Part shown: positions 1 through 64,000 of the stretch, piece after piece
How positions within the stretch are numbered: the first letter of the stretch is position 1
Layout of the letters: each line of letters opens with the position of its first letter
Source: an uncultured Bryobacteraceae bacterium
GTDB lineage: Bacteria; Acidobacteriota; Terriglobia; Bryobacterales; Bryobacteraceae
Assembly (NCBI GenBank): GCA_938003835.1
Contig: CALKXJ010000008.1
Span: 248,001-312,000, forward strand
Length of the DNA: 64,000 nt
Reading direction: 5' to 3'
The notes under the pieces: generated by a model
Told to the model about the DNA's origin: nothing
The model's database searches: none
The model's input: the letters and a program-made list of their open reading frames with translations, nothing else
Made by a program: the position numbers and the translations under genes

Positions 1-6
1 GACTGG

Positions 7-12
7 TAGAAT
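7..12 (+). promoter_or_regulatory. -10-like hexamer for rlmN
   Basis: TAGAAT ends 9 nt before the rlmN ATG at 22. If it is a -10 element, the transcript would start at or within a few bases of the start codon. The same hexamer occurs at matching distance before several other genes in the window. The -35 region lies outside the window. Confidence 0.45.
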
Positions 13-21
13 CAGAAGGGG

Positions 22-1077
22 ATGCACGCAGCGCTCCTCGGTTCGGAAGTGGCCGACATCCGGGAGCTCATCGGACCGGATGAGCCGGCCTATCGTGCCC
101 GCCAGCTCTACCAGGCGCTCTACCGGCAGCGCGTCCGCTCGATCTCGGAGGTCACGACGCTGCCGGCTGAGCTGCGGCGACGACTCGAGGCGATCCCGCT
201 GGGCCTGCCCAGCATCGAACGCCGCTACGAGTCGGCCGATGGCACCCGGCGCTATTTGCTGGGACTCGCGGACGGCCGGACGGTGGAAACGGTCCTGATG
301 CCGGAAGCGGGGCGCAACACGATCTGCATTTCCACGCAGGTCGGCTGCCCGGTGGACTGCAAGTTCTGCCTGACAGCGCTGATGGGGCTCGAGCGGAACC
401 TCACGGCCGGGGAGATCGTCGGCCAGGTGCTGGTGGCGCTGGCCGACAATGGCCTGTCGCCAGGCGATGCCCGCGTGAACGTGGTGATGATGGGCCAGGG
501 AGAGCCGCTGCTCAATCTGCCCAACGTATTGAAAGCCACCCGCATTCTCGTGGACCCGGAAGGCGTCGGCCTCAGCGAGCGCCGGATCACGCTGTCGACG
601 GCGGGCATCGTGCCCAAGATCGATGAGCTCGGCCAGGCTCCGGTGCGGCCGAAGCTGGCCGTCTCGCTCAACGCCTCGACAGAGGAGCAGCGGCGTGAGC
701 TGATGCCCATCACGCGCAAGTACCACTTGGCGGATCTGCTCGAGGCGTGCCGGCGCTATCCGCTCCGCCCGTGGGAGAAGCTGACGTTCGAGTACGTGCT
801 GCTGCGGGGCGTCAACGACAGTGAAGCGGACGCAAGGCGCGTGGTGCGGCTGCTGGCGCAACTGAACGCCAAGGTCAACCTCATCGCGCTCAATCCCGGC
901 CCGGGTATTCCCTTCGAGACCCCGGAGCCCGAGAGGGTGCTGGCCTTTCAGCGGATCCTGCGGCGGAGCCTGCCCTGCTTCATCCGCAAGCCGCGCGGCC
1001 GCGACATCTTCGCCGCCTGCGGGCAACTGAAGCGGATGGCGGCGCCGGCGTCCGGTGAATTCGCCTTAACTCGTTAA
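22..1077 (+). CDS. rlmN: 23S rRNA (adenine-C2)-methyltransferase RlmN
   Basis: Radical-SAM enzyme that methylates C2 of A2503 in 23S rRNA (and A37 of some tRNAs) in the cytoplasm. The 351-residue length is typical. The radical-SAM motif C-x3-C-x2-C is C109, C113 and C116 and should hold the 4Fe-4S cluster. The C-terminal AACGQL holds C333, the counterpart of the cysteine that becomes methylated during catalysis in E. coli RlmN. A GEP motif (GQGEPLLN) typical of radical-SAM folds lies between them. The ATG at 22 follows a purine run (AGAAGGGG) and a TAGAAT hexamer. It stands alone upstream of the phoH promoter. Both key cysteines are present, so the assignment is firm. Confidence 0.96.
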
Positions 1078-1093
1078 TTCTTCGCGAATTGCA

Positions 1094-1122
1094 TTGCTCC
1101 GGGCAACCGGTTCTGGTATACT
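1094..1122 (+). promoter_or_regulatory. sigma70-like promoter for the phoH-ybeY-corC-era operon
   Basis: TTGCTC (1094-1099) and TATACT (1117-1122) are separated by 17 bp in the 138-bp gap between rlmN and phoH. The -10 matches consensus well; the -35 keeps only its first three bases. It predicts a 5' leader of roughly 85-90 nt before the ATG at 1216, unlike the leaderless arrangement seen elsewhere here. Confidence 0.5.
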
Positions 1123-1215
1123 CCAAATGGATGGCATTCATGATTCCGCGCCCGCGGAAGGCCCGCCACCGAAACCCCACCGTCTTCGCATGGAGGTAAG
1201 AATCATCCCCAGACC

Positions 1216-2241
1216 ATGAGAGTTAGTGTGCAGATCAGTCGCGGTCTGGAATCCCTGTTCGGGACCCGCGACGAGAATATTCGTGTCTTGGAAAATGGCT
1301 TGAACATCCAGACTCGCCTGCTTGATGACTCTCTGGAGATCGAAGGGGAAGAGGCCGCGGTACTCCGCGCCGAGAGCATCCTCGAGGATTACGTCGCGCT
1401 GGTCAAGCAGGGGCAGTCGTTCTCCAACGGCGACCTCAACAGTTATCTCCGGATTCTCATGGCCGATTCCGGTGCCAGCCTTCGCGGCTTGGTTGAGAGC
1501 GGGCGGGCGAGGAATTTCGGCAAGAAGCTGGTGACGCCGAAGACGATTAACCAGCGCGTGTACCTGGACGCCATCGAGCGGCACGATCTGGTGTTCGGCA
1601 TCGGGCCGGCGGGCACGGGCAAGACCTATCTGGCGGTGGCCATGGGGATCTCGGCGCTCGTGAACAAGAAGGTGGCCCGCATCATCCTGACGCGACCGGC
1701 CGTCGAGGCGGGCGAACGGCTGGGTTTCCTGCCCGGCACCCTTCAGGAGAAGGTCGATCCCTACCTGCGGCCGCTCTACGACGCCCTCTACGACATGCTC
1801 GAGGCCGACAAGGTGGAGCGGCACCTGGAGCGGGGTGTTATCGAGGTGGCGCCCATCGCCTTCATGCGCGGGCGCACGCTGAATGACAGCTTCATCATCC
1901 TCGACGAGGCGCAAAACAGCACCTCCGAGCAGATGAAGATGGTGCTCACCCGCCAGGGCTTCAACTCGAAGATGGTGGTGACCGGAGACGTGACCCAGAT
2001 CGACCTGCCAGCGGGCAAGAAGAGCGGCCTGCTCGAGGCCATCGAGGTCCTGCGCAACGTCGAGGGAATCAGCTTTGTCTACTTCGACGAGCGTGACGTC
2101 GTTCGTCACAACCTCGTGCAGCGGATCGTGAAGGCTTACGAGCGTTACGACGAGGCGACGGGGCGGAACCGTCAATTGAGTTTGCGCTGGAGCGAACCGG
2201 AGCGGTCGCCGGGCAACGGAAACGCGGCCGGGACTCCCTGA
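1216..2241 (+). CDS. phoH: PhoH-like ATPase
   Basis: Cytoplasmic PhoH-family P-loop ATPase. In many bacteria it sits next to ybeY and is tied to RNA metabolism and ribosome maturation, although the exact reaction is unsettled. The first 120 or so residues form the KH-like N-terminal region of the long PhoH form. The Walker A motif GPAGTGKT spans residues 130-137 and Walker B ILDEAQ includes D230-E231. The 341-residue length is normal for this subfamily. A strong GGAGGT at 1192-1197 lies 18 nt before the ATG, longer than ideal, but no better in-frame start is visible. First gene of phoH-ybeY-corC-era, an order conserved in many phyla. Confidence 0.93.
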
Positions 2242-2278
2242 GGCCGACCTCGCCAAGTCGCCGGGCAGCCGCGACAGC

Positions 2279-2752
2279 ATGGAGACCGACGACGCCATAT
2301 TGATTTGCCGCCGCGCAGGCCGCGGTTTCGGCCGCGGCAACCTCATTCGCCTGGCGGAGCGCCTCCGGCGCGAGCTGGCCGGAGGCCGCCCCTATCGCTG
2401 CCTTCTCACTGACGACCGCGAGCTGCGCCGCCTGAATCGCCAGTTTCTGGGCCGCGACTATCCCACCGACGTACTCTCCTTCCCGGCAGGCGAGGAGTTT
2501 TTGGGTGAGATCGCCATCTCGGTGGACCGCGCGCGCGAGCAGGCCGCGCGCTACGGCCACAGCCTCGAAGAGGAACTGGCCATCCTGATGTTGCACGGCC
2601 TGTTGCATCTGGTCGGCTTCGACCACGAGCGCGACCGGGGCCGCATGCGCCGCGCGGAGGCACACTGGCGCCGCCTGCTCGGCCTGCCCGATGGGCTGAT
2701 CGAGCGCACTCTGGCCGTACACCGTCCTGCGGCGCCAAGGAGCCGGTCATGA
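2279..2752 (+). CDS. ybeY: endoribonuclease YbeY (rRNA maturation)
   Basis: Zinc-dependent single-strand RNase involved in 16S rRNA 3'-end maturation and ribosome quality control. The signature HGLLHLVGFDH supplies the three metal ligands H106, H110 and H116, with the expected H-x3-H-x5-H spacing. The upstream DVLSFP segment is also typical of the family. Length 157 residues is standard. It starts 37 bp after phoH and its stop codon overlaps the corC start (ATGA), so translation is probably coupled. Confidence 0.95.
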   Translation: METDDAILICRRAGRGFGRGNLIRLAERLRRELAGGRPYRCLLTDDRELRRLNRQFLGRDYPTDVLSFPAGEEFLGEIAISVDRAREQAARYGHSLEEELAILMLHGLLHLVGFDHERDRGRMRRAEAHWRRLLGLPDGLIERTLAVHRPAAPRSRS

Positions 2753-4041
2753 CCGTTGGCCTGTGGATTCTGGCCGCGCTGATGGCGCCGGTGCTGGCGC
2801 TGGTTTCCTTTGTCCAGTTGCTGTACCTGGAGGCGCTGCGGCTGCGGGCGCGCGAGCAGCGGGCGCTCGAGTTCTTCAAGGAGAGCCTCGAGGAGAAGCT
2901 CGGGATGAAGACCGAACACGGCGCCTTCAGCTTCTCGGTTCTCAAACATGGGCTGCTGGTGGCGATCGGGGCGATCTTTTGCGCGCTCACCCTTTCGGGC
3001 GGCGCTCTCGGCTGGGCCCGTTTCCTCGAGGCGATGTTAGCCGCCTTCGCCCTGATGCTGGTATGCGCGTACATCATTCCCCAGACGCTGTACCGGAAGA
3101 CGGAAGGCCGCTGGTTGCTGCCTTTGGTTCCGGGCCTGCGCCTGGCGGCGCTGGTGGTCAGGCCCCTGGTGGCCGCCTTCGATTTCTTCACGTCCGTGGC
3201 GGAGATCGGCCAGAGGGAAGGTGAGGTTTCCGAGAACGGCAACGCGACCGAGGAGTTCGAAGCGCTGATCGAGGCAGGCGCCGACGAGGGCTTGATCAAC
3301 GAAGACGACCGGAAGCTGATCGAGTCCGTGGTGGCGCTCGGTGAGAAGACCGCGCGCGAGGTGATGACCGCCCGGCCGAACATCGTCGCCATTCACCAGG
3401 ATGCGACAATGGAGGACTTGCGGCGCCTGGTGGTGGAGCAGAACTACTCGCGGATTCCGGTCTACCGGGACTCGATCGACGATATCGTCGGTTTCATCCA
3501 CGTGCGCGACCTGCTCAAGCTGGACTACGCCATGCGCTCGCGGCGGCGCGTGCGGGAGTTCCTCCGGCCCGTCCGCTTCGTTCCGGAGACCAAGCCGATC
3601 ACGCAGCTGCTGCGGGAGATGCAGCGGGAAAACGCCCACATGGTAATTGTCATCGACGAGTACGGCGCCACGGCCGGCCTGGTGACGCTCGAGGACGTCA
3701 TGGAAGAGGTCTTCGGCGAGATCCGCGACGAGCACGACGAGGCGACCGATGTGAGGGAAGAGGCGCCGGGCGTCTACCTGATGCCGGGCGAGGTGGATCT
3801 GGACCGGCTGGAGGAGCTGTTCGAGTTCCGGCGCGACGAGGATGCCGAATCGACGACTGTTGGGGGATTAGTGACGGAATGGCTGGGGCGCGTACCGGCG
3901 CCTGGTGAAGTGATCGAGCGGAGCGGCATCCGCCTGGAGGTGCTCGAGGGCGACGAGCGGCGCGTCTCGCTGGTGCGCGTCTCGCGCGGCGCACCCGCTG
4001 AGGAACCTGAGGCCTTGCGGACCAATGGCCGCCCGCGGTGA
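2749..4041 (+). CDS. CorC/HlyC-type membrane protein with CBS domain pair
   Basis: Inner-membrane protein of the CNNM/CorC (hemolysin C-like) family, associated with Mg2+/Co2+ handling. Three hydrophobic segments at about residues 4-26, 63-85 and 88-110, plus a re-entrant-looking stretch to about 150, match a divergent CNNM transporter domain. A CBS pair follows (about 205-330, with RIPVYRDSIDDIVGFIHVRD and the repeat-2 motif VIDEYGATAGLVTLEDV), then the C-terminal CorC_HlyC FAD-binding-like domain (about 345-420). Starts inside the ybeY stop and its own 3' end overlaps era by 17 bp. Family is clear; the ion transported cannot be read from sequence. Confidence 0.88.
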   Translation: MTVGLWILAALMAPVLALVSFVQLLYLEALRLRAREQRALEFFKESLEEKLGMKTEHGAFSFSVLKHGLLVAIGAIFCALTLSGGALGWARFLEAMLAAFALMLVCAYIIPQTLYRKTEGRWLLPLVPGLRLAALVVRPLVAAFDFFTSVAEIGQREGEVSENGNATEEFEALIEAGADEGLINEDDRKLIESVVALGEKTAREVMTARPNIVAIHQDATMEDLRRLVVEQNYSRIPVYRDSIDDIVGFIHVRDLLKLDYAMRSRRRVREFLRPVRFVPETKPITQLLREMQRENAHMVIVIDEYGATAGLVTLEDVMEEVFGEIRDEHDEATDVREEAPGVYLMPGEVDLDRLEELFEFRRDEDAESTTVGGLVTEWLGRVPAPGEVIERSGIRLEVLEGDERRVSLVRVSRGAPAEEPEALRTNGRPR

Positions 4042-4960
4042 ACCGGTCTCTACGCCGAAGGGGTACGTCTCGGGATTCGTCTCCATCCTGGGACGGCCGA
4101 ACGTCGGCAAGTCAACGCTGCTCAACGCCTTTCTGGGCCGCAAACTGGCGATCGTCTCCGACAAGCCCCAGACGACGCGCACCCGCATCCAGGGCGTGCT
4201 GCACCTGGACGGGGGCCAGATCATCTTTCTCGATACGCCGGGCATCCTCCAGTCGGAGAGCCTGATCCACAAGCGGATGATGAAGGAGGTCCGCGCGGCG
4301 CTGGACGGGCTCGATCTGGTGCTGTTCGTGGCCGACGCCACCGAGCCGTTTACCGACAAGGATCGCGAAGCAATCCGCGTGCTCGACGGCGTGGACACAC
4401 CGGCGCTGCTCTTGCTCAACAAGATCGATCTGGTTCGCAACAAGGCCGATCTGCTGCCCCTGATGGATGAGTACCGGCGCCTGGAACGCTTCGAGGAGCT
4501 GATCCCGGTCTCGGCGCTCACCGGCGAGGGGCTCGACGAGGTGCGGCAGGCGGTGCTCGCCCGCCTGCCCGAAGGGCCGCAATATTATCCGGAGGACTAT
4601 CTGACCGACCAGCCGGAGCGCTTCTTCGCCGCGGAAATCATTCGCGAGAAGGTGCTTCAGGAGACGCGGCAGGAGGTTCCGCACGCGGTACTGGTGCTGG
4701 TGGAGCGCTGGGAGGAAACGCCGCGTCTGATCAAAATCGGCGCGGTCATCTATGTCGAGCGGGAGGGCCAGAAAGCCATTCTCATTGGCGCGCAGGGCTC
4801 GATGCTCAAGAAGATCGGCACGCTCGCCCGCCAGGAGCTCGAATTCCTGCTGGGGCGCAAGGTTTATCTCGAGCTGTTCGTCAAAGTGCGACCGAAGTGG
4901 CGCGAGGATCCCGCTCTGGTGAATGCGATCGACTGGCGGGGCAGGGAGGGGCTATCCTGA
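4025..4960 (+). CDS. era: GTPase Era
   Basis: Ribosome-assembly GTPase that binds the 3' end of 16S rRNA. G1 is GRPNVGKS (about residues 23-30), G2 lies in the TTRTRIQG segment, G3 is DTPG and G4 is NKID. The C-terminal KH domain carries AILIGAQGSMLKKIG, the RNA-binding loop. 311 residues is the normal size. Last gene of the phoH-ybeY-corC-era set, overlapping corC by 17 bp. Confidence 0.96.
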   Translation: MAARGEPVSTPKGYVSGFVSILGRPNVGKSTLLNAFLGRKLAIVSDKPQTTRTRIQGVLHLDGGQIIFLDTPGILQSESLIHKRMMKEVRAALDGLDLVLFVADATEPFTDKDREAIRVLDGVDTPALLLLNKIDLVRNKADLLPLMDEYRRLERFEELIPVSALTGEGLDEVRQAVLARLPEGPQYYPEDYLTDQPERFFAAEIIREKVLQETRQEVPHAVLVLVERWEETPRLIKIGAVIYVEREGQKAILIGAQGSMLKKIGTLARQELEFLLGRKVYLELFVKVRPKWREDPALVNAIDWRGREGLS

Positions 4961-4979
4961 GAGAAAGAGGAGTGGCCCG

Positions 4980-5270
4980 ATGTCGCGACGGCGGTTCATT
5001 CCGGTTCTCCTTTTTGCGGCTTTGACCGTTTCCCCCCTGGCGGGCCAGCAGAAGGTCTCCGACGACGAGATCTACGACAAAGTGCGCCTGCGGCTGGCGA
5101 GCGACCGCGATGTGCGGGGCATGGCCATCGAGGTCGACGTCAAGGACGGCGTGGTCACGCTCCGCGGCCGCGTGGACAAGGAAAAGGCCCGCCGGCGGGC
5201 CGAGAGGCTCGCCAAGAAGGTGAAGGGCGTCGTCGAAGTGATCAACGAGCTGCGGGTGGCGCCGCTCTGA
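4980..5270 (+). CDS. secreted BON-domain protein
   Basis: Small 96-residue protein with a signal peptide (MSRRRFIPVLLFAALTVS, cleavage near AGQQ) followed by one BON domain (about residues 30-95; alternating VDVKDGVVTLRGRV and VEVINELRV strands). BON domains occur in periplasmic or membrane-associated proteins and are thought to bind phospholipids or support envelope integrity. The ATG at 4980 is chosen because it directly precedes the signal peptide and follows a purine-rich AGAAAGAGGAG site; a longer frame opens inside era but lacks a signal. It lies just downstream of era and may be cotranscribed. Confidence 0.82.
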   Translation: MSRRRFIPVLLFAALTVSPLAGQQKVSDDEIYDKVRLRLASDRDVRGMAIEVDVKDGVVTLRGRVDKEKARRRAERLAKKVKGVVEVINELRVAPL

Positions 5271-5288
5271 CTCCGGCGCCCGCGCCTC

Positions 5289-5921
5289 TTACCGCACGCT
5301 CAAGTCCCGTATGTAGATGTCCTTGAAGCGCATGTTGCCCTCGCCGCCGGAGTGGAGCTGGAGGGCGATGTAGCCGTCGAAGGACTTCGGTCTGGGGTCG
5401 GTGAAGTCCACCATCAGAACGCCGTTGAGCCGCGAAACGTAGCGGTTGCCGACAACGCGCACCTGCATGTCGTTCCAGTCGCGCTGCCGCACCACTGCCT
5501 CGTTCTCCGGCGCCGGCCAGACAATCCAGCCGCGGCCGTCACCGTAGATGCCTCCGGTGTGGCGGTTGATCTGGCAGTCGATTTCAAATTGCAGCCCCTG
5601 CGTGACGTTGGGAGTGCCGGGCTCGAAGTCGGTGCGGAAGAACAGGCCGCTGTTGCCGTCGCCCTCGCACTTGAACCGGATGCCGAGCTCGAAGTCCTTG
5701 TACTTCTTCTCGGTGCGCAGGTAGCCGTAGGCTTTCGTGACGGCCTGGCCGTGAATCGTGCCCTCGTCGACCACCCACTTCTCTTTTCCGACCTCGACCC
5801 AGCCCGTCAGATCCTTCCCGTTGAACAGGCTCACCCAGTCCTCCCCGGGCAGGGGCGGGCGCTGCGCGGCGACCGCCGTAGTGAAAGCCAAAATCAGAAG
5901 AGAAACCTGAAGCGTCCGCAT
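5289..5921 (-). CDS. secreted DUF1080 protein (3-keto-disaccharide hydrolase family)
   Basis: Exported 210-residue protein of the DUF1080 family, a concanavalin-like beta-sandwich. Some characterised members hydrolyse 3-keto-glycosides; many are unstudied. Signal peptide MRTLQVSLLILAFTTAVAAQ, then the family opening (WVSLFNGKDLTGW) and the mid-domain NSGLFFRTDF and GIYGDGRGW segments. The ATG at 5921 is preferred over one 18 nt upstream because a TATCAT hexamer ends 9 nt before it and it heads the signal peptide. It follows the sulfatase on the same strand with a 22-bp gap but has its own -10-like box. Substrate unknown. Confidence 0.85.
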   Translation of the reverse strand: MRTLQVSLLILAFTTAVAAQRPPLPGEDWVSLFNGKDLTGWVEVGKEKWVVDEGTIHGQAVTKAYGYLRTEKKYKDFELGIRFKCEGDGNSGLFFRTDFEPGTPNVTQGLQFEIDCQINRHTGGIYGDGRGWIVWPAPENEAVVRQRDWNDMQVRVVGNRYVSRLNGVLMVDFTDPRPKSFDGYIALQLHSGGEGNMRFKDIYIRDLSVR

Positions 5922-5930
5922 GACAACGCT

Positions 5931-5936
5931 ATGATA
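5931..5936 (-). promoter_or_regulatory. -10-like hexamer for the DUF1080 gene
   Basis: TATCAT on the minus strand lies 9 nt upstream of the ATG at 5921, which would give an almost leaderless transcript. It sits in the short gap after the sulfatase stop codon, so the gene may be transcribed both on its own and by read-through. Confidence 0.4.
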
Positions 5937-5943
5937 CACGCTC

Positions 5944-7347
5944 TCACTTGCGATGCGGGTTTGCTGTGGGCATCTGCGCCTTGACCTCGCTGCGCCAGCG
6001 CGCCAGCCTTGCGGCGAGTTCGCGGGCTCGTTCAGGCAGATACGCGGCGAGATCGCGCTCCTCGGCCGGATCCTGGGCCAGGTTGTAAAGCTCGAGGCGG
6101 CCGTCTTCGAAGTACTCGACGAGCTTCCAGTCCCGCACGCGGACGGCGCCGACGGGCGTGGTGGTGGCGTAGTAGTGCGGGTAATGGAAGTACAGCTCGT
6201 CTCGCCTCAGGCGGGAGGCGGCGCCGGCAAGGAGCGGCATCAGGCTGAGACCGTCAATGTCGCCACTGTGCGGGGCGCCGGTGAGCTCCAGGATGGTCGG
6301 GAACAGGTCGGCGGAGGTGACGGGCTCATCGGAAACCGCACCCGGGCGCGCCAGTCCCGGCGCGCGGATGATCAACGGCACCCGGATGCCGCCTTCGTAA
6401 AGTGACCCCTTGCCGGAGCGCAGCGGGAAATTGCTGGTGACCACCTCGCCTTGAAATTCGTTGATGTAGCCGCCGTTGTCGGAGGTGAAGATGACGAGCG
6501 TGTTTCGGTCCAGGCCGCGTTCGGCCAGCCGGCCGAGGATGCGCCCCACGCTCTCGTCCAGGCTGTGCACCATGGCGGCGTAAGCGGCGTTGCGGTGTCG
6601 CAGCCCCGGGCGGATCAGGCGGCGATAGTGCTCCACCAGCTCCGGTTTGCCCTCGATGGGTGTGTGGGGCGTGTAGTGCCAGAGATTGAGCAAAAAAGGC
6701 CGGTCCCCCACACGGTCCAGCACAGCGAGCGCCTCGTCGGTGAGCCGGTCAGTGAGGTATTCGCCGGGCCGGCCGAAGTGAAGGCCGGGGACGTACCGCG
6801 GCTCGCCGCCGTAGAGCCGGTTGCCGCGATACGGGAAAAAGTAGGTTTGCGGGGCGCCCCAGTGCGTGCCGCCGATGTGAACGTCGAAGCCCTGGTTCTC
6901 CGGGTAATGGTCGGCGTCGCCGAGGTGCCACTTGCCGATGTGCGCCGTCAGATACCCGGCCTGCTGGAGCGCTTCAGCCAGGGTCACCTCGGCCAGAGGC
7001 AAGTCGCTTGCGGTGACAGGCGGAACCAGGGGCCGGTCGCGCGGCGGCCGGCGTGACGCCTCCCGCCAGATGGTCATGTGCAGGCGCGCCGGATACTTGC
7101 CGGTGAGCAGCGCGGCGCGCGTCGGCGTGCAGACCGGCGCGGAGGCGTAGGCCTGGGTGAAGCGCAGGCCTTCCGCCGCCAGGCGATCCAGATTGGGCGT
7201 CTGGTGAAGATCGGATCCGTAGACGCCGAGGTCGGCCCAGCCCAAATCGTCAGCGACAATCAGGACGACATTCCACGGGCGCGACTGGCTCCAGAGATTC
7301 AGCGCCAACCACAGTGCGACGAGCAGCGAGCAGAGCGGAATGCGCAT
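5944..7347 (-). CDS. secreted sulfatase (arylsulfatase family, Cys-type)
   Basis: Formylglycine-dependent sulfatase of 467 residues, predicted to remove sulfate esters from a sugar outside the cytoplasm. Signal peptide MRIPLCSLLVALWLALNL. The N-terminal metal site NVVLIVADDLGWADLG carries the paired Asp. The maturation motif C-T-P-T-R starts at C73, the residue converted to formylglycine. GKWHLG and the metal-site SDNGG also match. A GTG 9 nt upstream would overlap the ALDH stop as GTGA; the ATG at 7347 is preferred because the GGAAG site is better spaced for it. Translationally coupled to the aldehyde dehydrogenase. Sulfated substrate not deducible; no formylglycine-generating enzyme in the window. 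Confidence 0.92.
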   Translation of the reverse strand: MRIPLCSLLVALWLALNLWSQSRPWNVVLIVADDLGWADLGVYGSDLHQTPNLDRLAAEGLRFTQAYASAPVCTPTRAALLTGKYPARLHMTIWREASRRPPRDRPLVPPVTASDLPLAEVTLAEALQQAGYLTAHIGKWHLGDADHYPENQGFDVHIGGTHWGAPQTYFFPYRGNRLYGGEPRYVPGLHFGRPGEYLTDRLTDEALAVLDRVGDRPFLLNLWHYTPHTPIEGKPELVEHYRRLIRPGLRHRNAAYAAMVHSLDESVGRILGRLAERGLDRNTLVIFTSDNGGYINEFQGEVVTSNFPLRSGKGSLYEGGIRVPLIIRAPGLARPGAVSDEPVTSADLFPTILELTGAPHSGDIDGLSLMPLLAGAASRLRRDELYFHYPHYYATTTPVGAVRVRDWKLVEYFEDGRLELYNLAQDPAEERDLAAYLPERARELAARLARWRSEVKAQMPTANPHRK

Positions 7348-7352
7348 GGCGA

Positions 7353-8774
7353 TCACAGCTTCCAGCAGATCAGCTTCAGCTCGGTCATTTCCTCGATGGC
7401 GTACTTGGGACCCTCGCGCCCGAAGCCGCTCATCTTGACGCCGCCGTAGGGCATGTGGTCGACACGGTACTGCGGGATTTCGTTGATCAGGAAGCCGCCG
7501 ACGTGGATGCGGCGGGCCGCCTCGAAGGCGCGGTGAATGTCGCGCGTGTAGATGCCGGCCTGAAGGCCGTATTCCGAGTCGTTCACCCGTGCGATCGCCT
7601 CCTCGAGCGTCTTGAAAGAATTGATGCCCACCACCGGCCCGAAGGCCTCCTTGCAGGAGATCTGCACGTGCGGCGGAACATCGGCGAGTACGGCCGGGGT
7701 GACCGTGGCCCGGAGCCGCCGCTCACCGCCTGTCAGAAGACGTGCGCCCGCCTGGACGGCCTCCTCGATCCAGGCGACGATCCGATCGGCGTCTTTCTCC
7801 GTGATCAGGGAGCTGATGTCCGTCGCCGGCTCGTGCGGGTGGCCGATGACGAGCCGCCGGGTGGCTTCGACGAAGCGTTCGGTGAATTCCTGGCGGACCG
7901 CCTCGTGGACGTAGATCCGCTGGATCGAGATGCAGACCTGGCCGGAGTTCGCGAAAGAGCCGATGACGCAACGGGGCACGGCCGCGTCGAGATCGGCGTC
8001 CCGGTCGATGATGACGGCCGAGTTGTTACCGAGCTCGAGCGTGACGCGCTTCAGCCCGGCCAGATTCCGTATGCGCACGCCCACCTCGGCGCTGCCGGTG
8101 AAGGTCACCATGGCGACGTCGCGATGAGTCGTCAGCAGGTCGCCGATTTCGCCGCCCGGCCCGGTGACGACGTTCAGCGCGCCGGCGGGTAACCCGCAGT
8201 CCTCAAAGAGCGCCGCCATCCGGAGGGCGGTGATGGGCGTGGTGGAGGCGGGCTTGTGCACCACGGCGTTGCCGGCCGCGATCGCCGGCCCGATCTTGTG
8301 CATGGCTAGATTCAGCGGAAAGTTGAAGGGTGTGATGGCGGCAATGACGCCGAGCGGCTCGCGCACGGTGATTGCCATGCGCCCCCTGCCTGCCGGCGCC
8401 GCCTCCATCGGCACGACTTCGCCGGCCAGCCGCCGAGCCTCCTCCGCCGAGAATTCGAGCGTGGAGACGGCGCGCTCGACCTCGACGCGGGCCTCCTTGA
8501 TCGGCTTGCCGGACTCGGAGCTGATGGAGAGGGCGAAAGCCTCGGCCTCGGCCTGGAGCCGCGCGGCGGCCTTGCGGAGGATGGCGGCGCGTTCGGCCAG
8601 GGTCATCTGCCGCATCAGGGGCGCAGCCCGGCCGGCCGCCGACACGGCGCGGTCCACCTCCGCGGCGGAGGCACGGAAGACCCTCCCGATCTCGGAGCCG
8701 TCGTAAGGCAGCAGCACCGGCTGCCTCGCGGCCGTGGTGACGCATTCGCCGCCGATGCGCATCGCGTAGTCCAT
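7353..8774 (-). CDS. NAD(P)-dependent aldehyde dehydrogenase, lactaldehyde-dehydrogenase-like
   Basis: Cytoplasmic ALDH-superfamily enzyme of 473 residues. Visible motifs are the cofactor region ITPFNFPLN, FTGSAEVG, the general-base region LELGNNS, the nucleophile region ANSGQVCISIQRIYVHE and the C-terminal YGGVKMSGFGREG. The stretch around the catalytic Cys resembles the archaeal MJ1411/ALDH family 21 lactaldehyde dehydrogenase type, so lactaldehyde or a related sugar aldehyde is a reasonable but unproven substrate. The ATG at 8774 is chosen because TATCAT ends 7 nt upstream; ATGs at 8792 and 8762 are alternatives. First gene of the ALDH-sulfatase-DUF1080 set. Confidence 0.88.
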   Translation of the reverse strand: MDYAMRIGGECVTTAARQPVLLPYDGSEIGRVFRASAAEVDRAVSAAGRAAPLMRQMTLAERAAILRKAAARLQAEAEAFALSISSESGKPIKEARVEVERAVSTLEFSAEEARRLAGEVVPMEAAPAGRGRMAITVREPLGVIAAITPFNFPLNLAMHKIGPAIAAGNAVVHKPASTTPITALRMAALFEDCGLPAGALNVVTGPGGEIGDLLTTHRDVAMVTFTGSAEVGVRIRNLAGLKRVTLELGNNSAVIIDRDADLDAAVPRCVIGSFANSGQVCISIQRIYVHEAVRQEFTERFVEATRRLVIGHPHEPATDISSLITEKDADRIVAWIEEAVQAGARLLTGGERRLRATVTPAVLADVPPHVQISCKEAFGPVVGINSFKTLEEAIARVNDSEYGLQAGIYTRDIHRAFEAARRIHVGGFLINEIPQYRVDHMPYGGVKMSGFGREGPKYAIEEMTELKLICWKL

Positions 8775-8781
8775 GCTCCAC

Positions 8782-8787
8782 ATGATA
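8782..8787 (-). promoter_or_regulatory. -10-like hexamer for the aldehyde dehydrogenase operon
   Basis: TATCAT on the minus strand, 7 nt before the ATG at 8774. It lies in a 53-bp divergent gap that also holds a TAGAAT box for the plus-strand gene, so both genes appear to have near-leaderless promoters. Confidence 0.42.
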
Positions 8788-8813
8788 CGCAAGCCGCGCC
8801 GGACCTATCGGCG

Positions 8814-8819
8814 TAGAAT
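8814..8819 (+). promoter_or_regulatory. -10-like hexamer for the MBL-fold gene
   Basis: TAGAAT ends 8 nt before the ATG at 8828. No Shine-Dalgarno of normal spacing could fit in the resulting transcript, and no good -35 is visible 17 bp upstream. Confidence 0.42.
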
Positions 8820-8827
8820 AGTCCGGG

Positions 8828-10636
8828 ATGCGAAGACGCGATCTGCTCATTTCGGCTGTGATGCCGTGGTTCGGCGCCTCCTCCGACTGGCGCCGCATCG
8901 AGCGCAACGGCCGGGTCCTCTCGTTCTACCGGGAAGCGGAGGGTTCGGAGCTGGTGCTGCTCACGGATACCCGGCGCGATGCAATCGAGCTTCGCACCGG
9001 CTCGAAGGCGGACGTGGTGGCGCCGGAGGCGGAGGCGCATCTGCTCGAGCGGCCGAAAGAGTTCTGGATGGCGTTCCTCGCCAGACGCTACCACGATTAC
9101 GCCGCGATCAACACCAAGGTCCCAATCGAGCCGGTGCGCGTCAGCCGCAAGGTGCGCGACGGGGACCGCATCGAATGGCAGGGCCTTCGCTTTGAGGTGG
9201 TGGCGACGCCGGGCTGGACGCCGGGCGCGGTCTCCTATCTGGTGGAGCTCGACGACAGGCGCGTGGCCTACACGGGCGGTTTGATCCTCGCCGGCGGCCG
9301 GCTGCCGGATCTTTATAGTTTGCAGGAGGCCATCCCGGAGCTCAAGCTCCGCGCCTACCACGGCTATGCAGCCCGCGCCTCGCAGTTGATCGCCAGCCTC
9401 CGCCGACTCGCGGCACGCCGGCCGGACGTGCTGGTGCCTTCGCGCGGGGAGGCGATTCTCGAGCCGGCCGCCGCCATCGAGGCGCTGATCGCACGGCTCA
9501 AGCGCGTCTTCCAGGAGCATTTCTCCACCGATGCGCTTCGCTGGTACTTCGGCGACGAGCACTGGCAGAAGCGGGCCGGGCGCCTGCTCGAAGGGGCGGC
9601 GCCGGAGCCCATGCCGATGGCTGAAACGGCCCCGTTGCCCGGCTGGATCCGGGCGATCGGCAACTCACGCCTGATCGTTTCAGAAAGCGGCGAGGCGCTG
9701 CTGGTGGACTGCGGCTACGACAAGGTCATCGCGGAGCTCGAGGAGCTGCGCCGCCAGGACATGATCACGCGCCTGGTGGGAATCTTCGTCACGCACTATC
9801 ATGACGATCACACCGACAGGGTCGAGCAGTGCGCCGGGCGCTTCTCCTGCCCGGTCTACACGACGGAGATCCAGCGCGCGGTGCTGGAACAGCCTTCTCG
9901 TTTCTATCTGCCCTGCCTGACTACGGAGCCGGTGCGGCGGCTCGAAGCGCGGCGCCACTCGAGCCGCATGAAATGGCAGGAATACGAGCTCACCTTTCTG
10001 GACTTCCCCGGCCAGACCTATTACCACAGCGCCCTGCTGGTGCGGCGGGGCGGCCGCGAAACCGTTTGCTTTGTCGGCGACTCGTTTACGCCATCCGGCA
10101 TGGACGACTACTGTTTGCGCAACCGCTGCCTGCTCGGCGACGACGACGGCTACCTGCGCTGTTTACGGCTGGTGGAAGAACTGCCGGCGGGTACGTTCCT
10201 CGTCAACCAGCATGTCGAGCCGATGTTCCGCTTCACGCGGGCGCAGATCGAGTTCATGAAGGCTTCCTTCGAACGGCGCCGCGCCGCGATCGGAGAGCTT
10301 ACTGGTTGGCCTCATCCTAGCTTCGCCGTCGACGACCAGTGGGTGCGCTTCGATCCCTACGAGTGGAGCGGCGGCGCGCCGGTGCGCCTTTCTCTGGCAG
10401 TTCTTAACCACGCCGCGCGGCCGCTTGAATGTGCGCTGAGCCTCGAGCTGCCCGAGGGCTGGCGCGCGGGCCGCAGCGCGTTTCGTGCGACGCTCGCGCC
10501 GCGCCGCGAAACCCGGTTCCCCGTCGAGCTCGCACCCCCGCCGGGCGCGAGCGGCCTTCACGTCGTCGGGGCGGCCGTCCGGCTGGCGGGCGTGGACGTA
10601 GCAGAATCCGCAGAGTGCCTGGTTCGCCTGAGTTGA
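8828..10636 (+). CDS. tandem metallo-beta-lactamase-fold hydrolase with inactive first copy
   Basis: 602-residue protein made of two MBL-like halves and a C-terminal beta-sandwich. The second half (about 265-480) has a full metal site: THYHDDH (H323, H325, D327, H328), a later H in FPGQTYYHS, D in VGDSF and H in VNQHVEP. The first half (about 25-240) keeps the fold landmarks (ATPGWTPGAVSYLVE, AYTGG, VLVPSRGE) but lacks the HxHxDH loop, and the usual His of TPGHTPG is Trp, so it should not bind metal. Residues about 500-600 look like an Ig/NEW3-type domain. The N-terminus MRRRDLLISAV may be a weak Tat-type signal. Substrate unknown. Convergent with the next gene. Confidence 0.75.
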   Translation: MRRRDLLISAVMPWFGASSDWRRIERNGRVLSFYREAEGSELVLLTDTRRDAIELRTGSKADVVAPEAEAHLLERPKEFWMAFLARRYHDYAAINTKVPIEPVRVSRKVRDGDRIEWQGLRFEVVATPGWTPGAVSYLVELDDRRVAYTGGLILAGGRLPDLYSLQEAIPELKLRAYHGYAARASQLIASLRRLAARRPDVLVPSRGEAILEPAAAIEALIARLKRVFQEHFSTDALRWYFGDEHWQKRAGRLLEGAAPEPMPMAETAPLPGWIRAIGNSRLIVSESGEALLVDCGYDKVIAELEELRRQDMITRLVGIFVTHYHDDHTDRVEQCAGRFSCPVYTTEIQRAVLEQPSRFYLPCLTTEPVRRLEARRHSSRMKWQEYELTFLDFPGQTYYHSALLVRRGGRETVCFVGDSFTPSGMDDYCLRNRCLLGDDDGYLRCLRLVEELPAGTFLVNQHVEPMFRFTRAQIEFMKASFERRRAAIGELTGWPHPSFAVDDQWVRFDPYEWSGGAPVRLSLAVLNHAARPLECALSLELPEGWRAGRSAFRATLAPRRETRFPVELAPPPGASGLHVVGAAVRLAGVDVAESAECLVRLS

Positions 10637-10652
10637 CCGCGCTGCGCCCGGT

Positions 10653-11399
10653 CTAGAAGCGGGGCAGCGCGCGCAGGATCGAGTCGCTCGAGACGCCGCT
10701 CGGAAGCTCCACCGAGTGCACCGTCCTCCAGTTGCGGTCCTTGGCGCCGATATAGGTGACCTCCTTGCGGTCGGCGCCCATCAGGATCAGGGTGAGCGAG
10801 AGGTTGGGGTATTCGAGCGCCAGGTATTGCCGCTCGCCCTCCTCGGATTTCCAGTGCTCCCGCGCCGGCGGGCCGAATCTCCTCACGATCGTGTGGTAGT
10901 TGTCCTGGGCGGTGAGGCCGAGATCCTGCTGGAGAACGGTCTCGAAGCTGACGCGGTTCGGCTGCTGGTGAGTTCGAAAGAAAGCCACCAGAATGAAGGT
11001 CGCCAGAACCCCGGTGACGAGCGACGTCAGGATGAGGCGGCCGATGCGCCGTTCCGTGGGCGAGTCCGTCGGGGCGGGCGGTGGAGGCGGCGGGGTTGTC
11101 GCAGCGGGTCGCGCCGCAGCGGGGATTTCGATTACGCGGCGGTGATGAGGCCAGAGCGCCCCGCCCTTGTATTCGAGCTCCTGCTTGAGCCCGACGATCA
11201 TCACGGGCTTGTCGATCTGGGAAACCTCGCCCAGGTAGCGCCGCGGCACCCAAACCTGGAGGTCCGTCTTGGTGTTCGCCACCCGAACCTCGCTCCAGGT
11301 TTCGTCTTGGAAGACCCATTCGTTGTGCTCGACGCCCAGGATCGGGGGATAGAATGAGAACGGACGGCCGGCGAAGCTGGCGAGTTCGGGCGCGGACAT
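10653..11399 (-). CDS. uncharacterised single-pass membrane protein
   Basis: I do not recognise a family for this 248-residue protein. A soluble N-terminal domain of about 95 residues (tryptophan-rich, e.g. NEWVFQDETW and LQVWVPRRYLG) is followed by a Pro/Ala linker with a run of prolines (about 100-110), one transmembrane helix (about 120-139, ILTSLVTGVLATFILVAFF) and a C-terminal domain of about 105 residues containing RFGPPAREHW and a YLALEYPNLSLTLIL strand pair. With no signal peptide, the N-terminal domain is probably cytoplasmic and the C-terminal domain periplasmic. A TAAGAT hexamer (11411-11416) ends 11 nt before the ATG. Divergent from the second sulfatase. Confidence 0.7.
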   Translation of the reverse strand: MSAPELASFAGRPFSFYPPILGVEHNEWVFQDETWSEVRVANTKTDLQVWVPRRYLGEVSQIDKPVMIVGLKQELEYKGGALWPHHRRVIEIPAAARPAATTPPPPPPAPTDSPTERRIGRLILTSLVTGVLATFILVAFFRTHQQPNRVSFETVLQQDLGLTAQDNYHTIVRRFGPPAREHWKSEEGERQYLALEYPNLSLTLILMGADRKEVTYIGAKDRNWRTVHSVELPSGVSSDSILRALPRF

Positions 11400-11448
11400 T
11401 CGTCGCTCTCATCTTAGCGCAGGCCGTTGTTCGCACCGGTTGAAACCC

Positions 11449-13023
11449 ATGGGAATGAAAGCTGCTGTCGGAATCACGGCGGCGCTGGCGGCCCTATCCT
11501 GCGGCCCTGCGCGCGAAGTCGAAGACACGCGGCCGAACGTCGTACTGATCGTCGGCGACGACATCGGCTACTCGGACCTGGGCGCTTACGGGGGTGAGAT
11601 CGACACGCCGGTGCTCGACCGGCTGGCGCGCGGCGGGATGCGCTTCACGCGCTTTTACACGAGCAACATGTGCGTGCCCACGCGCGCTTCCCTGTTGACC
11701 GGCATCTACCACACGCTGGCGCTCGAGGACGGCGAGGGCCAGATGCGCCTGCGGCGTGAGGCCGTGACCGTGGCCGAGTGGCTCCGCCAGGCCGGTTATC
11801 TCACCTTCATGGCCGGCAAGTGGCACCTGGCGCGCCCGGACGATCCATCCGCGTTTCCGGTCGGACGTGGTTTTGGGCAGTTCTTCGGCACGCTATACGG
11901 GGCAGGGAGTTACTTTGCCCCCGCCTCGCTCATGCGGAACGATCGGAGCATCGAGGCGGAGGCCTACCGGCCGGACTTCTATTACACCGACGCGATCAGC
12001 GAGGCGGCGGAATCGTTCGTCCGGGAGGCAAGCGCGAGCAAGAAGCCGTTCTTCCTCTACGTCGCCTATACCGCTGCGCACTGGCCTCTGCACGCCCCCG
12101 AGGAGGAGATCGCCAAATACCGCGGGCGCTTTGCCAGGGGCTGGGACGTGCTGCGCGGCGAGCGGCACGAGCGGATGAAGAAGCTGGGCGTCGTCCATCC
12201 CGACTGGCCGCTTTCGCCCAGGGATCCGAACGTGCCGCCCTGGGAGCGGGCGCCGCATCGGGCCTGGCAGGAGCGGCGCATGGAGGTTTACGCGGCGCAG
12301 ATCGACCGGATGGATCAGGGTATCGGGCGGATTGTCCGCGCGCTCGAGGAGACCGCCGAGCTGGAAAACACGCTGATCCTGTTTCAGTCCGACAACGGGG
12401 CCTGTTACGTCGAGTACGCGCCGAATCGCAAGGGTCCGCATCTGCCCGAGCGGACGCGCGACGGCCGCCCGGTGCGGCCGGGCAATCTGCCTGAGCTCAT
12501 GCCGGGGGGCGAGGACACCTACCAGAGCTACGGCTACGGCTGGGCGAACCTGAGCAACACGCCCTTCCGGCTGTTCAAGCAGTACGACCACGAAGGCGGC
12601 ATCCGTTCCCCTCTCATCGTTCACTGGCCGGCTCGCGTTCGCGCCAACACCATCACCGATCAGGTGGCGCATGTGATCGACGTCGCGCCCACGATCCTGG
12701 ACGCGGCCGGCGTCCGCCCGGCGCGGGTTTTCGAGGGCCGGAGGGTGCTCGAGATGTGCGGCTCGACGCTGATGCCGGTGCTCGAGGGCGAGCGGCGCCG
12801 GCCGCACGACGCGCTCTTCTGGAAGTGGGCGCGCGGCAAGGCGGTGCGGCGCGAGCGCTGGAAGCTGGTTTCGGCCGAGGGCGCACCCTGGGAGCTTTAC
12901 GACATCGAGGCCGACGGGACCGAGCTCCGGAACCTCGCCAAAGAAAGACCTTTCGAAGTACAGCAGCTCGAGGCACTCTTCAAGGCCTGGGAGGCGCTCA
13001 CCCTGGAGCAGCGGCTCCGGTAG
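11449..13023 (+). CDS. lipoprotein sulfatase (arylsulfatase family)
   Basis: Second formylglycine-type sulfatase, 524 residues. The N-terminus MGMKAAVGITAALAALSCGP ends in a lipobox (LSC), so the enzyme is probably a lipoprotein. NVVLIVGDDIGYSDLG gives the metal Asp pair, C75 of C-V-P-T-R is the formylglycine precursor, and AGKWHLA, SDNGACY and HEGGIRSPLI also fit. The frame is open to a TTG at 11440; the ATG at 11449 (or 11455) is preferred because it precedes the signal peptide. It differs from the first sulfatase in length and in an extended insert (about 215-290), so the two probably act on different sulfate positions. Confidence 0.9.
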   Translation: MGMKAAVGITAALAALSCGPAREVEDTRPNVVLIVGDDIGYSDLGAYGGEIDTPVLDRLARGGMRFTRFYTSNMCVPTRASLLTGIYHTLALEDGEGQMRLRREAVTVAEWLRQAGYLTFMAGKWHLARPDDPSAFPVGRGFGQFFGTLYGAGSYFAPASLMRNDRSIEAEAYRPDFYYTDAISEAAESFVREASASKKPFFLYVAYTAAHWPLHAPEEEIAKYRGRFARGWDVLRGERHERMKKLGVVHPDWPLSPRDPNVPPWERAPHRAWQERRMEVYAAQIDRMDQGIGRIVRALEETAELENTLILFQSDNGACYVEYAPNRKGPHLPERTRDGRPVRPGNLPELMPGGEDTYQSYGYGWANLSNTPFRLFKQYDHEGGIRSPLIVHWPARVRANTITDQVAHVIDVAPTILDAAGVRPARVFEGRRVLEMCGSTLMPVLEGERRRPHDALFWKWARGKAVRRERWKLVSAEGAPWELYDIEADGTELRNLAKERPFEVQQLEALFKAWEALTLEQRLR

Positions 13024-13082
13024 GGCGCGCCGCGGTTGCGATACTGCTCACTTATCCATTTCAGTTCTGGAGATCTTCAACG

Positions 13083-14112
13083 ATGCATGTGCCCTTCTAC
13101 GGTCATGTCCGGCAATATCACAATATCCAGGCCGAAATCGACGCCAACATCCGCGAGGTGCTCGAAAGCGGCCAATATGTGATGGGGCGATGCTCAAGCG
13201 CTTCGAGCAGGAGCCGGCGGACTATCACGGCATGAAGTATGCCGTGGGCGTCGGCAACGGGACCGATGCGCTCTGGCTCACCTTTCTGGCGCTCGGTATC
13301 GGACCCGGCGACGAGTGCCTCACCACCACGAATACGTTTTTCGCCACCGCCGAGGCCATCTGGATCGCGAACGCCACTGCCGTCTTCGTCGATTCCGAGG
13401 AGCGCACCAGCTGCATCGACCCGGCGCGGATCGAAGAGGCCATTACCGAAAAGACGACGGCGCTGGTGCCGGTGCACCTCTACGGGCAGTGCGCCGACAT
13501 GAAGCCCATCCGGAAAATTGCCGACAAGTACGACCTGCTGGTGATCGAGGACAACGCCCAGGCCATCGGCGCGCACGGAGACGGCTTCCCCATCGGGGAG
13601 TTGAGCGACGCCGCGACGACCAGCTTCATCACCCAGAAGAACCCGGGGACCTGCGGCGACGGCGGAGCGGTGGTGACCAACCGGGAGGACGTCGACCGGG
13701 CCATCCGGCGGCTGCGCAACCACGGCTCGGAGAAGCGCTCCTGCCACTCGATGGGCTACAACAGCCGCCTGGACGACATTCACGCCGGCGTGCTGAGCGC
13801 GAAACTCAAGCACATCGACCGGTGGAACGACCTGCGGCGAAAATGGGCGGCGCGGTACTCCGAGGGGCTCAAGGAGGCGCAGCACATCACGCTGCCCTAC
13901 GAGAAGCCGGGCTACCGCCACGTCTATCACCTCTATGTCATCGAGACCAAGCGGCCCGAGCAGCGCGACGTTCTCCTTGATTTCCTCAACCGGAACGGCA
14001 TCGACGCCAAGTGCCATTACCCGATCGCGATCCATCAGCAGGCCGGCTACCCGTGGGGCAAACCGGCGCGCATCGCCGGGCCGATGCCCAACTCGGAGCG
14101 CAACGCCGCCTG
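13083..14112 (+). pseudogene. DegT/DnrJ/EryC1-type sugar aminotransferase, frameshifted and 3'-truncated
   Basis: PLP-dependent nucleotide-sugar aminotransferase. The ATG at 13083, with GGAG 10 nt upstream, opens a normal N-terminus (MHVPFYGHVRQYHNIQ...GQYVMG). Near 13,186 the reading shifts: GGGGCGATG would need one extra C to continue as MLKRFEQE in the frame that opens at 13190. That frame holds the bulk of the fold, including GNGTDAL, VIEDNAQAIGAH and the Lys-bearing QKNPGTCGDGG (Lys codon 13637-13639). The last roughly 30 residues typical of the family are missing because the sequence runs directly into an oxidoreductase at about 14,112. Either a real pseudogene or an assembly error. Confidence 0.8.
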
Positions 14113-14988
14113 CGACCTGACGTCTTCTGCTTCTGCACGCTGCCGAATGTCCGCCTTCCGTTGATTCGGGCCGGCATCGAGGCCGGAGCGCGCCTGATCG
14201 CCACGGAGAAACCGATCGCTCTTACCAGCGCCGAAGGTCTCGAGATCCGCAAGATGCCTGAGGGCGCCGGGGTCAAAGCGGTCGTGAGCCGCCAGCACCG
14301 TTACGGCGAGCATTACCGGAGGGTCAAGGAGGTCATCTCGAGCGGTGCAGTGGGACGCATCCACACTGTCTACGGCACGGCGACGGGCTGGATGATGCAC
14401 ATGCTCTCGCACCTCATCGATTACATGCGCTGGTACCACGGCGAGGCGGAAGCCGAATGGGTGATCGCGCAGGCGGCAGGTCGGAGCAAGCTGAACGACG
14501 CCCATCCTTCGCCCGACTACATCGCCGGTTTCATCCACTTCGCCAATGGCGTGCACGGCGTAGTGGAGTGCGGCGCGGGCGCCCGGGACGTGCCGGAGGT
14601 CGACTACTGGTGGCGCAAGTGCCGGATCGGCGCGCAGGGGACCGGCGGCTTCGCCGAGGTGATGACGGGCGGGGGCTGGCGCGCCGTCACCCGCGAGGGA
14701 GCGTTCTCCGGCGGCGGATCGATGCATTACGACCTCGACATGCCGCCCTATATTCCGGAGATTGCCGACTGGCTGGACGATGAGGCCAAACCTCACCCCT
14801 GCCGGTTTGAGAGCGCCTGGCGCGGTTTCGAAATCATGATGGCAATGTGCCGCTCGGCGGCCGCAGGCGGTCAGGTGGCGCTGCCGCTCGAAGGCGGCGC
14901 CGATGAGATCGTGATGCTCCGGGCGGCGGTTCCGGACCGCAAGCTGCTACTCGGCACGGCGTCGAGCGCCAAGGAATACCGCGTCTGA
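14113..14988 (+). pseudogene. Gfo/Idh/MocA oxidoreductase, 5'-truncated remnant
   Basis: Recognisable NAD(P)-dependent Gfo/Idh/MocA sequence from RPDVFCFCTLPNVRLPL onward, but without the N-terminal 60 or so residues that carry the GxGxxG nucleotide loop. The catalytic EKP (ATEKPIAL) is present, and the C-terminal alpha/beta domain is intact to the stop at 14988. It is joined without a gap, in a different frame, to the aminotransferase upstream. A start codon for a free-standing protein exists at 14011 only by reading through aminotransferase sequence. As it stands it cannot form a cofactor-binding enzyme. Confidence 0.78.
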
Positions 14989-14993
14989 CTCCC

Positions 14994-15698
14994 TCAGCCG
15001 ACGAGCGCCGCCCAGCCGGTTTTGAGACCCACATAAACCAGCCAGACTGCGGCGACGCGGGCGAGCGCACCTCGGAAGCGGAGTCCCCGGCAGGTGACCG
15101 AAAAGCCCAGGGCCAATAGCAGCATCACCCAGATCGAAAACAGATCCACGGATCCGGCTAAGGCCCGAAGCCACGCCGGCGAGCCCTCCCCGCGCGCCAA
15201 CCACCCGGCATTCAGCATCAACGGGTTCCGCACGTCAAAACTCTCGGGATCGGCCAGGTGCATCGCCACGATGGCGAGCGCCGAGGCGAGCACCATGGGA
15301 AGGAACGAATATGCAGTGATGGAGAACGCCTGGCGGTAGCGGATCTCGCGGGCCCCCGAGAGGCGGAAGACGCCCAACAGCACCGCAGCCACGGCGAGGT
15401 AGCTCAAGGCGGCGCCGGCGGCGGCCGCGGCGTAACTGAACATGCCGACGAAGCGCGCCTGCTGCGCGATGATCGCCTGTTGCTGTTCCGGCGTGAGCTG
15501 CTCCAGCCGCGGACTGGTGCGCATCTCCTGCTCGAGGAAGCGGTCCCAGCCGATCCGGTGCGAGAAGGCGGCGGTGAAAACAATCGAGACCACGCTAGCC
15601 AGGATGAGCGGCGTCCACCAGCGGGGGCGGGCGGCCAGATCCTCGAAGACCGGCTTGGGGTCCCAGAAGACCCCGACGATGCGGGCGAGCTCGCGCAT
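14994..15698 (-). CDS. YIP1-family integral membrane protein
   Basis: 234-residue membrane protein with the YIP1 layout: a short soluble N-terminus (RIVGVFWDPKPVFEDLAARP, the usual 'fall-off' start of bacterial YIP1 proteins) and about five hydrophobic segments near 28-47, 85-112, 122-147, 180-200 and 208-228. Function in bacteria is not established. A GATAAT box on the minus strand ends 9 nt before the ATG. It faces the damaged Gfo/Idh gene with a gap of only 5 bp. Confidence 0.8.
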   Translation of the reverse strand: MRELARIVGVFWDPKPVFEDLAARPRWWTPLILASVVSIVFTAAFSHRIGWDRFLEQEMRTSPRLEQLTPEQQQAIIAQQARFVGMFSYAAAAAGAALSYLAVAAVLLGVFRLSGAREIRYRQAFSITAYSFLPMVLASALAIVAMHLADPESFDVRNPLMLNAGWLARGEGSPAWLRALAGSVDLFSIWVMLLLALGFSVTCRGLRFRGALARVAAVWLVYVGLKTGWAALVG

Positions 15699-15707
15699 GG
15701 CCAGCCC

Positions 15708-15713
15708 ATTATC
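15708..15713 (-). promoter_or_regulatory. -10-like hexamer for the YIP1 gene
   Basis: GATAAT on the minus strand ends 9 nt upstream of the ATG at 15698, the same geometry as the TAGAAT/TATCAT boxes elsewhere in the window. It falls in the gap after the TonB receptor stop codon. Confidence 0.38.
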
Positions 15714-15752
15714 CCACCGGGCTGCGGGCGCGAGCTGCCCGCAACAAGCCCG

Positions 15753-18700
15753 CTAGAACAGGACTTTCAAGCCGAACTGGATCTCCCGGGGCGAGCCGGC
15801 GCTGGTGATCCGCCCGACGCTGCCCGGCACCGAGATATTGGCGCCCGGGCCGCCGAAATTGGCGTGATTGGGCAGGTTGAAGAACTCGGCCCGGAACTGC
15901 ACCTTCCATTGCTCGGTCACCGAGATGTCCTTGAGCACGCTGACGTCGAAGACGATGTCGCCCGGTGCGAAGAGCATGTTGCGCGCGGAGTTCCCCCAGG
16001 TGTAGGGAGCCGGGGGCGCGAAGGCCGTCGGGTCGAACCAGCGGTAGATTGAGCGCTCCGAGCGGGGCAGCTTGGGATCGCGCAGCACGTCGGCGCGCCC
16101 GCCGAGCCAGCCGGGCAGCGTCGGGCTGAAGCTGACCGAGAAGGGCGGCCCGGTACGCAGGTAGGTGATGCCGGCAATCTGCCATCCGCCGAAGAGGCGC
16201 CCTGCGGCGCCGCCCATGTTCGCAAACCGCTTGCCCGGCCCGAAGGGCAGCTCGTAACTATAGGCGGCGGTGAAGATGTGCCGGCGCACCTGCTCGGAGT
16301 TGCCGCGGTCGGCGCGGACGTTGTGCGGATTTTGCGCGCCACCCACGATGGGGACGTTGTCCAGACCGCGATTCCAGGAATACTCGATCTGGAAGGTCAC
16401 GCCGTTCGAATAGCGCTGAATCGCTTCGAGCTGCAACTGATGGAAGTTGGAGTCGCCGCCCGTGGCCAGCACCTGCACGCCGGCCCAAGGTTGGTAGGGG
16501 CGTAACGGCTGAATCGCGCCGGGCTGCTGCACGCGCGGCAGGTTGATCTCGGCCTGGTAGTAGGGCAGGTGGGTCGACTTGTTGCCCACGTAGGAGGCGC
16601 GCACGCCCAGGCGCGGCCGAATCTCGCGCTCGATGGTGAAGTTCCATTGATAGGACTCGGCATTGCGCGCGTTGCGCTCCACGGCGAAGATGCTTGGGTT
16701 GGGCGAGATGGCGCCGCCGCCCGGGAACGGCCGCTCGAGCGTCAGCGACGGCCTACGGCCGGGCGAGGCCTCGAAGGTCTCCGCCAGCAGGAACGGCGGA
16801 TTGCTCAAACCGAGCTGGAGGTAGCCGATGAAGACCGGCAGAAAGTTGTAATAGGTGCCAAAGCCCGCGCGAATCACCGTGCGGTTGTCGCGGAAGGGCC
16901 GGAAGGCGACGCCCACGCGCGGGCCGATGTTGTTAAAGTCGGTCTCGATCAAGTTCTCGGGCAGGCCGGCATCCTTCGCGAGAACGATGGGGTAGGCCTG
17001 GATTAAGCGCGGGATCGCCAGCGACGAGAAGCGCTCGCCGGAGAGGACCAAGCGACTGGAGGCGAAGTCGAGGTTCGCCATGGCCCGGTCGCGCTCCTTC
17101 CAGGCCGTCTGCACCATGTAGCGAACGCCCACGTTGAGTGTCAAGCGCGGCGAAACCTGAAAGTCATCCTGAAGGAACGCGCTGTAGCGCGTCGAGTATA
17201 GCCCAAGCGGCGGGCTCGACGTCGAACGGTAGGTGAAGTTCGGATAGCCGAGCAGGAAGTCGGCGAAGGCGTGAGCGGGTTGGGCGGCGCGCGCCGGGTT
17301 GTCGTTGGTATAACGTCCGTTGAAGGCAAACCGCCCCAGTCCGGCCTGATTGGCGGCCCAGCCGCCAAGGCCCGGCGTCGAGGGGAAGCCGCCGGCGCGA
17401 TGATTGGCGATGTCGACTCCCATCTTCAGGGTGTGCTTGCCGCGGATCAGCGTGAAGTTGTCCGTGATCTGGCGCGTGCGGCGCGGATTGGCGCCCTCCG
17501 GCCCTACGCCGTAATCACCGATCGAGACGTGCCCGGTGATGTTCATCTGCGGCAGGCCGCCATAGGGAACCGGGTAAAGATCGGGGAAGAGCGAGCGCGG
17601 GTCAAACTCTTTGTTCATGCCGAGCCGATAGTTCACCTGGCGCAGAAAGCCGAAGCGAAACTCGTTGAGCGCCGTCGGGCTGAAGTTGCGCATGTAGGTG
17701 CCGTTGGCGCTTTGGACCGAGTAGCCCCCGCTCTGCCAAGAGCCATACCGCGGCGGGTAGGCCTGGGCCACGAAGTAGGGGTCGCCTTTCGAGTAATTAA
17801 GATTCACCCAGATGGAGTCCCGATCGGTGAAGCGGTGATCGATGCGCGCTAGGTACCGATTGATGTCGGCGATGTTCTTGTTGTTGAAGACGAAGTTGGA
17901 GATGGTGCCGGCCGGGCCGGTCCCGGGCAGGTTCGGCAGCGGCACCCACTCGAGCAGCGCCTTCGAGCGGCGGTCGATGCGTGTGGCGGGAATGCGATTA
18001 TTGGGGAAAGGCTGCTCCGTAAAGGGGTCGACGATCGTGGGCAGGCCCGAGAAATCGCCCTCCCGCATGGCGGCCGTCGCCACCGAGAGCGTATAGGTCG
18101 GCGAAGTGCGCTCCCGCAGGCCCTCGTAAGAGTGGAAGAAGAAGGTCTTGTTCTTGACGATCGGGCCGCCCACCGCATAGCCAAACTCATTGCGGTTGAA
18201 GGGCGGTTTGGGCAATCCGGTGGCGAAGAAGTTCTTGGCGGCATACTCCCTGTTCCGGTTGAACCACAAGAGCGAGCCGTGCAGCTCATTGGTGCCGCTC
18301 CGGGTGACGATGGTCGCGGCCACCGAACCCTCGAACTCCGCCTTCTGATTGTTGGAGTCGATCTTGAATTCACTGATCGAGTCGATGGAGGGGAAGGTGG
18401 TCAGGCCGTGCCGGTACGAGTATGCGCCGCCGCCGTTGCCGGTGTCGTTGTAAGTGACGCCATCGACGTTGAACTGGATGCCGCCCCAGTAGCCGCTGCC
18501 GGCAACACGCGGGTTGGCCGCGCTGTCGGTGGTGACGCCGGCCGAGATGCGGATCAGGCGATCGATACTCCGGCCGTTGAGCGGGATCGCGGTGATGACG
18601 TTGGCTTCGAGGATGTTGCCGATCGTTGCGTTCTCCGAGTTGATGACGGGCGCCGAGGCCTGCACTTCGATCGCCTCGGTCACCGTGCCCGGCTCCAGCG

Positions 18701-19034
18701 TCAGATCCACGCGCACGGCGCGATTCGCAAGCAGGCGGATACCCTTGGCGGCGGCCTGCTTGAAGCCGGCGAATTCCGCCGTGACGGTGTAGCTGCCTGG
18801 GACCAGGTTCGGAGCGACAAAGTCGCCCACCTCGTTCGTCTCGGTGCGGAACTGTGCGCCGGTCAATTCGTTGGTGATGGTCACCGTGCCGCCGACGATG
18901 GCGCCTCCCGAGAGATCTCTCACCGAGCCGAGGATCGTGCCGGTGATGGTCTGCGCGCGAAGTGGAGCAAGCGCACCCAGGGCAGCGATGACCAGCCCGG
19001 CGTAGAACACCTGAGTTACCCGACGCATTTCCAT
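15753..19034 (-). CDS. Oar-like TonB-dependent outer-membrane receptor 1
   Basis: 1,093-residue outer-membrane protein. After a signal peptide (about 1-27, ending LRAQ) comes a carboxypeptidase-regulatory-like beta domain (about 30-115: TITGTILGSVRDLSGGAIVG, PGSYTVTAEFAGFK), then a TonB plug (about 125-250: ITAIPLNGRSIDRLI, TRSGTNELHGS) and a large barrel ending in Phe (FGLKVLF), as expected for barrel insertion. No SusD homologue is adjacent, matching the acidobacterial pattern. A second ATG at 19028 lies at a better distance from the AGGGGTG site and may be the true start. Probably imports or binds oligosaccharides or peptides; ligand unknown. Upstream neighbour is a sialidase-like gene. 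Confidence 0.9.
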   Translation of the reverse strand: MEMRRVTQVFYAGLVIAALGALAPLRAQTITGTILGSVRDLSGGAIVGGTVTITNELTGAQFRTETNEVGDFVAPNLVPGSYTVTAEFAGFKQAAAKGIRLLANRAVRVDLTLEPGTVTEAIEVQASAPVINSENATIGNILEANVITAIPLNGRSIDRLIRISAGVTTDSAANPRVAGSGYWGGIQFNVDGVTYNDTGNGGGAYSYRHGLTTFPSIDSISEFKIDSNNQKAEFEGSVAATIVTRSGTNELHGSLLWFNRNREYAAKNFFATGLPKPPFNRNEFGYAVGGPIVKNKTFFFHSYEGLRERTSPTYTLSVATAAMREGDFSGLPTIVDPFTEQPFPNNRIPATRIDRRSKALLEWVPLPNLPGTGPAGTISNFVFNNKNIADINRYLARIDHRFTDRDSIWVNLNYSKGDPYFVAQAYPPRYGSWQSGGYSVQSANGTYMRNFSPTALNEFRFGFLRQVNYRLGMNKEFDPRSLFPDLYPVPYGGLPQMNITGHVSIGDYGVGPEGANPRRTRQITDNFTLIRGKHTLKMGVDIANHRAGGFPSTPGLGGWAANQAGLGRFAFNGRYTNDNPARAAQPAHAFADFLLGYPNFTYRSTSSPPLGLYSTRYSAFLQDDFQVSPRLTLNVGVRYMVQTAWKERDRAMANLDFASSRLVLSGERFSSLAIPRLIQAYPIVLAKDAGLPENLIETDFNNIGPRVGVAFRPFRDNRTVIRAGFGTYYNFLPVFIGYLQLGLSNPPFLLAETFEASPGRRPSLTLERPFPGGGAISPNPSIFAVERNARNAESYQWNFTIEREIRPRLGVRASYVGNKSTHLPYYQAEINLPRVQQPGAIQPLRPYQPWAGVQVLATGGDSNFHQLQLEAIQRYSNGVTFQIEYSWNRGLDNVPIVGGAQNPHNVRADRGNSEQVRRHIFTAAYSYELPFGPGKRFANMGGAAGRLFGGWQIAGITYLRTGPPFSVSFSPTLPGWLGGRADVLRDPKLPRSERSIYRWFDPTAFAPPAPYTWGNSARNMLFAPGDIVFDVSVLKDISVTEQWKVQFRAEFFNLPNHANFGGPGANISVPGSVGRITSAGSPREIQFGLKVLF

Positions 19035-19117
19035 TCACCCCTGGAATAGGATTTCAAACTGTACCTTAACAGTCTCTTTCACGCCGGCGCGGCACGTCAA
19101 GCTCCGGCGGGTCCCTT

Positions 19118-20971
19118 CTAGAGAGAAGCCCGCCAGTTGCCGATCGCCTCGGAGATGCGCAGCGGCCGCCCGTAAATGCGCAGGCGGCGCACTTCGACGG
19201 CGCCGGCGCTGCCGATGCGCAGCACCCCGGCGCCGTTGACGGAAATCAGGTTGGGGTTGTACCGGCCCCAGCCGAACTGGATCTGATCCCCACCGTCGAG
19301 CAGCTTGCCGTCGACGACGAAAAGGATGAGCTTGGGGCCGCCGTCGACGATGGCGGCGATGTGGTGTGTCCGGCCTGCGCGGAGCCAGCCCCCTTCGCTT
19401 CGCCAGCGGCTCTCGGTGCGCCCGTCGCTCAGGCTGAGCTCCAGCGCGCCCCCGGCGGCCGTGCGCAGCGCGAAGCCCTTGCCGTCGGGACTCAGGTTGT
19501 CGACAAGCGTCCGGCCGGGCTCGAGCGAGGCGAACCGCACGAACAGGTCGAGCGTGATGCCCGCACGCAGATCCTCCACGCCGTAGTCGGGCCGTGTGGA
19601 CCGGCGCAGGAAGGCGGGAAGCTCAGGCGCCGGGGCGGTCATGGGTACTGGCGTGCCGCCGGCCCCGAGATCGAGCAGCAAGCCATGGGTTGCCTGGGTC
19701 CGGTTGTCGAACTGGCCGAAGAGCCCCTCGAGAAGCTCCCGGTCGAGCTCGTGCACGCGCGCAATGTCCTTCTGAGTCTCGGTCAGGAAGTAGCGGCCGC
19801 CCTCCTCGATCAGGTCCGGGTAGCTGATGCGAACGAAGGGATCGTCGTCGTAGAGGACGATCTCCGGCTGGCTCCACCGGACGATCTTGCCGCGGGGCGA
19901 ATCGGCTTCCACTCCCGCGGCCAGCCAGACGGGGTTGCGGTCGTTATAGGCGATGGTGCGCCGGTGGGGATGCTCGCGGATGAAGCGGCCGCCGTGATTG
20001 TGGAACCAGTAAAGGAACTTGCCGTTCTCGCACCGCCAGGCGAAAGTGGCCGCGCGCGGATGCTTGACCAGCCGGCCGTCGTCGTAACGCAGGTACTGGG
20101 GCGGCTCCCAACTCCGCCCGCCGTCGCGGCTGTAGCTAAAAACAGGATGGCCGTCGATGGTCCGGTAGACGACGAACAGCGAACCGTCGCTCAAGAGGGA
20201 AAAGCTTTGCTCTTCGGCCACCGGGCCGCCGCCGGGCGGCGTGCGCAGCCCGACGTCGCCCTCGGGCAGCGTCTCCCACCGAATCCGTTCGGGATCGCGC
20301 TCGGTGAGGATGTTGTCGCTGCGCAGCAGCACGCCCTCGCTCGAGGTGAAGAAGCCCTCGCCGATGCCGCCGACTTTGTGCAGCGGCACATAGCCCGCGC
20401 CGGCATGACTGAACGGCCTGCCGACGTTCCAGAAATATTTGAGCTTGCCCTGGTAGGGGTTCTTCCGGTCGATCTCGAAGTCGCGCATCGGGATGTCATA
20501 GCGCTTCGCGGACCAGCTCCGCCCGTGGTCGTCGCTGTACTTGAAGACGAAATGGCCGAGGCTGTCCACGCGCGTGGCAAAGCCGCCCTTGTAGGGGGGA
20601 TCGTCGGCGATGATGCGGCGGACGTTGTCGGTGTTGTGGTTGTAAAAGATGTAGACGCGGCCCGAAGGCACCTTCAGCATCACGGCATAGGAGGCTTCGG
20701 GACCGTCAGGAGGTTCGACGGCGACCGGCGCCGACCAGCTCTTGCCCTGGTCGGTGCTGCGCATCGTGATGACGTGCTGGCCCGGCTCGCCTTCGCGTCC
20801 CGCGCCCGTCGTGAGGCAGACCAGCCAGGCGCCGTCATCGGTCTTGACCACGTAGGGCTGATCGGCGTAAGTCAGCGTCGGAATCTCCCGGCCTTCGCGG
20901 ATGTTCCGCCAGTCGGCGGCGCCCGGTAGGGCGGCGCACGCAACCAGAAGGGCGAGGAACAAGCGGCGCAT
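19118..20971 (-). CDS. secreted sialidase-like BNR protein with C-terminal LamG-type domain
   Basis: 617-residue exported protein. Signal peptide MRRLFLALLVACAALPGAA. A beta-propeller of BNR/Asp-box type follows, with boxes STDQGKSW, SDDHGRSW and SRDGGRSW. Residues from about 430 to the end form a concanavalin-like (LamG) domain (VRFASLEPGRTLVDNL, HHIAAIVDGG). This combination is common in Planctomycetes and Acidobacteria proteins labelled exo-alpha-sialidase; whether it cleaves sialic acid is unproven, and the complete catalytic Arg triad could not be assigned by eye. The ATG at 20971 is preferred to one at 20995 because it heads the signal peptide and follows TATACT by 13 nt. Confidence 0.8.
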   Translation of the reverse strand: MRRLFLALLVACAALPGAADWRNIREGREIPTLTYADQPYVVKTDDGAWLVCLTTGAGREGEPGQHVITMRSTDQGKSWSAPVAVEPPDGPEASYAVMLKVPSGRVYIFYNHNTDNVRRIIADDPPYKGGFATRVDSLGHFVFKYSDDHGRSWSAKRYDIPMRDFEIDRKNPYQGKLKYFWNVGRPFSHAGAGYVPLHKVGGIGEGFFTSSEGVLLRSDNILTERDPERIRWETLPEGDVGLRTPPGGGPVAEEQSFSLLSDGSLFVVYRTIDGHPVFSYSRDGGRSWEPPQYLRYDDGRLVKHPRAATFAWRCENGKFLYWFHNHGGRFIREHPHRRTIAYNDRNPVWLAAGVEADSPRGKIVRWSQPEIVLYDDDPFVRISYPDLIEEGGRYFLTETQKDIARVHELDRELLEGLFGQFDNRTQATHGLLLDLGAGGTPVPMTAPAPELPAFLRRSTRPDYGVEDLRAGITLDLFVRFASLEPGRTLVDNLSPDGKGFALRTAAGGALELSLSDGRTESRWRSEGGWLRAGRTHHIAAIVDGGPKLILFVVDGKLLDGGDQIQFGWGRYNPNLISVNGAGVLRIGSAGAVEVRRLRIYGRPLRISEAIGNWRASL

Positions 20972-20984
20972 GGAAATCGGGGAC

Positions 20985-20990
20985 AGTATA
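20985..20990 (-). promoter_or_regulatory. -10-like hexamer for the sialidase-like gene
   Basis: TATACT on the minus strand, 13 nt before the ATG at 20971. The predicted 5' leader would be only about six bases. Confidence 0.38.
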
Positions 20991-21019
20991 CTCAATCCCC
21001 AATTCCGCTCGCGTGCGAT

Positions 21020-21796
21020 CTAAGTCGATTTCCAGCACGGGGCACGTTTTTCGAGGAAGGCTGCAATGCCCTCCTGCGCGTCGGCGGCCAGCGCGTTCAT
21101 CGTCATGACCTCTTTGGCATAAGCATAGGCGCGCGCCTGGTCGAGCTCGATCTGGGCGTAGAAAGCCTGCTTGCCGAGCGAGGTGACCAGGCCCGAAGCC
21201 TGAGCGATCTGTGCCGCCAGATTCAAGCTTTCCTCGCGCAGGCGCTCCTGAGGCACTACGCGGTTGACCAAGCCCCAGTCAGCGGCGGTTTGCGCGTCGA
21301 TGAGGCGGCCGGTCAGCAGCATCTCCATCGCCCGCTTGCGGCCGATGACGCGGGTGAGCGCCACCATGGGGGTGGTGCAAAACAGGCCGATGCGCACGCC
21401 GGGCGTGGCGAAGGCGGCGCGCTCGCCCGCCACAACCAGATCGCAGGTGGCGACCAGCTGGCAACCGGCGGCTGTCGCCAGGCCTTGTACTTCTCCGATC
21501 ACCGGCTGCGGAATCGCCTGGATCATGCTCATCAATCGGGTCGACGTATCAAATAGACGCCGGTAGCCAGCGACGGTTCCGCCGCGCAGCTCCCTGAGAT
21601 CGTGCCCGGAGCAGTACACTTCCCCACTCGCTGCCAGGATTACAGCGCGCACGCTACCATCGGCGGCGATCCGGTCGAGCGCGGCGATGAGCTCCTCCAT
21701 GAGGGCGAGCGAGAGCGCATTGCGCCGTTCGGGCCGGTTCAGCGTCAGGATGGCGGTCTCACCCTCCTGCTCGCGCATCAGGTAGCGGAAGCTCAT
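21020..21796 (-). CDS. enoyl-CoA hydratase/isomerase family protein, ECHDC3-like
   Basis: Crotonase-fold protein of 258 residues. GEVYCSGHDLREL and the oxyanion-hole region QGLATAAGCQLVATCDL match the family. Several stretches (SGHDL, ATPGVRIGLFCTTP, QEGIAAFLEKRAPCW) look much more like the mitochondrial ECHDC3 type than standard enoyl-CoA hydratase, and the second catalytic Glu of true hydratases is replaced (ATPGV). So the hydration activity should not be assumed. Third gene of ribH-nusB-crotonase, 9 bp after nusB. The ATG at 21796 is chosen over 21802 because of distance from nusB; both are possible. Confidence 0.85.
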   Translation of the reverse strand: MSFRYLMREQEGETAILTLNRPERRNALSLALMEELIAALDRIAADGSVRAVILAASGEVYCSGHDLRELRGGTVAGYRRLFDTSTRLMSMIQAIPQPVIGEVQGLATAAGCQLVATCDLVVAGERAAFATPGVRIGLFCTTPMVALTRVIGRKRAMEMLLTGRLIDAQTAADWGLVNRVVPQERLREESLNLAAQIAQASGLVTSLGKQAFYAQIELDQARAYAYAKEVMTMNALAADAQEGIAAFLEKRAPCWKST

Positions 21797-21805
21797 GGGC
21801 ATCTC

Positions 21806-22240
21806 CTAAGCGCCGGCCGCCTGCGCGGTGAGGGCGCGATGCACGGCGTCGAGCACGCCATTGATGAATGGCACCGACTGTTCGCCGGAGAAGAGCCGGG
21901 CCAGCTCGAGGGCTTCGTCGATGACCACAGGATGGGGCGTCTCGCCCCGCAGCATCTCGTAGATGGCGAGCCTCAGAATGTTGCGATCCACCACCGACAT
22001 GCGCTCCAGTCGCCAGTGTTCGGAGTGCTCGAGAATGTGGCGATCGATCTGCTCGATCTCCGCGACCGCGCCCCTTACCAGCGCCTCGGTGAAGGGGTCG
22101 GGCTGGGGCTCGAGCTTGGTCTCCTCGTCCGCCATCGTTTTCGGAACTGACCGGAGGATATCCTCGACCGGCTGGCGCCGCATGTCCCAGACGAAGAGGA
22201 TCTGGAGCGCCTGCTGGCGGGACCGGTGACGGGAGGGCAT
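21806..22240 (-). CDS. nusB: transcription antitermination factor NusB
   Basis: 144-residue all-helical RNA-binding factor that joins NusE/S10 on boxA RNA during rRNA transcription. The N-terminal RSRQQALQILFVWD and the C-terminal DRNILRLAIYEM, VVIDEALELA and VPFINGVLDAV are characteristic. It follows ribH after 7 bp; ribH-nusB linkage is widespread. Confidence 0.95.
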   Translation of the reverse strand: MPSRHRSRQQALQILFVWDMRRQPVEDILRSVPKTMADEETKLEPQPDPFTEALVRGAVAEIEQIDRHILEHSEHWRLERMSVVDRNILRLAIYEMLRGETPHPVVIDEALELARLFSGEQSVPFINGVLDAVHRALTAQAAGA

Positions 22241-22247
22241 GGCCGGA

Positions 22248-22727
22248 TCAGCTGCCGGCGCGGAGCCGGCGCATCAGATTTCCCATCTCGACGGCGCTCA
22301 TGGCGGCGTCGAAGCCCTTGTTGCCGCTCTTGGCGCCCGCACGATCGATGGCCTGTTCGAGCGTGTTCGTCGTGAGCACGCCGAAAGCGATCGGCACGCC
22401 GGTCTCGAGCGAGGTCTGCGCCAGACCCTTGCTGGCCTCGGCGGCGATGTGGTCGAAGTGGGGCGTGTCGCCGCGAATCACCGCGCTCAGGCAGATGATG
22501 GCGTCGTGCCGCTTCTGGCGGGCGATCTCGGCGGCAGTCACCGGCAGCTCCCAGGAGCCGGGCACGCGCACGATCTCGATGTTGGCGGGATCCGCTCCGG
22601 TGCGGTTCAGCGCATCGAGAGCGCCGGCGAGCAGCCGCTCGGTGACGAAGCTGTTGAAGCGGCTCACCAGGATGGCGAACTTCAGCTCCCTGGCGTCAAG
22701 CGATCCTTCGATGATGTTGTGGCCCAT
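22248..22727 (-). CDS. ribH: 6,7-dimethyl-8-ribityllumazine synthase
   Basis: Penultimate enzyme of riboflavin synthesis, condensing the aminouracil with dihydroxybutanone phosphate; the family forms pentamers or icosahedral shells. Visible landmarks: [13 protein letters not shown] near the N-terminus, [11 protein letters not shown], and [12 protein letters not shown] with the catalytic His. The 159-residue form starting at 22727 has standard length and a GAAAGC site upstream; an ATG at 22758-22760 would add 11 atypical residues. The promoter region is shared with divergent lepA. Confidence 0.94.
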
Positions 22728-22770
22728 AAGCGCTTTCGAGGCGGCGGGCGCGCGCCGCATGGGATAATTG

Positions 22771-22776
22771 TATTCT
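22771..22776 (+). promoter_or_regulatory. -10-like hexamer for lepA
   Basis: TATTCT ends 17 nt before the lepA ATG at 22794, in the 66-bp divergent gap with ribH. A GATAAT eight bases upstream (22763-22768) is an alternative. No strong ribosome binding site is visible before lepA. Confidence 0.3.
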
Positions 22777-22793
22777 GAGCTTCATCTTACCGC

Positions 22794-24599
22794 ATGGATC
22801 CTTCCCGCATCCGTAACTTCAGCATCATTGCGCACATCGACCACGGCAAATCGACGCTGGCGGACCGGCTGCTCGAGGCCACCGGGGCGCTCTCAGAGCG
22901 GGAGATGACCGAGCAGGTGCTCGATTCGATGGATCTCGAGCGCGAACGGGGCATCACCATTAAGGCCCATGCGGTGCGGCTCAACTACATGGCCGAGGAT
23001 GGGCAGACCTACCAGCTCAATCTGATCGACACGCCGGGGCACGTCGATTTCACCTATGAGGTGGCGCGGAGTCTCCAGGCCTGCGAGGCGGCTCTACTGG
23101 TCATCGACGCCACGCAGGGCGTGGAGGCGCAGACGCTGGCAAACACCTATCTGGCGCTGCACCACAACCTGGAGATCATCCCGGTGATCAACAAGATCGA
23201 CCTGCCGGCGGCGGAGCCGGAGCGGATCCGGCAGCAGATCGAGGAGGTGATCGGCCTGGACGGCGCCGGCGCGCTCGAGGTGAGCGCCAAGCAGGGCATC
23301 GGCATTCACGAGGTGCTCGAGGCGATCGTTCACCGGGCGCCGCCGCCGCGGGGCAATCCGGAAGGGCCTCTGCGGGCGCTCATCTTCGACTCCTGGTATG
23401 ACCCGTATCGGGGCGTGATCACGCTGCTGCGCGTGGTCGACGGGACGATCCGCGTGGGGCAGAAGATCCGGCTGATGGCGCACAACAAGAGCTTCGAGGT
23501 TGAGGGGCTGGGTTACCAGTCGCCCAAGCGCGTCCCCTGCGAGGAGCTCACCGCCGGGGAGGTGGGCTACATGTTCGCCAACATCAAGACGGTCTCCGAC
23601 GCCCGCATCGGCGATACGGTGACCGATGACCTGGATCCCGCACCGGAGGCGCTGCCGGGCTTTGAAGAGATCAAGCCGATGGTCTTCGCCGGCCTCTATC
23701 CGGTCGAAAGCCACCAGCACGGCGAGCTGCGCGAGGCGCTCGAAAAGCTCCGGCTCAACGACAGCTCCTTCAGTTTCGAGCCGGAAAGCTCGGCCGCGCT
23801 GGGCTTCGGCTTCCGCTGCGGCTTTCTCGGTCTCTTGCACCTAGAGATCGTCCAGGAGCGGTTGGAGCGCGAGTTCGGCCTCGATCTGATCACCACCGCG
23901 CCCGGCGTGCGCTATCGCGTTCACACGCGCGGCGGCGAAGTGATCGAGGTGGATAACCCGACGAAGTTTCCCAGCGCAGCCGAGATCGAATCGGTCGAGG
24001 AGCCGATCATCGAGGCCACGGTGATCACGCGCGACGAATATCTGGGCGAGATCCTCAAGCTGCTCGAAGAGAAGCGAGGGGTGCAGAAGAAGTTCGAGTA
24101 TCTGGGCGCCGGGCGGGTGATGCTGACTTATGAACTGCCGCTGAATGAGATCGTGCTCGATTTCTATGACCGGCTCAAGTCCGCCTCGCGCGGCTATGCT
24201 TCGCTCGACTACCACCTGGCCGGCTACCGCACGGCGCCGATGGTGAAGCTGGACGTTCTGGTGGCGGGCGAACCGGTGGACGCGCTGTCGATCATCGTCC
24301 ACCGCGACTTCGCCTACGAGCGCGGCAAGGAGCTGATCGGGCGGCTCAGGAAACTCATCCCGCGGCAGATGTTCGAGGTGGCGCTCCAGGCGGCGATCGG
24401 CAGCCGGGTGATCGCGCGCGAGACGATCCCGGCGATGCGCAAGAATGTGCTCGCCAAGTGTTACGGCGGCGACGTGACGCGCAAGCGCAAGCTGCTCGAA
24501 AAACAGAAGGAGGGCAAGCGGCGGCTCAAGCGAATCGGCCGGGTCGACATCCCGCAGGAAGCCTTCCTGTCGGTGCTCAAGGTGGGCGCGGAAGACTGA
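22794..24599 (+). CDS. lepA: elongation factor 4 (LepA)
   Basis: Ribosome-associated translational GTPase that can back-translocate or remodel ribosomes under stress. 601 residues, the normal size. G1 [10 protein letters not shown]2 RGITIKAH, G3 DTPGH and G4 NKIDLP are all present; the LepA-specific C-terminal domain ends with FLSVLK. It is divergently transcribed from ribH. Confidence 0.97.
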
Positions 24600-24621
24600 A
24601 GCTTCCGCCTGCCACACCCGC

Positions 24622-25974
24622 TCAAGCCCAGACGAGCGGGAAGCGGATCAGCTCATCGATGCGGTAACGGCGCCCATTTTCGATCGACTTGCGGGCGGCG
24701 ATGCCGATGAGGCTCGACAGTACGCCGGCGCGGCTGCCGGCTGCCTTGCCGAGCGGATCCGGTGTACCCGGCTTGAAAAGCAGGTCCTTGAGCCGGGCGT
24801 CGGCGCCGCCGTGCTCGCCGCGCTCGGACTGCACCACCCAGGTCTTGGTGCCCTTGAAGTTGAGCGTCAGGCGGAATTCCGCTTCGCCCTCCACCTTCCA
24901 CGGCTGGGCCTGATAGACGCGGACATCCAGCCGGCCCTTCTGCCCGTTGAAGGCGATCGTCTGGCCCTCGTAAGGCAGATACGCGTTGAGGCTGTAGTTG
25001 AGCAGCACGTCGTTGGCGTAGCGCACCTCGACGGTCATGGTGTCGTAGGTGTCGATCGCGTTGTCCCAGACGCAGCCGTCCCGGCGGTAGCCGTCGATCT
25101 CCTCGCCCGCCACATACAGCTCCGTCATGCGCCGGTCCTTGGTGATGTCCCAGTAGAAGTCGCACTGCTTGGTGAAGGGACAGGCGCGGCAGTGGGTGGA
25201 GCGAAACGGATTGTTGGCCCCGTAGAAGGCCACGCGGCCGTAAGCGTGAATCTCGGCCGGCTCGGCGTCGAGCCACCAGTTCATCTGGTCGAAATGGTGC
25301 GAAGCCTTGTGACAGAGCAGCGAGCCGGAGAAGCGCTTCTTGCCGTGCCAGCGCCGGAAGTAGCTGGCGCCGTGATCGATATCCAGATATTCGTGGAATT
25401 CCGCCGAGAGGATCCGGCCCAACTCGCCGCTCATCAGGATCCGCTTGATCTCCTCGGAGGAGTTGCCATGACGAGCGTTGAAGGTGGTGATCACTTTCCG
25501 GCCCGTGCGGGCCTCGGCCTCGAGAATCGCCTGGCACTGCTCGGCCTCCGTGGCGAGCGGTTTCTCGCAGATGGCGTTGACGCCGAGCTCGAGGGCGCGG
25601 ACGACATACTGGGCATGGAAGCAGTCCGTGGTGGTGACGATGACCGCATCCGGATTGGTCTCCTTGACCATGCGGTCGAAGTCGCGGGCTTCGTAGACGG
25701 GCGCGGTGACGCCGCAATAGGCGGGCGCGCGGGCTGCGCGCTTCGGATTGATGTCGCAGAAGCCGACCAGTTCGACATAGTCGGCGTGGGTGCGCATCAG
25801 GCTCCGGCCCCAGGTTTCCGTACCGCGCGAGCCGGTGCCGACCATGGCCAGACGCATCCTGGTCGCCGCCCTGCCTTGCCCGTGGCCCGTGCCCCATGCC
25901 AGGGCGGCGAGCGCCGCCTTGCCGCTCGAGCCGAGAAAGGCGCGGCGGGTGGTGGTTTGCGCAGTGGCATTCAT
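24622..25974 (-). CDS. Tat-exported Gfo/Idh/MocA oxidoreductase
   Basis: 450-residue NAD(P)-dependent oxidoreductase with a twin-arginine signal (TTRRAFLGSSGKAALAALAW), so probably folded with cofactor before export. The nucleotide loop is VGTGSRG, the catalytic motif is CEKPLA, and DHGASYFRRWH plus HKASHHFDQMNWWL mark the substrate domain. Several Cys (HCRACPFTKQCDFYW) suggest a bound metal or disulfide. Such exported enzymes are common in Acidobacteria and Planctomycetes near glycan genes and may act on sugar 3-OH groups. TAATAT ends 6 nt before the ATG. The upstream neighbour is an alpha-L-fucosidase. Confidence 0.88.
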   Translation of the reverse strand: MNATAQTTTRRAFLGSSGKAALAALAWGTGHGQGRAATRMRLAMVGTGSRGTETWGRSLMRTHADYVELVGFCDINPKRAARAPAYCGVTAPVYEARDFDRMVKETNPDAVIVTTTDCFHAQYVVRALELGVNAICEKPLATEAEQCQAILEAEARTGRKVITTFNARHGNSSEEIKRILMSGELGRILSAEFHEYLDIDHGASYFRRWHGKKRFSGSLLCHKASHHFDQMNWWLDAEPAEIHAYGRVAFYGANNPFRSTHCRACPFTKQCDFYWDITKDRRMTELYVAGEEIDGYRRDGCVWDNAIDTYDTMTVEVRYANDVLLNYSLNAYLPYEGQTIAFNGQKGRLDVRVYQAQPWKVEGEAEFRLTLNFKGTKTWVVQSERGEHGGADARLKDLLFKPGTPDPLGKAAGSRAGVLSSLIGIAARKSIENGRRYRIDELIRFPLVWA

Positions 25975-25980
25975 GCTTTG

Positions 25981-25986
25981 ATATTA
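25981..25986 (-). promoter_or_regulatory. -10-like hexamer for the Gfo/Idh gene
   Basis: TAATAT on the minus strand, 6 nt before the ATG at 25974. The rest of the 226-bp gap up to the fucosidase stop at 26201 shows nothing else I can identify. Confidence 0.4.
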
Positions 25987-26200
25987 TCCGCCCGCGGCGG
26001 CCCGGAGGAGCAGGATCCAGCCATCGCGCCGCCCGGCGTCGCTGCTCGCTCTCCTGGACGAGCCGATTCGAGCCGACCGAGCCCAAATGGTCAGCCTTCG
26101 CCGGGGGCCCGCTCGCAGAGCAGGTTGTCGCTCCAGTTCGCCCCGATCGGACCGGCGTGGTTGAGATGCTTCGGCGCGCGGCCGACACGCCTGGGGGCTT

Positions 26201-27568
26201 TCATTCCGTCTCCAGCGCGAAGACCGTTGCGTGCGCATCCGGCTGGACTCCGTCGAGCGGAATGCTCAGCCGCTCGCCGTTCTGGCTGAAGCGCAGGCTG
26301 CGGCCAGAGGCCAGCAGGCGCACACTGCGCACCTTGGCCTTCAGGCCACTCAGTTCGAGCGCGCCGGCGGGCAGATCAAATGCGTGGAGATAGATCGTCT
26401 TGCCCTTGGCCGTCGTCCGGCCGAAAGCGAGATTTTGAAGCGGGCCGTAGGTGGTGCCATAAATGGCCTCGCCGTTGCGGGCGAGCCAGTCGCCGATGGC
26501 CCGCAGGCGCTCCTCGAATTCCGGCTGGATCTCCCCCTCGGGCGTCGGTCCCACGTTGAGCAGATAGTTGCCGCCTTTGCTGGCGGCGTCAATCAACTGG
26601 CGCACCAGCTCGGTGGCGCTCTTGAAGGCGCGGTCGTTCTTGTTGTAGCCCCAGGTGTTGTTGATCGTCATGCAGGTTTCCCACGGCTGGAAGTGCTCGG
26701 GCGACTGCGGCAACTCCACCAGACCCTTGTCGGCCGGATCGGTGTAGCCCACGGCCGCGCCGCGCACGGGAATGCCGCGCGGGATCCGCTGCTCGGGCGT
26801 CAGGAAGTCGCCGGTGAGGCCGATGCGGTTGTTGATCAGCGCCATCGGCTGGAGCTCGCGGATCAGCCGGTGAAACCGCAGGCCGTCGTACTGGCGCTGG
26901 TTGCCCAGGCCGTCGAACCAGATCACGAAGACGTCGCCATAGCGGGTTAGCAGCTCGCGGAGCTGGAGCTCCATGTAGTCGAGATACAGCGGCCACTCCG
27001 GCCGCTCCGGCTCGCCGCGCCAGTTCTCGGCCGAGGGCTTCGAGGTGTCGCGGAAGCCCGGGTGGTGCATGTCCGGAGGCGAGTAGTAAAAGCCGAGGGG
27101 CATGCCGTACTTGCGCGCCGCCTCGGCAAGTTGAGCGAGTATGTCCTTGCCGTAGGGCGTCCGGGTGATCTTATAGCTCGTGTAGGCGGAGTCGTACATG
27201 CAAAAGCCGTCATGGTGCTTGGACGTGATCACCATGTAGCGCTGCCCGGCGGCGCGCGCCAGGCGCACCCAGGCCTCGGGGTCGAACTTCACCGGGTTGA
27301 AGCGTTCCGGCAGGCGGCGGTATTCGGCCTCGCTGATTCCCGGATAGCGGTCGGGCCGCATGATGGGCCAGGAAGCCTCGACGCTGGCCACCGAATACGG
27401 GCCCCAGTGAATGAACATGCCGAACTTGGCTTCGTTGAACCGCCTTAGGCGCGCTCCGGCGAGCGGATCGTCCGCGCCGAAAGCGGGGGCCAGCCCTAGC
27501 ACGGCCGGCAACAAACACAGGGGCACCCGCGTGCGGAACAAGCGCGAAAATGGGCGGGCGTCTCTCAT
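26201..27568 (-). CDS. secreted alpha-L-fucosidase (GH29)
   Basis: Retaining alpha-L-fucosidase of 455 residues with a signal peptide (cleavage near AFGA). GH29 landmarks: FGMFIHWGPYSV, TSKHHDGFCMYDS and VIWFDGLGNQ, in which D219 is the expected nucleophile. The catalytic barrel runs to about 370, followed by the C-terminal beta-sandwich. A textbook GGAGGT lies 8 nt before the ATG, unlike most neighbours. It would release terminal fucose from plant, algal or animal glycans; linkage preference cannot be read. Transcribed toward the Gfo/Idh gene. Confidence 0.93.
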   Translation of the reverse strand: MRDARPFSRLFRTRVPLCLLPAVLGLAPAFGADDPLAGARLRRFNEAKFGMFIHWGPYSVASVEASWPIMRPDRYPGISEAEYRRLPERFNPVKFDPEAWVRLARAAGQRYMVITSKHHDGFCMYDSAYTSYKITRTPYGKDILAQLAEAARKYGMPLGFYYSPPDMHHPGFRDTSKPSAENWRGEPERPEWPLYLDYMELQLRELLTRYGDVFVIWFDGLGNQRQYDGLRFHRLIRELQPMALINNRIGLTGDFLTPEQRIPRGIPVRGAAVGYTDPADKGLVELPQSPEHFQPWETCMTINNTWGYNKNDRAFKSATELVRQLIDAASKGGNYLLNVGPTPEGEIQPEFEERLRAIGDWLARNGEAIYGTTYGPLQNLAFGRTTAKGKTIYLHAFDLPAGALELSGLKAKVRSVRLLASGRSLRFSQNGERLSIPLDGVQPDAHATVFALETE

Positions 27569-27616
27569 GCGTTCACACCTCCTCGGACTCTTGATGATAA
27601 CCCGTTTGGGGCGGGA

Positions 27617-28324
27617 CTAGCCGCCCGTGCGGAGAGTCACCGCCTGCGCGGCCCGGACCAGGATCAGCTCGGTGCGCGCGATCAGGCGTTGCCAGAGCGT
27701 CTCGGGTTCCGGATCGAAGACCAGCTTCTCTTCGCCCTGCATGACGTGCCAGGCGCCCATTTCGAGTTCGCGCAGCAACTGGCCGGGTCCCCAGCCGCAA
27801 TAGCCGAGATAAAGCCGCAGGCGATCGGCCTGGCCAACCTCGGCCAGCTTTTTCTTGAGAAGGCTCTTCGTGGAGACCAGGTACACGCCGGCCAGCACCT
27901 GCTCGGCCTCGGCCTCCTCACGGGCACGCAGCAGCGCCAGGACTCCCGTCGCTCCCACGGGTCCGCCCCAAAAGACCGGGTCCGCGCCGCGGGGGTTGTT
28001 CTTCTGATCGGGGAACAGCTCGGCCACCTCCAGGTGGGCCCGGCGATTGATCACCAGGCCCATGCTGGCGCGCTCGTCATGCCGAAGCAGGAGCACGACG
28101 CTGCGGGCGAAGTTCGGATCGGGCAGGTCGCGACGCGCCACCAACAGGCTCCCGGCGCGGACCTCTGCGGGCGCGCCGGCGGGCATCGCGGAGCTGCTCG
28201 ACCGCATCCGGCGCGCCGGGCCGCCGTTCCGAGACAGCCAGACGATGGTCGTCAAAGCCGCCAGAAGGGCAAGAACAGCCAGCAGCCCAATCCGCTGGAG
28301 CCGGTCGTAACGCCCCTGTCCCAC
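27617..28324 (-). CDS. YqgE/AlgH (UPF0301) protein with N-terminal membrane anchor
   Basis: 235-residue protein. Residues from about 57 onward match UPF0301: AGSLLVARRDLPDPNFARSV, MGLVINR, FWGGPVG and YLGYCGWGPGQL. Standard members are about 187 residues and cytoplasmic; this one begins with a hydrophobic helix (about 11-30) that looks like an uncleaved anchor. The start is GTG at 28324; an internal ATG (residue 47) would give a conventional soluble form. Function of the family is not settled. Confidence 0.85.
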   Translation of the reverse strand: MGQGRYDRLQRIGLLAVLALLAALTTIVWLSRNGGPARRMRSSSSAMPAGAPAEVRAGSLLVARRDLPDPNFARSVVLLLRHDERASMGLVINRRAHLEVAELFPDQKNNPRGADPVFWGGPVGATGVLALLRAREEAEAEQVLAGVYLVSTKSLLKKKLAEVGQADRLRLYLGYCGWGPGQLLRELEMGAWHVMQGEEKLVFDPEPETLWQRLIARTELILVRAAQAVTLRTGG

Positions 28325-28395
28325 ATCCTCATTTTCGCGCGAAATTTGCGCCGGCTCCGGAGAAATTTATCGCCTCGAGCCGGGCGGCCGTCCCG

Positions 28396-29439
28396 TCACA
28401 TGCTGCCGCGCCCGGCGGGGAGCAGGTAACTCAGGAGAAGGTTCAGGGCATACGCGCCGAGCAAAACAAAGCCGAACGGGCGCCGCAAGGCCTCGCCCGA
28501 GAAGAGCACCCCGATCCGAAAGATGATCAGAATGCTCAGCATGATCGGGAACAGCACGCGGAAGAAGTAGGCGCCGGCAACCAGACCGGCGGGTGTGACG
28601 GCCGCGGCGGCGCCGCTTACGAAGAGCACGTTCAGGATATCGGCGCCGACGACGTTGCCCACGGCGAGTTCGCCGTGGCCTCGCCGCGCTGCGGTAACCG
28701 CCGTGATCAGCTCGGGCAGCGAGGTGCCGAACGCCACCAGGGTGGCGGCGATGATGCTGTCGGGGACGTCGAGCCGGCGCGCCAGCTCGGCCACAGCGGG
28801 AATCAGCACGCGGGCGGAGATGATGACCAGCGCGATGGCGGTTACCAACCGGAGGAGGATCAGCGCCAGGGGATCGCGTACGTGGCGCTCGTGGGCCTCG
28901 ACCGCCGTGCCGAGCGCATCGTTGCGCGCCCACTGGATGGACTTGACGATGTAGACCACCAGGGCCCCGAGAAACAGAAATCCGGCGAACTGCGGCAGGC
29001 GGCCTCCGGTTGCGAAGGCGCTCAGCGGATCATGCCAGGGCGTGCAGGCGAGCATCAGGAGAACGGCCGAGCCCACCTGGATCCAGCCCTGACGGCCGGT
29101 CACCTGCCGGTCGAGCTTCAGCGGTGCGATCAGGCAGGCCAGTCCCAGAATCAAACCGGTATCGCAGATGATCGAACCCACGGCATTGCCGAGCGCCAAG
29201 CCGGGGTTGCCTTGGATGGCCGCCATCACGGAGACGGCGGTTTCGGGCGTGGTGGTGCCCAGGCTCACGATCGTGGCGCCGATGACGGTCTTGGAGATGC
29301 CGGAACGCTCGGACAGTGCGACCGCTTCGTCCACCAGCCAGTCGCCCGAGCGGGCCAGAACGGCGAAGCTGGCGACGATGATGATGCCGAGAAGACTCCA
29401 GTGCAGGCCGGAGAGAAATTGTTCGAGAGCCTCTTCCAT
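28396..29439 (-). CDS. calcium/sodium antiporter of the CaCA/YrbG family
   Basis: 347-residue inner-membrane exchanger with about ten hydrophobic segments in two inverted halves. The alpha repeats are visible: GATIVSLGTTTPETAVS in the first half and ATLVAFGTSLPELIT in the second, each with the acidic ion-binding Glu, plus NAVGSIICDTG and NVVGADILN. Likely exports Ca2+ in exchange for Na+ or H+; direction and ion are inferred from family. Divergent from the nucleotidase gene. Confidence 0.92.
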   Translation of the reverse strand: MEEALEQFLSGLHWSLLGIIIVASFAVLARSGDWLVDEAVALSERSGISKTVIGATIVSLGTTTPETAVSVMAAIQGNPGLALGNAVGSIICDTGLILGLACLIAPLKLDRQVTGRQGWIQVGSAVLLMLACTPWHDPLSAFATGGRLPQFAGFLFLGALVVYIVKSIQWARNDALGTAVEAHERHVRDPLALILLRLVTAIALVIISARVLIPAVAELARRLDVPDSIIAATLVAFGTSLPELITAVTAARRGHGELAVGNVVGADILNVLFVSGAAAAVTPAGLVAGAYFFRVLFPIMLSILIIFRIGVLFSGEALRRPFGFVLLGAYALNLLLSYLLPAGRGSM

Positions 29440-29527
29440 ACGGGGGATGGACGTGATGATCAGTCAAACAGATCACCATCATAGCGGGAGCGCGAGGCGG
29501 GCCGCCTGCGGCTGGTAAGCTCGAAAA

Positions 29528-30850
29528 ATGATGGGCTGGGGAAAGCGAATCCTGGAGAGCCTGATCGTCGCCCTTGCCCTGGCGGCGGCCGCGTGCAACA
29601 TCGCCGGGCAGGATCTGCGGCGGATCACCATCCTGCACACCAACGATCTGCACGCACGCTTTCTGCCCGACGAGCGTGGGCGCGGCGGCTTCGCCCAGCT
29701 TGCCACCGCCATCCGAGCCGAGAAGGCGCGCTCGGACGCCGCGCTCGTGCTGTTTGCGGGCGATCTGGTCCAGGGTACGCCCGTGTCTTCGATCTTTCAG
29801 GGAGTGCCCTGTTACGAGGTGGCCAATCTGCTAGGTTTCGACGTCGCCACGCTCGGCAACCATGAATTCGACTACGGCTGGGAGAAGATCCGCGAATACC
29901 TGCGAGTGGCCCGGTTTCCGATCGTGGCGGCCAACGTGGTCGACGAGGCCGGCACGCTGTTGACCGGCGACGGCTACGTGATCCGCGAAGTCAACGGCCT
30001 TCGCGTGGCCGTGATCGGCGTCCTGACGGAAACCCTTCCCAGACTGACGATGGAGCGGCAGCGCGGGCCGTGGCGCGCCGCCCCGGTGGTCGAGACCGTC
30101 CGCAACCTTGTGCCGATGTTGCGCCCGCGCGCCGATCTGATCGTCGTGCTCGGCCACCTGACCGGCGAAGAGGAGGAGGCGCTGCTCCGGCAGGTGCCCG
30201 AGGTCAGCGTCATCGTCACGGGACATCCTCACGGCGGTCAGGATGCCGTGAAAGAAGTGGAAGACCGCCTGCTGGTGAAGGTGGAGGCTTACGGGCGGGA
30301 GCTGGGACGCCTTGATCTCGAAGTGGACCGGCGCGCTCGCCGCATCGCGGCATACCAGTGGCGGCGGATCCGGATCCGGTCCGATGAGTATGCGGCGGCG
30401 CCCGACGTTGCCCGCCTGGTGGAATCCTGGGAGGCCCAGGTCCGCACGCTGGTCGATGTGCCGATCGGCGTGGCGGAACGCGACTTCGACCGCCGCGAAG
30501 TCGGGGCACTGATCGAGGCGGCGATGCTGGAAGCGACGGGCGCGGACCTGGCGTACATGAATCCGGGCGGCGTGCGGGACGGGCTGGCCAAGGGCACCAT
30601 TCTCGTCCGGCATATCTGGAATATCATGCCCTTCGATAACGTGATCGTCTACGGAGAGCTCGCCGGCGCTGAAATCCCGGTGGAAGCCTTGCGGGGCCGG
30701 TCAGTCGACCCCGCTCGGCGCTACGTGCTGGCGACGAACAACTTCATCGCCGAGCAGTGGGGCGCAGCCGGCGCCAGGCTCGACCGGCAGGGGCCGGATG
30801 TCCGCGAAGCCGTCATCGACTGGGTCAAGAGGAACAAGGTGCTTCGCTGA
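29528..30850 (+). CDS. secreted 5'-nucleotidase / UshA-like metallophosphoesterase
   Basis: 440-residue exported phosphoesterase. Signal sequence about 1-28, possibly a lipoprotein (AAACNI). The dimetal site appears as HTNDLHARF, AGDLVQG, GNHEFDYG, LGHLTGEEE and VTGHPHGG. The C-terminal 5'-nucleotidase domain (about 320-440) contains MNPGGVRDG and MPFDN, which bind the nucleoside. Likely salvages phosphate or nucleosides from extracellular nucleotides. TAAGCT ends 6 nt before the ATG, a weak -10 candidate. Confidence 0.88.
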   Translation: MMGWGKRILESLIVALALAAAACNIAGQDLRRITILHTNDLHARFLPDERGRGGFAQLATAIRAEKARSDAALVLFAGDLVQGTPVSSIFQGVPCYEVANLLGFDVATLGNHEFDYGWEKIREYLRVARFPIVAANVVDEAGTLLTGDGYVIREVNGLRVAVIGVLTETLPRLTMERQRGPWRAAPVVETVRNLVPMLRPRADLIVVLGHLTGEEEEALLRQVPEVSVIVTGHPHGGQDAVKEVEDRLLVKVEAYGRELGRLDLEVDRRARRIAAYQWRRIRIRSDEYAAAPDVARLVESWEAQVRTLVDVPIGVAERDFDRREVGALIEAAMLEATGADLAYMNPGGVRDGLAKGTILVRHIWNIMPFDNVIVYGELAGAEIPVEALRGRSVDPARRYVLATNNFIAEQWGAAGARLDRQGPDVREAVIDWVKRNKVLR

Positions 30851-30870
30851 CGGCTCCGCGGACGCGCCGC

Positions 30871-30892
30871 GCGTGACTTAGGCGTGACTTAG
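30871..30892. repeat. tandem 11-bp direct repeat over a stop codon
   Basis: GCGTGACTTAG occurs twice back to back (30871-30881 and 30882-30892). The second copy contains the TonB receptor 2 stop codon (TAA on the minus strand), and the first copy supplies a second TAA downstream. It looks like a small slippage duplication between two convergent genes. Confidence 0.85.
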
Positions 30893-33800
30893 AAGAAGAA
30901 CCGCAGGCCCACCTGCACCTGTAGCGGCGTGCCGGCCTGCACGTTGTTGCGATCGTAGCTGCCGTCGGCTAGCTTCAGCCGACGGAAGCGCGGATCGACC
31001 GGAGCCGGGCTGCCGTCCGGATTCAAGCCCGGACCGTAGATGCCGCCGAAGATGCCTCCGTTGGGACCGGAGTAGACCACATTGTCCAGGTTGAGCAGGT
31101 TGAAGAACTCGACGGAGAACTGCAACCGCCTCGCCTCGCCCAAGCCAAAGTTCTTCAGCACGCGGAAGTCGTTCGTGACGATGCCGCGGTTGCGGAAGGA
31201 ATTGCGCGGCATCACCACCCCAGGCGCGAGGAAGGGTCGGTCGTTGGAGGCCAGGTCCTCGTTGGTGTCAGCTCCGGTGAGCGCATTCACCGGCAGGCCG
31301 CTGCGCGCCGTGAGGGTGCCGGAAGCCTCGAAGCCCAGCGGCAACTGGTAGAGGAAGTAGCTGGTGAGGCGGTGTCGCACATCGAGCCGAGAGTAGCCGT
31401 AATCCAGGCGCAGGTTGAACGGATCGGCGGCGTTCACGCCGGTGGCGTCGCGTTCACTGTCATCGTCAGAGAAGTTCTCCGCCCAGGTGTAGGTGGCGCC
31501 CAGCTGAAGACGCCGGCCGCGATACTGCGTATTGAAGCTCACGCCGCGGTACATCGACCGCGCCGAGGAGGCCCGGACCCAGATGGAACCCAGCGTGGGA
31601 ATCGGCCGCGTGTTGCCGCTGCGCAGCCCGTAGAAGGGTCGCCGTGTGGCGTCATTCGGCCGGATGACGGGCGCCGGCAGGTTGTAGTCGTGGTTCCGAA
31701 GCAGATGCACCGTGTTGACGTAATGGAACTGGACGCCCGTGATGAAGTTGCGCGCCAGTTCCGTCTCGAAGCCGATACCGGCCTGAAGCGACCTTGGGTT
31801 ATGGAAATCTGAGGCCATCGCGATGAGGTTGGCGCCGGCGAACGGGCTGCGGGTCTGCCCGCCAAGGGCGAGTGAGGCGGCTCGCTGCACGGTCTCGACC
31901 GGGATTACCGGCAGGTTGTTCAACGGGCTGCGGTTGAGATCGACGCCGGCGGCCAATAGCTGCTGGTAGACGGTCTGCGTGGCCGTCGGCGTGAGCGAGA
32001 TCGAGACGTCGGCGGGCGGCAGCCGGAAATTGTTCATCGGGCCGGCCATCACCAGCATCGGCGTTGACGCGTAGAAGTAACCGGCGTGTCCGCGCACCAC
32101 GGTGCGCAGCCCTCCGAAAGGCCGCCAGGCGAAGCCGAGGCGCGGCATCCACTGCGCCTTGCTGTCGGGGATGAGGGTCGGATCGAGCGTCAAACCGTTG
32201 GGGAAGCGGAAGCCGCGCACGAGGCGAACCAGCTCGTCATTGTTGGTCTCCGGGCTGGGGTTGAACTGGCCCTCCCAGCGCAGCCCGAAGTCGAACGTGA
32301 GACGGCTATGAGCCTGCCAGCTGTCTTGCGCATAGAAGGCAAGCTGGTGCATGTCAAAAGCGGCGAGGAGATTGCCGAGTTGCCTGCTGTAAATCACCGA
32401 GCGGTCATCGAAGCGGTTCCGGATAGCTCCGCCGACGGAGAGGATGTCCAGATGTTGTTCGACATTGGAACCGGAGACGCTGAAGGAACCAAACTGGTTG
32501 AAACCGAACACCTGGCTGGTGGTGACGTAGTTGTAGTCGGTACCGAGCTTCACCGTGTGGCGCCCCGCCGTGAGGGAGAGTCCGTCGGCGATCTGAACCC
32601 GCAGGTCGTCCTGCGTGGTGGGCAGGAAGTTCCTGGCGCCGAAGATGCCAATCACGGTCGAGACCTGCGGCAGCGTGGAGTTGGATAGCCGCGGGCGTTC
32701 CTCGAAGGTGCCGGAGAAGCGCAGGTCGTTCAACACCGTGGGCGAGAACAGGTGCGTGTACTGCGCCGTTCCGGTGTGGGTGCGATCCTTTTCAATGCCG
32801 TCGTTGCTGATGGTGCGGTTGGTGAACGGGCTCAGGGCGCCACCGACGGAGACGGCATTCTCGGCCACCCCGCTCGAGCCGTTGTAGCGAAGCGTGAGCC
32901 GGTGGCCGGCCGTAGTTTGATAGTCGCCTCGCACGGTGTAGGCCCAGGCATCGTTGGTTTGCGTGAAGGGCTTCTCCTCGCTGCGGAAAAACTCGAAAGC
33001 CTCCCGCGTGTTGTCATTCGGCGTGCGGCCCTGGAGCTGGGCGAAGAACACCTGCCGCGGCGTGGCGGCATCCTGGCGCTCGAAGGCAGTGAACAGAAAG
33101 AGGCGATCCCGGCGGAGCGGACCGCCGGCGCTCAGACCCCATTGATGCTGGGTCTCGAGCGACGCGATCCTCTGTACGGGGTCCTTGAGGCCCATTTCCT
33201 TGTGCCGCACTTGATAGAAGGCATCGCCGCGCCAGTCATTGGTTCCGGAGCGGGTGATGGCGTTCAGCACACCCCCGGTGGAGCGGCCATACTCGGCCGA
33301 GTAGCCGGAGGTCACCACCTGGAACTCCTGGATGGCGCTTTGCGGCACGGTGAAGATGAAGTTCGAGCGCTCTCCTCCGCGGATGCCGCCGAAGAAGGGC
33401 TGGTTGTAGTCGGCGCCGTCGAGCATCACGTTGGAGTTGATGCCGCGCTGGCCGACGAAGGAGAGCTGCCCTCGCTGCGGGTCGACCTGCACGGTCGGCG
33501 CCAGGACGGCAAAATCCTGGAAGCGGCGGCCGTTGATCGGCAGGTTCACGATCGCCTGCAAGTTCAAGGTCGAGGCAGGGGCCGGCAGGGTGACATTTAC
33601 GGCCGAGGCAGTCACCTGGATTGTCTCGGCGGCAGCACCCACCTCGAGAACGAAATCGACACCCACGCTGGCTCCGACCGTCACCGGCACGCCCTCGGCC
33701 GTGCGGGGCGCAAACCCCGTCTTCTCCGCCGTCACCGTGTAGAGGCCGGGATCGAGAAGAACCACGCGGTACTGGCCCACCGAATTGGTGAGCACGACCC

Positions 33801-33969
33801 GCTCGAAACCGGTTTCGGCCCGCCGGACGGTGACCTTGGCGTTTGGCACCACGGCCTGCGCGGCATCGTAGACGGTGCCGCTGATTTGGCCTTTGTTGGC
33901 ATCGGTCTGGCCCCAAAGGCCCAAGCTCATGGCCAGACAGCCGACGCCAAATCCGAACCAGATTCGCAT
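30889..33969 (-). CDS. Oar-like TonB-dependent outer-membrane receptor 2
   Basis: 1,026-residue outer-membrane protein with signal peptide (MRIWFGFGVGCLAMSLGLWG), carboxypeptidase-regulatory-like domain (about 25-110: ISGTVYDAAQAVVPNAKV, PGLYTVTAEKTGFA), plug (about 120-245: IVNLPINGRRFQDF, VMLDGADYNQPF, NAITRSGTNDWRGD) and barrel ending LRFFF. The ATG at 33969 is chosen over 34011 because it heads the signal peptide and follows GGAGGT by 6 nt. Same family as receptor 1 but clearly diverged, so probably a different ligand. No SusD-like partner nearby. Confidence 0.9.
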   Translation of the reverse strand: MRIWFGFGVGCLAMSLGLWGQTDANKGQISGTVYDAAQAVVPNAKVTVRRAETGFERVVLTNSVGQYRVVLLDPGLYTVTAEKTGFAPRTAEGVPVTVGASVGVDFVLEVGAAAETIQVTASAVNVTLPAPASTLNLQAIVNLPINGRRFQDFAVLAPTVQVDPQRGQLSFVGQRGINSNVMLDGADYNQPFFGGIRGGERSNFIFTVPQSAIQEFQVVTSGYSAEYGRSTGGVLNAITRSGTNDWRGDAFYQVRHKEMGLKDPVQRIASLETQHQWGLSAGGPLRRDRLFLFTAFERQDAATPRQVFFAQLQGRTPNDNTREAFEFFRSEEKPFTQTNDAWAYTVRGDYQTTAGHRLTLRYNGSSGVAENAVSVGGALSPFTNRTISNDGIEKDRTHTGTAQYTHLFSPTVLNDLRFSGTFEERPRLSNSTLPQVSTVIGIFGARNFLPTTQDDLRVQIADGLSLTAGRHTVKLGTDYNYVTTSQVFGFNQFGSFSVSGSNVEQHLDILSVGGAIRNRFDDRSVIYSRQLGNLLAAFDMHQLAFYAQDSWQAHSRLTFDFGLRWEGQFNPSPETNNDELVRLVRGFRFPNGLTLDPTLIPDSKAQWMPRLGFAWRPFGGLRTVVRGHAGYFYASTPMLVMAGPMNNFRLPPADVSISLTPTATQTVYQQLLAAGVDLNRSPLNNLPVIPVETVQRAASLALGGQTRSPFAGANLIAMASDFHNPRSLQAGIGFETELARNFITGVQFHYVNTVHLLRNHDYNLPAPVIRPNDATRRPFYGLRSGNTRPIPTLGSIWVRASSARSMYRGVSFNTQYRGRRLQLGATYTWAENFSDDDSERDATGVNAADPFNLRLDYGYSRLDVRHRLTSYFLYQLPLGFEASGTLTARSGLPVNALTGADTNEDLASNDRPFLAPGVVMPRNSFRNRGIVTNDFRVLKNFGLGEARRLQFSVEFFNLLNLDNVVYSGPNGGIFGGIYGPGLNPDGSPAPVDPRFRRLKLADGSYDRNNVQAGTPLQVQVGLRFFF

Positions 33970-34118
33970 TCCTACACCTCCCATACGGCGGCAGGACTGC
34001 CGCCTGATCAAGAAACTCCCTTTGAAGATGACTCTGAGACGGGCTTCAAAACGATCTATGACGAGCCTAGCGAATCGATGTCAAAGAAGCGCTACAGAAA
34101 TGTTGCAGTTCGGAGAAG

Positions 34119-35030
34119 TCAGCCGGCCTCGTCATAAAGCGAGGCTTCGCCCGGCGGGCGGGTTCTCCAGCGGCGGTGGATCCACAGCCACTGATCGGGG
34201 TACTGCCGGATGACCTCCTCGAGGATTTTCTGAAGCCGCTGGGTGTCCGCTGCCGCGTCGCCGGTCATTTCCACGGGAGGATAAAAGCGCAAGACATAGC
34301 GGCCCTCGGACTCAAGCCAAAGGGCGAAACCGGGGATGACCGTCGCCTGGCTGCGCGAGGCGATCTTGGCAAAGCCCAGGTTGGCGCACGCGGGCACGCC
34401 GAAGAAATCGACGAAGACGCCTTCCTCGAGACTGGTGTTCTGGTCGATGAGGATGCCCACGGCCTCGTTGCGCGCCAGGGCGCGGAGGATCCCGCGGGCA
34501 AAATCCTTCTTCGCGATGATGCGGTTGCCGCCCAGCGTGCGAAGTCGCCCGATCAGAGCGTCCAGCCGGGGATTGTCCAGCGGCCGGACCACGACGTGCA
34601 TCGGGGCGGCCATGAGCCCGTGGGCAAAGGCGCTCAGCTCCCAGTTGCCGAGGTGGGCCGTGGCGAAAAGGACCCCTTTGCCGCGGCGCAAGCCCTCCTT
34701 GAAATGCTCGAAGCCCTCGTAACGGATCCACCGGCCGATGTTGTCGCGGTTAAGTTCGGGGAAACGGGCCAAGCCGAGAAGCAGCCGCCCGATCGATGCG
34801 AAGACGCCGTCGACGATCCGTTTGCGTTCGTCGGCGGTGAGCTGCGGCAGCGCCAGCTCGAGGTTCCGGTACGCGATGCGGCGCAGGCGAGGGACCGCCC
34901 GGTCGAGGATCGCCGCGTACAGCCACGCCAGCCGGCGAGCCAGCCCGAAGGGCGCCCAGCGAAGGCTTGCCAGGATGAGCTGCGCCAGCAGGTACTCGAC
35001 GTAATTGCGAGAGGCGGAACGCCGCTTCAA
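34119..35030 (-). CDS. LpxL/HtrB-type lipid A acyltransferase
   Basis: 303-residue membrane-associated acyltransferase of the LpxL/MsbB superfamily. The catalytic H-x4-E is HLGNWE (about 126-131), preceded by a strand (GVLFATA); IDQNTSLEEGVFVDFFG and ANLGFAKIA are the second family block. An N-terminal hydrophobic patch (about 12-42) would sit on the inner membrane. It would transfer a fatty acyl chain to lipid A or a related lipid. The start appears to be TTG at 35030: TAGAAT ends 6 nt upstream and no ATG occurs nearby. A leaderless TTG start would be unusual. Confidence 0.86.
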   Translation of the reverse strand: MKRRSASRNYVEYLLAQLILASLRWAPFGLARRLAWLYAAILDRAVPRLRRIAYRNLELALPQLTADERKRIVDGVFASIGRLLLGLARFPELNRDNIGRWIRYEGFEHFKEGLRRGKGVLFATAHLGNWELSAFAHGLMAAPMHVVVRPLDNPRLDALIGRLRTLGGNRIIAKKDFARGILRALARNEAVGILIDQNTSLEEGVFVDFFGVPACANLGFAKIASRSQATVIPGFALWLESEGRYVLRFYPPVEMTGDAAADTQRLQKILEEVIRQYPDQWLWIHRRWRTRPPGEASLYDEAG

Positions 35031-35036
35031 GCGGCT

Positions 35037-35042
35037 ATTCTA
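35037..35042 (-). promoter_or_regulatory. -10-like hexamer for the acyltransferase
   Basis: TAGAAT on the minus strand, 6 nt before the TTG start at 35030, inside the 31-bp gap after the SDR stop codon. Confidence 0.4.
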
Positions 35043-35061
35043 GCCGAGCGCCTCGCACCCA

Positions 35062-35838
35062 TCACCGGCCGAAATATCGAATGCTCAGGCCACCATCGAC
35101 CACCAGGTTGATCCCGGTGATCCATTCGGAATCGTCGGAGAGGAGAAAGCGAGCCGCTTTGGCGATGTCGGCGGGCGTGCCGCGCCGGCGCAGGGGATGC
35201 CAGGAGCGCGTGCCCGCTTCGATCTCGGCCGCGTCAGGCTGTTGGGCGAGCCAGGCGTCCCAGAGGGGCGTATCGATGTAGCCCGGCGAGATCGTGTTGA
35301 CGCGAATCTGGTGCGGGCCGTTCTCGAGCGCCAGCGTCCGGGTGAGCGACACCAGACCGCCTTTGCTCGAGTCGTAATGCGCCCAGCCGGCGAAGGAGAA
35401 CTGCGCGTGCACCGAGGCGATGTTGACGATGCTGCCTTTGCCGAAGCGCTTCATGTGTGGGATCGCCGCCCGGGCGCAAAAGAAGGCGCCGCGGAGATTG
35501 ACGGCGTGGACACGGTCCCATTCCTCGGTGGGCATCGCCTCGGCTTCGCACTGGGAACCGGCGATGCCCGCGTTGTTGACCAGACCGTAAAGCGATCCGA
35601 AGCGAGCCACCGCCTGGCTGACCATCGCGTTCACGCTCGCCTCCGAGGCGACGTCAGTCGGGATAAACTCCGCCACGCCGCCCTGCCGGCGGATCTCTTC
35701 GGCGACGGCCGCGCCGTTGTGCTCATGAATCTCCGCAATCACCACCCGGGCCCCGTCGGCCGCCAGCAGCTCTGCGATGCCGCGCCCGATGCCGGAACCG
35801 GCCCCCGTGACGATCACCGTGCGGTCTTTCAACGACAC
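35062..35838 (-). CDS. SDR-family oxidoreductase
   Basis: Classical short-chain dehydrogenase of 258 residues. TGAGSGIGRG binds NAD(P), NNAGIAG follows, and the active site is Ser in NIASVHAQ with Y-D-S-S-K. The C-terminal INLVVDGGLS is typical. The frame is open for another 33 codons upstream without similarity; the GTG at 35838 starts just before SLKDRTVIVTG and has a GGGGG site 8 nt upstream. Substrate unknown, perhaps a sugar or polyol given the glycan-processing neighbours. Confidence 0.87.
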   Translation of the reverse strand: MSLKDRTVIVTGAGSGIGRGIAELLAADGARVVIAEIHEHNGAAVAEEIRRQGGVAEFIPTDVASEASVNAMVSQAVARFGSLYGLVNNAGIAGSQCEAEAMPTEEWDRVHAVNLRGAFFCARAAIPHMKRFGKGSIVNIASVHAQFSFAGWAHYDSSKGGLVSLTRTLALENGPHQIRVNTISPGYIDTPLWDAWLAQQPDAAEIEAGTRSWHPLRRRGTPADIAKAARFLLSDDSEWITGINLVVDGGLSIRYFGR

Positions 35839-35878
35839 GTTCGCTGCCCCCTTGCCTTCGGCTATTCTATGCTGTCGC

Positions 35879-38554
35879 TCAATATTGAGCGCCCTCGCGC
35901 GGCGGGTGCCCCTTGAGGTCGGGGCGGTCAAATCCACGCGTACCGGCGCGCTTGCGCTCCGGAATGATCGGGTCGAAGGTTCTGAGCGCGGTGATCGGCC
36001 CGACGCTGCGCGCCGTTTTCAGGCGCAGGGTGAGGATCTGTTGTGGCCGCACCGTGATGCGGTACTCGGAATCTCCGGCAGCCTCCACCGGCGTGCGCTG
36101 CTCGCCCGTCAGGTTGGTCCAGGCGGCCTCCGAATGGGGCAGCCGAGGGCGGATCCAGGCCTCGCCGGCGGCTCCGAATGCCTCTACGGCCCGAATCTCG
36201 ATTTCGTCCTCGATGCGGCGCAGCGCTTCGACGATCAGATTGTCCGATGTCTCCAGGGCGGCGCCTTCCATCTCGGGCGGCCACTGGCCCGGCGCGGCGA
36301 GCAAGGGACTGTTGTACTCGAACGCCAGATGGGGAATGCGCACGCTGCGCCAATCGCCCGCGTGCGCCACAAGCGCGTACTCGAACCGGTGCAGGCCGTC
36401 GCCCGTCGTCCACCGGCAGTTCTTGTCCCAGTAGTAGGTGCGGAACGTATTGTGCAGGAGCACGACGGCCGTGTTGCCGTCGAGCTCGCGGCCCGTGACG
36501 CCGCGATCGAGCAGCGCCACGCCCCCTCCGTCGGCGAGCGTGTAGTGGGACCAGCGGATCACCGGCACAATCCCGCGGTTCCGCCCGGCCAGCGTTTCCG
36601 TCGGCTCCGGCCAGGCGCCGTGGGAGAAGCCGTAGGGGATGGCGCGGCGAACTTCCGTGACGGTTCCGGCAAGCGGAAACAGGGCGCTTAGGATGATGCC
36701 GTCCGGGAGATTGTCCACCTCGGTGACGAAGTCGATCCGCGGCACACGGGTGTGAAAGCGAGTGACGCGGCGAAGCGAGCCCTTCAGAAACGGGCAGGTG
36801 CTCTCGACAATGACGGCCAGCGGGCCGTGAAAGACCCGGATGCGATTCGGCGCTTCGCCCGAGCGCCGCACCGGCACGCGGTCCGGGCGCTCGGGAATCT
36901 CATGGCCGAAGACTTGCTTAGCGTGCTTCTCCCCGCGTTGCTCGGCCACCACCTCGTTGGCCGGGCCGCTCAAGAGCTCGCGGGCATTGGGCTTGAGGCG
37001 CAGGCTGGTGAGAGCGCCCGTGGCGGGATCCACCCGCGCCGTGTAGAACTCGGTTTCAATCACTGGCGGAAGCGCTCCGGCCTGCGACGGGGTCGGGGCT
37101 CCGGCCTTGAGCGCGACCGTCGCGCAGCCGAGAGGCGCGGCCGGAACCTCGACGAGAGCCGTCTGGCCGTCTTCGAGGAGCTGGGCTGAGCCCTCGGCGA
37201 CGGTGCGCCCCGGCGGCAAGCGCAACTCGACGGGGGCCAGGCGCTTCCAGTTCACCGGGTTGAACACGGCGAGCGCTTCGGCGCGTGCGGCGCCGGCGAA
37301 CGCCTCCTCCCGCGTTCGCCGGGCGATCTCTTCGAGCGTGTCGAAGCGATCGCGAATGTCCCAGCTCGTGGGATGCTCCCAGACCGCGTGAACCGCAGCG
37401 CCCCAGAGCGAGTTGCGGTCCATTAACAGGGCCAGGAGCAGCCAGGCGTTCCTCAGATCCTGCGCCGGATAGGCCGTGTTCCGCCGGAGGCTCGAAACCG
37501 TGGCGAGCGCCTCGACGGCAGCCAGCGAGTGTTCCGCGCTGCGGAAGCGCTGTTTCATCGGAGGCGCACTTACCCAGAAGGCGCTCCAGCCATAGATGCG
37601 CGAGCCGCTGCGCACCGTCCTCAGCGGGAAGTTGGCGCGACGAAACTCGTCATACCATTGCGAGAACGTAGAAAACCTCAGGGCCACCTGCGGCCGGCTC
37701 GCCTCCCAGATCTCGAGAAGCTCCTGCGGATACTTCTTGTACAGGAAGGGCAGGGAATAGTCAGCCTGTCCGGCCAGCGCCACTAGCGGGGCGCCTTTCG
37801 GGAAGCGTGCCTGCTGGCGCTCCACCAGGGCGCCGACCTGCTTGAGGACCTCCTCAGGCGGCAGCGCCTCCTGGGCCAGCATCACTTCCCGCAAGGCCTC
37901 CGCATAGCCCCCCGGATTGACGGCCAGCGCCCGGCTTCCGTCGGGCGATTCGATCCAATGGACCGACTCCATCGGATCGGCCACCTGCGCCGTCGCCTCC
38001 GGCGGAGAGGTGGGATTGTAGCGGCAGTAGACGAATGTTTCCAGGTTCAAACCCCGGACGATCTGAGCCATCTGCTCGTGCCAGCCGCAGATGTCGATCA
38101 TCCAGCAATGGCGAGGGCGCACGCGCATCACCTGCTGGTACCATTCGAGGCCGAGCACGCCCTGCATCACCAGCGCCTCGCCGCCGGAAAGATTCACTGT
38201 CGGCTCGACGACAAAGGCATTCACCAATTCCGCCTTGCCGCCGGCCACTAGGCGCTGGAGTTCGGTCACGCGCGCGGGATGGCGCTCGAGCATGGTGATC
38301 AGATGCGGAATCTCGGAGAAGACATACCGATACTCGGCATCTCGAATGGCGTGATCCTGATGGTCCAGATAGCCGTACAGGCAGTAGTTTCGCTCCACCG
38401 AATAGGGAGCCAACCAACCCATGCAGGCCGGGTGGAGGTTCGGGACCACATGCAGGATCTGCCGGGCCCGGCCACGGCAGCCAAAGGCGGTAGTCACGGC
38501 CGCCGCGAGGAATCCTCGCCGCGGAATCGCTTTCAGCGGGCTGTTTTTGTCCAT
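35879..38554 (-). CDS. exported GH38-like (alpha-mannosidase-related) protein
   Basis: 891-residue protein with a twin-arginine signal that ends in a possible lipobox (PRRGFLAAAVTTAFGCRG). The N-terminal half follows the GH38 deacetylase-like fold: HVVPNLHPACMGW aligns with the usual H-x-D-x2-W, and CWMIDICGWHEQM with the nucleophile strand, D being present. In the first motif the metal-binding Asp is Ala. The C-terminal half (about 480-860) is the mannosidase beta domain (FYTARVDPATGALTSL, RRAIPYGF). The ATG at 38554 overlaps the S9 peptidase end by 22 bp. The frame stays open about 1.5 kb further upstream through the peptidase gene, which is not coding. Activity on mannosides is uncertain. 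Confidence 0.78.
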   Translation of the reverse strand: MDKNSPLKAIPRRGFLAAAVTTAFGCRGRARQILHVVPNLHPACMGWLAPYSVERNYCLYGYLDHQDHAIRDAEYRYVFSEIPHLITMLERHPARVTELQRLVAGGKAELVNAFVVEPTVNLSGGEALVMQGVLGLEWYQQVMRVRPRHCWMIDICGWHEQMAQIVRGLNLETFVYCRYNPTSPPEATAQVADPMESVHWIESPDGSRALAVNPGGYAEALREVMLAQEALPPEEVLKQVGALVERQQARFPKGAPLVALAGQADYSLPFLYKKYPQELLEIWEASRPQVALRFSTFSQWYDEFRRANFPLRTVRSGSRIYGWSAFWVSAPPMKQRFRSAEHSLAAVEALATVSSLRRNTAYPAQDLRNAWLLLALLMDRNSLWGAAVHAVWEHPTSWDIRDRFDTLEEIARRTREEAFAGAARAEALAVFNPVNWKRLAPVELRLPPGRTVAEGSAQLLEDGQTALVEVPAAPLGCATVALKAGAPTPSQAGALPPVIETEFYTARVDPATGALTSLRLKPNARELLSGPANEVVAEQRGEKHAKQVFGHEIPERPDRVPVRRSGEAPNRIRVFHGPLAVIVESTCPFLKGSLRRVTRFHTRVPRIDFVTEVDNLPDGIILSALFPLAGTVTEVRRAIPYGFSHGAWPEPTETLAGRNRGIVPVIRWSHYTLADGGGVALLDRGVTGRELDGNTAVVLLHNTFRTYYWDKNCRWTTGDGLHRFEYALVAHAGDWRSVRIPHLAFEYNSPLLAAPGQWPPEMEGAALETSDNLIVEALRRIEDEIEIRAVEAFGAAGEAWIRPRLPHSEAAWTNLTGEQRTPVEAAGDSEYRITVRPQQILTLRLKTARSVGPITALRTFDPIIPERKRAGTRGFDRPDLKGHPPREGAQY

Positions 38555-40611
38555 CGGTCGATCCAATCCAGAAAGGTTTCGTACCAGAGTATGCTGTTGC
38601 GCGGCTTCAGGATCCAATGCCCTTCGTCCGGAAACAGCAGGAGCTTCGAAGGCACCCCCTGCATCTGGAGCGCGGTAAAGAGCTGCAAGCCCTGCCCATA
38701 GGGCACGCGGAAATCGAGTTCGCCGTGGATGACCAGCGTGGGAGTGAACAGGTCCTTGACATACTGGCTGGGCGAGAATTTCCGGTACAGCTCTGGGTTG
38801 TCCCAGGGCATGCCCTGGAACTCCCACATCGGGAACCAAAGCTCTTCGGTCTCCAGCGTCTTGCTGGGCAGGTCGAAGACGCCGGCGTGAGAAACGAAGG
38901 CCCGGAACCGCTGCGTGTGTCCCATCATCCAGTTCACCATGTAGCCGCCGAAGGAGCCGCCGGCCGCCGCCATCCGGTCGGGGTCGACGTAGGGGAGTTT
39001 GGCGACATGATCGACCACCGCCATGATATCTTCGTAGACCTTGCCGCCCCAATCGGCATTGATCTCGTCGGTGAACCGCTGGCCGTAACCGGTCGAGCCG
39101 CGGGGGTTGGGAAGCACCACCACGTAGCCCGCGCCGGCGAAGACCTGGGCGTTCCAGCGATAGTGCCAGCTCTCTGTCCAGGCGCTTTGCGGTCCGCCGT
39201 GAATCAGAAACAGAGCCGGATACCGCTGATCGGGCCGGAAGTTGGCCGGCTTGACCAGAAAGCTGTACACGGGCGTCTGCTGGGCGCCATCGACGCGAAA
39301 CTCTTCGAACGGCGTGAGCTGATAGCGCTCGAGCAGCTCGTCGTTGAGCCGCGTGAGCTGGAGCGGAGTTCCGCCAGTCGAACTGGCGGCATAGATCTCC
39401 ACCGGGCGCGAGCCGCTCTGCGCCGTGTAGACCATCGTCTTTCCGTCCCGGCTGAGCTGCTGGTCGCCCAGCGTGCTCGAGCCTGAGGCCACGACGCGCG
39501 AGGCGCCGCCGGTCGCCGCGATCATGTGAATGGCCGAGCGACCGCGGTCCTCGGTGGTGAAGAACAGCCGGGAAGAGTCCGGCGCCCAGGTGAAGCTCGT
39601 CACTGGCCGGTCGAGCGCGTCGGTGAGAACCGTCACCTGTTCGGTATCCCATTCCGGCTTCGGAGGCTCGGCGGCGCCGGGCGAGGCGGGCGGCGGCGCC
39701 TTGCGCCTCATCAGCACGAGCCGCCAGCGATCGCTTTCGTAGCCGGCCCGCATCTGGCTTCGCCAGGCAAGGTAATTTCCGTCCGGGGAATACAAAGGCG
39801 AGTTGTCCGCCCCCGGCGCCTGCGTCAGGCGTACCGGGGCGCCTCCTTCGATCGGGACGACGAACAGCTCCGTGTTGGTGTGCGTGGCGGGATTGGGGTC
39901 CGGCTTGGCGACATAGCAAAGCTCCTTGCCGTCCGGCGAAACGGCGTAATCGTCGGGTCCGCCGAGCGAAAACGGCGGCACATCGAGCTGGCCCGGCGTG
40001 AGGTCGCGCACCTGCCCGCTCGCGATCGACACGGCCAGAATATGCTTCCGGCGGGCCGATTTCCAACTGTCCCAGTGGCGATACAGCAGCGCCTCATAAA
40101 TGCGCGCTTTGACCGGCGAGGCGCGCTCGGCTTCCAGCCGCTGCCGGTTGCAGGCATCGTCCGCGCAGTCGGGATAGACCTCGCTTGTGAAGATCAACGT
40201 ATCGCCATCGGGAGAAAACAGCACACCGTCGGCCTCGGTGGCCAGGTTGGTGACCTGCTTAGGATTGCCGCCGTCGGCGTCCATGATCCAGACCTGAGAG
40301 GAGCCGCTGCGGTCGGAGATGAAGGCGATGCGGCGCGAATCGGGCGACCAGCGCGGCCGATGGTTGGCGGTGCCGGCCCAGGTGATCCGCCGCGGCTCGC
40401 CGCCGCGGACCGGCACGACATAGATGTTTCTCGGCCTGAGATTCCTTTCGAGATCCACGGTCTGCACCACAAAGGCGACGCTCGAGCCGTCGGGTGCCAG
40501 TTGCGGGTCGCTGATCCGCTTCACCTCCATCAACGCCCGCACGGTGAAGGGCGCCTTCTGCGCCGGCATGGCCACGGCGGCCAACAAAAGCAGGCCAACG
40601 ATGCGAGCCAT
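38533..40611 (-). CDS. secreted S9-family prolyl oligopeptidase
   Basis: 692-residue serine peptidase of the acylaminoacyl-peptidase/DPP type. Signal peptide MARIVGLLLLAAVAMPAQ. A WD40-like (TolB) beta-propeller occupies about 30-410 (AWSPDSRR-like repeats such as RPRWSPDSRRIAF and SPDGNYLAWRS). The C-terminal alpha/beta-hydrolase carries GGSFGGYM with nucleophile S553, and PDEGHWI with the catalytic His. An ATG six bases upstream (40617) touches the TAGAAT box, so the ATG at 40611, 7 nt after it, is preferred. It is followed by the overlapping GH38-like gene, suggesting joint breakdown of glycoproteins. Confidence 0.92.
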   Translation of the reverse strand: MARIVGLLLLAAVAMPAQKAPFTVRALMEVKRISDPQLAPDGSSVAFVVQTVDLERNLRPRNIYVVPVRGGEPRRITWAGTANHRPRWSPDSRRIAFISDRSGSSQVWIMDADGGNPKQVTNLATEADGVLFSPDGDTLIFTSEVYPDCADDACNRQRLEAERASPVKARIYEALLYRHWDSWKSARRKHILAVSIASGQVRDLTPGQLDVPPFSLGGPDDYAVSPDGKELCYVAKPDPNPATHTNTELFVVPIEGGAPVRLTQAPGADNSPLYSPDGNYLAWRSQMRAGYESDRWRLVLMRRKAPPPASPGAAEPPKPEWDTEQVTVLTDALDRPVTSFTWAPDSSRLFFTTEDRGRSAIHMIAATGGASRVVASGSSTLGDQQLSRDGKTMVYTAQSGSRPVEIYAASSTGGTPLQLTRLNDELLERYQLTPFEEFRVDGAQQTPVYSFLVKPANFRPDQRYPALFLIHGGPQSAWTESWHYRWNAQVFAGAGYVVVLPNPRGSTGYGQRFTDEINADWGGKVYEDIMAVVDHVAKLPYVDPDRMAAAGGSFGGYMVNWMMGHTQRFRAFVSHAGVFDLPSKTLETEELWFPMWEFQGMPWDNPELYRKFSPSQYVKDLFTPTLVIHGELDFRVPYGQGLQLFTALQMQGVPSKLLLFPDEGHWILKPRNSILWYETFLDWIDRWTKTAR

Positions 40612-40618
40612 AGTCATG

Positions 40619-40624
40619 ATTCTA
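40619..40624 (-). promoter_or_regulatory. -10-like hexamer for the S9 peptidase
   Basis: TAGAAT on the minus strand, 7 nt before the ATG at 40611. It lies in the short divergent gap with the M28 peptidase gene and decides between two nearby in-frame ATGs. Confidence 0.42.
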
Positions 40625-40684
40625 TCGTCGCCGCCTGCGGCGGGCGCAGAGCCGCATGTTACGATGGTCAGCCGCAAAGAGACC

Positions 40685-42340
40685 ATGTTCGTCCGCCTCA
40701 CTCTTTACGCAACGCTGGCGCTGGTGCCGCTGGCGGGCCAGCAAACACCAGCGCCGTGGAACGACTCGATCCGGCGCGAGGAGCTCGAAGCCGACGTCCG
40801 ATTTCTGGCTTCCGAGCAAATGCAGGGCCGCCTAACCGGCTCCGTGGAGGCGGCCCTGGCGGCTCGGTTCATCGAGGCCCGCTTCCGGCGACTGGGACTG
40901 AAGCCCCTGGGCCCGGATGGCGGCTTCCTGCATGCCTTCACCCTCTGGTGGGCGGAGCTCGCTGAGCCCAATCGGCTGCGAATCGATTTCGGCAAGGGCC
41001 GGCAGCGCGAGGGGAGGTTGCTCGACGAGTTCGCGCCCTCGCTGTTCACCGCCAATGCCCGTGCCTGTGCCGGAGTCGCCTTTGCGGGCTACGGCATCGA
41101 GGCGCCGGAGCTCGGCTGGAACGATCTGGCCGGAGAAAAGGTCGCCGGCAGGATCCTGCTGGTACTGGAAGGCGAGCCGGACCCGGACGATCCCAAGAGC
41201 ATCTTCGACGGCTTGGTCACCTCGATTCACGCCGATGCGCTGCGCAAGATCCTCAACGCTCAGCGGCGCGGCGCCGCCGGCGTCCTCTTTGTCGATCCGG
41301 CACACGCAGAGAAGGGCGTCAACCGCTTTGCCGCTCAGGCGCGCAGTCAGTGGCCGGAGACGCCGCCGCGCCTCAGACGCTTCGCCCTGGCTTCCCAAGC
41401 CGACGCTGTTCGGATTCCGGTGGCCTCCGTGGCCCCGGCTCTGGCGGAAACACTGTTCGGCGAGCGGCGTCTGGCGGAGCTGGTCAAAGAGGCACGCCGT
41501 CCCGGGGGATTCCCGGCGATCGCTCTGCCCGGCATCGAGGTCGAGCTCGAGACCCGGCTGCGGCGGCACTACCTGGATGACCATAACGTCGTCGCGGCCT
41601 TGGAGGGCTCTGATGCCGCTTTCCGAGAGGAGGCGGTATTGATCGGGGCCCACTACGACCACAACGGCGCCGACGCAAGCGGCATCTTTCCCGGCGCAGA
41701 CGACAACGCCTCCGGCGTGGCCGGGTTGCTAGAGATCGCCGAGGCGTATGCGCTGGCGGCCCGCGGCGGCCAGCGCCCCCGCCGATCGGTGGTCTTCGCG
41801 GCCTGGGGCTCTGAGGAGCGCTGCTGCGGTCCGTTGCTAGGCGCCTGGGCGTGGACCGAGCATCCCTGGTGGCCGCTCGAGAAAACCGTGGCGGTCCTCA
41901 ACCTGGACATGATCGGCCGCAGCGAAGAGGTGCCCGAGGGCGGCGGCCCCCGCTTCCGCGGCCTTCCCGTTCAGACAGCGGCGGCCAATGCCAACGCGGT
42001 GAATCTGATCGGCTCAAGCTTCAGCCCGGAGCTTCGGCAGGCGGCTGAAGTGGCGAACCGCGGCGTCGACCTCGAGCTTCGCTTCCGCTATGACAACAAC
42101 CGGTCAAATCTGTTGCGCCGAAGCGATCACTGGCCGTTTCTTCAGCGCGGCGTTCCCGCGCTCTTTATTCACACGGGCCTCCACCCGGACTACCACACAC
42201 CGTACGACCGGCCGGAGAAGATCGACTACGCCAAAGCAGTCCGGATCGCCCGATTCGTTCACCAATTGAGCTGGAACCTCGCCGAGGCGGCGAGCCGGCC
42301 AAAGTTGCTCACGCCCAGGCCGGTGCCGGAGCCGGACTGA
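40685..42340 (+). CDS. secreted M28-family zinc aminopeptidase with PA domain
   Basis: 551-residue exported peptidase. Signal peptide MFVRLTLYATLALVPLAGQ. A protease-associated insert (about 100-280: VAFAGYGIEAPELGWNDLAGE) precedes the catalytic domain. The two-zinc site is visible: GAHYDHN (H323), GADDNASG, GSEE, LNLDMIGR and the last ligand in HPDYHTPYD. Likely trims N-terminal residues from peptides released by the divergent S9 peptidase. The frame is open 261 bp upstream without similarity; the ATG at 40685 begins the signal peptide. Confidence 0.92.
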   Translation: MFVRLTLYATLALVPLAGQQTPAPWNDSIRREELEADVRFLASEQMQGRLTGSVEAALAARFIEARFRRLGLKPLGPDGGFLHAFTLWWAELAEPNRLRIDFGKGRQREGRLLDEFAPSLFTANARACAGVAFAGYGIEAPELGWNDLAGEKVAGRILLVLEGEPDPDDPKSIFDGLVTSIHADALRKILNAQRRGAAGVLFVDPAHAEKGVNRFAAQARSQWPETPPRLRRFALASQADAVRIPVASVAPALAETLFGERRLAELVKEARRPGGFPAIALPGIEVELETRLRRHYLDDHNVVAALEGSDAAFREEAVLIGAHYDHNGADASGIFPGADDNASGVAGLLEIAEAYALAARGGQRPRRSVVFAAWGSEERCCGPLLGAWAWTEHPWWPLEKTVAVLNLDMIGRSEEVPEGGGPRFRGLPVQTAAANANAVNLIGSSFSPELRQAAEVANRGVDLELRFRYDNNRSNLLRRSDHWPFLQRGVPALFIHTGLHPDYHTPYDRPEKIDYAKAVRIARFVHQLSWNLAEAASRPKLLTPRPVPEPD

Positions 42341-42355
42341 GGGCAAACTCGACCC

Positions 42356-42371
42356 GCCGGCCCGAGCCGGC
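42356..42371. other. small perfect hairpin after the M28 gene
   Basis: GCCGGC-CCGA-GCCGGC forms a six-bp stem just downstream of the M28 stop codon. It is followed within 13 bp by the larger hairpin at 42384-42421. No T-run follows, so a terminator role is only suggestive. Confidence 0.3.
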
Positions 42372-42383
42372 AGGCCGGACCGC

Positions 42384-42421
42384 GGGGGCCAGTGGGCCAG
42401 CGGCTGGCTCTGTGAGCCCCC
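42384..42421. terminator. nested hairpin between convergent genes
   Basis: GGGGGC (42384-42389) pairs with GCCCCC (42416-42421), and inside it GCCAG (42396-42400) pairs with CTGGC (42404-42408) around a three-base loop. It lies between the M28 gene and the convergent unknown gene ending at 42445, where a bidirectional terminator is expected. No poly-T tract is seen on either strand. Confidence 0.35.
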
Positions 42422-42444
42422 GGTCGGCCGGATGAGTTCAGTTC

Positions 42445-43335
42445 TCAGGGTGCCAGACCCAGCGCCTCCCGGGCCACTCGCCGGAAGCTCGGATCGTCGG
42501 GACCCACCACGCGACCGGGACGCTCCGTCGTAAAGGTCCAGGTCAGCATGGGTCCGTCGGGGGTGAACAGCAGGCACAGGCTCCGGTCCGATCCGGGAGA
42601 CTTTTGAGCTGCCTGTTCTAGGATCCGGTTGATCTCTTCCGTGGCCGCCGCCAGCCTTTCGTCATGTGAAGCTGTTCGCGCTGCGGCGTTGAGCCGCGGG
42701 GACACCTCGCAGTCGTTGCCCGGTCGGACACATTTCCAGAACTCTGGCCCTCCCGGGTAGGGCCAGAAGACCTCAGCAAGGCGCGTCGCGCCCGCTGCTC
42801 GGCCCGAGGGTTGAATGCCCAAGAGATTCGCAATCGCCTGCGGATCGCGGGTCGGTCGAGGGCTTTGCGGGTCCTTCTCAACGTCGGAAAGGCCCCCCCG
42901 AGGCGACGCCGCACCCGCTCGGGCTGCGCCCGCGGCCAAGCTGGGACGGGCAGGCCGAGGCGTCGGTTCGGCGAGGTCGGCCCCGGTCTTCGCCCACAGC
43001 AGGACGGGACCGTAGAGGCTTCGGTAAAGGCATAACTTCTTACCCTGCGGCGGCGTGAGAGAGTTCAGAATTCGGTTGATCTGTGCCGTCGCCTCACTGA
43101 GCGTCGCATCATGGTTCTCCGTGAGTCGCGCGGCAGCAAGCCAGGTGGGTCGGATGAAGCAATCGCACCACCCCTTTCTTGTGCAGTGAAGCACTGGACC
43201 CTGGGGTTCCGGTGTCACGTAGGCTTCTCTGCAATCATCATCGGCGAGCTCCGGGACTCGCCGGGCGGTTGGCTGCGCCAGCCCGATGTGGGGACCCAGG
43301 GTGAGAACAACCACAATCAACGATTTTAGCTGCAT
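42445..43335 (-). CDS. unknown secreted protein with a duplicated Cys-containing domain
   Basis: I do not recognise a family. The 296-residue protein has a clear signal peptide (MQLKSLIVVVLTLGPHIGLAQ) and a GGAGGG site 8 nt before the ATG. Two copies of a domain of about 70 residues are visible, at about 50-118 and 201-269. Shared features in order: C (51/202), C (59/209), AAAR, HD, a helix ending INRIL (86-90/235-239), LCL (C102/C254), and GP-x-L-x-W-x2-T. Three cysteines per copy are conserved in position, suggesting disulfides or metal binding. A Pro/Ala/Gly-rich linker (120-165) separates them. The upstream gap of about 730 bp and the adjacent PQQ protein give no firm functional clue. Confidence 0.8.
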   Translation of the reverse strand: MQLKSLIVVVLTLGPHIGLAQPTARRVPELADDDCREAYVTPEPQGPVLHCTRKGWCDCFIRPTWLAAARLTENHDATLSEATAQINRILNSLTPPQGKKLCLYRSLYGPVLLWAKTGADLAEPTPRPARPSLAAGAARAGAASPRGGLSDVEKDPQSPRPTRDPQAIANLLGIQPSGRAAGATRLAEVFWPYPGGPEFWKCVRPGNDCEVSPRLNAAARTASHDERLAAATEEINRILEQAAQKSPGSDRSLCLLFTPDGPMLTWTFTTERPGRVVGPDDPSFRRVAREALGLAP

Positions 43336-44065
43336 TCACATGCCCTCCGAGGAGTTTTTCAACTGCTACTCAGGTAATGTGTCACAGCTGCGTGAAAATT
43401 CTCACGGCCACTTGCGTCGCCAAGTCTACTCTAGCTGCTCCCGACGCCTTCGGCGGCCCGCGTCGCAGGCACTGCGCAGCCGTGGATTTTATCAATCTTG
43501 TCGGCCGTTTCCTTTCTTTGTCGATTTACCTCGAGGGCCGTTGCGGCCCGTTGACGAGGGCGAGCGCCCTCATCCGAGCCGACGCCGCGGGGAGCCGCAG
43601 AGCCGCTTCTGGCGCTCAGGGACCCGGCAGGCGGGATTCCGGGGATCGCCTGGACGGATGGAGCTGAGGCTCAGCGGGGACGCCGCCGAATCGGGCGCAA
43701 GCGTTACAGCACGGTTGGTTGTCGCCGGCCCGCGGCCGCTGTGCTCCGCAGCGGGCGCGACAGACCAGCGGCCTGCTCGTCGGAAGCCTGGGACTGTAGT
43801 TTTGTCATCGGCATCTTGGAAAGTTTTCCCTGATGGGGAAGGGCAAGCAAAATATTTCAGGAATTAAGTAATTTTCTCATTCCCTGCACACAAAGGGCAG
43901 CGTAGAATGGGGAGTCGATCGGAATTTGCTGGACGCATGGCACTTATTCGGCGGAATTGTGAGTTGAGTCATGACCTCGGCGCCGGCGGGCCTCTGCTGG
44001 CTTGGTCGTTTGGCCGGCGAGCTGCTCAGAGTTTGAGACTTGGAATCTTGTAACGGGATCTTCGT
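43336..44065. other. gene-poor interval of about 730 bp
   Basis: Divergent gap between the duplicated-domain gene and the PQQ-propeller gene. Two open frames cross it on the plus strand (43286-43867 and 43377-43667), but their translations are Arg/Ser/Pro-rich, lack a ribosome site and resemble no family, so I do not call them. The interval holds two adjacent perfect hairpins (43535-43549 and 43556-43571) and one TAGAAT box (43903-43908) not followed by a start codon. Base composition drops to AT-richer sequence at 43,790-43,900. Confidence 0.5.
43535..43571. other. paired perfect hairpins in the gene-poor interval
   Basis: GGGCCG-TTG-CGGCCC (43535-43549) and GAGGGC-GAGC-GCCCTC (43556-43571) lie six bases apart. 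Each has a perfect six-bp stem. They could belong to a structured RNA, a protein-binding site or a decayed terminator; nothing here decides. Confidence 0.35.
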
Positions 44066-45568
44066 ATGAAAATCTTACATCGCATTGTAATGGGAAAGCT
44101 ACTGATCCTTGTTCTGGCCTGGCCGCTGATGGCGGCCGACTGGCCTCAGCTCCAGCGCGATGCGGCTCGGAGCGGTTTTCAGCCGGCTGAAACGCTCTAC
44201 ACCGGCGGCACGACAAGCACGTCCCCGCCGGGCTATGGGCCGCCGGCCTGGGCCTGGAACCAGCCCGGCCCGCTTTCAGGCCAACCGGTCGTCGCCGGCG
44301 GGATCGTGGCGATCGCCACCGTCGACGGGCGCGTCTTCGCCCTGGAGGAGGCGACAGGGGCGCAGCGCTGGAGCGTCTCCGTGGGAGCGCCTGTCCTCGG
44401 CACGCTGGCCATCGCCGACAACAAGGTGCTGGCAGCCACGCAGGCGGGGGAGGTGGTGGCGCTGGCGCTGGCGAGCGGGCAAAGGGTTTGGACGTATCAG
44501 GGAGGGCGCAAGGGCTTCGCCGCCTCGCCGGCGGTGGCCAACAACCGCATCTATATCGGCTCGAAGGACGGTCGCTTCCATGCGCTCGATCTGGGCAGCG
44601 GGCAGGCGGTGTGGGTCTTTGAAGTGGGCGGAGTTTCCGACGCCGGCGCCGAGCGGGCTCCGATTCTCGCTTCGGCGGCCGCGCTCGGCAATCGCGTCTT
44701 CTTCGGCGCGGAGAACATGTACGCCTATGCGCTCGATGCGACCACGGGAGTCCGTCTCTGGCGGCGCCGGCTCTACGGGCAGACCTTCGGTCAGCTCTGG
44801 CCGGTGGCCAGCAACCAGGCCGGAGGCGTGGTGATCTTTCGCACAGCGCCCGTTTACCAGTTCTCGCAGGTTCTGATCGACGACGAATGGTTTCTCGAGC
44901 AAGCCACAGGCCGTACCTCCGCCGGCAATCCAATGGGGACGCCCGGCGACTGGCTTGTCGAGCAGCGCGCCATCAGCCAGCGCCTGGCGTCGAATCCTCA
45001 CCGGCAATCGTTTTTCGTTTTGCGCGCGAGCGACGGTGCGGACCGTTACTCGCAGCCGATGCCGATTCTCTACACAGGCGGCAGCGGCGACGTGCCGGCG
45101 CCCCCGGTGGTGGATGACACGGGCGGCCGGGCCTGGATCACGGCCCGCTCCGTTTATGCCCGCTTTGATGGCTTCGGCGTTCGCAGCTACGGAGACCTGA
45201 TGAAGCTCAACCTGAATTTTGACCCAACCGTTTACGCCGATGGCCGGTCGCCGGAGAGCCGCCTGGGTCTGCTGTTTTTCGCCTGCCGGGGTGAGTCGGG
45301 CTGCAAGATCTCTTGGGAGGACTTTCACAAGATCTCCGATGAGTTTGAGGTTCTTACCGGCGCCCGCAACGGGGTGGTCGTCTCGAACTGGGTCTCCGTC
45401 GGCGGCGTCGATTTGGCGACGGAGCGGACGTTCAACATTCGCTTCTATAGCACCGACGACACGGGCGGGGCCGGGCTCTACGGCATGCACGTCGGCGCAG
45501 TGATCGCCAACGGGCGCGTCCTGGTTCGCGACACGCAGGGGATCAAGTGCTACCGCAGATCCCAGTGA
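44066..45568 (+). CDS. secreted PQQ-like beta-propeller protein
   Basis: 500-residue exported protein. Signal peptide about 1-24 (LLILVLAWPLMA), then WPQLQRDAARSGFQ, a common opening of PQQ-binding-like propellers. Blades at about 75-240 repeat the pattern GRVFALEEATGAQRWSV, GEVVALALASGQRVWTY, GRFHALDLGSGQAVWVF and MYAYALDATTGVRLWRR. The C-terminal 200 residues are less regular. No catalytic residues of quinoprotein dehydrogenases could be assigned, so a structural or binding role is as likely as an enzyme. Twenty bases separate its stop from the start of the giant glycosidase, and they are probably one operon. Confidence 0.8.
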   Translation: MKILHRIVMGKLLILVLAWPLMAADWPQLQRDAARSGFQPAETLYTGGTTSTSPPGYGPPAWAWNQPGPLSGQPVVAGGIVAIATVDGRVFALEEATGAQRWSVSVGAPVLGTLAIADNKVLAATQAGEVVALALASGQRVWTYQGGRKGFAASPAVANNRIYIGSKDGRFHALDLGSGQAVWVFEVGGVSDAGAERAPILASAAALGNRVFFGAENMYAYALDATTGVRLWRRRLYGQTFGQLWPVASNQAGGVVIFRTAPVYQFSQVLIDDEWFLEQATGRTSAGNPMGTPGDWLVEQRAISQRLASNPHRQSFFVLRASDGADRYSQPMPILYTGGSGDVPAPPVVDDTGGRAWITARSVYARFDGFGVRSYGDLMKLNLNFDPTVYADGRSPESRLGLLFFACRGESGCKISWEDFHKISDEFEVLTGARNGVVVSNWVSVGGVDLATERTFNIRFYSTDDTGGAGLYGMHVGAVIANGRVLVRDTQGIKCYRRSQ

Positions 45569-45588
45569 GGCACGCGGAGGTGACGACG

Positions 45589-48500
45589 ATGATGAGGCGC
45601 TCTCTGATTTCCTGGCTGGCGATCACCCTGCCCTGGCCGGCTCTCGCTATCGATGCCACCGAGGCCCGCCGCTACGCGCTCGAGCGGCTGGTGGTCGACA
45701 ACGTCTCCTCGGCCGCCGATCCGCTCCGCGCTGAACTCGAGGTCGAGGTCCAACGCTTCCTCGATTCCTCCGAGCGGAATGGGCGGCTGGCGCCGGTTTA
45801 CTTCGAAACCGGAATCATCGGAAGCTACATTTTGCACGGCAACCCGGCCGAATCGCTGTACTTTCTCACGGAGGCGCTGCCGTACGTGTCCAGCGCCACC
45901 CGGCAGCGCCTGCGCAACTATCTGGCGGCCTCGGTGCGCGCTGTCGATCCCACCACGGTCGGCTTCGAGCACTGTGAGGTCGGCTGGGGCCCGTGCGAGC
46001 TTTCAGGCAACCGGCGCGAGTTCTACCTCCTGCCCGCCCCGCCCAATCCCGATCCGCTGCGGCCGAATATCTGGCCGCCGCCACAGGTGCCGCCAGAAAC
46101 CATCTACATCGTTTGGCGTTATGCGGATCTGACCGGCGACTGGAACTTCATCTCGACGACTACGCCGCCTTCCGGCGAGCGCTGGCAGCGGCTGCGGAAT
46201 CTGTTCCAAGCGATCCCGGCCACGCCGGACCGGTATGGCCAGGTCGTCGGAGCGATCGGCTGGCTGCGCCTGCTGGAACGCTACGGCCTTTCCAACGATC
46301 CGAGCTACAGTGCCGCTCTCGAGAAGGTGCGGGCCGGCCTGACCGCCGGCGCCAATTTCAGCGGTTTCCTCCAGACGGCCTTCAACCGGTTCATCGGCAG
46401 CCGCCAGCACGACTGGGCATTTCTGCCCTTCCACTTTCATCGCGACTCGAATGCCGTGGGCATCCACTTTGCTCCCGAGATCGGCCGTTTCCTGGCCGAA
46501 CACGCGCTCGAGGACGTGCGGCGGCGCGTGAGTTTCAATCCGCGCGAGAACGAACCGGGGCAGCCGAAAGCTATCGAGGCGCACTGGCCGCACTGGTATC
46601 TCTATCGGGGCGATTATCCGCCCATCGAGAAGTGGGCGGGTCATTACGGCGAAAACCACATGGTTACGCCCGACACGCCCTGGGCCCTGTTCATGATTCA
46701 CGCCTACGTCTACAACGAGCCGGGTGAGCAGTTGGTGCGCTATCTCGACGTTCCCTATTGTGTGGGCGATCTCGCGCACCTGCACCGACTGACGGCGGCG
46801 ATTCAAGCCTATGGCAGCAAGCGGTGGGCTCCGGTGAGCGGCAGCCCGCCGCCCGCCAACCAGCCACCCGTGGTCAGCCTGACGTCGCCGGCCAACGGGG
46901 CGACTTTCACGGCTCCGGCCACGGTGACGATGGCCGCCACCGCTTCGGATCCGGACGGCAGCATCGCCCGTGTCGAGTTTTTGGTGAACGGATCGGTTGC
47001 CGGAACCGATACCAGTGCGCCCTATTCCTACACGGTGACGTTGTCGACCGCGGGAACCTACACGCTGGCCGCGCGGGCCGTGGACAACCAGGGGGCGGCG
47101 ACCACGTCGGCTGCCGTCACAATCACCCTGAATGCCCCGGCCGATCCTCCGCCGGGCGGAGGCACGCCGCCGCCGGTTCCGAATCTGCTCACGAACGGCG
47201 GCTTTGAAACCGGCAACCTCGACGGTTGGTATCTGCTCTGGGGGCTGACGGTGTCGCCGCAGGCCGCCGCCAGCGGCGCCTACGGCCTCAAGATGATGAC
47301 CGGCGGGCGAATCGATCAGACCTTCCCGACGGTCGTTGGCCGGCGTTACTACGTGATGGCACGGGTACGGATCGATCGCGAGCTGGTCCGGCCCGACTGG
47401 GGCGGTCTGCGCGTGCAGATCACCAGTTACGACTGGAACGAGCTCGCGGCGGAGACCCTCAGTGCGGCGACATCGCCGCCTGGGACGTGGAAACGCATCG
47501 ATCTGAGTTTCGTCGCCACGACCGAGCAGTCGCGCATCAGCTACGAAAGCTTCACGGGCACCGGTCGATGGGAGGCGAGCGCCGACGACTTCGCCGTCAG
47601 CGAGCAGCCGATCCCACCCGACCCGGGCACTTCACCTCCCAATCAACCGCCGACGGTAGCGCTGACGGCGCCGTCGAACGGCGCCACCTTCACGGCCCCG
47701 GCAAGCGTGACGATGACCGCAAACGCCTCCGATCCCGACGGGAGCGTGGCTCGGGTCGAGTTTCTGGTGAACGGCTCGGTCGCCGGCACCGACACCAGCG
47801 CCCCGTATTCCTACACGGTGACGTTGTCGGCTGCGGGTACCTACACGCTCGCCGCGCGCGCCGTTGACGACCGGGGCGCCACGGCGACTTCGGCGGCCGT
47901 CACCATCACCGTGAACGCTCCGCCGCCACCGCCTCCGGGAGGCGGCAACCCGCCGCCGGCCCCGGGGGCGAATCTGCTCGTGAATCCTGGTTTTGAGACG
48001 GGAAACCTCAACGGGTGGTCCGGCCAGGCGCAGGTAACCCAAGCCGACAGGCGAAGCGGCTCCTGGTCGGCCCGTTTCACGAACGGATCGCTCGAACAGG
48101 TTGTTGCCACGACTCCGGGCAAAACCTACAAGCTGACCGCTTGGGTCCGCATCGCCAGCCAGAGTGGCAACGACTGGGGCGGCTTTCGCATCGAAGTGCA
48201 GAGCTTTGATTGGCGCCAGCTTGCCTTCTCCGGCTGGATCACGCTCGAGTCGGCCGGCAGCGGCTGGACGAAATATGCGCTGAGCTTCACCGCGGCCACC
48301 TCCCAGAGCCGCATCCAAATCGGCTATTTCGGCGGGCCGAACCAACAGATCCTGGCCTATGCCGACGATTTGGCGGTCTTCGAGAAGACCGGTTCGGGGC
48401 TTCCGCCCCAGATCACTCCGCGCCTTACGGTGGTCAACGACAACGGCTCCGGCGCCGCGACGCTCAACTATGGCTTCGAAGGCGACGACGCCGACGGGGC

Positions 48501-51159
48501 GATTGTGCGCGTCAACTGGAGCTTCGGCGACGGCGCCCGTTCCCAAGCCTTTGCCGGCAGTCGCCGCGTAGCCGTCCCCGGCGATTACACGGCCGTTTTC
48601 AAGGCCGCCGATGACGACGGCAACGTGGTCACGGTCAATCTTGCCTGGCGGCTGCGGGCGCCGAGCGGGTCGCCCTGGATCCGTATCGATCAACCGGCCG
48701 AAGGCGCGACGGTGAGTACTTCGTCGACCATCGTTCAGGGAGCGGCCGGCGGCAGCATTGCCCAGATTCTGGTGAGCACCGATCGCGACAGCATGGCGAT
48801 CGCTTCGGGCGGCGCCTCCTGGAGCGCCACGCTGCCGCTCAAGCCCGGCTGGAACCGCATCTTGGCCCAGGTGCGCGACACGCAGGGGCGGGTGCGGACG
48901 GCCGAGCGGCGGGTGCGCTTTGTGCCCTCCAGCGCGCTGTCGATCAGCAACTTCTCGGTTACCGGCAAGCTCGAGCGATGGGAGCCGGTCGAGATCCGCT
49001 TCCAGGTGAACAACTCTGCTGCCACGCACCCGCAACTGCCGTACGAGGCAAATCGGCCGCGGGGTCTCGAATGGGTGGACGGCATCAGCGTGGATGCCTA
49101 CTTCACGCGCGATAACTGGGTCACCTCGCTGCGCCGCCCGGCCTTCCTCCAGCAGCGCTACCAGCGGGCGCTCAAGAGCAACGAAGAGTGGATGTATCCC
49201 CAAGGGACGCCGGTCTGGACGGTGCGGTTCGCGCCGCCCGAAGCAGGCACTTGGAAGTACCGCATCGAAGTGCGCGAGGCCCGCGGCACGGCGCGCTCGG
49301 CCGAGCGCACGCTCACGATCAACCCGCCGACCGATCCGCTCAACCGCGGCCCCGTGCGCGTTTCGAGCCGCGACACGCGCTATTTCGAATACGCCGACGG
49401 CACGCCGTTCTTGGGCGGCGGCCACGGCATCGGGATCGACCATTTCCGCTTCTCCTACGACATGGAGCGGCAGCTCAACGAGATCGGAACGGGCAATCAG
49501 CAGATGTTCCGCTTCTGGATCGCCGGCCAGATCTGGGGCTCGGCCTGGGCGCCCTGGACTTCGCGAACGCTCTCGCACGAAGGCACGGTGGCGCCCTCGG
49601 GGCTGGGACTCGAGAGCGCTTACGGCGACGGCCTGGCGGCGCTGCGGCTGGATGACCGCAATCCGCTCATGTTCCAAGGGTTTGCCAGTTCGCACGCGGC
49701 CCTAATTCCGGGGCGTCGTTACCGCGTGCGGGTGCGGTGGCGGACCGAGGGTGTCACCGGCCCCAGGCAGGCCGGTCAGCCCTACGGGGTCGTGATCAAA
49801 TTCGTCACCTGGCCGGAGCCGGGCCAGACGGCCCAGTTCCCGATCGTGGTGCCGCACGTCGCCGGCGACACGCCTTGGCATCTGGGCTATGGCGACTTTA
49901 CGGCGACGGCCGACCTTCTGCCGAACCTCGCCGTGATCCTCGAAAACACTACCGGCGGCCGGGCGTTCGTCGACGAGATTGCGCTGCACGAAGTCCTTAG
50001 CGGTGGTCAACTGGGGCCGCAATTGCTGCAAACTCCCCGGTTCAATTCTCACGTGACCTACGATCCACGCCGTAGCGCCGGTCTGGATCACGTCTTTGCC
50101 GCCGCCAACCGGACGGGCGTGACTTTCCGGCTGGTGATCAGCGAGAAGCAGGAGTTCCTGCTGAACCACCTAGGTGCCGATGGGCTCATCGACCCCAATC
50201 CGGGCAATTTCAACAACGGTCCCGGGAGCCCGACCTGGCGCCTGCATGAGTATTACTGGCGCTACCTGTTCGCCCGCTACGGCGCCTACCGGTCGCTGCA
50301 TAGCTGGGAGCTGGTGAACGAGGAGGCGCCGGGGCCGACGCCTCACTTCCGGCTGGCGGCCAATCTGGCGACGCTGGCCGCACAGGACGGCAATCCGCAC
50401 CCGGCGACGACATCGACCTGGGCGACGTTCGCCGAAGAGGCCTGGAGGGCGCCCTTCAGCGCGCCGATCTCCAACGTCGATTTCCACGCCTATGTCCGCG
50501 CGGGCTGGATCGAGCCGCGCGAGGAGCTCGCCAACGATTCGGCTCGCTTCTTTGCCGAGTACGATCGCGCCTCGCTCGCCATGCGCTGGGGCAAGCCCGC
50601 CACCTGGGGCGAGCAGGGCATCAACGGCGCGCGCTCGACCGACGATGAAGACCCCTTGCTGGCGCGCGACCGCAACGGCGTGTGGTTACACAAGATGATC
50701 TGGGCGCGCACGGGACCCGGTGGCGTCTACCCGCTCTACTGGTGGACCGACAACATCTTCAACTACCGGCTCCATCGGCTCTACGGCAACTGGAACCGGT
50801 TCATGCAAGGCATCCCGCTCACCAGCGGCCGCTACGTGGATGCCGCGGCCCAAACGTCGCATCCGGATCTGCGCGTCTTCGGCCAGAAGGACACGACGGC
50901 CGGGAACGCGCACCTTTGGATCGACAACCGGCGGCACACCTGGCGCGCCGTTGTCGACGGCGTTTCGATTCCGCCGGTCTCCGGCACGGTCACAGTGAAT
51001 CTGGGGGCACCGAATGCCTCCTATGAGGCGATCTGGTATGACACGGCGACCGGCCAGCCGGTCGGCACCACCACGGTGACGGCGAATTCGGGCGGCGCCG
51101 TTGTACTGAACGTTTCCAATCTCGGCACCGACCGTGCGGTGCGCCTTCGGCGGCGCTAA
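45589..51159 (+). CDS. giant modular secreted glycoside hydrolase (clan GH-A-like)
   Basis: 1,856 residues; ATG at 45589 with GGAGGTGA 8 nt upstream and signal peptide MMRRSLISWLAITLPWPALA. Order: helical N-terminal domain of unknown type (about 25-420); Ig-like domain (424-517); carbohydrate-binding-like beta-sandwich NLLTNGGFETGNLDGW (about 532-674); second Ig (685-778); second beta-sandwich NLLVNPGFETGNLNGW (about 795-935); PKD-like (941-1024); another beta domain; DUF5060-like (about 1114-1245); then a TIM-barrel-like region with LVNEEAP (N1577-E1578, candidate acid/base) and TWGEQG (E1675, candidate nucleophile). A jelly-roll-like segment (about 1330-1467) seems inserted in the barrel. 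C-terminal beta region to the end. Substrate unknown; probably a polysaccharide. Confidence 0.8.
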   Translation: MMRRSLISWLAITLPWPALAIDATEARRYALERLVVDNVSSAADPLRAELEVEVQRFLDSSERNGRLAPVYFETGIIGSYILHGNPAESLYFLTEALPYVSSATRQRLRNYLAASVRAVDPTTVGFEHCEVGWGPCELSGNRREFYLLPAPPNPDPLRPNIWPPPQVPPETIYIVWRYADLTGDWNFISTTTPPSGERWQRLRNLFQAIPATPDRYGQVVGAIGWLRLLERYGLSNDPSYSAALEKVRAGLTAGANFSGFLQTAFNRFIGSRQHDWAFLPFHFHRDSNAVGIHFAPEIGRFLAEHALEDVRRRVSFNPRENEPGQPKAIEAHWPHWYLYRGDYPPIEKWAGHYGENHMVTPDTPWALFMIHAYVYNEPGEQLVRYLDVPYCVGDLAHLHRLTAAIQAYGSKRWAPVSGSPPPANQPPVVSLTSPANGATFTAPATVTMAATASDPDGSIARVEFLVNGSVAGTDTSAPYSYTVTLSTAGTYTLAARAVDNQGAATTSAAVTITLNAPADPPPGGGTPPPVPNLLTNGGFETGNLDGWYLLWGLTVSPQAAASGAYGLKMMTGGRIDQTFPTVVGRRYYVMARVRIDRELVRPDWGGLRVQITSYDWNELAAETLSAATSPPGTWKRIDLSFVATTEQSRISYESFTGTGRWEASADDFAVSEQPIPPDPGTSPPNQPPTVALTAPSNGATFTAPASVTMTANASDPDGSVARVEFLVNGSVAGTDTSAPYSYTVTLSAAGTYTLAARAVDDRGATATSAAVTITVNAPPPPPPGGGNPPPAPGANLLVNPGFETGNLNGWSGQAQVTQADRRSGSWSARFTNGSLEQVVATTPGKTYKLTAWVRIASQSGNDWGGFRIEVQSFDWRQLAFSGWITLESAGSGWTKYALSFTAATSQSRIQIGYFGGPNQQILAYADDLAVFEKTGSGLPPQITPRLTVVNDNGSGAATLNYGFEGDDADGAIVRVNWSFGDGARSQAFAGSRRVAVPGDYTAVFKAADDDGNVVTVNLAWRLRAPSGSPWIRIDQPAEGATVSTSSTIVQGAAGGSIAQILVSTDRDSMAIASGGASWSATLPLKPGWNRILAQVRDTQGRVRTAERRVRFVPSSALSISNFSVTGKLERWEPVEIRFQVNNSAATHPQLPYEANRPRGLEWVDGISVDAYFTRDNWVTSLRRPAFLQQRYQRALKSNEEWMYPQGTPVWTVRFAPPEAGTWKYRIEVREARGTARSAERTLTINPPTDPLNRGPVRVSSRDTRYFEYADGTPFLGGGHGIGIDHFRFSYDMERQLNEIGTGNQQMFRFWIAGQIWGSAWAPWTSRTLSHEGTVAPSGLGLESAYGDGLAALRLDDRNPLMFQGFASSHAALIPGRRYRVRVRWRTEGVTGPRQAGQPYGVVIKFVTWPEPGQTAQFPIVVPHVAGDTPWHLGYGDFTATADLLPNLAVILENTTGGRAFVDEIALHEVLSGGQLGPQLLQTPRFNSHVTYDPRRSAGLDHVFAAANRTGVTFRLVISEKQEFLLNHLGADGLIDPNPGNFNNGPGSPTWRLHEYYWRYLFARYGAYRSLHSWELVNEEAPGPTPHFRLAANLATLAAQDGNPHPATTSTWATFAEEAWRAPFSAPISNVDFHAYVRAGWIEPREELANDSARFFAEYDRASLAMRWGKPATWGEQGINGARSTDDEDPLLARDRNGVWLHKMIWARTGPGGVYPLYWWTDNIFNYRLHRLYGNWNRFMQGIPLTSGRYVDAAAQTSHPDLRVFGQKDTTAGNAHLWIDNRRHTWRAVVDGVSIPPVSGTVTVNLGAPNASYEAIWYDTATGQPVGTTTVTANSGGAVVLNVSNLGTDRAVRLRRR
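46858..47139 (+). repeat. Ig-domain coding repeat, copy 1
   Basis: 282 bp encoding an Ig-like domain from NQPPVVSLTSP to TITLNAP. About 80 of its 94 residues match copy 2 at 47641-47922, including an uninterrupted central block (VEFLVNGSVAGTDTSAPYSY). At DNA level the copies differ at many third positions. Confidence 0.9.
47641..47922 (+). repeat. Ig-domain coding repeat, copy 2
   Basis: Same 282-bp length as copy 1, with no insertion or deletion. Each Ig copy is followed by a carbohydrate-binding-like domain, so the duplicated unit is probably the Ig-plus-binding pair of about 750 bp (46858-47613 and 47641-48390). Confidence 0.9.
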
Positions 51160-51419
51160 ACGGCCAGCGGGGCGTCAGGGCGGCCCCGGCGGAGACGCCA
51201 CCGTCAGGCGGAGCTGAGGGCCGTTTGCAGGGCGGTATCCAGCCCGGGGAAGGGGGCGCGGCGCGGCGAGAAGATTCGCCGGCAAGGATGTTCTTCCCGG
51301 AGGCGCCCCCGGCCCTCGGCCGTTCCATGGCAGGAGCCGGCGAGCGCCACCACGTCGGCCTCCGCCGGACCTAAGCGCCAAACGCCTTGTGTTAGAGTAA
51401 AAGTCCGCTCGCTTCCTCG

Positions 51420-52229
51420 ATGGAAAAACCGGAGAAAACCACGGCTGGGGAGCAGTTCGAGCGCCTGGTCGAGATCATGGCGCGGCTGCGCTCTCCCGAT
51501 GGCTGCCCGTGGGATCGCGCGCAGAACTTCGACACCATCAAGTCCTATCTGCTCGAGGAGACCTACGAGGTCCTGGACTCCATCGACGCGCGCGACTGGC
51601 CCGCCCTGTGCGAGGAGCTCGGCGACCTGCTGCTCCAGTCAGTCTTCTTCGCCCAGATGGCTTCCGAGCAGAAGCTGTTCGGCATCGAGGATTCGCTCAA
51701 CGCCATCATCGACAAGTTGATCCGGCGGCACCCGCACGTCTTTGGCGATGCCACGGCGCACACGCCCGAAGAAGTGAAGGACCGCTGGGACCGGATCAAG
51801 GCCGTCGAGAGTCTCAAGAAGGGGCGCGGGACGGAGAACCTGCTGGACAGCGTGCCACGATCGCAGCCGGCCCTGGCGGAGGCCTTGCAGATCTCCTCGA
51901 AAGTGGCCCGGGTCGGCTTCGACTGGGCCGACACGAACCAGGTGATTGAGAAGCTGCACGAGGAGCTCGACGAGCTCGCGCGGGCGCGCACCTCGGAGGG
52001 CACCCGTGAGGAGATCGAGGACGAGCTGGGCGACATCCTGTTCGTGATCGCCAACATCGCCCGGCATCTCCAGGTCGATCCCGAGCAGGCGCTCCGCAAG
52101 GCGAACGCCAAGTTTCGCCGCCGATTCGCTTATCTCGAGCGCAAGCTCGCCGGCGCGGGCAAAGCGCTCGAGGCAACCCCCCTGGAGGAGATGGAAACGC
52201 TCTGGGAGGAGGCCAAGCGACTCGAATGA
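51420..52229 (+). CDS. mazG: nucleoside triphosphate pyrophosphohydrolase MazG
   Basis: Hydrolyses NTPs to NMP and pyrophosphate, a cytoplasmic house-cleaning enzyme. 269 residues with the usual two MazG repeats: the first has CPWDRAQNF, LLEETYEVLDSI and CEELGDLLLQ (E-E-x2-E/E-x2-D metal motif), the second LHEELDELARA and IEDELGDILFVIAN. The ATG follows TAGAGT (51393-51398) at 21 nt. Its stop overlaps the GNAT start as ATGA. First gene of a six-gene coupled set. The 260 bp upstream show no gene. Confidence 0.95.
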   Translation: MEKPEKTTAGEQFERLVEIMARLRSPDGCPWDRAQNFDTIKSYLLEETYEVLDSIDARDWPALCEELGDLLLQSVFFAQMASEQKLFGIEDSLNAIIDKLIRRHPHVFGDATAHTPEEVKDRWDRIKAVESLKKGRGTENLLDSVPRSQPALAEALQISSKVARVGFDWADTNQVIEKLHEELDELARARTSEGTREEIEDELGDILFVIANIARHLQVDPEQALRKANAKFRRRFAYLERKLAGAGKALEATPLEEMETLWEEAKRLE

Positions 52230-52957
52230 TTACCTACCGGCCGCTCGAAGGCTTCGCCGAATACGGCGCCGCAGTGGAGGTGCAGCGCCAGGTGTGGGGC
52301 TTCGCCGAGCTCGAAATTGTCCCCGCGCGCCTGTTTTTGCTTGCCCAAAAGATCGGCGGCCAGGCCATCGGCGCTTTTGCAGGGGAGCGCCTGATCGGCT
52401 TCTGCCTGTCGCTGCCGGGCATCAAACGCACGGGCGAAGCTTATCTGCACAGTCATATGGCGGCCGTGCTGGAAGAGTATCAGAACCAAGGCGTCGGACG
52501 CCGTCTTAAGCTCGAACAGCGGGCAGACGCTCTCCGCCGCGGCATTCGCCTCATCGAGTGGACCTTCGATCCGCTCGAGCTGCGCAACGCCTATTTCAAC
52601 ATCGAGCGCCTGGGTGTGATTGTGCGGCGGTACGTGCTCAACCAGTACGGGACGACGACCAGCAAGTTGCACGCCGGAATGCCGACCGACCGCTGCGTCG
52701 CCGAGTGGTTCCTCGATGCGCCGCGCACCCGCGCGATCCTCGAGGGCGGCCCGCGGCGGCGCGAGCCGGTCACGGCCCGCATCGCGGTGCCCGTCGAGAT
52801 CGGCAGATTGCGCCGCGAGGACGTGGCCCGGGCGCGCGCGATTCAGAAAGCCGTCTCCGAGCAGTTCCTCGAGTGCTTCGACCGCGGCCTGGCGGTCACC
52901 GGCTTCGAGCGCTCGGAAGAGTTCGGGACCTACCTGTTGAGCGAGTGGGAATCATGA
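52226..52957 (+). CDS. GNAT-family N-acyltransferase (COG3375-like)
   Basis: 243-residue acyl-CoA-dependent transferase. The N-terminal half is a GNAT fold (LIGFCLSLPG, YLHSHMAAVLEEYQNQGVGRRLK, with the acyl-CoA loop QNQGVGRR at about 91-98) and WTFDPLELRNAYFNIERLG is characteristic of the COG3375 group. Overlaps the racemase gene by ATGA. In Geobacillus a GNAT of this kind next to an N-succinylamino-acid racemase transfers succinyl to D-amino acids; the same role is inferred here from pairing, not shown. Confidence 0.82.
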   Translation: MITYRPLEGFAEYGAAVEVQRQVWGFAELEIVPARLFLLAQKIGGQAIGAFAGERLIGFCLSLPGIKRTGEAYLHSHMAAVLEEYQNQGVGRRLKLEQRADALRRGIRLIEWTFDPLELRNAYFNIERLGVIVRRYVLNQYGTTTSKLHAGMPTDRCVAEWFLDAPRTRAILEGGPRRREPVTARIAVPVEIGRLRREDVARARAIQKAVSEQFLECFDRGLAVTGFERSEEFGTYLLSEWES

Positions 52958-54060
52958 AGATCGATCGAATCGTGTTGCGCCAGCTCCGCCTGGAACTCGT
53001 TCATCCCTTCGAGACCAGCTTTGGGCGGACGACAGGCCGCAATGTCATCCTGGTGGAGGCAAGCTCCGACGGCGTCTCGGGCTGGGGGGAGGTGACGGCG
53101 CCGGAACATCCTTTCTACAACGAGGAATGGACCGAGTCGGCCTGGCTGATCCTGCGCGACTACGTCGCTCCGGCGCTGGTCGGCCGGACTCTCGAGGCGG
53201 CTCGCGCGGGCGAGCTCACCGCGGGCATCCGGGGCCACAACATGGCGCGAGGCGGCGCCGAAGCGGCGCTGTGGGATCTGGAGGCGCGGCTGGCCGGGCG
53301 GCCCCTCTACCGTCACATCGGCGGCGGGGCCCGCACGGAGATCCCTTGCGGCGTCTCCATCGGCATCCAGGAAAGCGTCCCCGCGTTGCTCGCCAAAATC
53401 GAGACCGAGCTTTCAGCCGGTTACCACCGGATCAAGATCAAGATCAAGCCCGGCTGGGACGTGGAGGTGGTTCGTGAAGTGCGGCGGCGCTTTCCCGACA
53501 TCCGGCTGATGGCCGACGCCAATAGCGCTTATACGCCGGCCGACGCCGACCACCTCAAGCGGCTCGACGAGTTCTATCTCATGATGCTCGAGCAGCCGCT
53601 GGCGCACGACGACATCGTGGATCACGCCGCGCTTCAGGCGAAGCTCGACACACCGATCTGCCTCGATGAATCGATCCGTTCGGCGCGCCAGGCCGAACAG
53701 GCCATCCGGCTGCGCGCCTGCCGCATCATGAACATCAAGCTGGGGCGCGTGGGAGGGTTCGCCGAGGCCCGGCGGATTCACGATCTGGCCGAGCAGGCGG
53801 GCATCCCGGTCTGGTGCGGCGGCATGCTCGAGGCGGGCGTGGGCCGGGCGCATAACGTGGCCCTGTCCACTCTGCCGAACTTCGTGCTTCCGGGCGACGT
53901 CTCCGCCAGTCACCGCTACTGGGCACGGGACATCATCACGCCGCCCATCGAGGTCACGCCGCGCGGCACGATCGTCGTTTCCAACGAGCCCGGCTTCGGC
54001 TACAGCCTCAACAGGGAGTTCATCGACTCGATCACCGTGCGGCGGGAGTCGGTGGGTTGA
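52954..54060 (+). CDS. enolase-superfamily N-succinylamino acid racemase / o-succinylbenzoate synthase
   Basis: 368 residues. The muconate-lactonizing subgroup motifs are complete: KIKIKPGWD with the first catalytic Lys pair, metal ligands in DANSAY, LEQPL and CLDES, and the second catalytic Lys in MNIKLGRVGG; GGMLEAGVGRAHN follows. OSBS (menaquinone) and NSAR share this fold and cannot be told apart by motif. No other men gene is in the window, and a GNAT gene is fused by overlap upstream, so NSAR is the better guess. Start at 52954 by ATGA overlap; the frame is open upstream inside the GNAT gene but not coding. Confidence 0.86.
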   Translation: MKIDRIVLRQLRLELVHPFETSFGRTTGRNVILVEASSDGVSGWGEVTAPEHPFYNEEWTESAWLILRDYVAPALVGRTLEAARAGELTAGIRGHNMARGGAEAALWDLEARLAGRPLYRHIGGGARTEIPCGVSIGIQESVPALLAKIETELSAGYHRIKIKIKPGWDVEVVREVRRRFPDIRLMADANSAYTPADADHLKRLDEFYLMMLEQPLAHDDIVDHAALQAKLDTPICLDESIRSARQAEQAIRLRACRIMNIKLGRVGGFAEARRIHDLAEQAGIPVWCGGMLEAGVGRAHNVALSTLPNFVLPGDVSASHRYWARDIITPPIEVTPRGTIVVSNEPGFGYSLNREFIDSITVRRESVG

Positions 54061-54932
54061 ACGCGCGCCCGCGACTGCTACCGGGCCTGCTCGGCCTGAT
54101 GGTGGTGCTGTGGTCGTTGAACTTTATCATCGGCAAGCTGGTGCTGCGGGAACTGCCGCCGCTGCTCGCCTCCGGGCTGCGCCTGGCCGGCGCGGGCGCC
54201 CTGATGCTTCCCATCTACGCGCTCTCCGAGCGCCGGAGCCGGCTCGCTGAACGCTCGGATCTGGTCCGGCTGGCGCTGCTGGGCGTCAGCGGAATCGCGC
54301 TGAACCAGGTCTTCTTTCTCGTCGGGTTAGAGCGCACGACGGTGGCGCATGCGGCGCTGATCTTCGGCTTGAGCCCGATTCTCGTGCTGTTGGCGGCGGC
54401 CGCCGCCGGACAGGAGTCGGTCACAGCGAGAAAGCTGGCGGGAATGCTGGTGGCGCTCGGCGGCGTGGCGGTTCTGCATGCGGGGCCCGCCTCCGCCGCA
54501 GGAGCCACCCTCACCGGTGATCTGCTGGTGCTCGCCGGGGCTTCCGCGTTCGCCCTCTTCACCGTGTTGAGCAAGCCGTTCACCGCCCGCTACGGCTCCA
54601 TTGCCATGAACACGATCGGCTACGTGGGCGGGGCGCTGGCGCTGGCGCCTCTGATTGCCTGGGAAGCACGACGGTTCCCGCTGGGCGAGGTGAGTGCGAC
54701 GGCCTGGGCCGCGCTGGCCTACATGGCGGTCTTCCCCTCGGTGGTCTGTTACCTGATCTTTTATTCCGCGCTCAGATATCTGACCGCCTCGCGGCTGGCC
54801 GCGCTGGCCTACCTCCAGCCGGTGCTCGCCACGCTGATGGGGGTCGTGCTGCTGGGCGAGCGCGTCTCGGGCGCGCTGGTGGCCGGGGGCGCCCTGGTGC
54901 TAGCCGGCGTCTGGGTGGCGGAGCGCGCCTGA
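54057..54932 (+). CDS. EamA/DMT-family transporter
   Basis: 291-residue inner-membrane protein with about ten hydrophobic helices in two EamA repeats (VLWSLNFIIGKLVLRELPP in the first, LTGDLLVLAGASAFALFTVLSKPF in the second). Such proteins usually export amino acids or small metabolites. The start appears to be TTG at 54057 in a TTGA overlap with the racemase stop; an internal ATG at residue 15 would cut the first helix. Ligand unknown. Confidence 0.85.
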   Translation: MNARPRLLPGLLGLMVVLWSLNFIIGKLVLRELPPLLASGLRLAGAGALMLPIYALSERRSRLAERSDLVRLALLGVSGIALNQVFFLVGLERTTVAHAALIFGLSPILVLLAAAAAGQESVTARKLAGMLVALGGVAVLHAGPASAAGATLTGDLLVLAGASAFALFTVLSKPFTARYGSIAMNTIGYVGGALALAPLIAWEARRFPLGEVSATAWAALAYMAVFPSVVCYLIFYSALRYLTASRLAALAYLQPVLATLMGVVLLGERVSGALVAGGALVLAGVWVAERA

Positions 54933-56224
54933 TGGCCGGCTTCGTCGATCTCCTGCGCCGCAACCGGAACTACCGCTACACCTGGCTCGGGCAGATCGTC
55001 AGCGAGGTGGGCGACCACTTCAACACCGTCGCCGTCTTTTCGCTGGCCCTGAGCAACACCGGTTCCGGCCTGGTGGTGAGCGGTTTGATGATCTCGCGTG
55101 CCTTGCCGATGATTCTCGCCGGGCCGCTCGCCGGGGTGCTGCTGGACCGGATGGACCGCAAGCGGTTGATGATCGCGAGCGATCTGGTGCGGGCCGTCAT
55201 CGCCGCTCTGTTCGTTCTGGCGACAGGACCGGACCAGATCTGGCTGCTTTACCTGCTGAGCGCGCTGCTGATGTTCGCCTCGCCGTTCTTCACCAGCGGC
55301 CGGGCGGCGATCCTGCCTGCCATCACGACGCCTGAGGAGCTGCACACCGCCAATTCGCTTACCAAGACGACACAGTGGACGGCGCTGACCGTCGGGGCGA
55401 TGCTCGGCGGGGCGGCGGCCATGAAGTTCGGCTACGAGGGAGCATTCGTCTTTAATGCGATCTCGTTCCTGTTCTCGGCGGCCTGCATCGGAAGGCTTCA
55501 CACGCCCCGGGGCTTCCGGCCTGTTCGCACGGCCCTCGACGAGAGCCAGGTCCTGCGGCCCTGGCACGAATATATCGATGGCCTGCGCTACATGCGTTCG
55601 GTACCCCTGCTGCTAGCGATCGGCCTGGTTCACGTGGGCTGGGCAAGCGGCGGAGGAGCGGCACAGATCCTGTTCACGCTGTTCGGCGAGATGGTCTACC
55701 CGTACGGACCCGCGGGCCTGGGCACGATTTGGGGCTTTGCCGGGGTGGGCCTGCTTGCGGGCGGGGCCCTGGCCAACGCCGTCGGCGCCCGGCTTTCCTT
55801 CCGCAAGGTCAAGCGGCTGATCGCCGTCTGTTTCGCCGTTCACGGCCTCGCCTACATCGCTTTCAGCCAGGCGCGGCCCTTCTGGCTGGTGCTGGTCTTC
55901 ATTGCAATCTCGCGCGCGGGCATGGGCGTGGCGGCAATCCTCAACACGACGCTTCTGCTGCGCCACGTGCCGGACGCCTATCGCGGCCGGGTGTTCGCCA
56001 CCATCGAGACGCTGGTCTGGACGGTCATGATGGTGTCGATGGCGGCCGCCGGCTATGCGTCCGGCTACTGGGATCCCCGTACCATCGGCGCAGTGGCCGG
56101 CATACTCAGTTCGACGACGGCGCTCATCTGGATGGCGGCCGATTGGAAGGGTTGGCTGGTGGAGCCGCCCGCGGTGGGCGTCGAGCGCGAGGAGGTGGAG
56201 GTTCATGACCATCCAACCGTCTGA
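54932..56224 (+). CDS. MFS transporter
   Basis: 430-residue major-facilitator protein with about twelve hydrophobic segments. The loop 2-3 signature appears as GVLLDRMDRKRLM, and the N-terminus NRNYRYTWLGQIVSEVGDHF is typical of the MFS_3 (enterobactin exporter-like) group. Start overlaps the EamA stop by one base (TGATG). Substrate not deducible. Confidence 0.88.
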   Translation: MAGFVDLLRRNRNYRYTWLGQIVSEVGDHFNTVAVFSLALSNTGSGLVVSGLMISRALPMILAGPLAGVLLDRMDRKRLMIASDLVRAVIAALFVLATGPDQIWLLYLLSALLMFASPFFTSGRAAILPAITTPEELHTANSLTKTTQWTALTVGAMLGGAAAMKFGYEGAFVFNAISFLFSAACIGRLHTPRGFRPVRTALDESQVLRPWHEYIDGLRYMRSVPLLLAIGLVHVGWASGGGAAQILFTLFGEMVYPYGPAGLGTIWGFAGVGLLAGGALANAVGARLSFRKVKRLIAVCFAVHGLAYIAFSQARPFWLVLVFIAISRAGMGVAAILNTTLLLRHVPDAYRGRVFATIETLVWTVMMVSMAAAGYASGYWDPRTIGAVAGILSSTTALIWMAADWKGWLVEPPAVGVEREEVEVHDHPTV

Positions 56225-56942
56225 AGGAGCTCTGCAAGGGAAGGTCGTCCTGGTGACCGGCGCGGCCAAACGCATCGGCCGAGCCATCGCCCTGCGGCTG
56301 GCCGAAAAGGGGGCGCGCGTGGCGATCCATTACTACAGATCCGAGGCCGAGGCCTCCCAGACCGCACGCGACTGCGGGGGCGCGCCGCTGTTCCGCGCCA
56401 ATTTGGAGCGGGTTGTGGAGATTGAAACGCTGTTCCGCCAGGTCGGGGAGCACTTCGGCCGTTTGGACGGACTGGTTAACAACGCCGCCCGCTTCACCCG
56501 GCTCGATCCGCTCGAGATCACCGAGGCCGACTGGGACTTTATCCACAGCGTGAACCTCAAGGCGGTGTTTTTCTGCGCCAGGGAGGCCGCCCGGCTGATG
56601 CGATTGGGCGGCGGCGGGCGGATCGTCAACATCAGTTCGCTCGGCGGCATCCGGCCCTGGGCCGCCCATGTCCACTACTGCGCTTCAAAGGCAGGCGTCA
56701 TCATGTTGACGCGGGCTTTGGCCAAGGCGCTCGCGCCGGAGATCACCGTGAACTGCGTGGCCCCGGGTGTGATCTCCTTCGATGACCTCGACGAGGAGGC
56801 GGTCGGGATGGTCCGCGCCACCCCGGCGGGCCGGCCCGGGCGGCCCGAGGAAGTCGCCGATGCCGTCCTCTATTTCCTCACAGCGACCAACTTCGTTACC
56901 GGGCAATTGCTGGCCGTGGACGGCGGTCTGAGCCAGCGGTAG
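56205..56942 (+). CDS. SDR-family oxidoreductase (pteridine-reductase-like)
   Basis: 245-residue short-chain dehydrogenase. TGAAKRIGRAIA replaces the usual TGxxxGIG glycine pattern with the Arg-containing form of pteridine reductases (TGxxxRxG). NNAARF, NISSLGG (Ser) and Y-C-A-S-K complete the site. Overlaps the MFS gene by 20 bp, with GGAGGTGGAGG just before the ATG at 56205. Last gene of the mazG set. Could reduce a pterin or a quinone-like compound; not proven. Confidence 0.86.
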   Translation: MTIQPSEGALQGKVVLVTGAAKRIGRAIALRLAEKGARVAIHYYRSEAEASQTARDCGGAPLFRANLERVVEIETLFRQVGEHFGRLDGLVNNAARFTRLDPLEITEADWDFIHSVNLKAVFFCAREAARLMRLGGGGRIVNISSLGGIRPWAAHVHYCASKAGVIMLTRALAKALAPEITVNCVAPGVISFDDLDEEAVGMVRATPAGRPGRPEEVADAVLYFLTATNFVTGQLLAVDGGLSQR

Positions 56943-57006
56943 CGGCGCATTTTCCAGCGCGAAGAATTATGCTCAAAGCACCGCGCGGGCGGGCGATAAG
57001 AGGTGT

Positions 57007-57393
57007 GTGGGCCGGTTTCTGGAGCACGCTTGGGAAATCTTCCACGCCGCGGAGTGTGCTCGGGAGGCCGGCCCCGAGGCTTCCGATTGGACCATCCTGA
57101 TCAGCCCCGCCGGCCAGATCCGAATGTTGGCCGGCTGCGATTGGCCGCTCGAGTCCCTGGGGAACGAGCACGGGGCGCGGATGGTCTTCCGGGTCAGCCG
57201 GCAGCAGGGCAAGGTGCGCTTGGAAGGGCGGGCAGGTCGCCGGACTTGTGTGTTCGAAACCGCAAAACCCGATGGGGTCGCCCGCCGCCTGCCGGCTGAC
57301 CCGCCAGGAGCTCTTCTGCGCGCCGGCCTGCCCGCCGCGGCCGCGCTTCATCTCGCATTCGCTTCCCGCCCGTCCCCGGAAGTGCGCCGGTAG
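57007..57393 (+). CDS. small protein of unknown function
   Basis: 128-residue protein beginning MGRFLEHAWEIFHAAEC, with EAGPEASDWTILISPAGQIRML and VRLEGRAGRRTCVFE. It has no signal peptide or membrane segment. Internal logic (conserved-looking, low in Arg/Pro shadow bias, AAGAGGTG site before a GTG start at 57007) argues it is real. I do not recognise the family. Its 3' end overlaps the convergent GT39-like gene by 46 bp, which is unusual. Confidence 0.6.
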   Translation: MGRFLEHAWEIFHAAECAREAGPEASDWTILISPAGQIRMLAGCDWPLESLGNEHGARMVFRVSRQQGKVRLEGRAGRRTCVFETAKPDGVARRLPADPPGALLRAGLPAAAALHLAFASRPSPEVRR

Positions 57394-59042
57394 AGACTCA
57401 GACGGGCTTCGGCAGAGGGATAGAACTCTGTCTCGGCGGGCTGCCAGCCGAATTGACGGATCAGAGCGTCGACGTCAAGAAATCTCGTCGTGGTGCGCTG
57501 CCGCGTCGAGGTGATCAGGATCACCTGCTCAATGTCCGGGCGCATCAGCTCGGCGGAAATGAGCTTCACCGTGGCGGGCTCGAGCGCGCCGAGGTAGCGC
57601 GTAAAGTTTCGGTGCGGCTCCGCGATCCGCTCGAGGACCCGGAGCATCGGGCCGGCAACGGCTTCCGGCAGGCGGAGGCTTCGGACGGCGCCGGCGAGCC
57701 TGATGCGCTGCTCGGCCTGTCCAAGGAAGCCGGCGTGCGCCACCGAGAGGACTCCCTCCTCGGTCGCCAGACGCCAATCGAGCGCCGGAGCATCCATGAA
57801 ATCCCAGGTGGCCAGAAGCATCGAGGTGCCGGCCCGCCGGAATTTCTCGCCCGCGGAGCGCACCAGATCGCCTTCCGCAACGATGCGCTGAGGCCAGAAC
57901 GGCGACACCGTCCCCACCAGGCTGAACGCGTGAGCCAGCGCTGCAACGGTTGCCAAGGCGGCTGCCCGGGGCCGCCTCACCCACCAATCCGCCGCGAAAC
58001 GACCCGCCAGCAGAAACAGGGCAGGGAAGGCCGGGAGAACATAACGGGATGCCTTGGAGTGGTGCAACTGCGCGAAAACAAAAAGCAGGAGAATCAGCAA
58101 AAGGGTGACTCGAACCTTCTCATCAGGCCAGCTCCGAAAGGCGGACAGCATCGCAAAAAGGTAGAGGGAGAACAACAGAGGTGAACCCGACTCCCTCACG
58201 AAAGCCAGGGGATAGAACAGCAGGCCCGAGCGCCGGAAGGTCTCCTCGGGAGTCGGCGAAATGTTGACCAGCGCCTCCCAGGTTGCCAGGAGTTTGGGAG
58301 GATAAGCGAACCAGAGGGTAAGTGCGGCCGCAATCGGCAGAGCAATCCAGAAATTCCTTCCGCCGACCAGGCTCCTCCAGCGGAAGCGGCCTCCGACCGC
58401 ATGCGAGAGCCCGATCGCCAGCGCCAGAAGCACGGCGTAATTGGACCGGGCGAAATAAGTGATCAAGATGAGGACGCCGACCCAGACGAAGCGGCGCGGT
58501 GACGACTGCCCGTCGACCAGCTTGAAATAGATCAGCAAGGTTGCCACGTAGGGGACCAAAGCCGGTACGTCGAGCATCGAGCGGCCGGCCCAGGCGATCA
58601 CAAACGGCGAGCTCAAGGTCAGGCCGGCGGCGAGCCATCCCGCCGCTTCCGGCCGATGCCGTGCCAGCCGCCGGCCCGCCAGATAGACCAGTGGGCCGAG
58701 AGCTGCATAGGAGATCGCGCTTACCAGCCGGGCACTGGCGTTGCTGACGCCGAATGCGAAAAAGCTCGCCGCCGTGAGCCAGGCGTGAATCGGAGGCCAG
58801 AAGACCTGCCGGTAGGTGTCGTAGATCAGGCTCAGCCCGTCGCGCTCGCTGATGTCATGGGCGAGGAGCAACCCCCAGAGGGCGTGGCCGCTCTCATCCC
58901 AGCTCAGCGGTCCCGAGCTTAGGATAAGTTTGCGATAAATCACAAATGCGCCGGCGCACGAGGCCAGGATCACTCCGGCTAAGCTCAGCTTTTGCGCCGG
59001 CGCTTGTCGAGCAGAATTCTGCGGCTTCGCACTGCGGCTCAA
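57348..59042 (-). CDS. GT39-like integral membrane glycosyltransferase
   Basis: 564-residue membrane protein with about ten hydrophobic segments and a soluble C-terminal tail, in the ArnT/PMT (GT-C) style. The first periplasmic loop carries SWDESGHALWG, placing the acidic catalytic Asp/Glu as expected, and VFWPPIHAWL follows. It would transfer a sugar from a polyprenyl-phosphate donor in the periplasm. The start is TTG at 59042 in a TTGA overlap with galT; the frame continues upstream without coding features. Last gene of the minus-strand glycan operon. Confidence 0.82.
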   Translation of the reverse strand: MSRSAKPQNSARQAPAQKLSLAGVILASCAGAFVIYRKLILSSGPLSWDESGHALWGLLLAHDISERDGLSLIYDTYRQVFWPPIHAWLTAASFFAFGVSNASARLVSAISYAALGPLVYLAGRRLARHRPEAAGWLAAGLTLSSPFVIAWAGRSMLDVPALVPYVATLLIYFKLVDGQSSPRRFVWVGVLILITYFARSNYAVLLALAIGLSHAVGGRFRWRSLVGGRNFWIALPIAAALTLWFAYPPKLLATWEALVNISPTPEETFRRSGLLFYPLAFVRESGSPLLFSLYLFAMLSAFRSWPDEKVRVTLLLILLLFVFAQLHHSKASRYVLPAFPALFLLAGRFAADWWVRRPRAAALATVAALAHAFSLVGTVSPFWPQRIVAEGDLVRSAGEKFRRAGTSMLLATWDFMDAPALDWRLATEEGVLSVAHAGFLGQAEQRIRLAGAVRSLRLPEAVAGPMLRVLERIAEPHRNFTRYLGALEPATVKLISAELMRPDIEQVILITSTRQRTTTRFLDVDALIRQFGWQPAETEFYPSAEARLSLYRRTSGDGREANAR

Positions 59043-60034
59043 TCGGCCCCGCTCTCCCGCAGCCGGCGTGCGGCTTCCTCTGGTGCGATAGGGTTGATGA
59101 ACATCCGGGTGCCCCACTCGAAACCCGCCAGCCTGGTCACGCGGGGAATCAACTCGAAATGCCAGTGGTAATGAGCGAGCGGACCGCTCCGCGCCGGGGT
59201 CTCGTGCAGGAACAGATTGTAAGCTGTCTCGCCTAGGGCCTGATCGAGTCTCCCGAGCGTAGTCCGGATCGCCCCCGCCAGAGCTTCGATTTCCGCCTCT
59301 GCTGCGTCGGCGAGCCTTGCCTGATGCCGTTTCGGCAGGATCCAAACTTCGAACGGCGCCCGCGCCGCGTGGGGCGCAAAAACCACCATCGAACCGACTT
59401 CCAGGACGGAACGCTCACCACGAGCAACTTCGCGTTCGGCGAGTTCACAAAAGTAGCACCGGCCCGCGCGAGCGTAGTAGCGCTCCGCGCCCTCAAGTTC
59501 GGAGGCCACCAGCGCCGGCACCATCGGCAGCGCAAGCAATTGCGAGTGAGGGTGACTGAGCGTGGCGCCCGCAGCCTCCCCGTGGTTTTTGAAAAAGAAC
59601 ACGTACTCGATGCCGGGTTCGCGCGCCAGGGCCGCCATCCGGCTCCGGACCGCCTCGAGCACCTGCGCCAGCCGCGGGATGGGAAGCCGGCTCCAGGTGA
59701 CGTCGTGCTCGGCGGTTTCGATGACCACCTCGTGTGCGCCCGCACCGGCTCGGCGCGCACCGTTCTCCGGCGACGCGGGCTGCGCGTTTCGGGCGAGGGC
59801 CGGGAATTTGTTCGGCACGATACGCAGGCGCCAGCCTGGGCCGTTAGCCTGTCCAGCGTCCCGGATGGCCATCACCTCAGGCGGAGTCTCGTGTTCGTTG
59901 CCGGGACAAAACGGGCAAGGCTCGTCTTGCCGGGATTCCAGCCCCTCGCCTGCGAAGGCGTGTGGGCGGCGGGCTCGCTCGGGCGCCACGATCACCCAGT
60001 GTCCGCTGATTACGTCCCGTCGGATTTCAGGCAA
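59039..60034 (-). CDS. galT: galactose-1-phosphate uridylyltransferase
   Basis: 331-residue GalT. Swaps UMP between UDP-glucose and galactose-1-phosphate. The catalytic HPHSQ (ATLSHPHSQLLALP) is present. Zn-site cysteines appear in CPFCPGNE and CYFCELAE. HYHWHFELIPR is the C-terminal metal motif. Embedded in a glycosyltransferase operon, so it may supply UDP-galactose for surface glycans rather than serve galactose catabolism. Confidence 0.93.
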   Translation of the reverse strand: MPEIRRDVISGHWVIVAPERARRPHAFAGEGLESRQDEPCPFCPGNEHETPPEVMAIRDAGQANGPGWRLRIVPNKFPALARNAQPASPENGARRAGAGAHEVVIETAEHDVTWSRLPIPRLAQVLEAVRSRMAALAREPGIEYVFFFKNHGEAAGATLSHPHSQLLALPMVPALVASELEGAERYYARAGRCYFCELAEREVARGERSVLEVGSMVVFAPHAARAPFEVWILPKRHQARLADAAEAEIEALAGAIRTTLGRLDQALGETAYNLFLHETPARSGPLAHYHWHFELIPRVTRLAGFEWGTRMFINPIAPEEAARRLRESGAD

Positions 60035-60042
60035 TCATCGAA

Positions 60043-60477
60043 TTATAGCTCCGGCCGGACCGGAAAGACGTCCCGCAGCCAAGTGATGGAGGGCGGCTCC
60101 CGGAGCACAACGTTGACGATGTCGAACCGGACCCGTTGCCAGTCCACCCCGGCGCGGCGGGCGTATTCCCGTGCGGCCCGCCACAGGTGGGCCGTCTTCT
60201 CCCTGCCGATGGCGCGGTCGGGGGCGCCGAACTCCTCGCTGGCCCGCGTCTTGACCTCGACGAAGACCAGGGTGTCGCCCTCCCAGGCGACCAGGTCGAG
60301 CTCGCCTGCGCCCGAACGCGCCCGCCAGTTCCGGGCGACCACGATCACGCCCCGGCTCTGAAGAAACCGGTGGGCCAGATCCTCGCCCCGGCGGCCGGCG
60401 GCCTGATCTGGATGCGAGCGGCGAAGGCGGCGGTGGTGCCGTAAGGCGTCCCCCAGCCGGTAGAGCGGACCCAGCAT
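60043..60477 (-). CDS. YraN/UPF0102 nuclease-like protein
   Basis: 144-residue UPF0102 protein with a restriction-endonuclease-like core: GRRGEDLAHRFL, GELDLVAWEGDTLVFVEVKTR (D and E-x-K motif) and VRFDIVNV. Role unclear; related proteins are linked to DNA processing. It lies between galT and the methyltransferase with gaps of 8 and 1 bp, so it is transcribed with the glycan genes although probably unrelated. Confidence 0.9.
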   Translation of the reverse strand: MLGPLYRLGDALRHHRRLRRSHPDQAAGRRGEDLAHRFLQSRGVIVVARNWRARSGAGELDLVAWEGDTLVFVEVKTRASEEFGAPDRAIGREKTAHLWRAAREYARRAGVDWQRVRFDIVNVVLREPPSITWLRDVFPVRPEL

Positions 60478-60478
60478 C

Positions 60479-61006
60479 TCACTTGACGGCTTCGAACTGG
60501 AACTCGATCACTTTCCCGCGCACCACAAAGCAGAGGTAATGCTCCCAGAACAGCCGGAAACGGCGCGACCGGTTCACGAGCAGCTCCAAGCCGAGGTACC
60601 TCCAAAAGGCAAGTAGGCGAACGCGGACGGAAATCTCCCGCAACCGCGCCGGCGAGTAGTAGCCGAAGCCGCCGTGGTCGGGACCGAAGTAACGGAACGA
60701 GAAGCTCGTCAGGTGCCAGCGATGGGTGGGATCGCAGAACGAGCTGAAGTCCGAGTAGTGGGGCGTGACTACGTAAAGGCGACCGTCAGGCTTGAGCAGC
60801 CGGTGGAACTCCTCGATCGAGCGCACGACGTCGGCGACGTGCTCGATGACGTGAACGGCGCGCACTTCGTCGAAGGCGTTGTCGCGGAACGGGTAGGGAA
60901 AGCGGTCGAGATCGGCCAGCACATCGGCCCGGCTGGCCGGGTTACGGTCCACGCCGATCGCGCCGGGGTACTTGCGAAGGCCGCAGCCGACGTCGAGGAT
61001 CCTCAA
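60479..61006 (-). CDS. class I SAM-dependent methyltransferase
   Basis: Methyltransferase of about 175 residues. Motif I is LDVGCGLRKYPG with D in IGVD; AVHVIEHVAD and LKPDGRLYVVTPHYSDFSSF follow. The frame is open far upstream inside the GT2 gene, but similarity begins at RILDVGCG, and the only nearby start is a TTG at 61006, with AGGGG only one base before it, so the start is uncertain. Target probably a sugar or lipid precursor in the same operon. Confidence 0.75.
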   Translation of the reverse strand: MRILDVGCGLRKYPGAIGVDRNPASRADVLADLDRFPYPFRDNAFDEVRAVHVIEHVADVVRSIEEFHRLLKPDGRLYVVTPHYSDFSSFCDPTHRWHLTSFSFRYFGPDHGGFGYYSPARLREISVRVRLLAFWRYLGLELLVNRSRRFRLFWEHYLCFVVRGKVIEFQFEAVK

Positions 61007-62000
61007 TCCCCTCAGTATAGGAACAACGGGAGGGTGGAGCTGCCGGCGCCGGTTCCTTTCGGCGGAGCGCCTCGCGGAGAAAGCCGAGCTTGTTGGCGAG
61101 TTCGATGGCGGCAAGGCAGGGAGAGTAAAGCAAGAGCTTGCCGAGCAGGTTGCTCCGGGCGGCGTAGACCAGCAGACCGGCCCCTGCGGCTGCTTTCTCC
61201 ACCGCCAGCGCGAACCATCCGGACCGGACGCCCCCGCTGGAGGCGCCCACACGCCGGTAGTACAGACAGCGGTAGCGGCCGGAGCGGTAGGCTTTTGCGA
61301 GAGCCGCGCGCGGAAACGGCTCCAGATGATGCCGGATCACGTGGTGCGGGTAATAAAAGACGGGGATGCCGTGCGCGCGGAGCCGCTCGCCGAGCTCGGT
61401 GTCCTCGGCGCGTTCAAAGGATTCGTCGAACCAACCGGCGCGCTCGAAGACCTCGCGCCGGAAACAGGCCCCGCCGGCGGGCTCGAGGCCGTGCTCTGCC
61501 GTGGCGCGCTCCTGATAGCCGGCGAGCGCCCGGAAGATCATCGCCGGGCGCCTGGCGACCCCCCAAACCGCCAGCCGCCGCACGTAGCCGAGTTCGTAGT
61601 AGAGACCGGCGGCCCGACTGCCGAAATCCGACCCGGCGCCGACCACCTTGAAGCGGACGATCATCCGCTCCGGCCGCTCGGCGAAGAGCCGCATGACGGT
61701 CCGAATGTAGTCGGGCGCCAGTTCGTAATCGTCGGCGACGAACGCGATCCAGGCGCCCCGGGCATGGCGGAGGCCGAGGTTCCGGGCGCCGGCGACCCCG
61801 CGGCGCACCTGCCAGTAGTAGCGGAGATTCGGCTGCGAGGCGGCCAGGCTTCGCACCATCTCCGGGGTGCCATCGGAGGAGCCGTCGTCGGCGACGATGA
61901 TCTCGAACTCCTCCGCCGGCCAGTCCTGGAGCGCCAGGCTCCGCAGGCAGCGGCGCAGCAACTCCCTCCGGTTGTGCGTGAGCACGACAATCGACAGCAT
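60942..62000 (-). CDS. family 2 glycosyltransferase
   Basis: 352-residue GT-A enzyme. LSIVVLTHNRRELL opens the fold, IIVADDGSSDGT is the nucleotide-binding segment, and FVADDYEL is the DxD-like metal motif. Hydrophobic C-terminal patches suggest membrane association. The ATG at 62000 overlaps the previous gene stop by one base (TGATG). Its 3' end overlaps the methyltransferase start by 65 bp. Sugar donor unknown. Confidence 0.88.
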   Translation of the reverse strand: MLSIVVLTHNRRELLRRCLRSLALQDWPAEEFEIIVADDGSSDGTPEMVRSLAASQPNLRYYWQVRRGVAGARNLGLRHARGAWIAFVADDYELAPDYIRTVMRLFAERPERMIVRFKVVGAGSDFGSRAAGLYYELGYVRRLAVWGVARRPAMIFRALAGYQERATAEHGLEPAGGACFRREVFERAGWFDESFERAEDTELGERLRAHGIPVFYYPHHVIRHHLEPFPRAALAKAYRSGRYRCLYYRRVGASSGGVRSGWFALAVEKAAAGAGLLVYAARSNLLGKLLLYSPCLAAIELANKLGFLREALRRKEPAPAAPPSRCSYTEGIEDPRRRLRPSQVPRRDRRGP

Positions 62001-62989
62001 CAACTCGCAAACCTGCTGGCGAGCCCCCGCCCCAGCCGCCAGAGCCGCCGCGCGGCGTGACTGCTCAGGTACAGGGGAAGAAATCGGTATCTGCTCGGTA
62101 TGCGCGGCTCGCTACGATAGACCGCCTGCAGGCGCGCTGCACCGTACTTTCGCTCGAGGGCCCACTCGCCTTTCTCGTACCAGACTCGCTGGGCTACAAA
62201 AGCCCACCAGGACTGCCGGAAATCGTGGTAGGCGACGATCCGGTCGTCCTTGTAGGCCGTAATGCCGACCGCCCGAAGCCGCAACGCAAGATCGAAATCC
62301 TCGCGCGCCGGCAGGGATTCGTCGTAGAGCGGGCCGAGGCGTTCGAGCACGCCCCGCTTGAACGACACCAGCCCGCCGATGCGGTGGATGGCATAGGGTC
62401 CATTGACCGGCTGCCTGGCGTTGAAGACGGCGTCGTAGTAGTAATGCCAGAAATCGGAGTAATAGTCGTCGCGCCACTTCGCGAGCCGGCCGTTCAGAAC
62501 TTCGATCTCCGGGTGCAGCGTGTGCAGGCGGTGCGTCTCGGCGAGCACGCCTGAGCCGAGGATTAGGTCGTCGTCGGAGAACAGCAGCACCGCGCCGCGG
62601 CTTCTGGCAGCGCCGGCGTTGCGCGCCCGCCCCGGCCAGCCCCGCCGCTCGAGGCGCTCGTGGATGAGCGGCGCTCCCCGCCAGCGCGCGAGCACCGGCT
62701 CGATCCGGCGCCGCTCAGGCTCGGCGCTGGCGTCGTCGATTACGATCAGCTCCCAGGAGAAGGCGCCGGCGCCCGCCTGCCGGGCGAGCGAGTCGAGCAG
62801 CGCCTCGAGCTGCCGCGGCCGGTTCCGCGTGGCGACGATGACCGAGAGTGCAGGCGCAGCCTGGTGCGGCTTGCGGCCCGTTTCAACTGGGGTGGCTCCC
62901 TCCAACTCCACCCTATCCTGACACACCCCTGGAAAGCGGAGCAATTCACCCACCAGACAAGGAGATCTCGTACGGTCCAGCGATGGCAT
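62000..62989 (-). CDS. family 2 glycosyltransferase
   Basis: 329-residue GT-A enzyme. LSVIVATRNRPRQL, IVIDDASAEPERR and LLFSDDDLIL (DxD-like) are present, and LPAREDFDLALRLR matches the ED motif of the acceptor site. It heads the minus-strand glycan operon. The first 47 residues before LSVIVATRN look unrelated to the fold, so the real start may lie further inside. Confidence 0.86.
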   Translation of the reverse strand: MPSLDRTRSPCLVGELLRFPGVCQDRVELEGATPVETGRKPHQAAPALSVIVATRNRPRQLEALLDSLARQAGAGAFSWELIVIDDASAEPERRRIEPVLARWRGAPLIHERLERRGWPGRARNAGAARSRGAVLLFSDDDLILGSGVLAETHRLHTLHPEIEVLNGRLAKWRDDYYSDFWHYYYDAVFNARQPVNGPYAIHRIGGLVSFKRGVLERLGPLYDESLPAREDFDLALRLRAVGITAYKDDRIVAYHDFRQSWWAFVAQRVWYEKGEWALERKYGAARLQAVYRSEPRIPSRYRFLPLYLSSHAARRLWRLGRGLASRFAS

Positions 62990-62992
62990 AAT
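62987..62992 (+). promoter_or_regulatory. -10-like hexamer for the cytochrome c gene
   Basis: CATAAT ends 17 nt before the ATG at 63010, in the 20-bp divergent gap with the glycosyltransferase gene. Weak match only. Confidence 0.25.
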
Positions 62993-63009
62993 GGGACGAG
63001 ATTACTGGG

Positions 63010-64000
63010 ATGCGGCGACGACTTGCTCTGGGCGCGGCCTGCCTGTTTCTATCCTGCGTGAATCCGGGCGTGGCGGAGGAACCTGTACGCTACAACCGCG
63101 ACATCCGGCCGATCCTTTCCAAAAACTGTTTCGCCTGCCACGGTCCGGACGAGCATTCTCGCCAGGCGGGGGTGCGGCTCGATGATCGTGCTTATGCCAC
63201 CGGCGAAAAGGGCGGGCTCAGGGCCATCGTGCCCGGTAACAGCGCTGCCAGCCGCGCCGTCATCCGCATCACGCATCCCAGGCGGCCGATGCCGCCGGTT
63301 GAAACTGGCAAAAAACTCTCCGAGCGGGAGATCGAGCTCGTCAAACGCTGGATCGACCAGGGCGCTCCCTACGAGAGCCACTGGGCCTTCGAGCCGCCGG
63401 TGCGCCACCCTTTGCCCAGGGTGCGACAGACGGCGTGGCCGAGAAACGAGATCGACTACTTCGTGCTGGCGCGCTTAGAGGCCGAGGGGCTCCGGCCGTC
63501 ACCCGAGGCCGATCGCTACACGCTCATCCGCCGCCTCTACCTCGATCTCGTCGGATTGCCGCCGCCGATGGCCGCGGTGGACGCCTTCGTCAACGACACG
63601 CGCCCGGACAGCTATGAGCGCCTCGTGGAGGAGCTGCTCAATTCGCCTCACTACGGCGAGCGCTGGGCGGCCGTCTGGCTCGATCTGGCGCGCTATGCCG
63701 ACTCCAAGGGCTACGAAGCGGATCGCTTGCGTTCGATCTGGCCCTGGCGCGACTGGGTCATCCGCGCCTTTAACGACAACCTCCCTTACGACCGGTTCAC
63801 GACACTCCAGCTCGCCGGAGACCTGCTGCCGGAGCCGAGCCAGGACCAGCTCATCGCCACCGGATTTCATCGCAACACCATGACCAACGACGAAGGCGGC
63901 ACCGACGATGAGGAGTTTCGCGACGCCGCCGTCAAGGATCGCGTCGCCACCACCGGCCAAGTGTGGATGGGCCTGACCTGGGGCTGCGCCCAGTGCCACA
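63010..64000 (+). CDS. PSD1-type cytochrome c protein (DUF1549/DUF1553), 3' end outside window
   Basis: Open from the ATG at 63010 to the window edge (330 codons plus one base). Signal or lipoprotein sequence [16 protein letters not shown], then a c-type heme motif C40-F-A-C-H44 in [13 protein letters not shown] with PMPP further on as likely Met-ligand region. From about 145 the DUF1549 domain begins ([40 protein letters not shown], and [19 protein letters not shown]). A second C-x2-C-H (C326, ending at 63999) lies at the very edge. Complete members run to about 800 residues or more with a C-terminal DUF1553 domain. Common in Planctomycetes and Acidobacteria; function not known. Confidence 0.9.

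Follow-up and report, generated by a model that had tools for sequence, protein, structure and literature searches.

The described systems closest to the locus reported here are the receptor Ser/Thr kinases with a PD40 propeller (Pkinase plus PD40). To our knowledge, the target of most bacterial Ser/Thr kinases of this kind is not known. Genes for such kinases adjoin the single-domain relatives of the protein that is the subject of this work, P0001; the kinases themselves are not homologous to the P0001 domain as far as seen, and they are absent near the P0001 gene. The small protein encoded beside them (loci L031-L046) is named in no library that we searched. No title or abstract opening in the literature that we surveyed describes the domain, or any small protein partnering these kinases, and two passages of PMC4644332 have no bearing on it. 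Our results turn P0001 from an orphan into a member of a family with two architectures, and the kinase-linked relatives give it a first functional handle.

The P0001 gene, which encodes two domains and a predicted exported protein, lies on the minus strand at positions 42445-43335 of the window (the whole stretch of 64,000 nucleotides that was analysed, from an uncultured Bryobacteraceae bacterium). It starts with ATG and codes for 296 aa followed by a stop codon; frame 1 of the plus strand over the same interval is interrupted by stops. All the features of the gene given below are on the minus strand. A Shine-Dalgarno-like GGAGG (43344-43348) precedes the ATG at a spacing of 8 nt. The N-terminus shows, by eye, a hydrophobic stretch and then a plausible cleavage site between GLA and Q (putative signal peptide, residues 1-20, 43276-43335), and the maximal 10-residue Kyte-Doolittle mean within residues 1-30 is 2.66. 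An earlier sequence-only reading of this DNA had pointed to a signal peptide and a good ribosome site, and both the GGAGG and a start that resembles a signal peptide are indeed there.

P0001 contains a duplication. Of 74 aligned residues, 34 are identical between its halves, and the local alignment of one half with the other scores 124, against a mean of 28.8 (sd 5.2, maximum 58) in 2000 shuffled pairs. C51/C202, C59/C209, AAAR, HD, INRIL, C102/C254 and GPxLxWxxT, which had been listed earlier as common to the two halves, are all present in both. Identity over the 74 aligned codons is 0.57, 0.60 and 0.34 at the first, second and third codon positions, and the identical residues use the same codon in just 12 of 34 cases. 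Since the differences fall mostly in third positions and few codons are shared, the repeat has been kept at the protein level in this frame. Half-half alignment and profile delimit a domain 1 core at residues 42-118 (C51, C59, HD, C102 and GPVLLW; 42982-43212) and a domain 2 core at residues 192-270 (C202, C209, HD, C254 and GPMLTW; 42526-42762). The first core is followed by a Pro/Ala-rich stretch (residues 119-161; 42853-42981), which is shorter in the orthologs, and then, still within domain 1, by the C-terminal motif TRDPQAIANLLGI (residues 162-174; 42814-42852), which is conserved in the orthologs and whose motif score was equalled in 2 of 5000 shuffles of residues 119-190. The corresponding motif of domain 2, PDDPSFRRVAREALGL (residues 279-294; 42454-42501), was placed by ortholog alignment; its ungapped motif score is weak, being equalled in 138 of 5000 shuffles, and its position coincides with a helix in the low-confidence domain 2 model. 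With these two motifs the repeat unit is longer than 70 residues, so that the roughly 70-residue repeat described earlier stands as a duplication and not in its length.

The two-domain form has orthologs. Among 257 genomes from the order of this bacterium, a profile matched three, the genome of P0001 and those designated G637 and G676, which belong to other genera of the same family. The G637 and G676 proteins, of 283 and 288 aa with the starts that we chose, are 46% and 41% identical to P0001 and have, as P0001 does, a hydrophobic N-terminus, both units and the LLGI and LGL tails. Each contains exactly six Cys, which match C51/C59/C102 and C202/C209/C254; the three-Cys unit recognized from P0001 alone is exactly what both orthologs conserve. 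P0001 carries two further Cys, C35 and C57, that are absent from the orthologs. Pairwise NG86 comparison of the three proteins gives dN of 0.37-0.63 and dS of 2.2-3.2, where dS is saturated and only the direction of dN versus dS is informative; the two-domain proteins are under purifying selection. The codon-level conservation of the repeat, together with two orthologs that carry the same duplication, bears out the earlier view that P0001 is a real gene. A tree of the domains separates the three N units from the three C units by one branch (91/90), as expected if the duplication is older than the divergence of the three genera; several branches of this tree are long, and the tool issued a warning of long branches meeting. 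When 399 genomes of the class were searched, three matched, and only the match in the own genome was convincing; G637 and G676 are missing among these matches and are presumably outside that sample. Among 61 near-relative genomes, seven matched at E <= 1, and none of the 60 other than the own genome did so convincingly: the six at E 0.05-0.4 were dropped as chance, one of them (L049) being rejected after its sequence had been read.

Judging from sequence comparison, the P0001 domain is part of a wider, unnamed family of mostly single-domain proteins of ~120 aa, reported here for the first time, whose members in distantly related bacteria carry a single copy of the domain. A profile built from the two halves matched 8 of 396 genomes of the phylum; an improved profile matched 7, including the own genome, and the six others held up. 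Searches around two of those genomes matched 15 of 119 genomes of one order and, for a class, 16 of 147, an overlapping set from which one weak match was dropped. Several matches were dismissed as chance: G159 (E 0.002), which vanished with the improved profile; G546 (E 0.002); G852 and G364 (E 0.003-0.004), which have internal stops; and two rows from G060 (E 0.002 and 0.009), in whose sequence no feature of the domain was seen on reading. The homology between the two forms is independent of the first profile, since three comparisons agree. A profile made from 16 kinase-linked proteins, with no exported row, detected both units of all three two-domain proteins at 56-75 bits, where 3000 shuffles reached no more than 4.9 bits; the reciprocal profile of the exported form detected 16/16 kinase-linked proteins at no less than 26.6 bits, where 3200 shuffles reached no more than 9.9 bits; and hhalign of the exported group against the kinase-linked group gave E = 7.4e-17. 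P0001 thus shares a homologous domain with the kinase-linked Cys4 group.

The kinase-linked Cys4 proteins, of 116-132 aa with start codons that we chose, share with P0001 the C-x5-7-C pair, HD and the long helix, L[SC], GxxLxW and a C-terminal L-x-[IL]. Unlike P0001, which has two domains and a hydrophobic N-terminus, they consist of a single domain with no visible signal peptide (the maximal 10-residue mean is 1.98 over the first 60 open-frame residues, against 2.66 in P0001); they also have two more Cys, and a Ser at the place of the third Cys of P0001. A further member of the family comes from Bacteroidota, as a 127-aa unannotated ORF in a region without listed genes (L063:11111-11494) of the plasmid NZ_CP087141.1 of Spirosoma sp. 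KNUC1025. It resembles P0001 in its HD helix, GPMLIW and both hairpin Cys, and differs from it in having a single domain and a His at the third-Cys place; its single-sequence match is weak (E = 0.07) and its placement in the tree unsure. The 24 kb of this plasmid locus contain no annotated kinase gene, and profile searches of plasmids found no relatives beyond the one in Spirosoma.

We fetched 16 loci of the single-domain form (L031-L046), 15 from the search of the 119 genomes and one from G350. At 16/16 loci the small gene is preceded directly, and on the same strand, by a kinase-like gene of one blastp cluster, whereas no kinase gene stands upstream of the P0001 gene. Fourteen of the upstream frames are of 909-991 aa, the other two being cut by the end of the stretch, and 53-162 nt (median 69.5) separate them from the small gene. 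The HRD and DFG kinase motifs are found in 15 of the 16 upstream proteins, and the sixteenth is cut before them. The one upstream kinase that was scanned against Pfam shows Pkinase and PD40 repeats, and between them a hydrophobic stretch that reads, by eye, as a membrane helix. Other neighbour clusters are common to at most 9/16 loci, and the pairing of kinase and small gene therefore exceeds general synteny. In G241 there are seven matches to the propeller half of the kinase, one of which adjoins the small gene. A kinase tree was built from 15 adjacent proteins (the shortest cut one was omitted) and 10 of the 23 non-adjacent matches listed, some of which appear to have other N-terminal domains. 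Fourteen of the 15 adjacent proteins fall in one clade (94/98) and the fifteenth is unplaced; the adjacency label requires two changes on this tree, a number as low in 0/500 shuffles, and a single change in only 15% of bootstrap trees. A single-domain form beside a kinase at each of the loci examined suggests a partner dedicated to that kinase, and the small Cys4 proteins are most likely its substrates or regulators. This lead may not extend to the exported form, because no Ser/Thr-kinase gene is found beside the P0001 gene or among the nine ortholog-neighbour proteins scanned, and a search of the own genome with the propeller half of the L031 kinase gave no match at E <= 1e-20.

The two architectures differ in their Cys. 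In the kinase-linked form C10, C15, C26, C33, H47, S74 and H89 are invariant in 16/16 proteins, and its four Cys and two His would fit a metal site in a cytoplasmic protein. The exported units retain C26 and C33 (as C51/C59 and C202/C209) and have Cys in place of S74 in six of six; C10 is absent, H89 is replaced, and the only possible equivalent of C15 among the exported proteins is C35 of P0001. P0001 therefore lacks the combination of four invariant Cys, S74 and H89 that characterizes the Cys4 group. All three exported proteins retain H47 (H75 in P0001) in unit 1, and both orthologs have lost it from unit 2.

We propose that the ancestral protein may have been a small mixed helix-strand domain, intracellular, acting as the partner of a kinase and probably bearing a Cys4 metal site. 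In the exported branch the domain would have been duplicated and a signal peptide gained, two of the four Cys would have been lost, and the invariant Ser that precedes the second pair of strands would have become a Cys. The loss of Cys and the change from Ser to Cys suggest that a hairpin disulfide probably took over from the metal site in each unit (C51-C59 and C202-C209, pairs that appear able to form such bonds); C102-C254 may clasp both units together. An odd number of Cys per unit leaves C102 and C254 without a partner in their own unit, and they must be bonded to each other, free or, in P0001 only, bonded to an extra Cys. The earlier proposal of two disulfide-stabilised domains is supported in part: its duplicated three-Cys domain stands, and its disulfides are putative. 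As for disulfide-forming machinery, the DSBA family was found in 5/5 genomes tested and VKOR in 2/5, neither of which is among the three genomes that encode the exported form.

Our preferred explanation, in which we place about as much belief as doubt, is that P0001 would be a non-enzymatic binding protein of two domains, exported (secreted or retained in the cell envelope), whose domain would descend from an intracellular partner of a kinase; that it binds something outside the cytoplasm is our best guess. A more far-reaching version, which we regard as tentative and rather doubtful, is that the domain might be an undescribed signalling module, inside the cell a Cys4 protein dedicated, as substrate or switch, to a membrane kinase that bears a propeller; in one family the module would have been duplicated and moved outside, with disulfides in place of the metal and a C102-C254 tie, to act there free of the kinase. 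With the contrasts between the two architectures in the Ser-to-Cys change and the loss of Cys, it can be tested clearly how a Cys domain from inside the cell is adapted to export.

It is unlikely, although this is the alternative that survives best, that each exported unit still holds a metal outside the cytoplasm, as a carrier or sensor, by C51/C59 (C202/C209) and a His. The four Cys and two His kept throughout the kinase-linked relatives speak for it, as does the retention of C51, C59 and H75 in unit 1 of all three exported proteins. It is hard to reconcile with the loss from the exported form of two of the four Cys (one possibly kept as C35, in P0001 only) and of one of the two His, while the other His has also gone from unit 2 of both orthologs.

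The P0001 gene is flanked by an M28 peptidase gene that converges on it and by a PQQ-propeller gene that diverges from it, and the gene of a PD40-propeller S9 peptidase lies beyond. The interval 38533-42340 holds the S9 peptidase (minus strand) and the M28 peptidase, which has a weak PA match (plus strand, converging on the P0001 gene). The ~730 bases at 43336-44065, between the P0001 and PQQ-propeller genes, contain no convincing gene; Rfam gave no match over 42300-44200, and a promoter and terminator scan near P0001 found nothing above shuffles and no promoter consensus. Nine proteins were scanned around the G637 and G676 genes. The neighbours in G637 are two sulfatases, a PhoD-like phosphatase and a TonB-type outer-membrane barrel. 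In G676 the divergent neighbour is a CHASE2 histidine kinase, and the others are a sigma-54 response regulator, two proteins of cytochrome c assembly and one that matches glucosaminidase weakly; no type of neighbour is common to the three exported-form loci among the proteins scanned.

P0001 could be read from this setting as an exported effector or inhibitor, directed against other cells or against exported proteases such as its S9 and M28 neighbours. It is a small, apparently exported, Cys-containing repeat protein, it is patchily distributed (3/257 genomes of the order), and peptidase genes adjoin its gene, but the nine ortholog neighbours scanned include no S9 or M28 peptidase, the two-domain proteins are under purifying selection, and PADLOC gave no match, so that we hold this reading to be improbable. 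An M28-containing gene cluster (cluster 5, one member of which was shown to be M28) also stands just upstream of the kinase in 7/16 of the relatives' loci; the link of the domain to M28 and S9 peptidases was nevertheless rejected as probably a coincidence, given that neither occurs among the nine ortholog neighbours. Quite improbable, too, is that P0001 serves a sensor kinase of the envelope from outside, as its ligand or co-sensor, a counterpart of what the single-domain form may be inside. In G676 (L081:4953-9357) the ortholog gene, at 8491-9357 on the plus strand, is divergent from a CHASE2-HisKA-HATPase gene, behind which lies the gene of the sigma-54 response regulator; this arrangement is seen, however, at one of the three exported-type loci, and the genes of P0001 and G637 have no such neighbour among the proteins scanned.

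An enzymatic role is the next to be weighed. C102 (and C254) might be the nucleophile of a thiol enzyme, working with the His-Asp of the long helix, and the relatives would then be Ser-His-Asp hydrolase-like. S74 and H47 are invariant in 16/16 kinase-linked proteins, an Asp directly follows H47 in 16 of 18 alignment rows, and a Cys stands at the place of the Ser in all six exported units. We consider this very hard to credit, since unit 2 of each ortholog has Phe instead of the His, the domain is very small, and no enzyme family or fold was matched convincingly. That P0001 is a chance ORF in GC-rich DNA, as a GC3 of 0.70 (0.81-0.83 in four neighbour genes) and a weak codon-position pattern might suggest, is already refuted by the codon-level conservation of its repeat and by two orthologs with dN well below dS.

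Searches of described families gave nothing convincing. In Pfam, the search that had been named in advance as a check, neither P0001 nor either half had a match, and family members reached chance level (best E 0.076 and 0.13). NCBIfam gave none for P0001 (best E 0.071 among nine members), PHROGs nothing convincing (best E 0.094), and the PDB sequences nothing convincing, with two matches to the P0001 query at E 1.8 and 2.5. Single-sequence searches of genome contigs and phages with P0001, and profile scans of genome contigs and viral contigs, found no relatives. No curated family that we searched covers P0001, in agreement with the placement of its domain outside named families by the sequence-only reading, whose interpretation as a duplicated, undescribed domain is right and whose observation is correct and somewhat understated.

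Structure models were made from a two-row alignment of both halves. The domain 1 model (pLDDT 64.6) has a strand hairpin, helices and a strand hairpin, and the domain 2 model (pLDDT 50.2) has a long helix, a hairpin and a C-terminal helix; a long helix followed by a strand hairpin is found in both of these weak models, and the first hairpin only in that of domain 1. Foldseek and VIA-align with the weak domain 1 model yielded no usable match; ROCK kinases made up many of the weak fold rows, with TM under 0.3, and were regarded as noise.

Beyond the PQQ-propeller gene, positions 45547-51159 of the window encode a protein of 1870 aa with Ig-like, PKD and CBM_4_9 domains and a DUF5060 match below threshold, the gene of which, from its listed start codon, shares 22 bases with the end of the PQQ-propeller gene.
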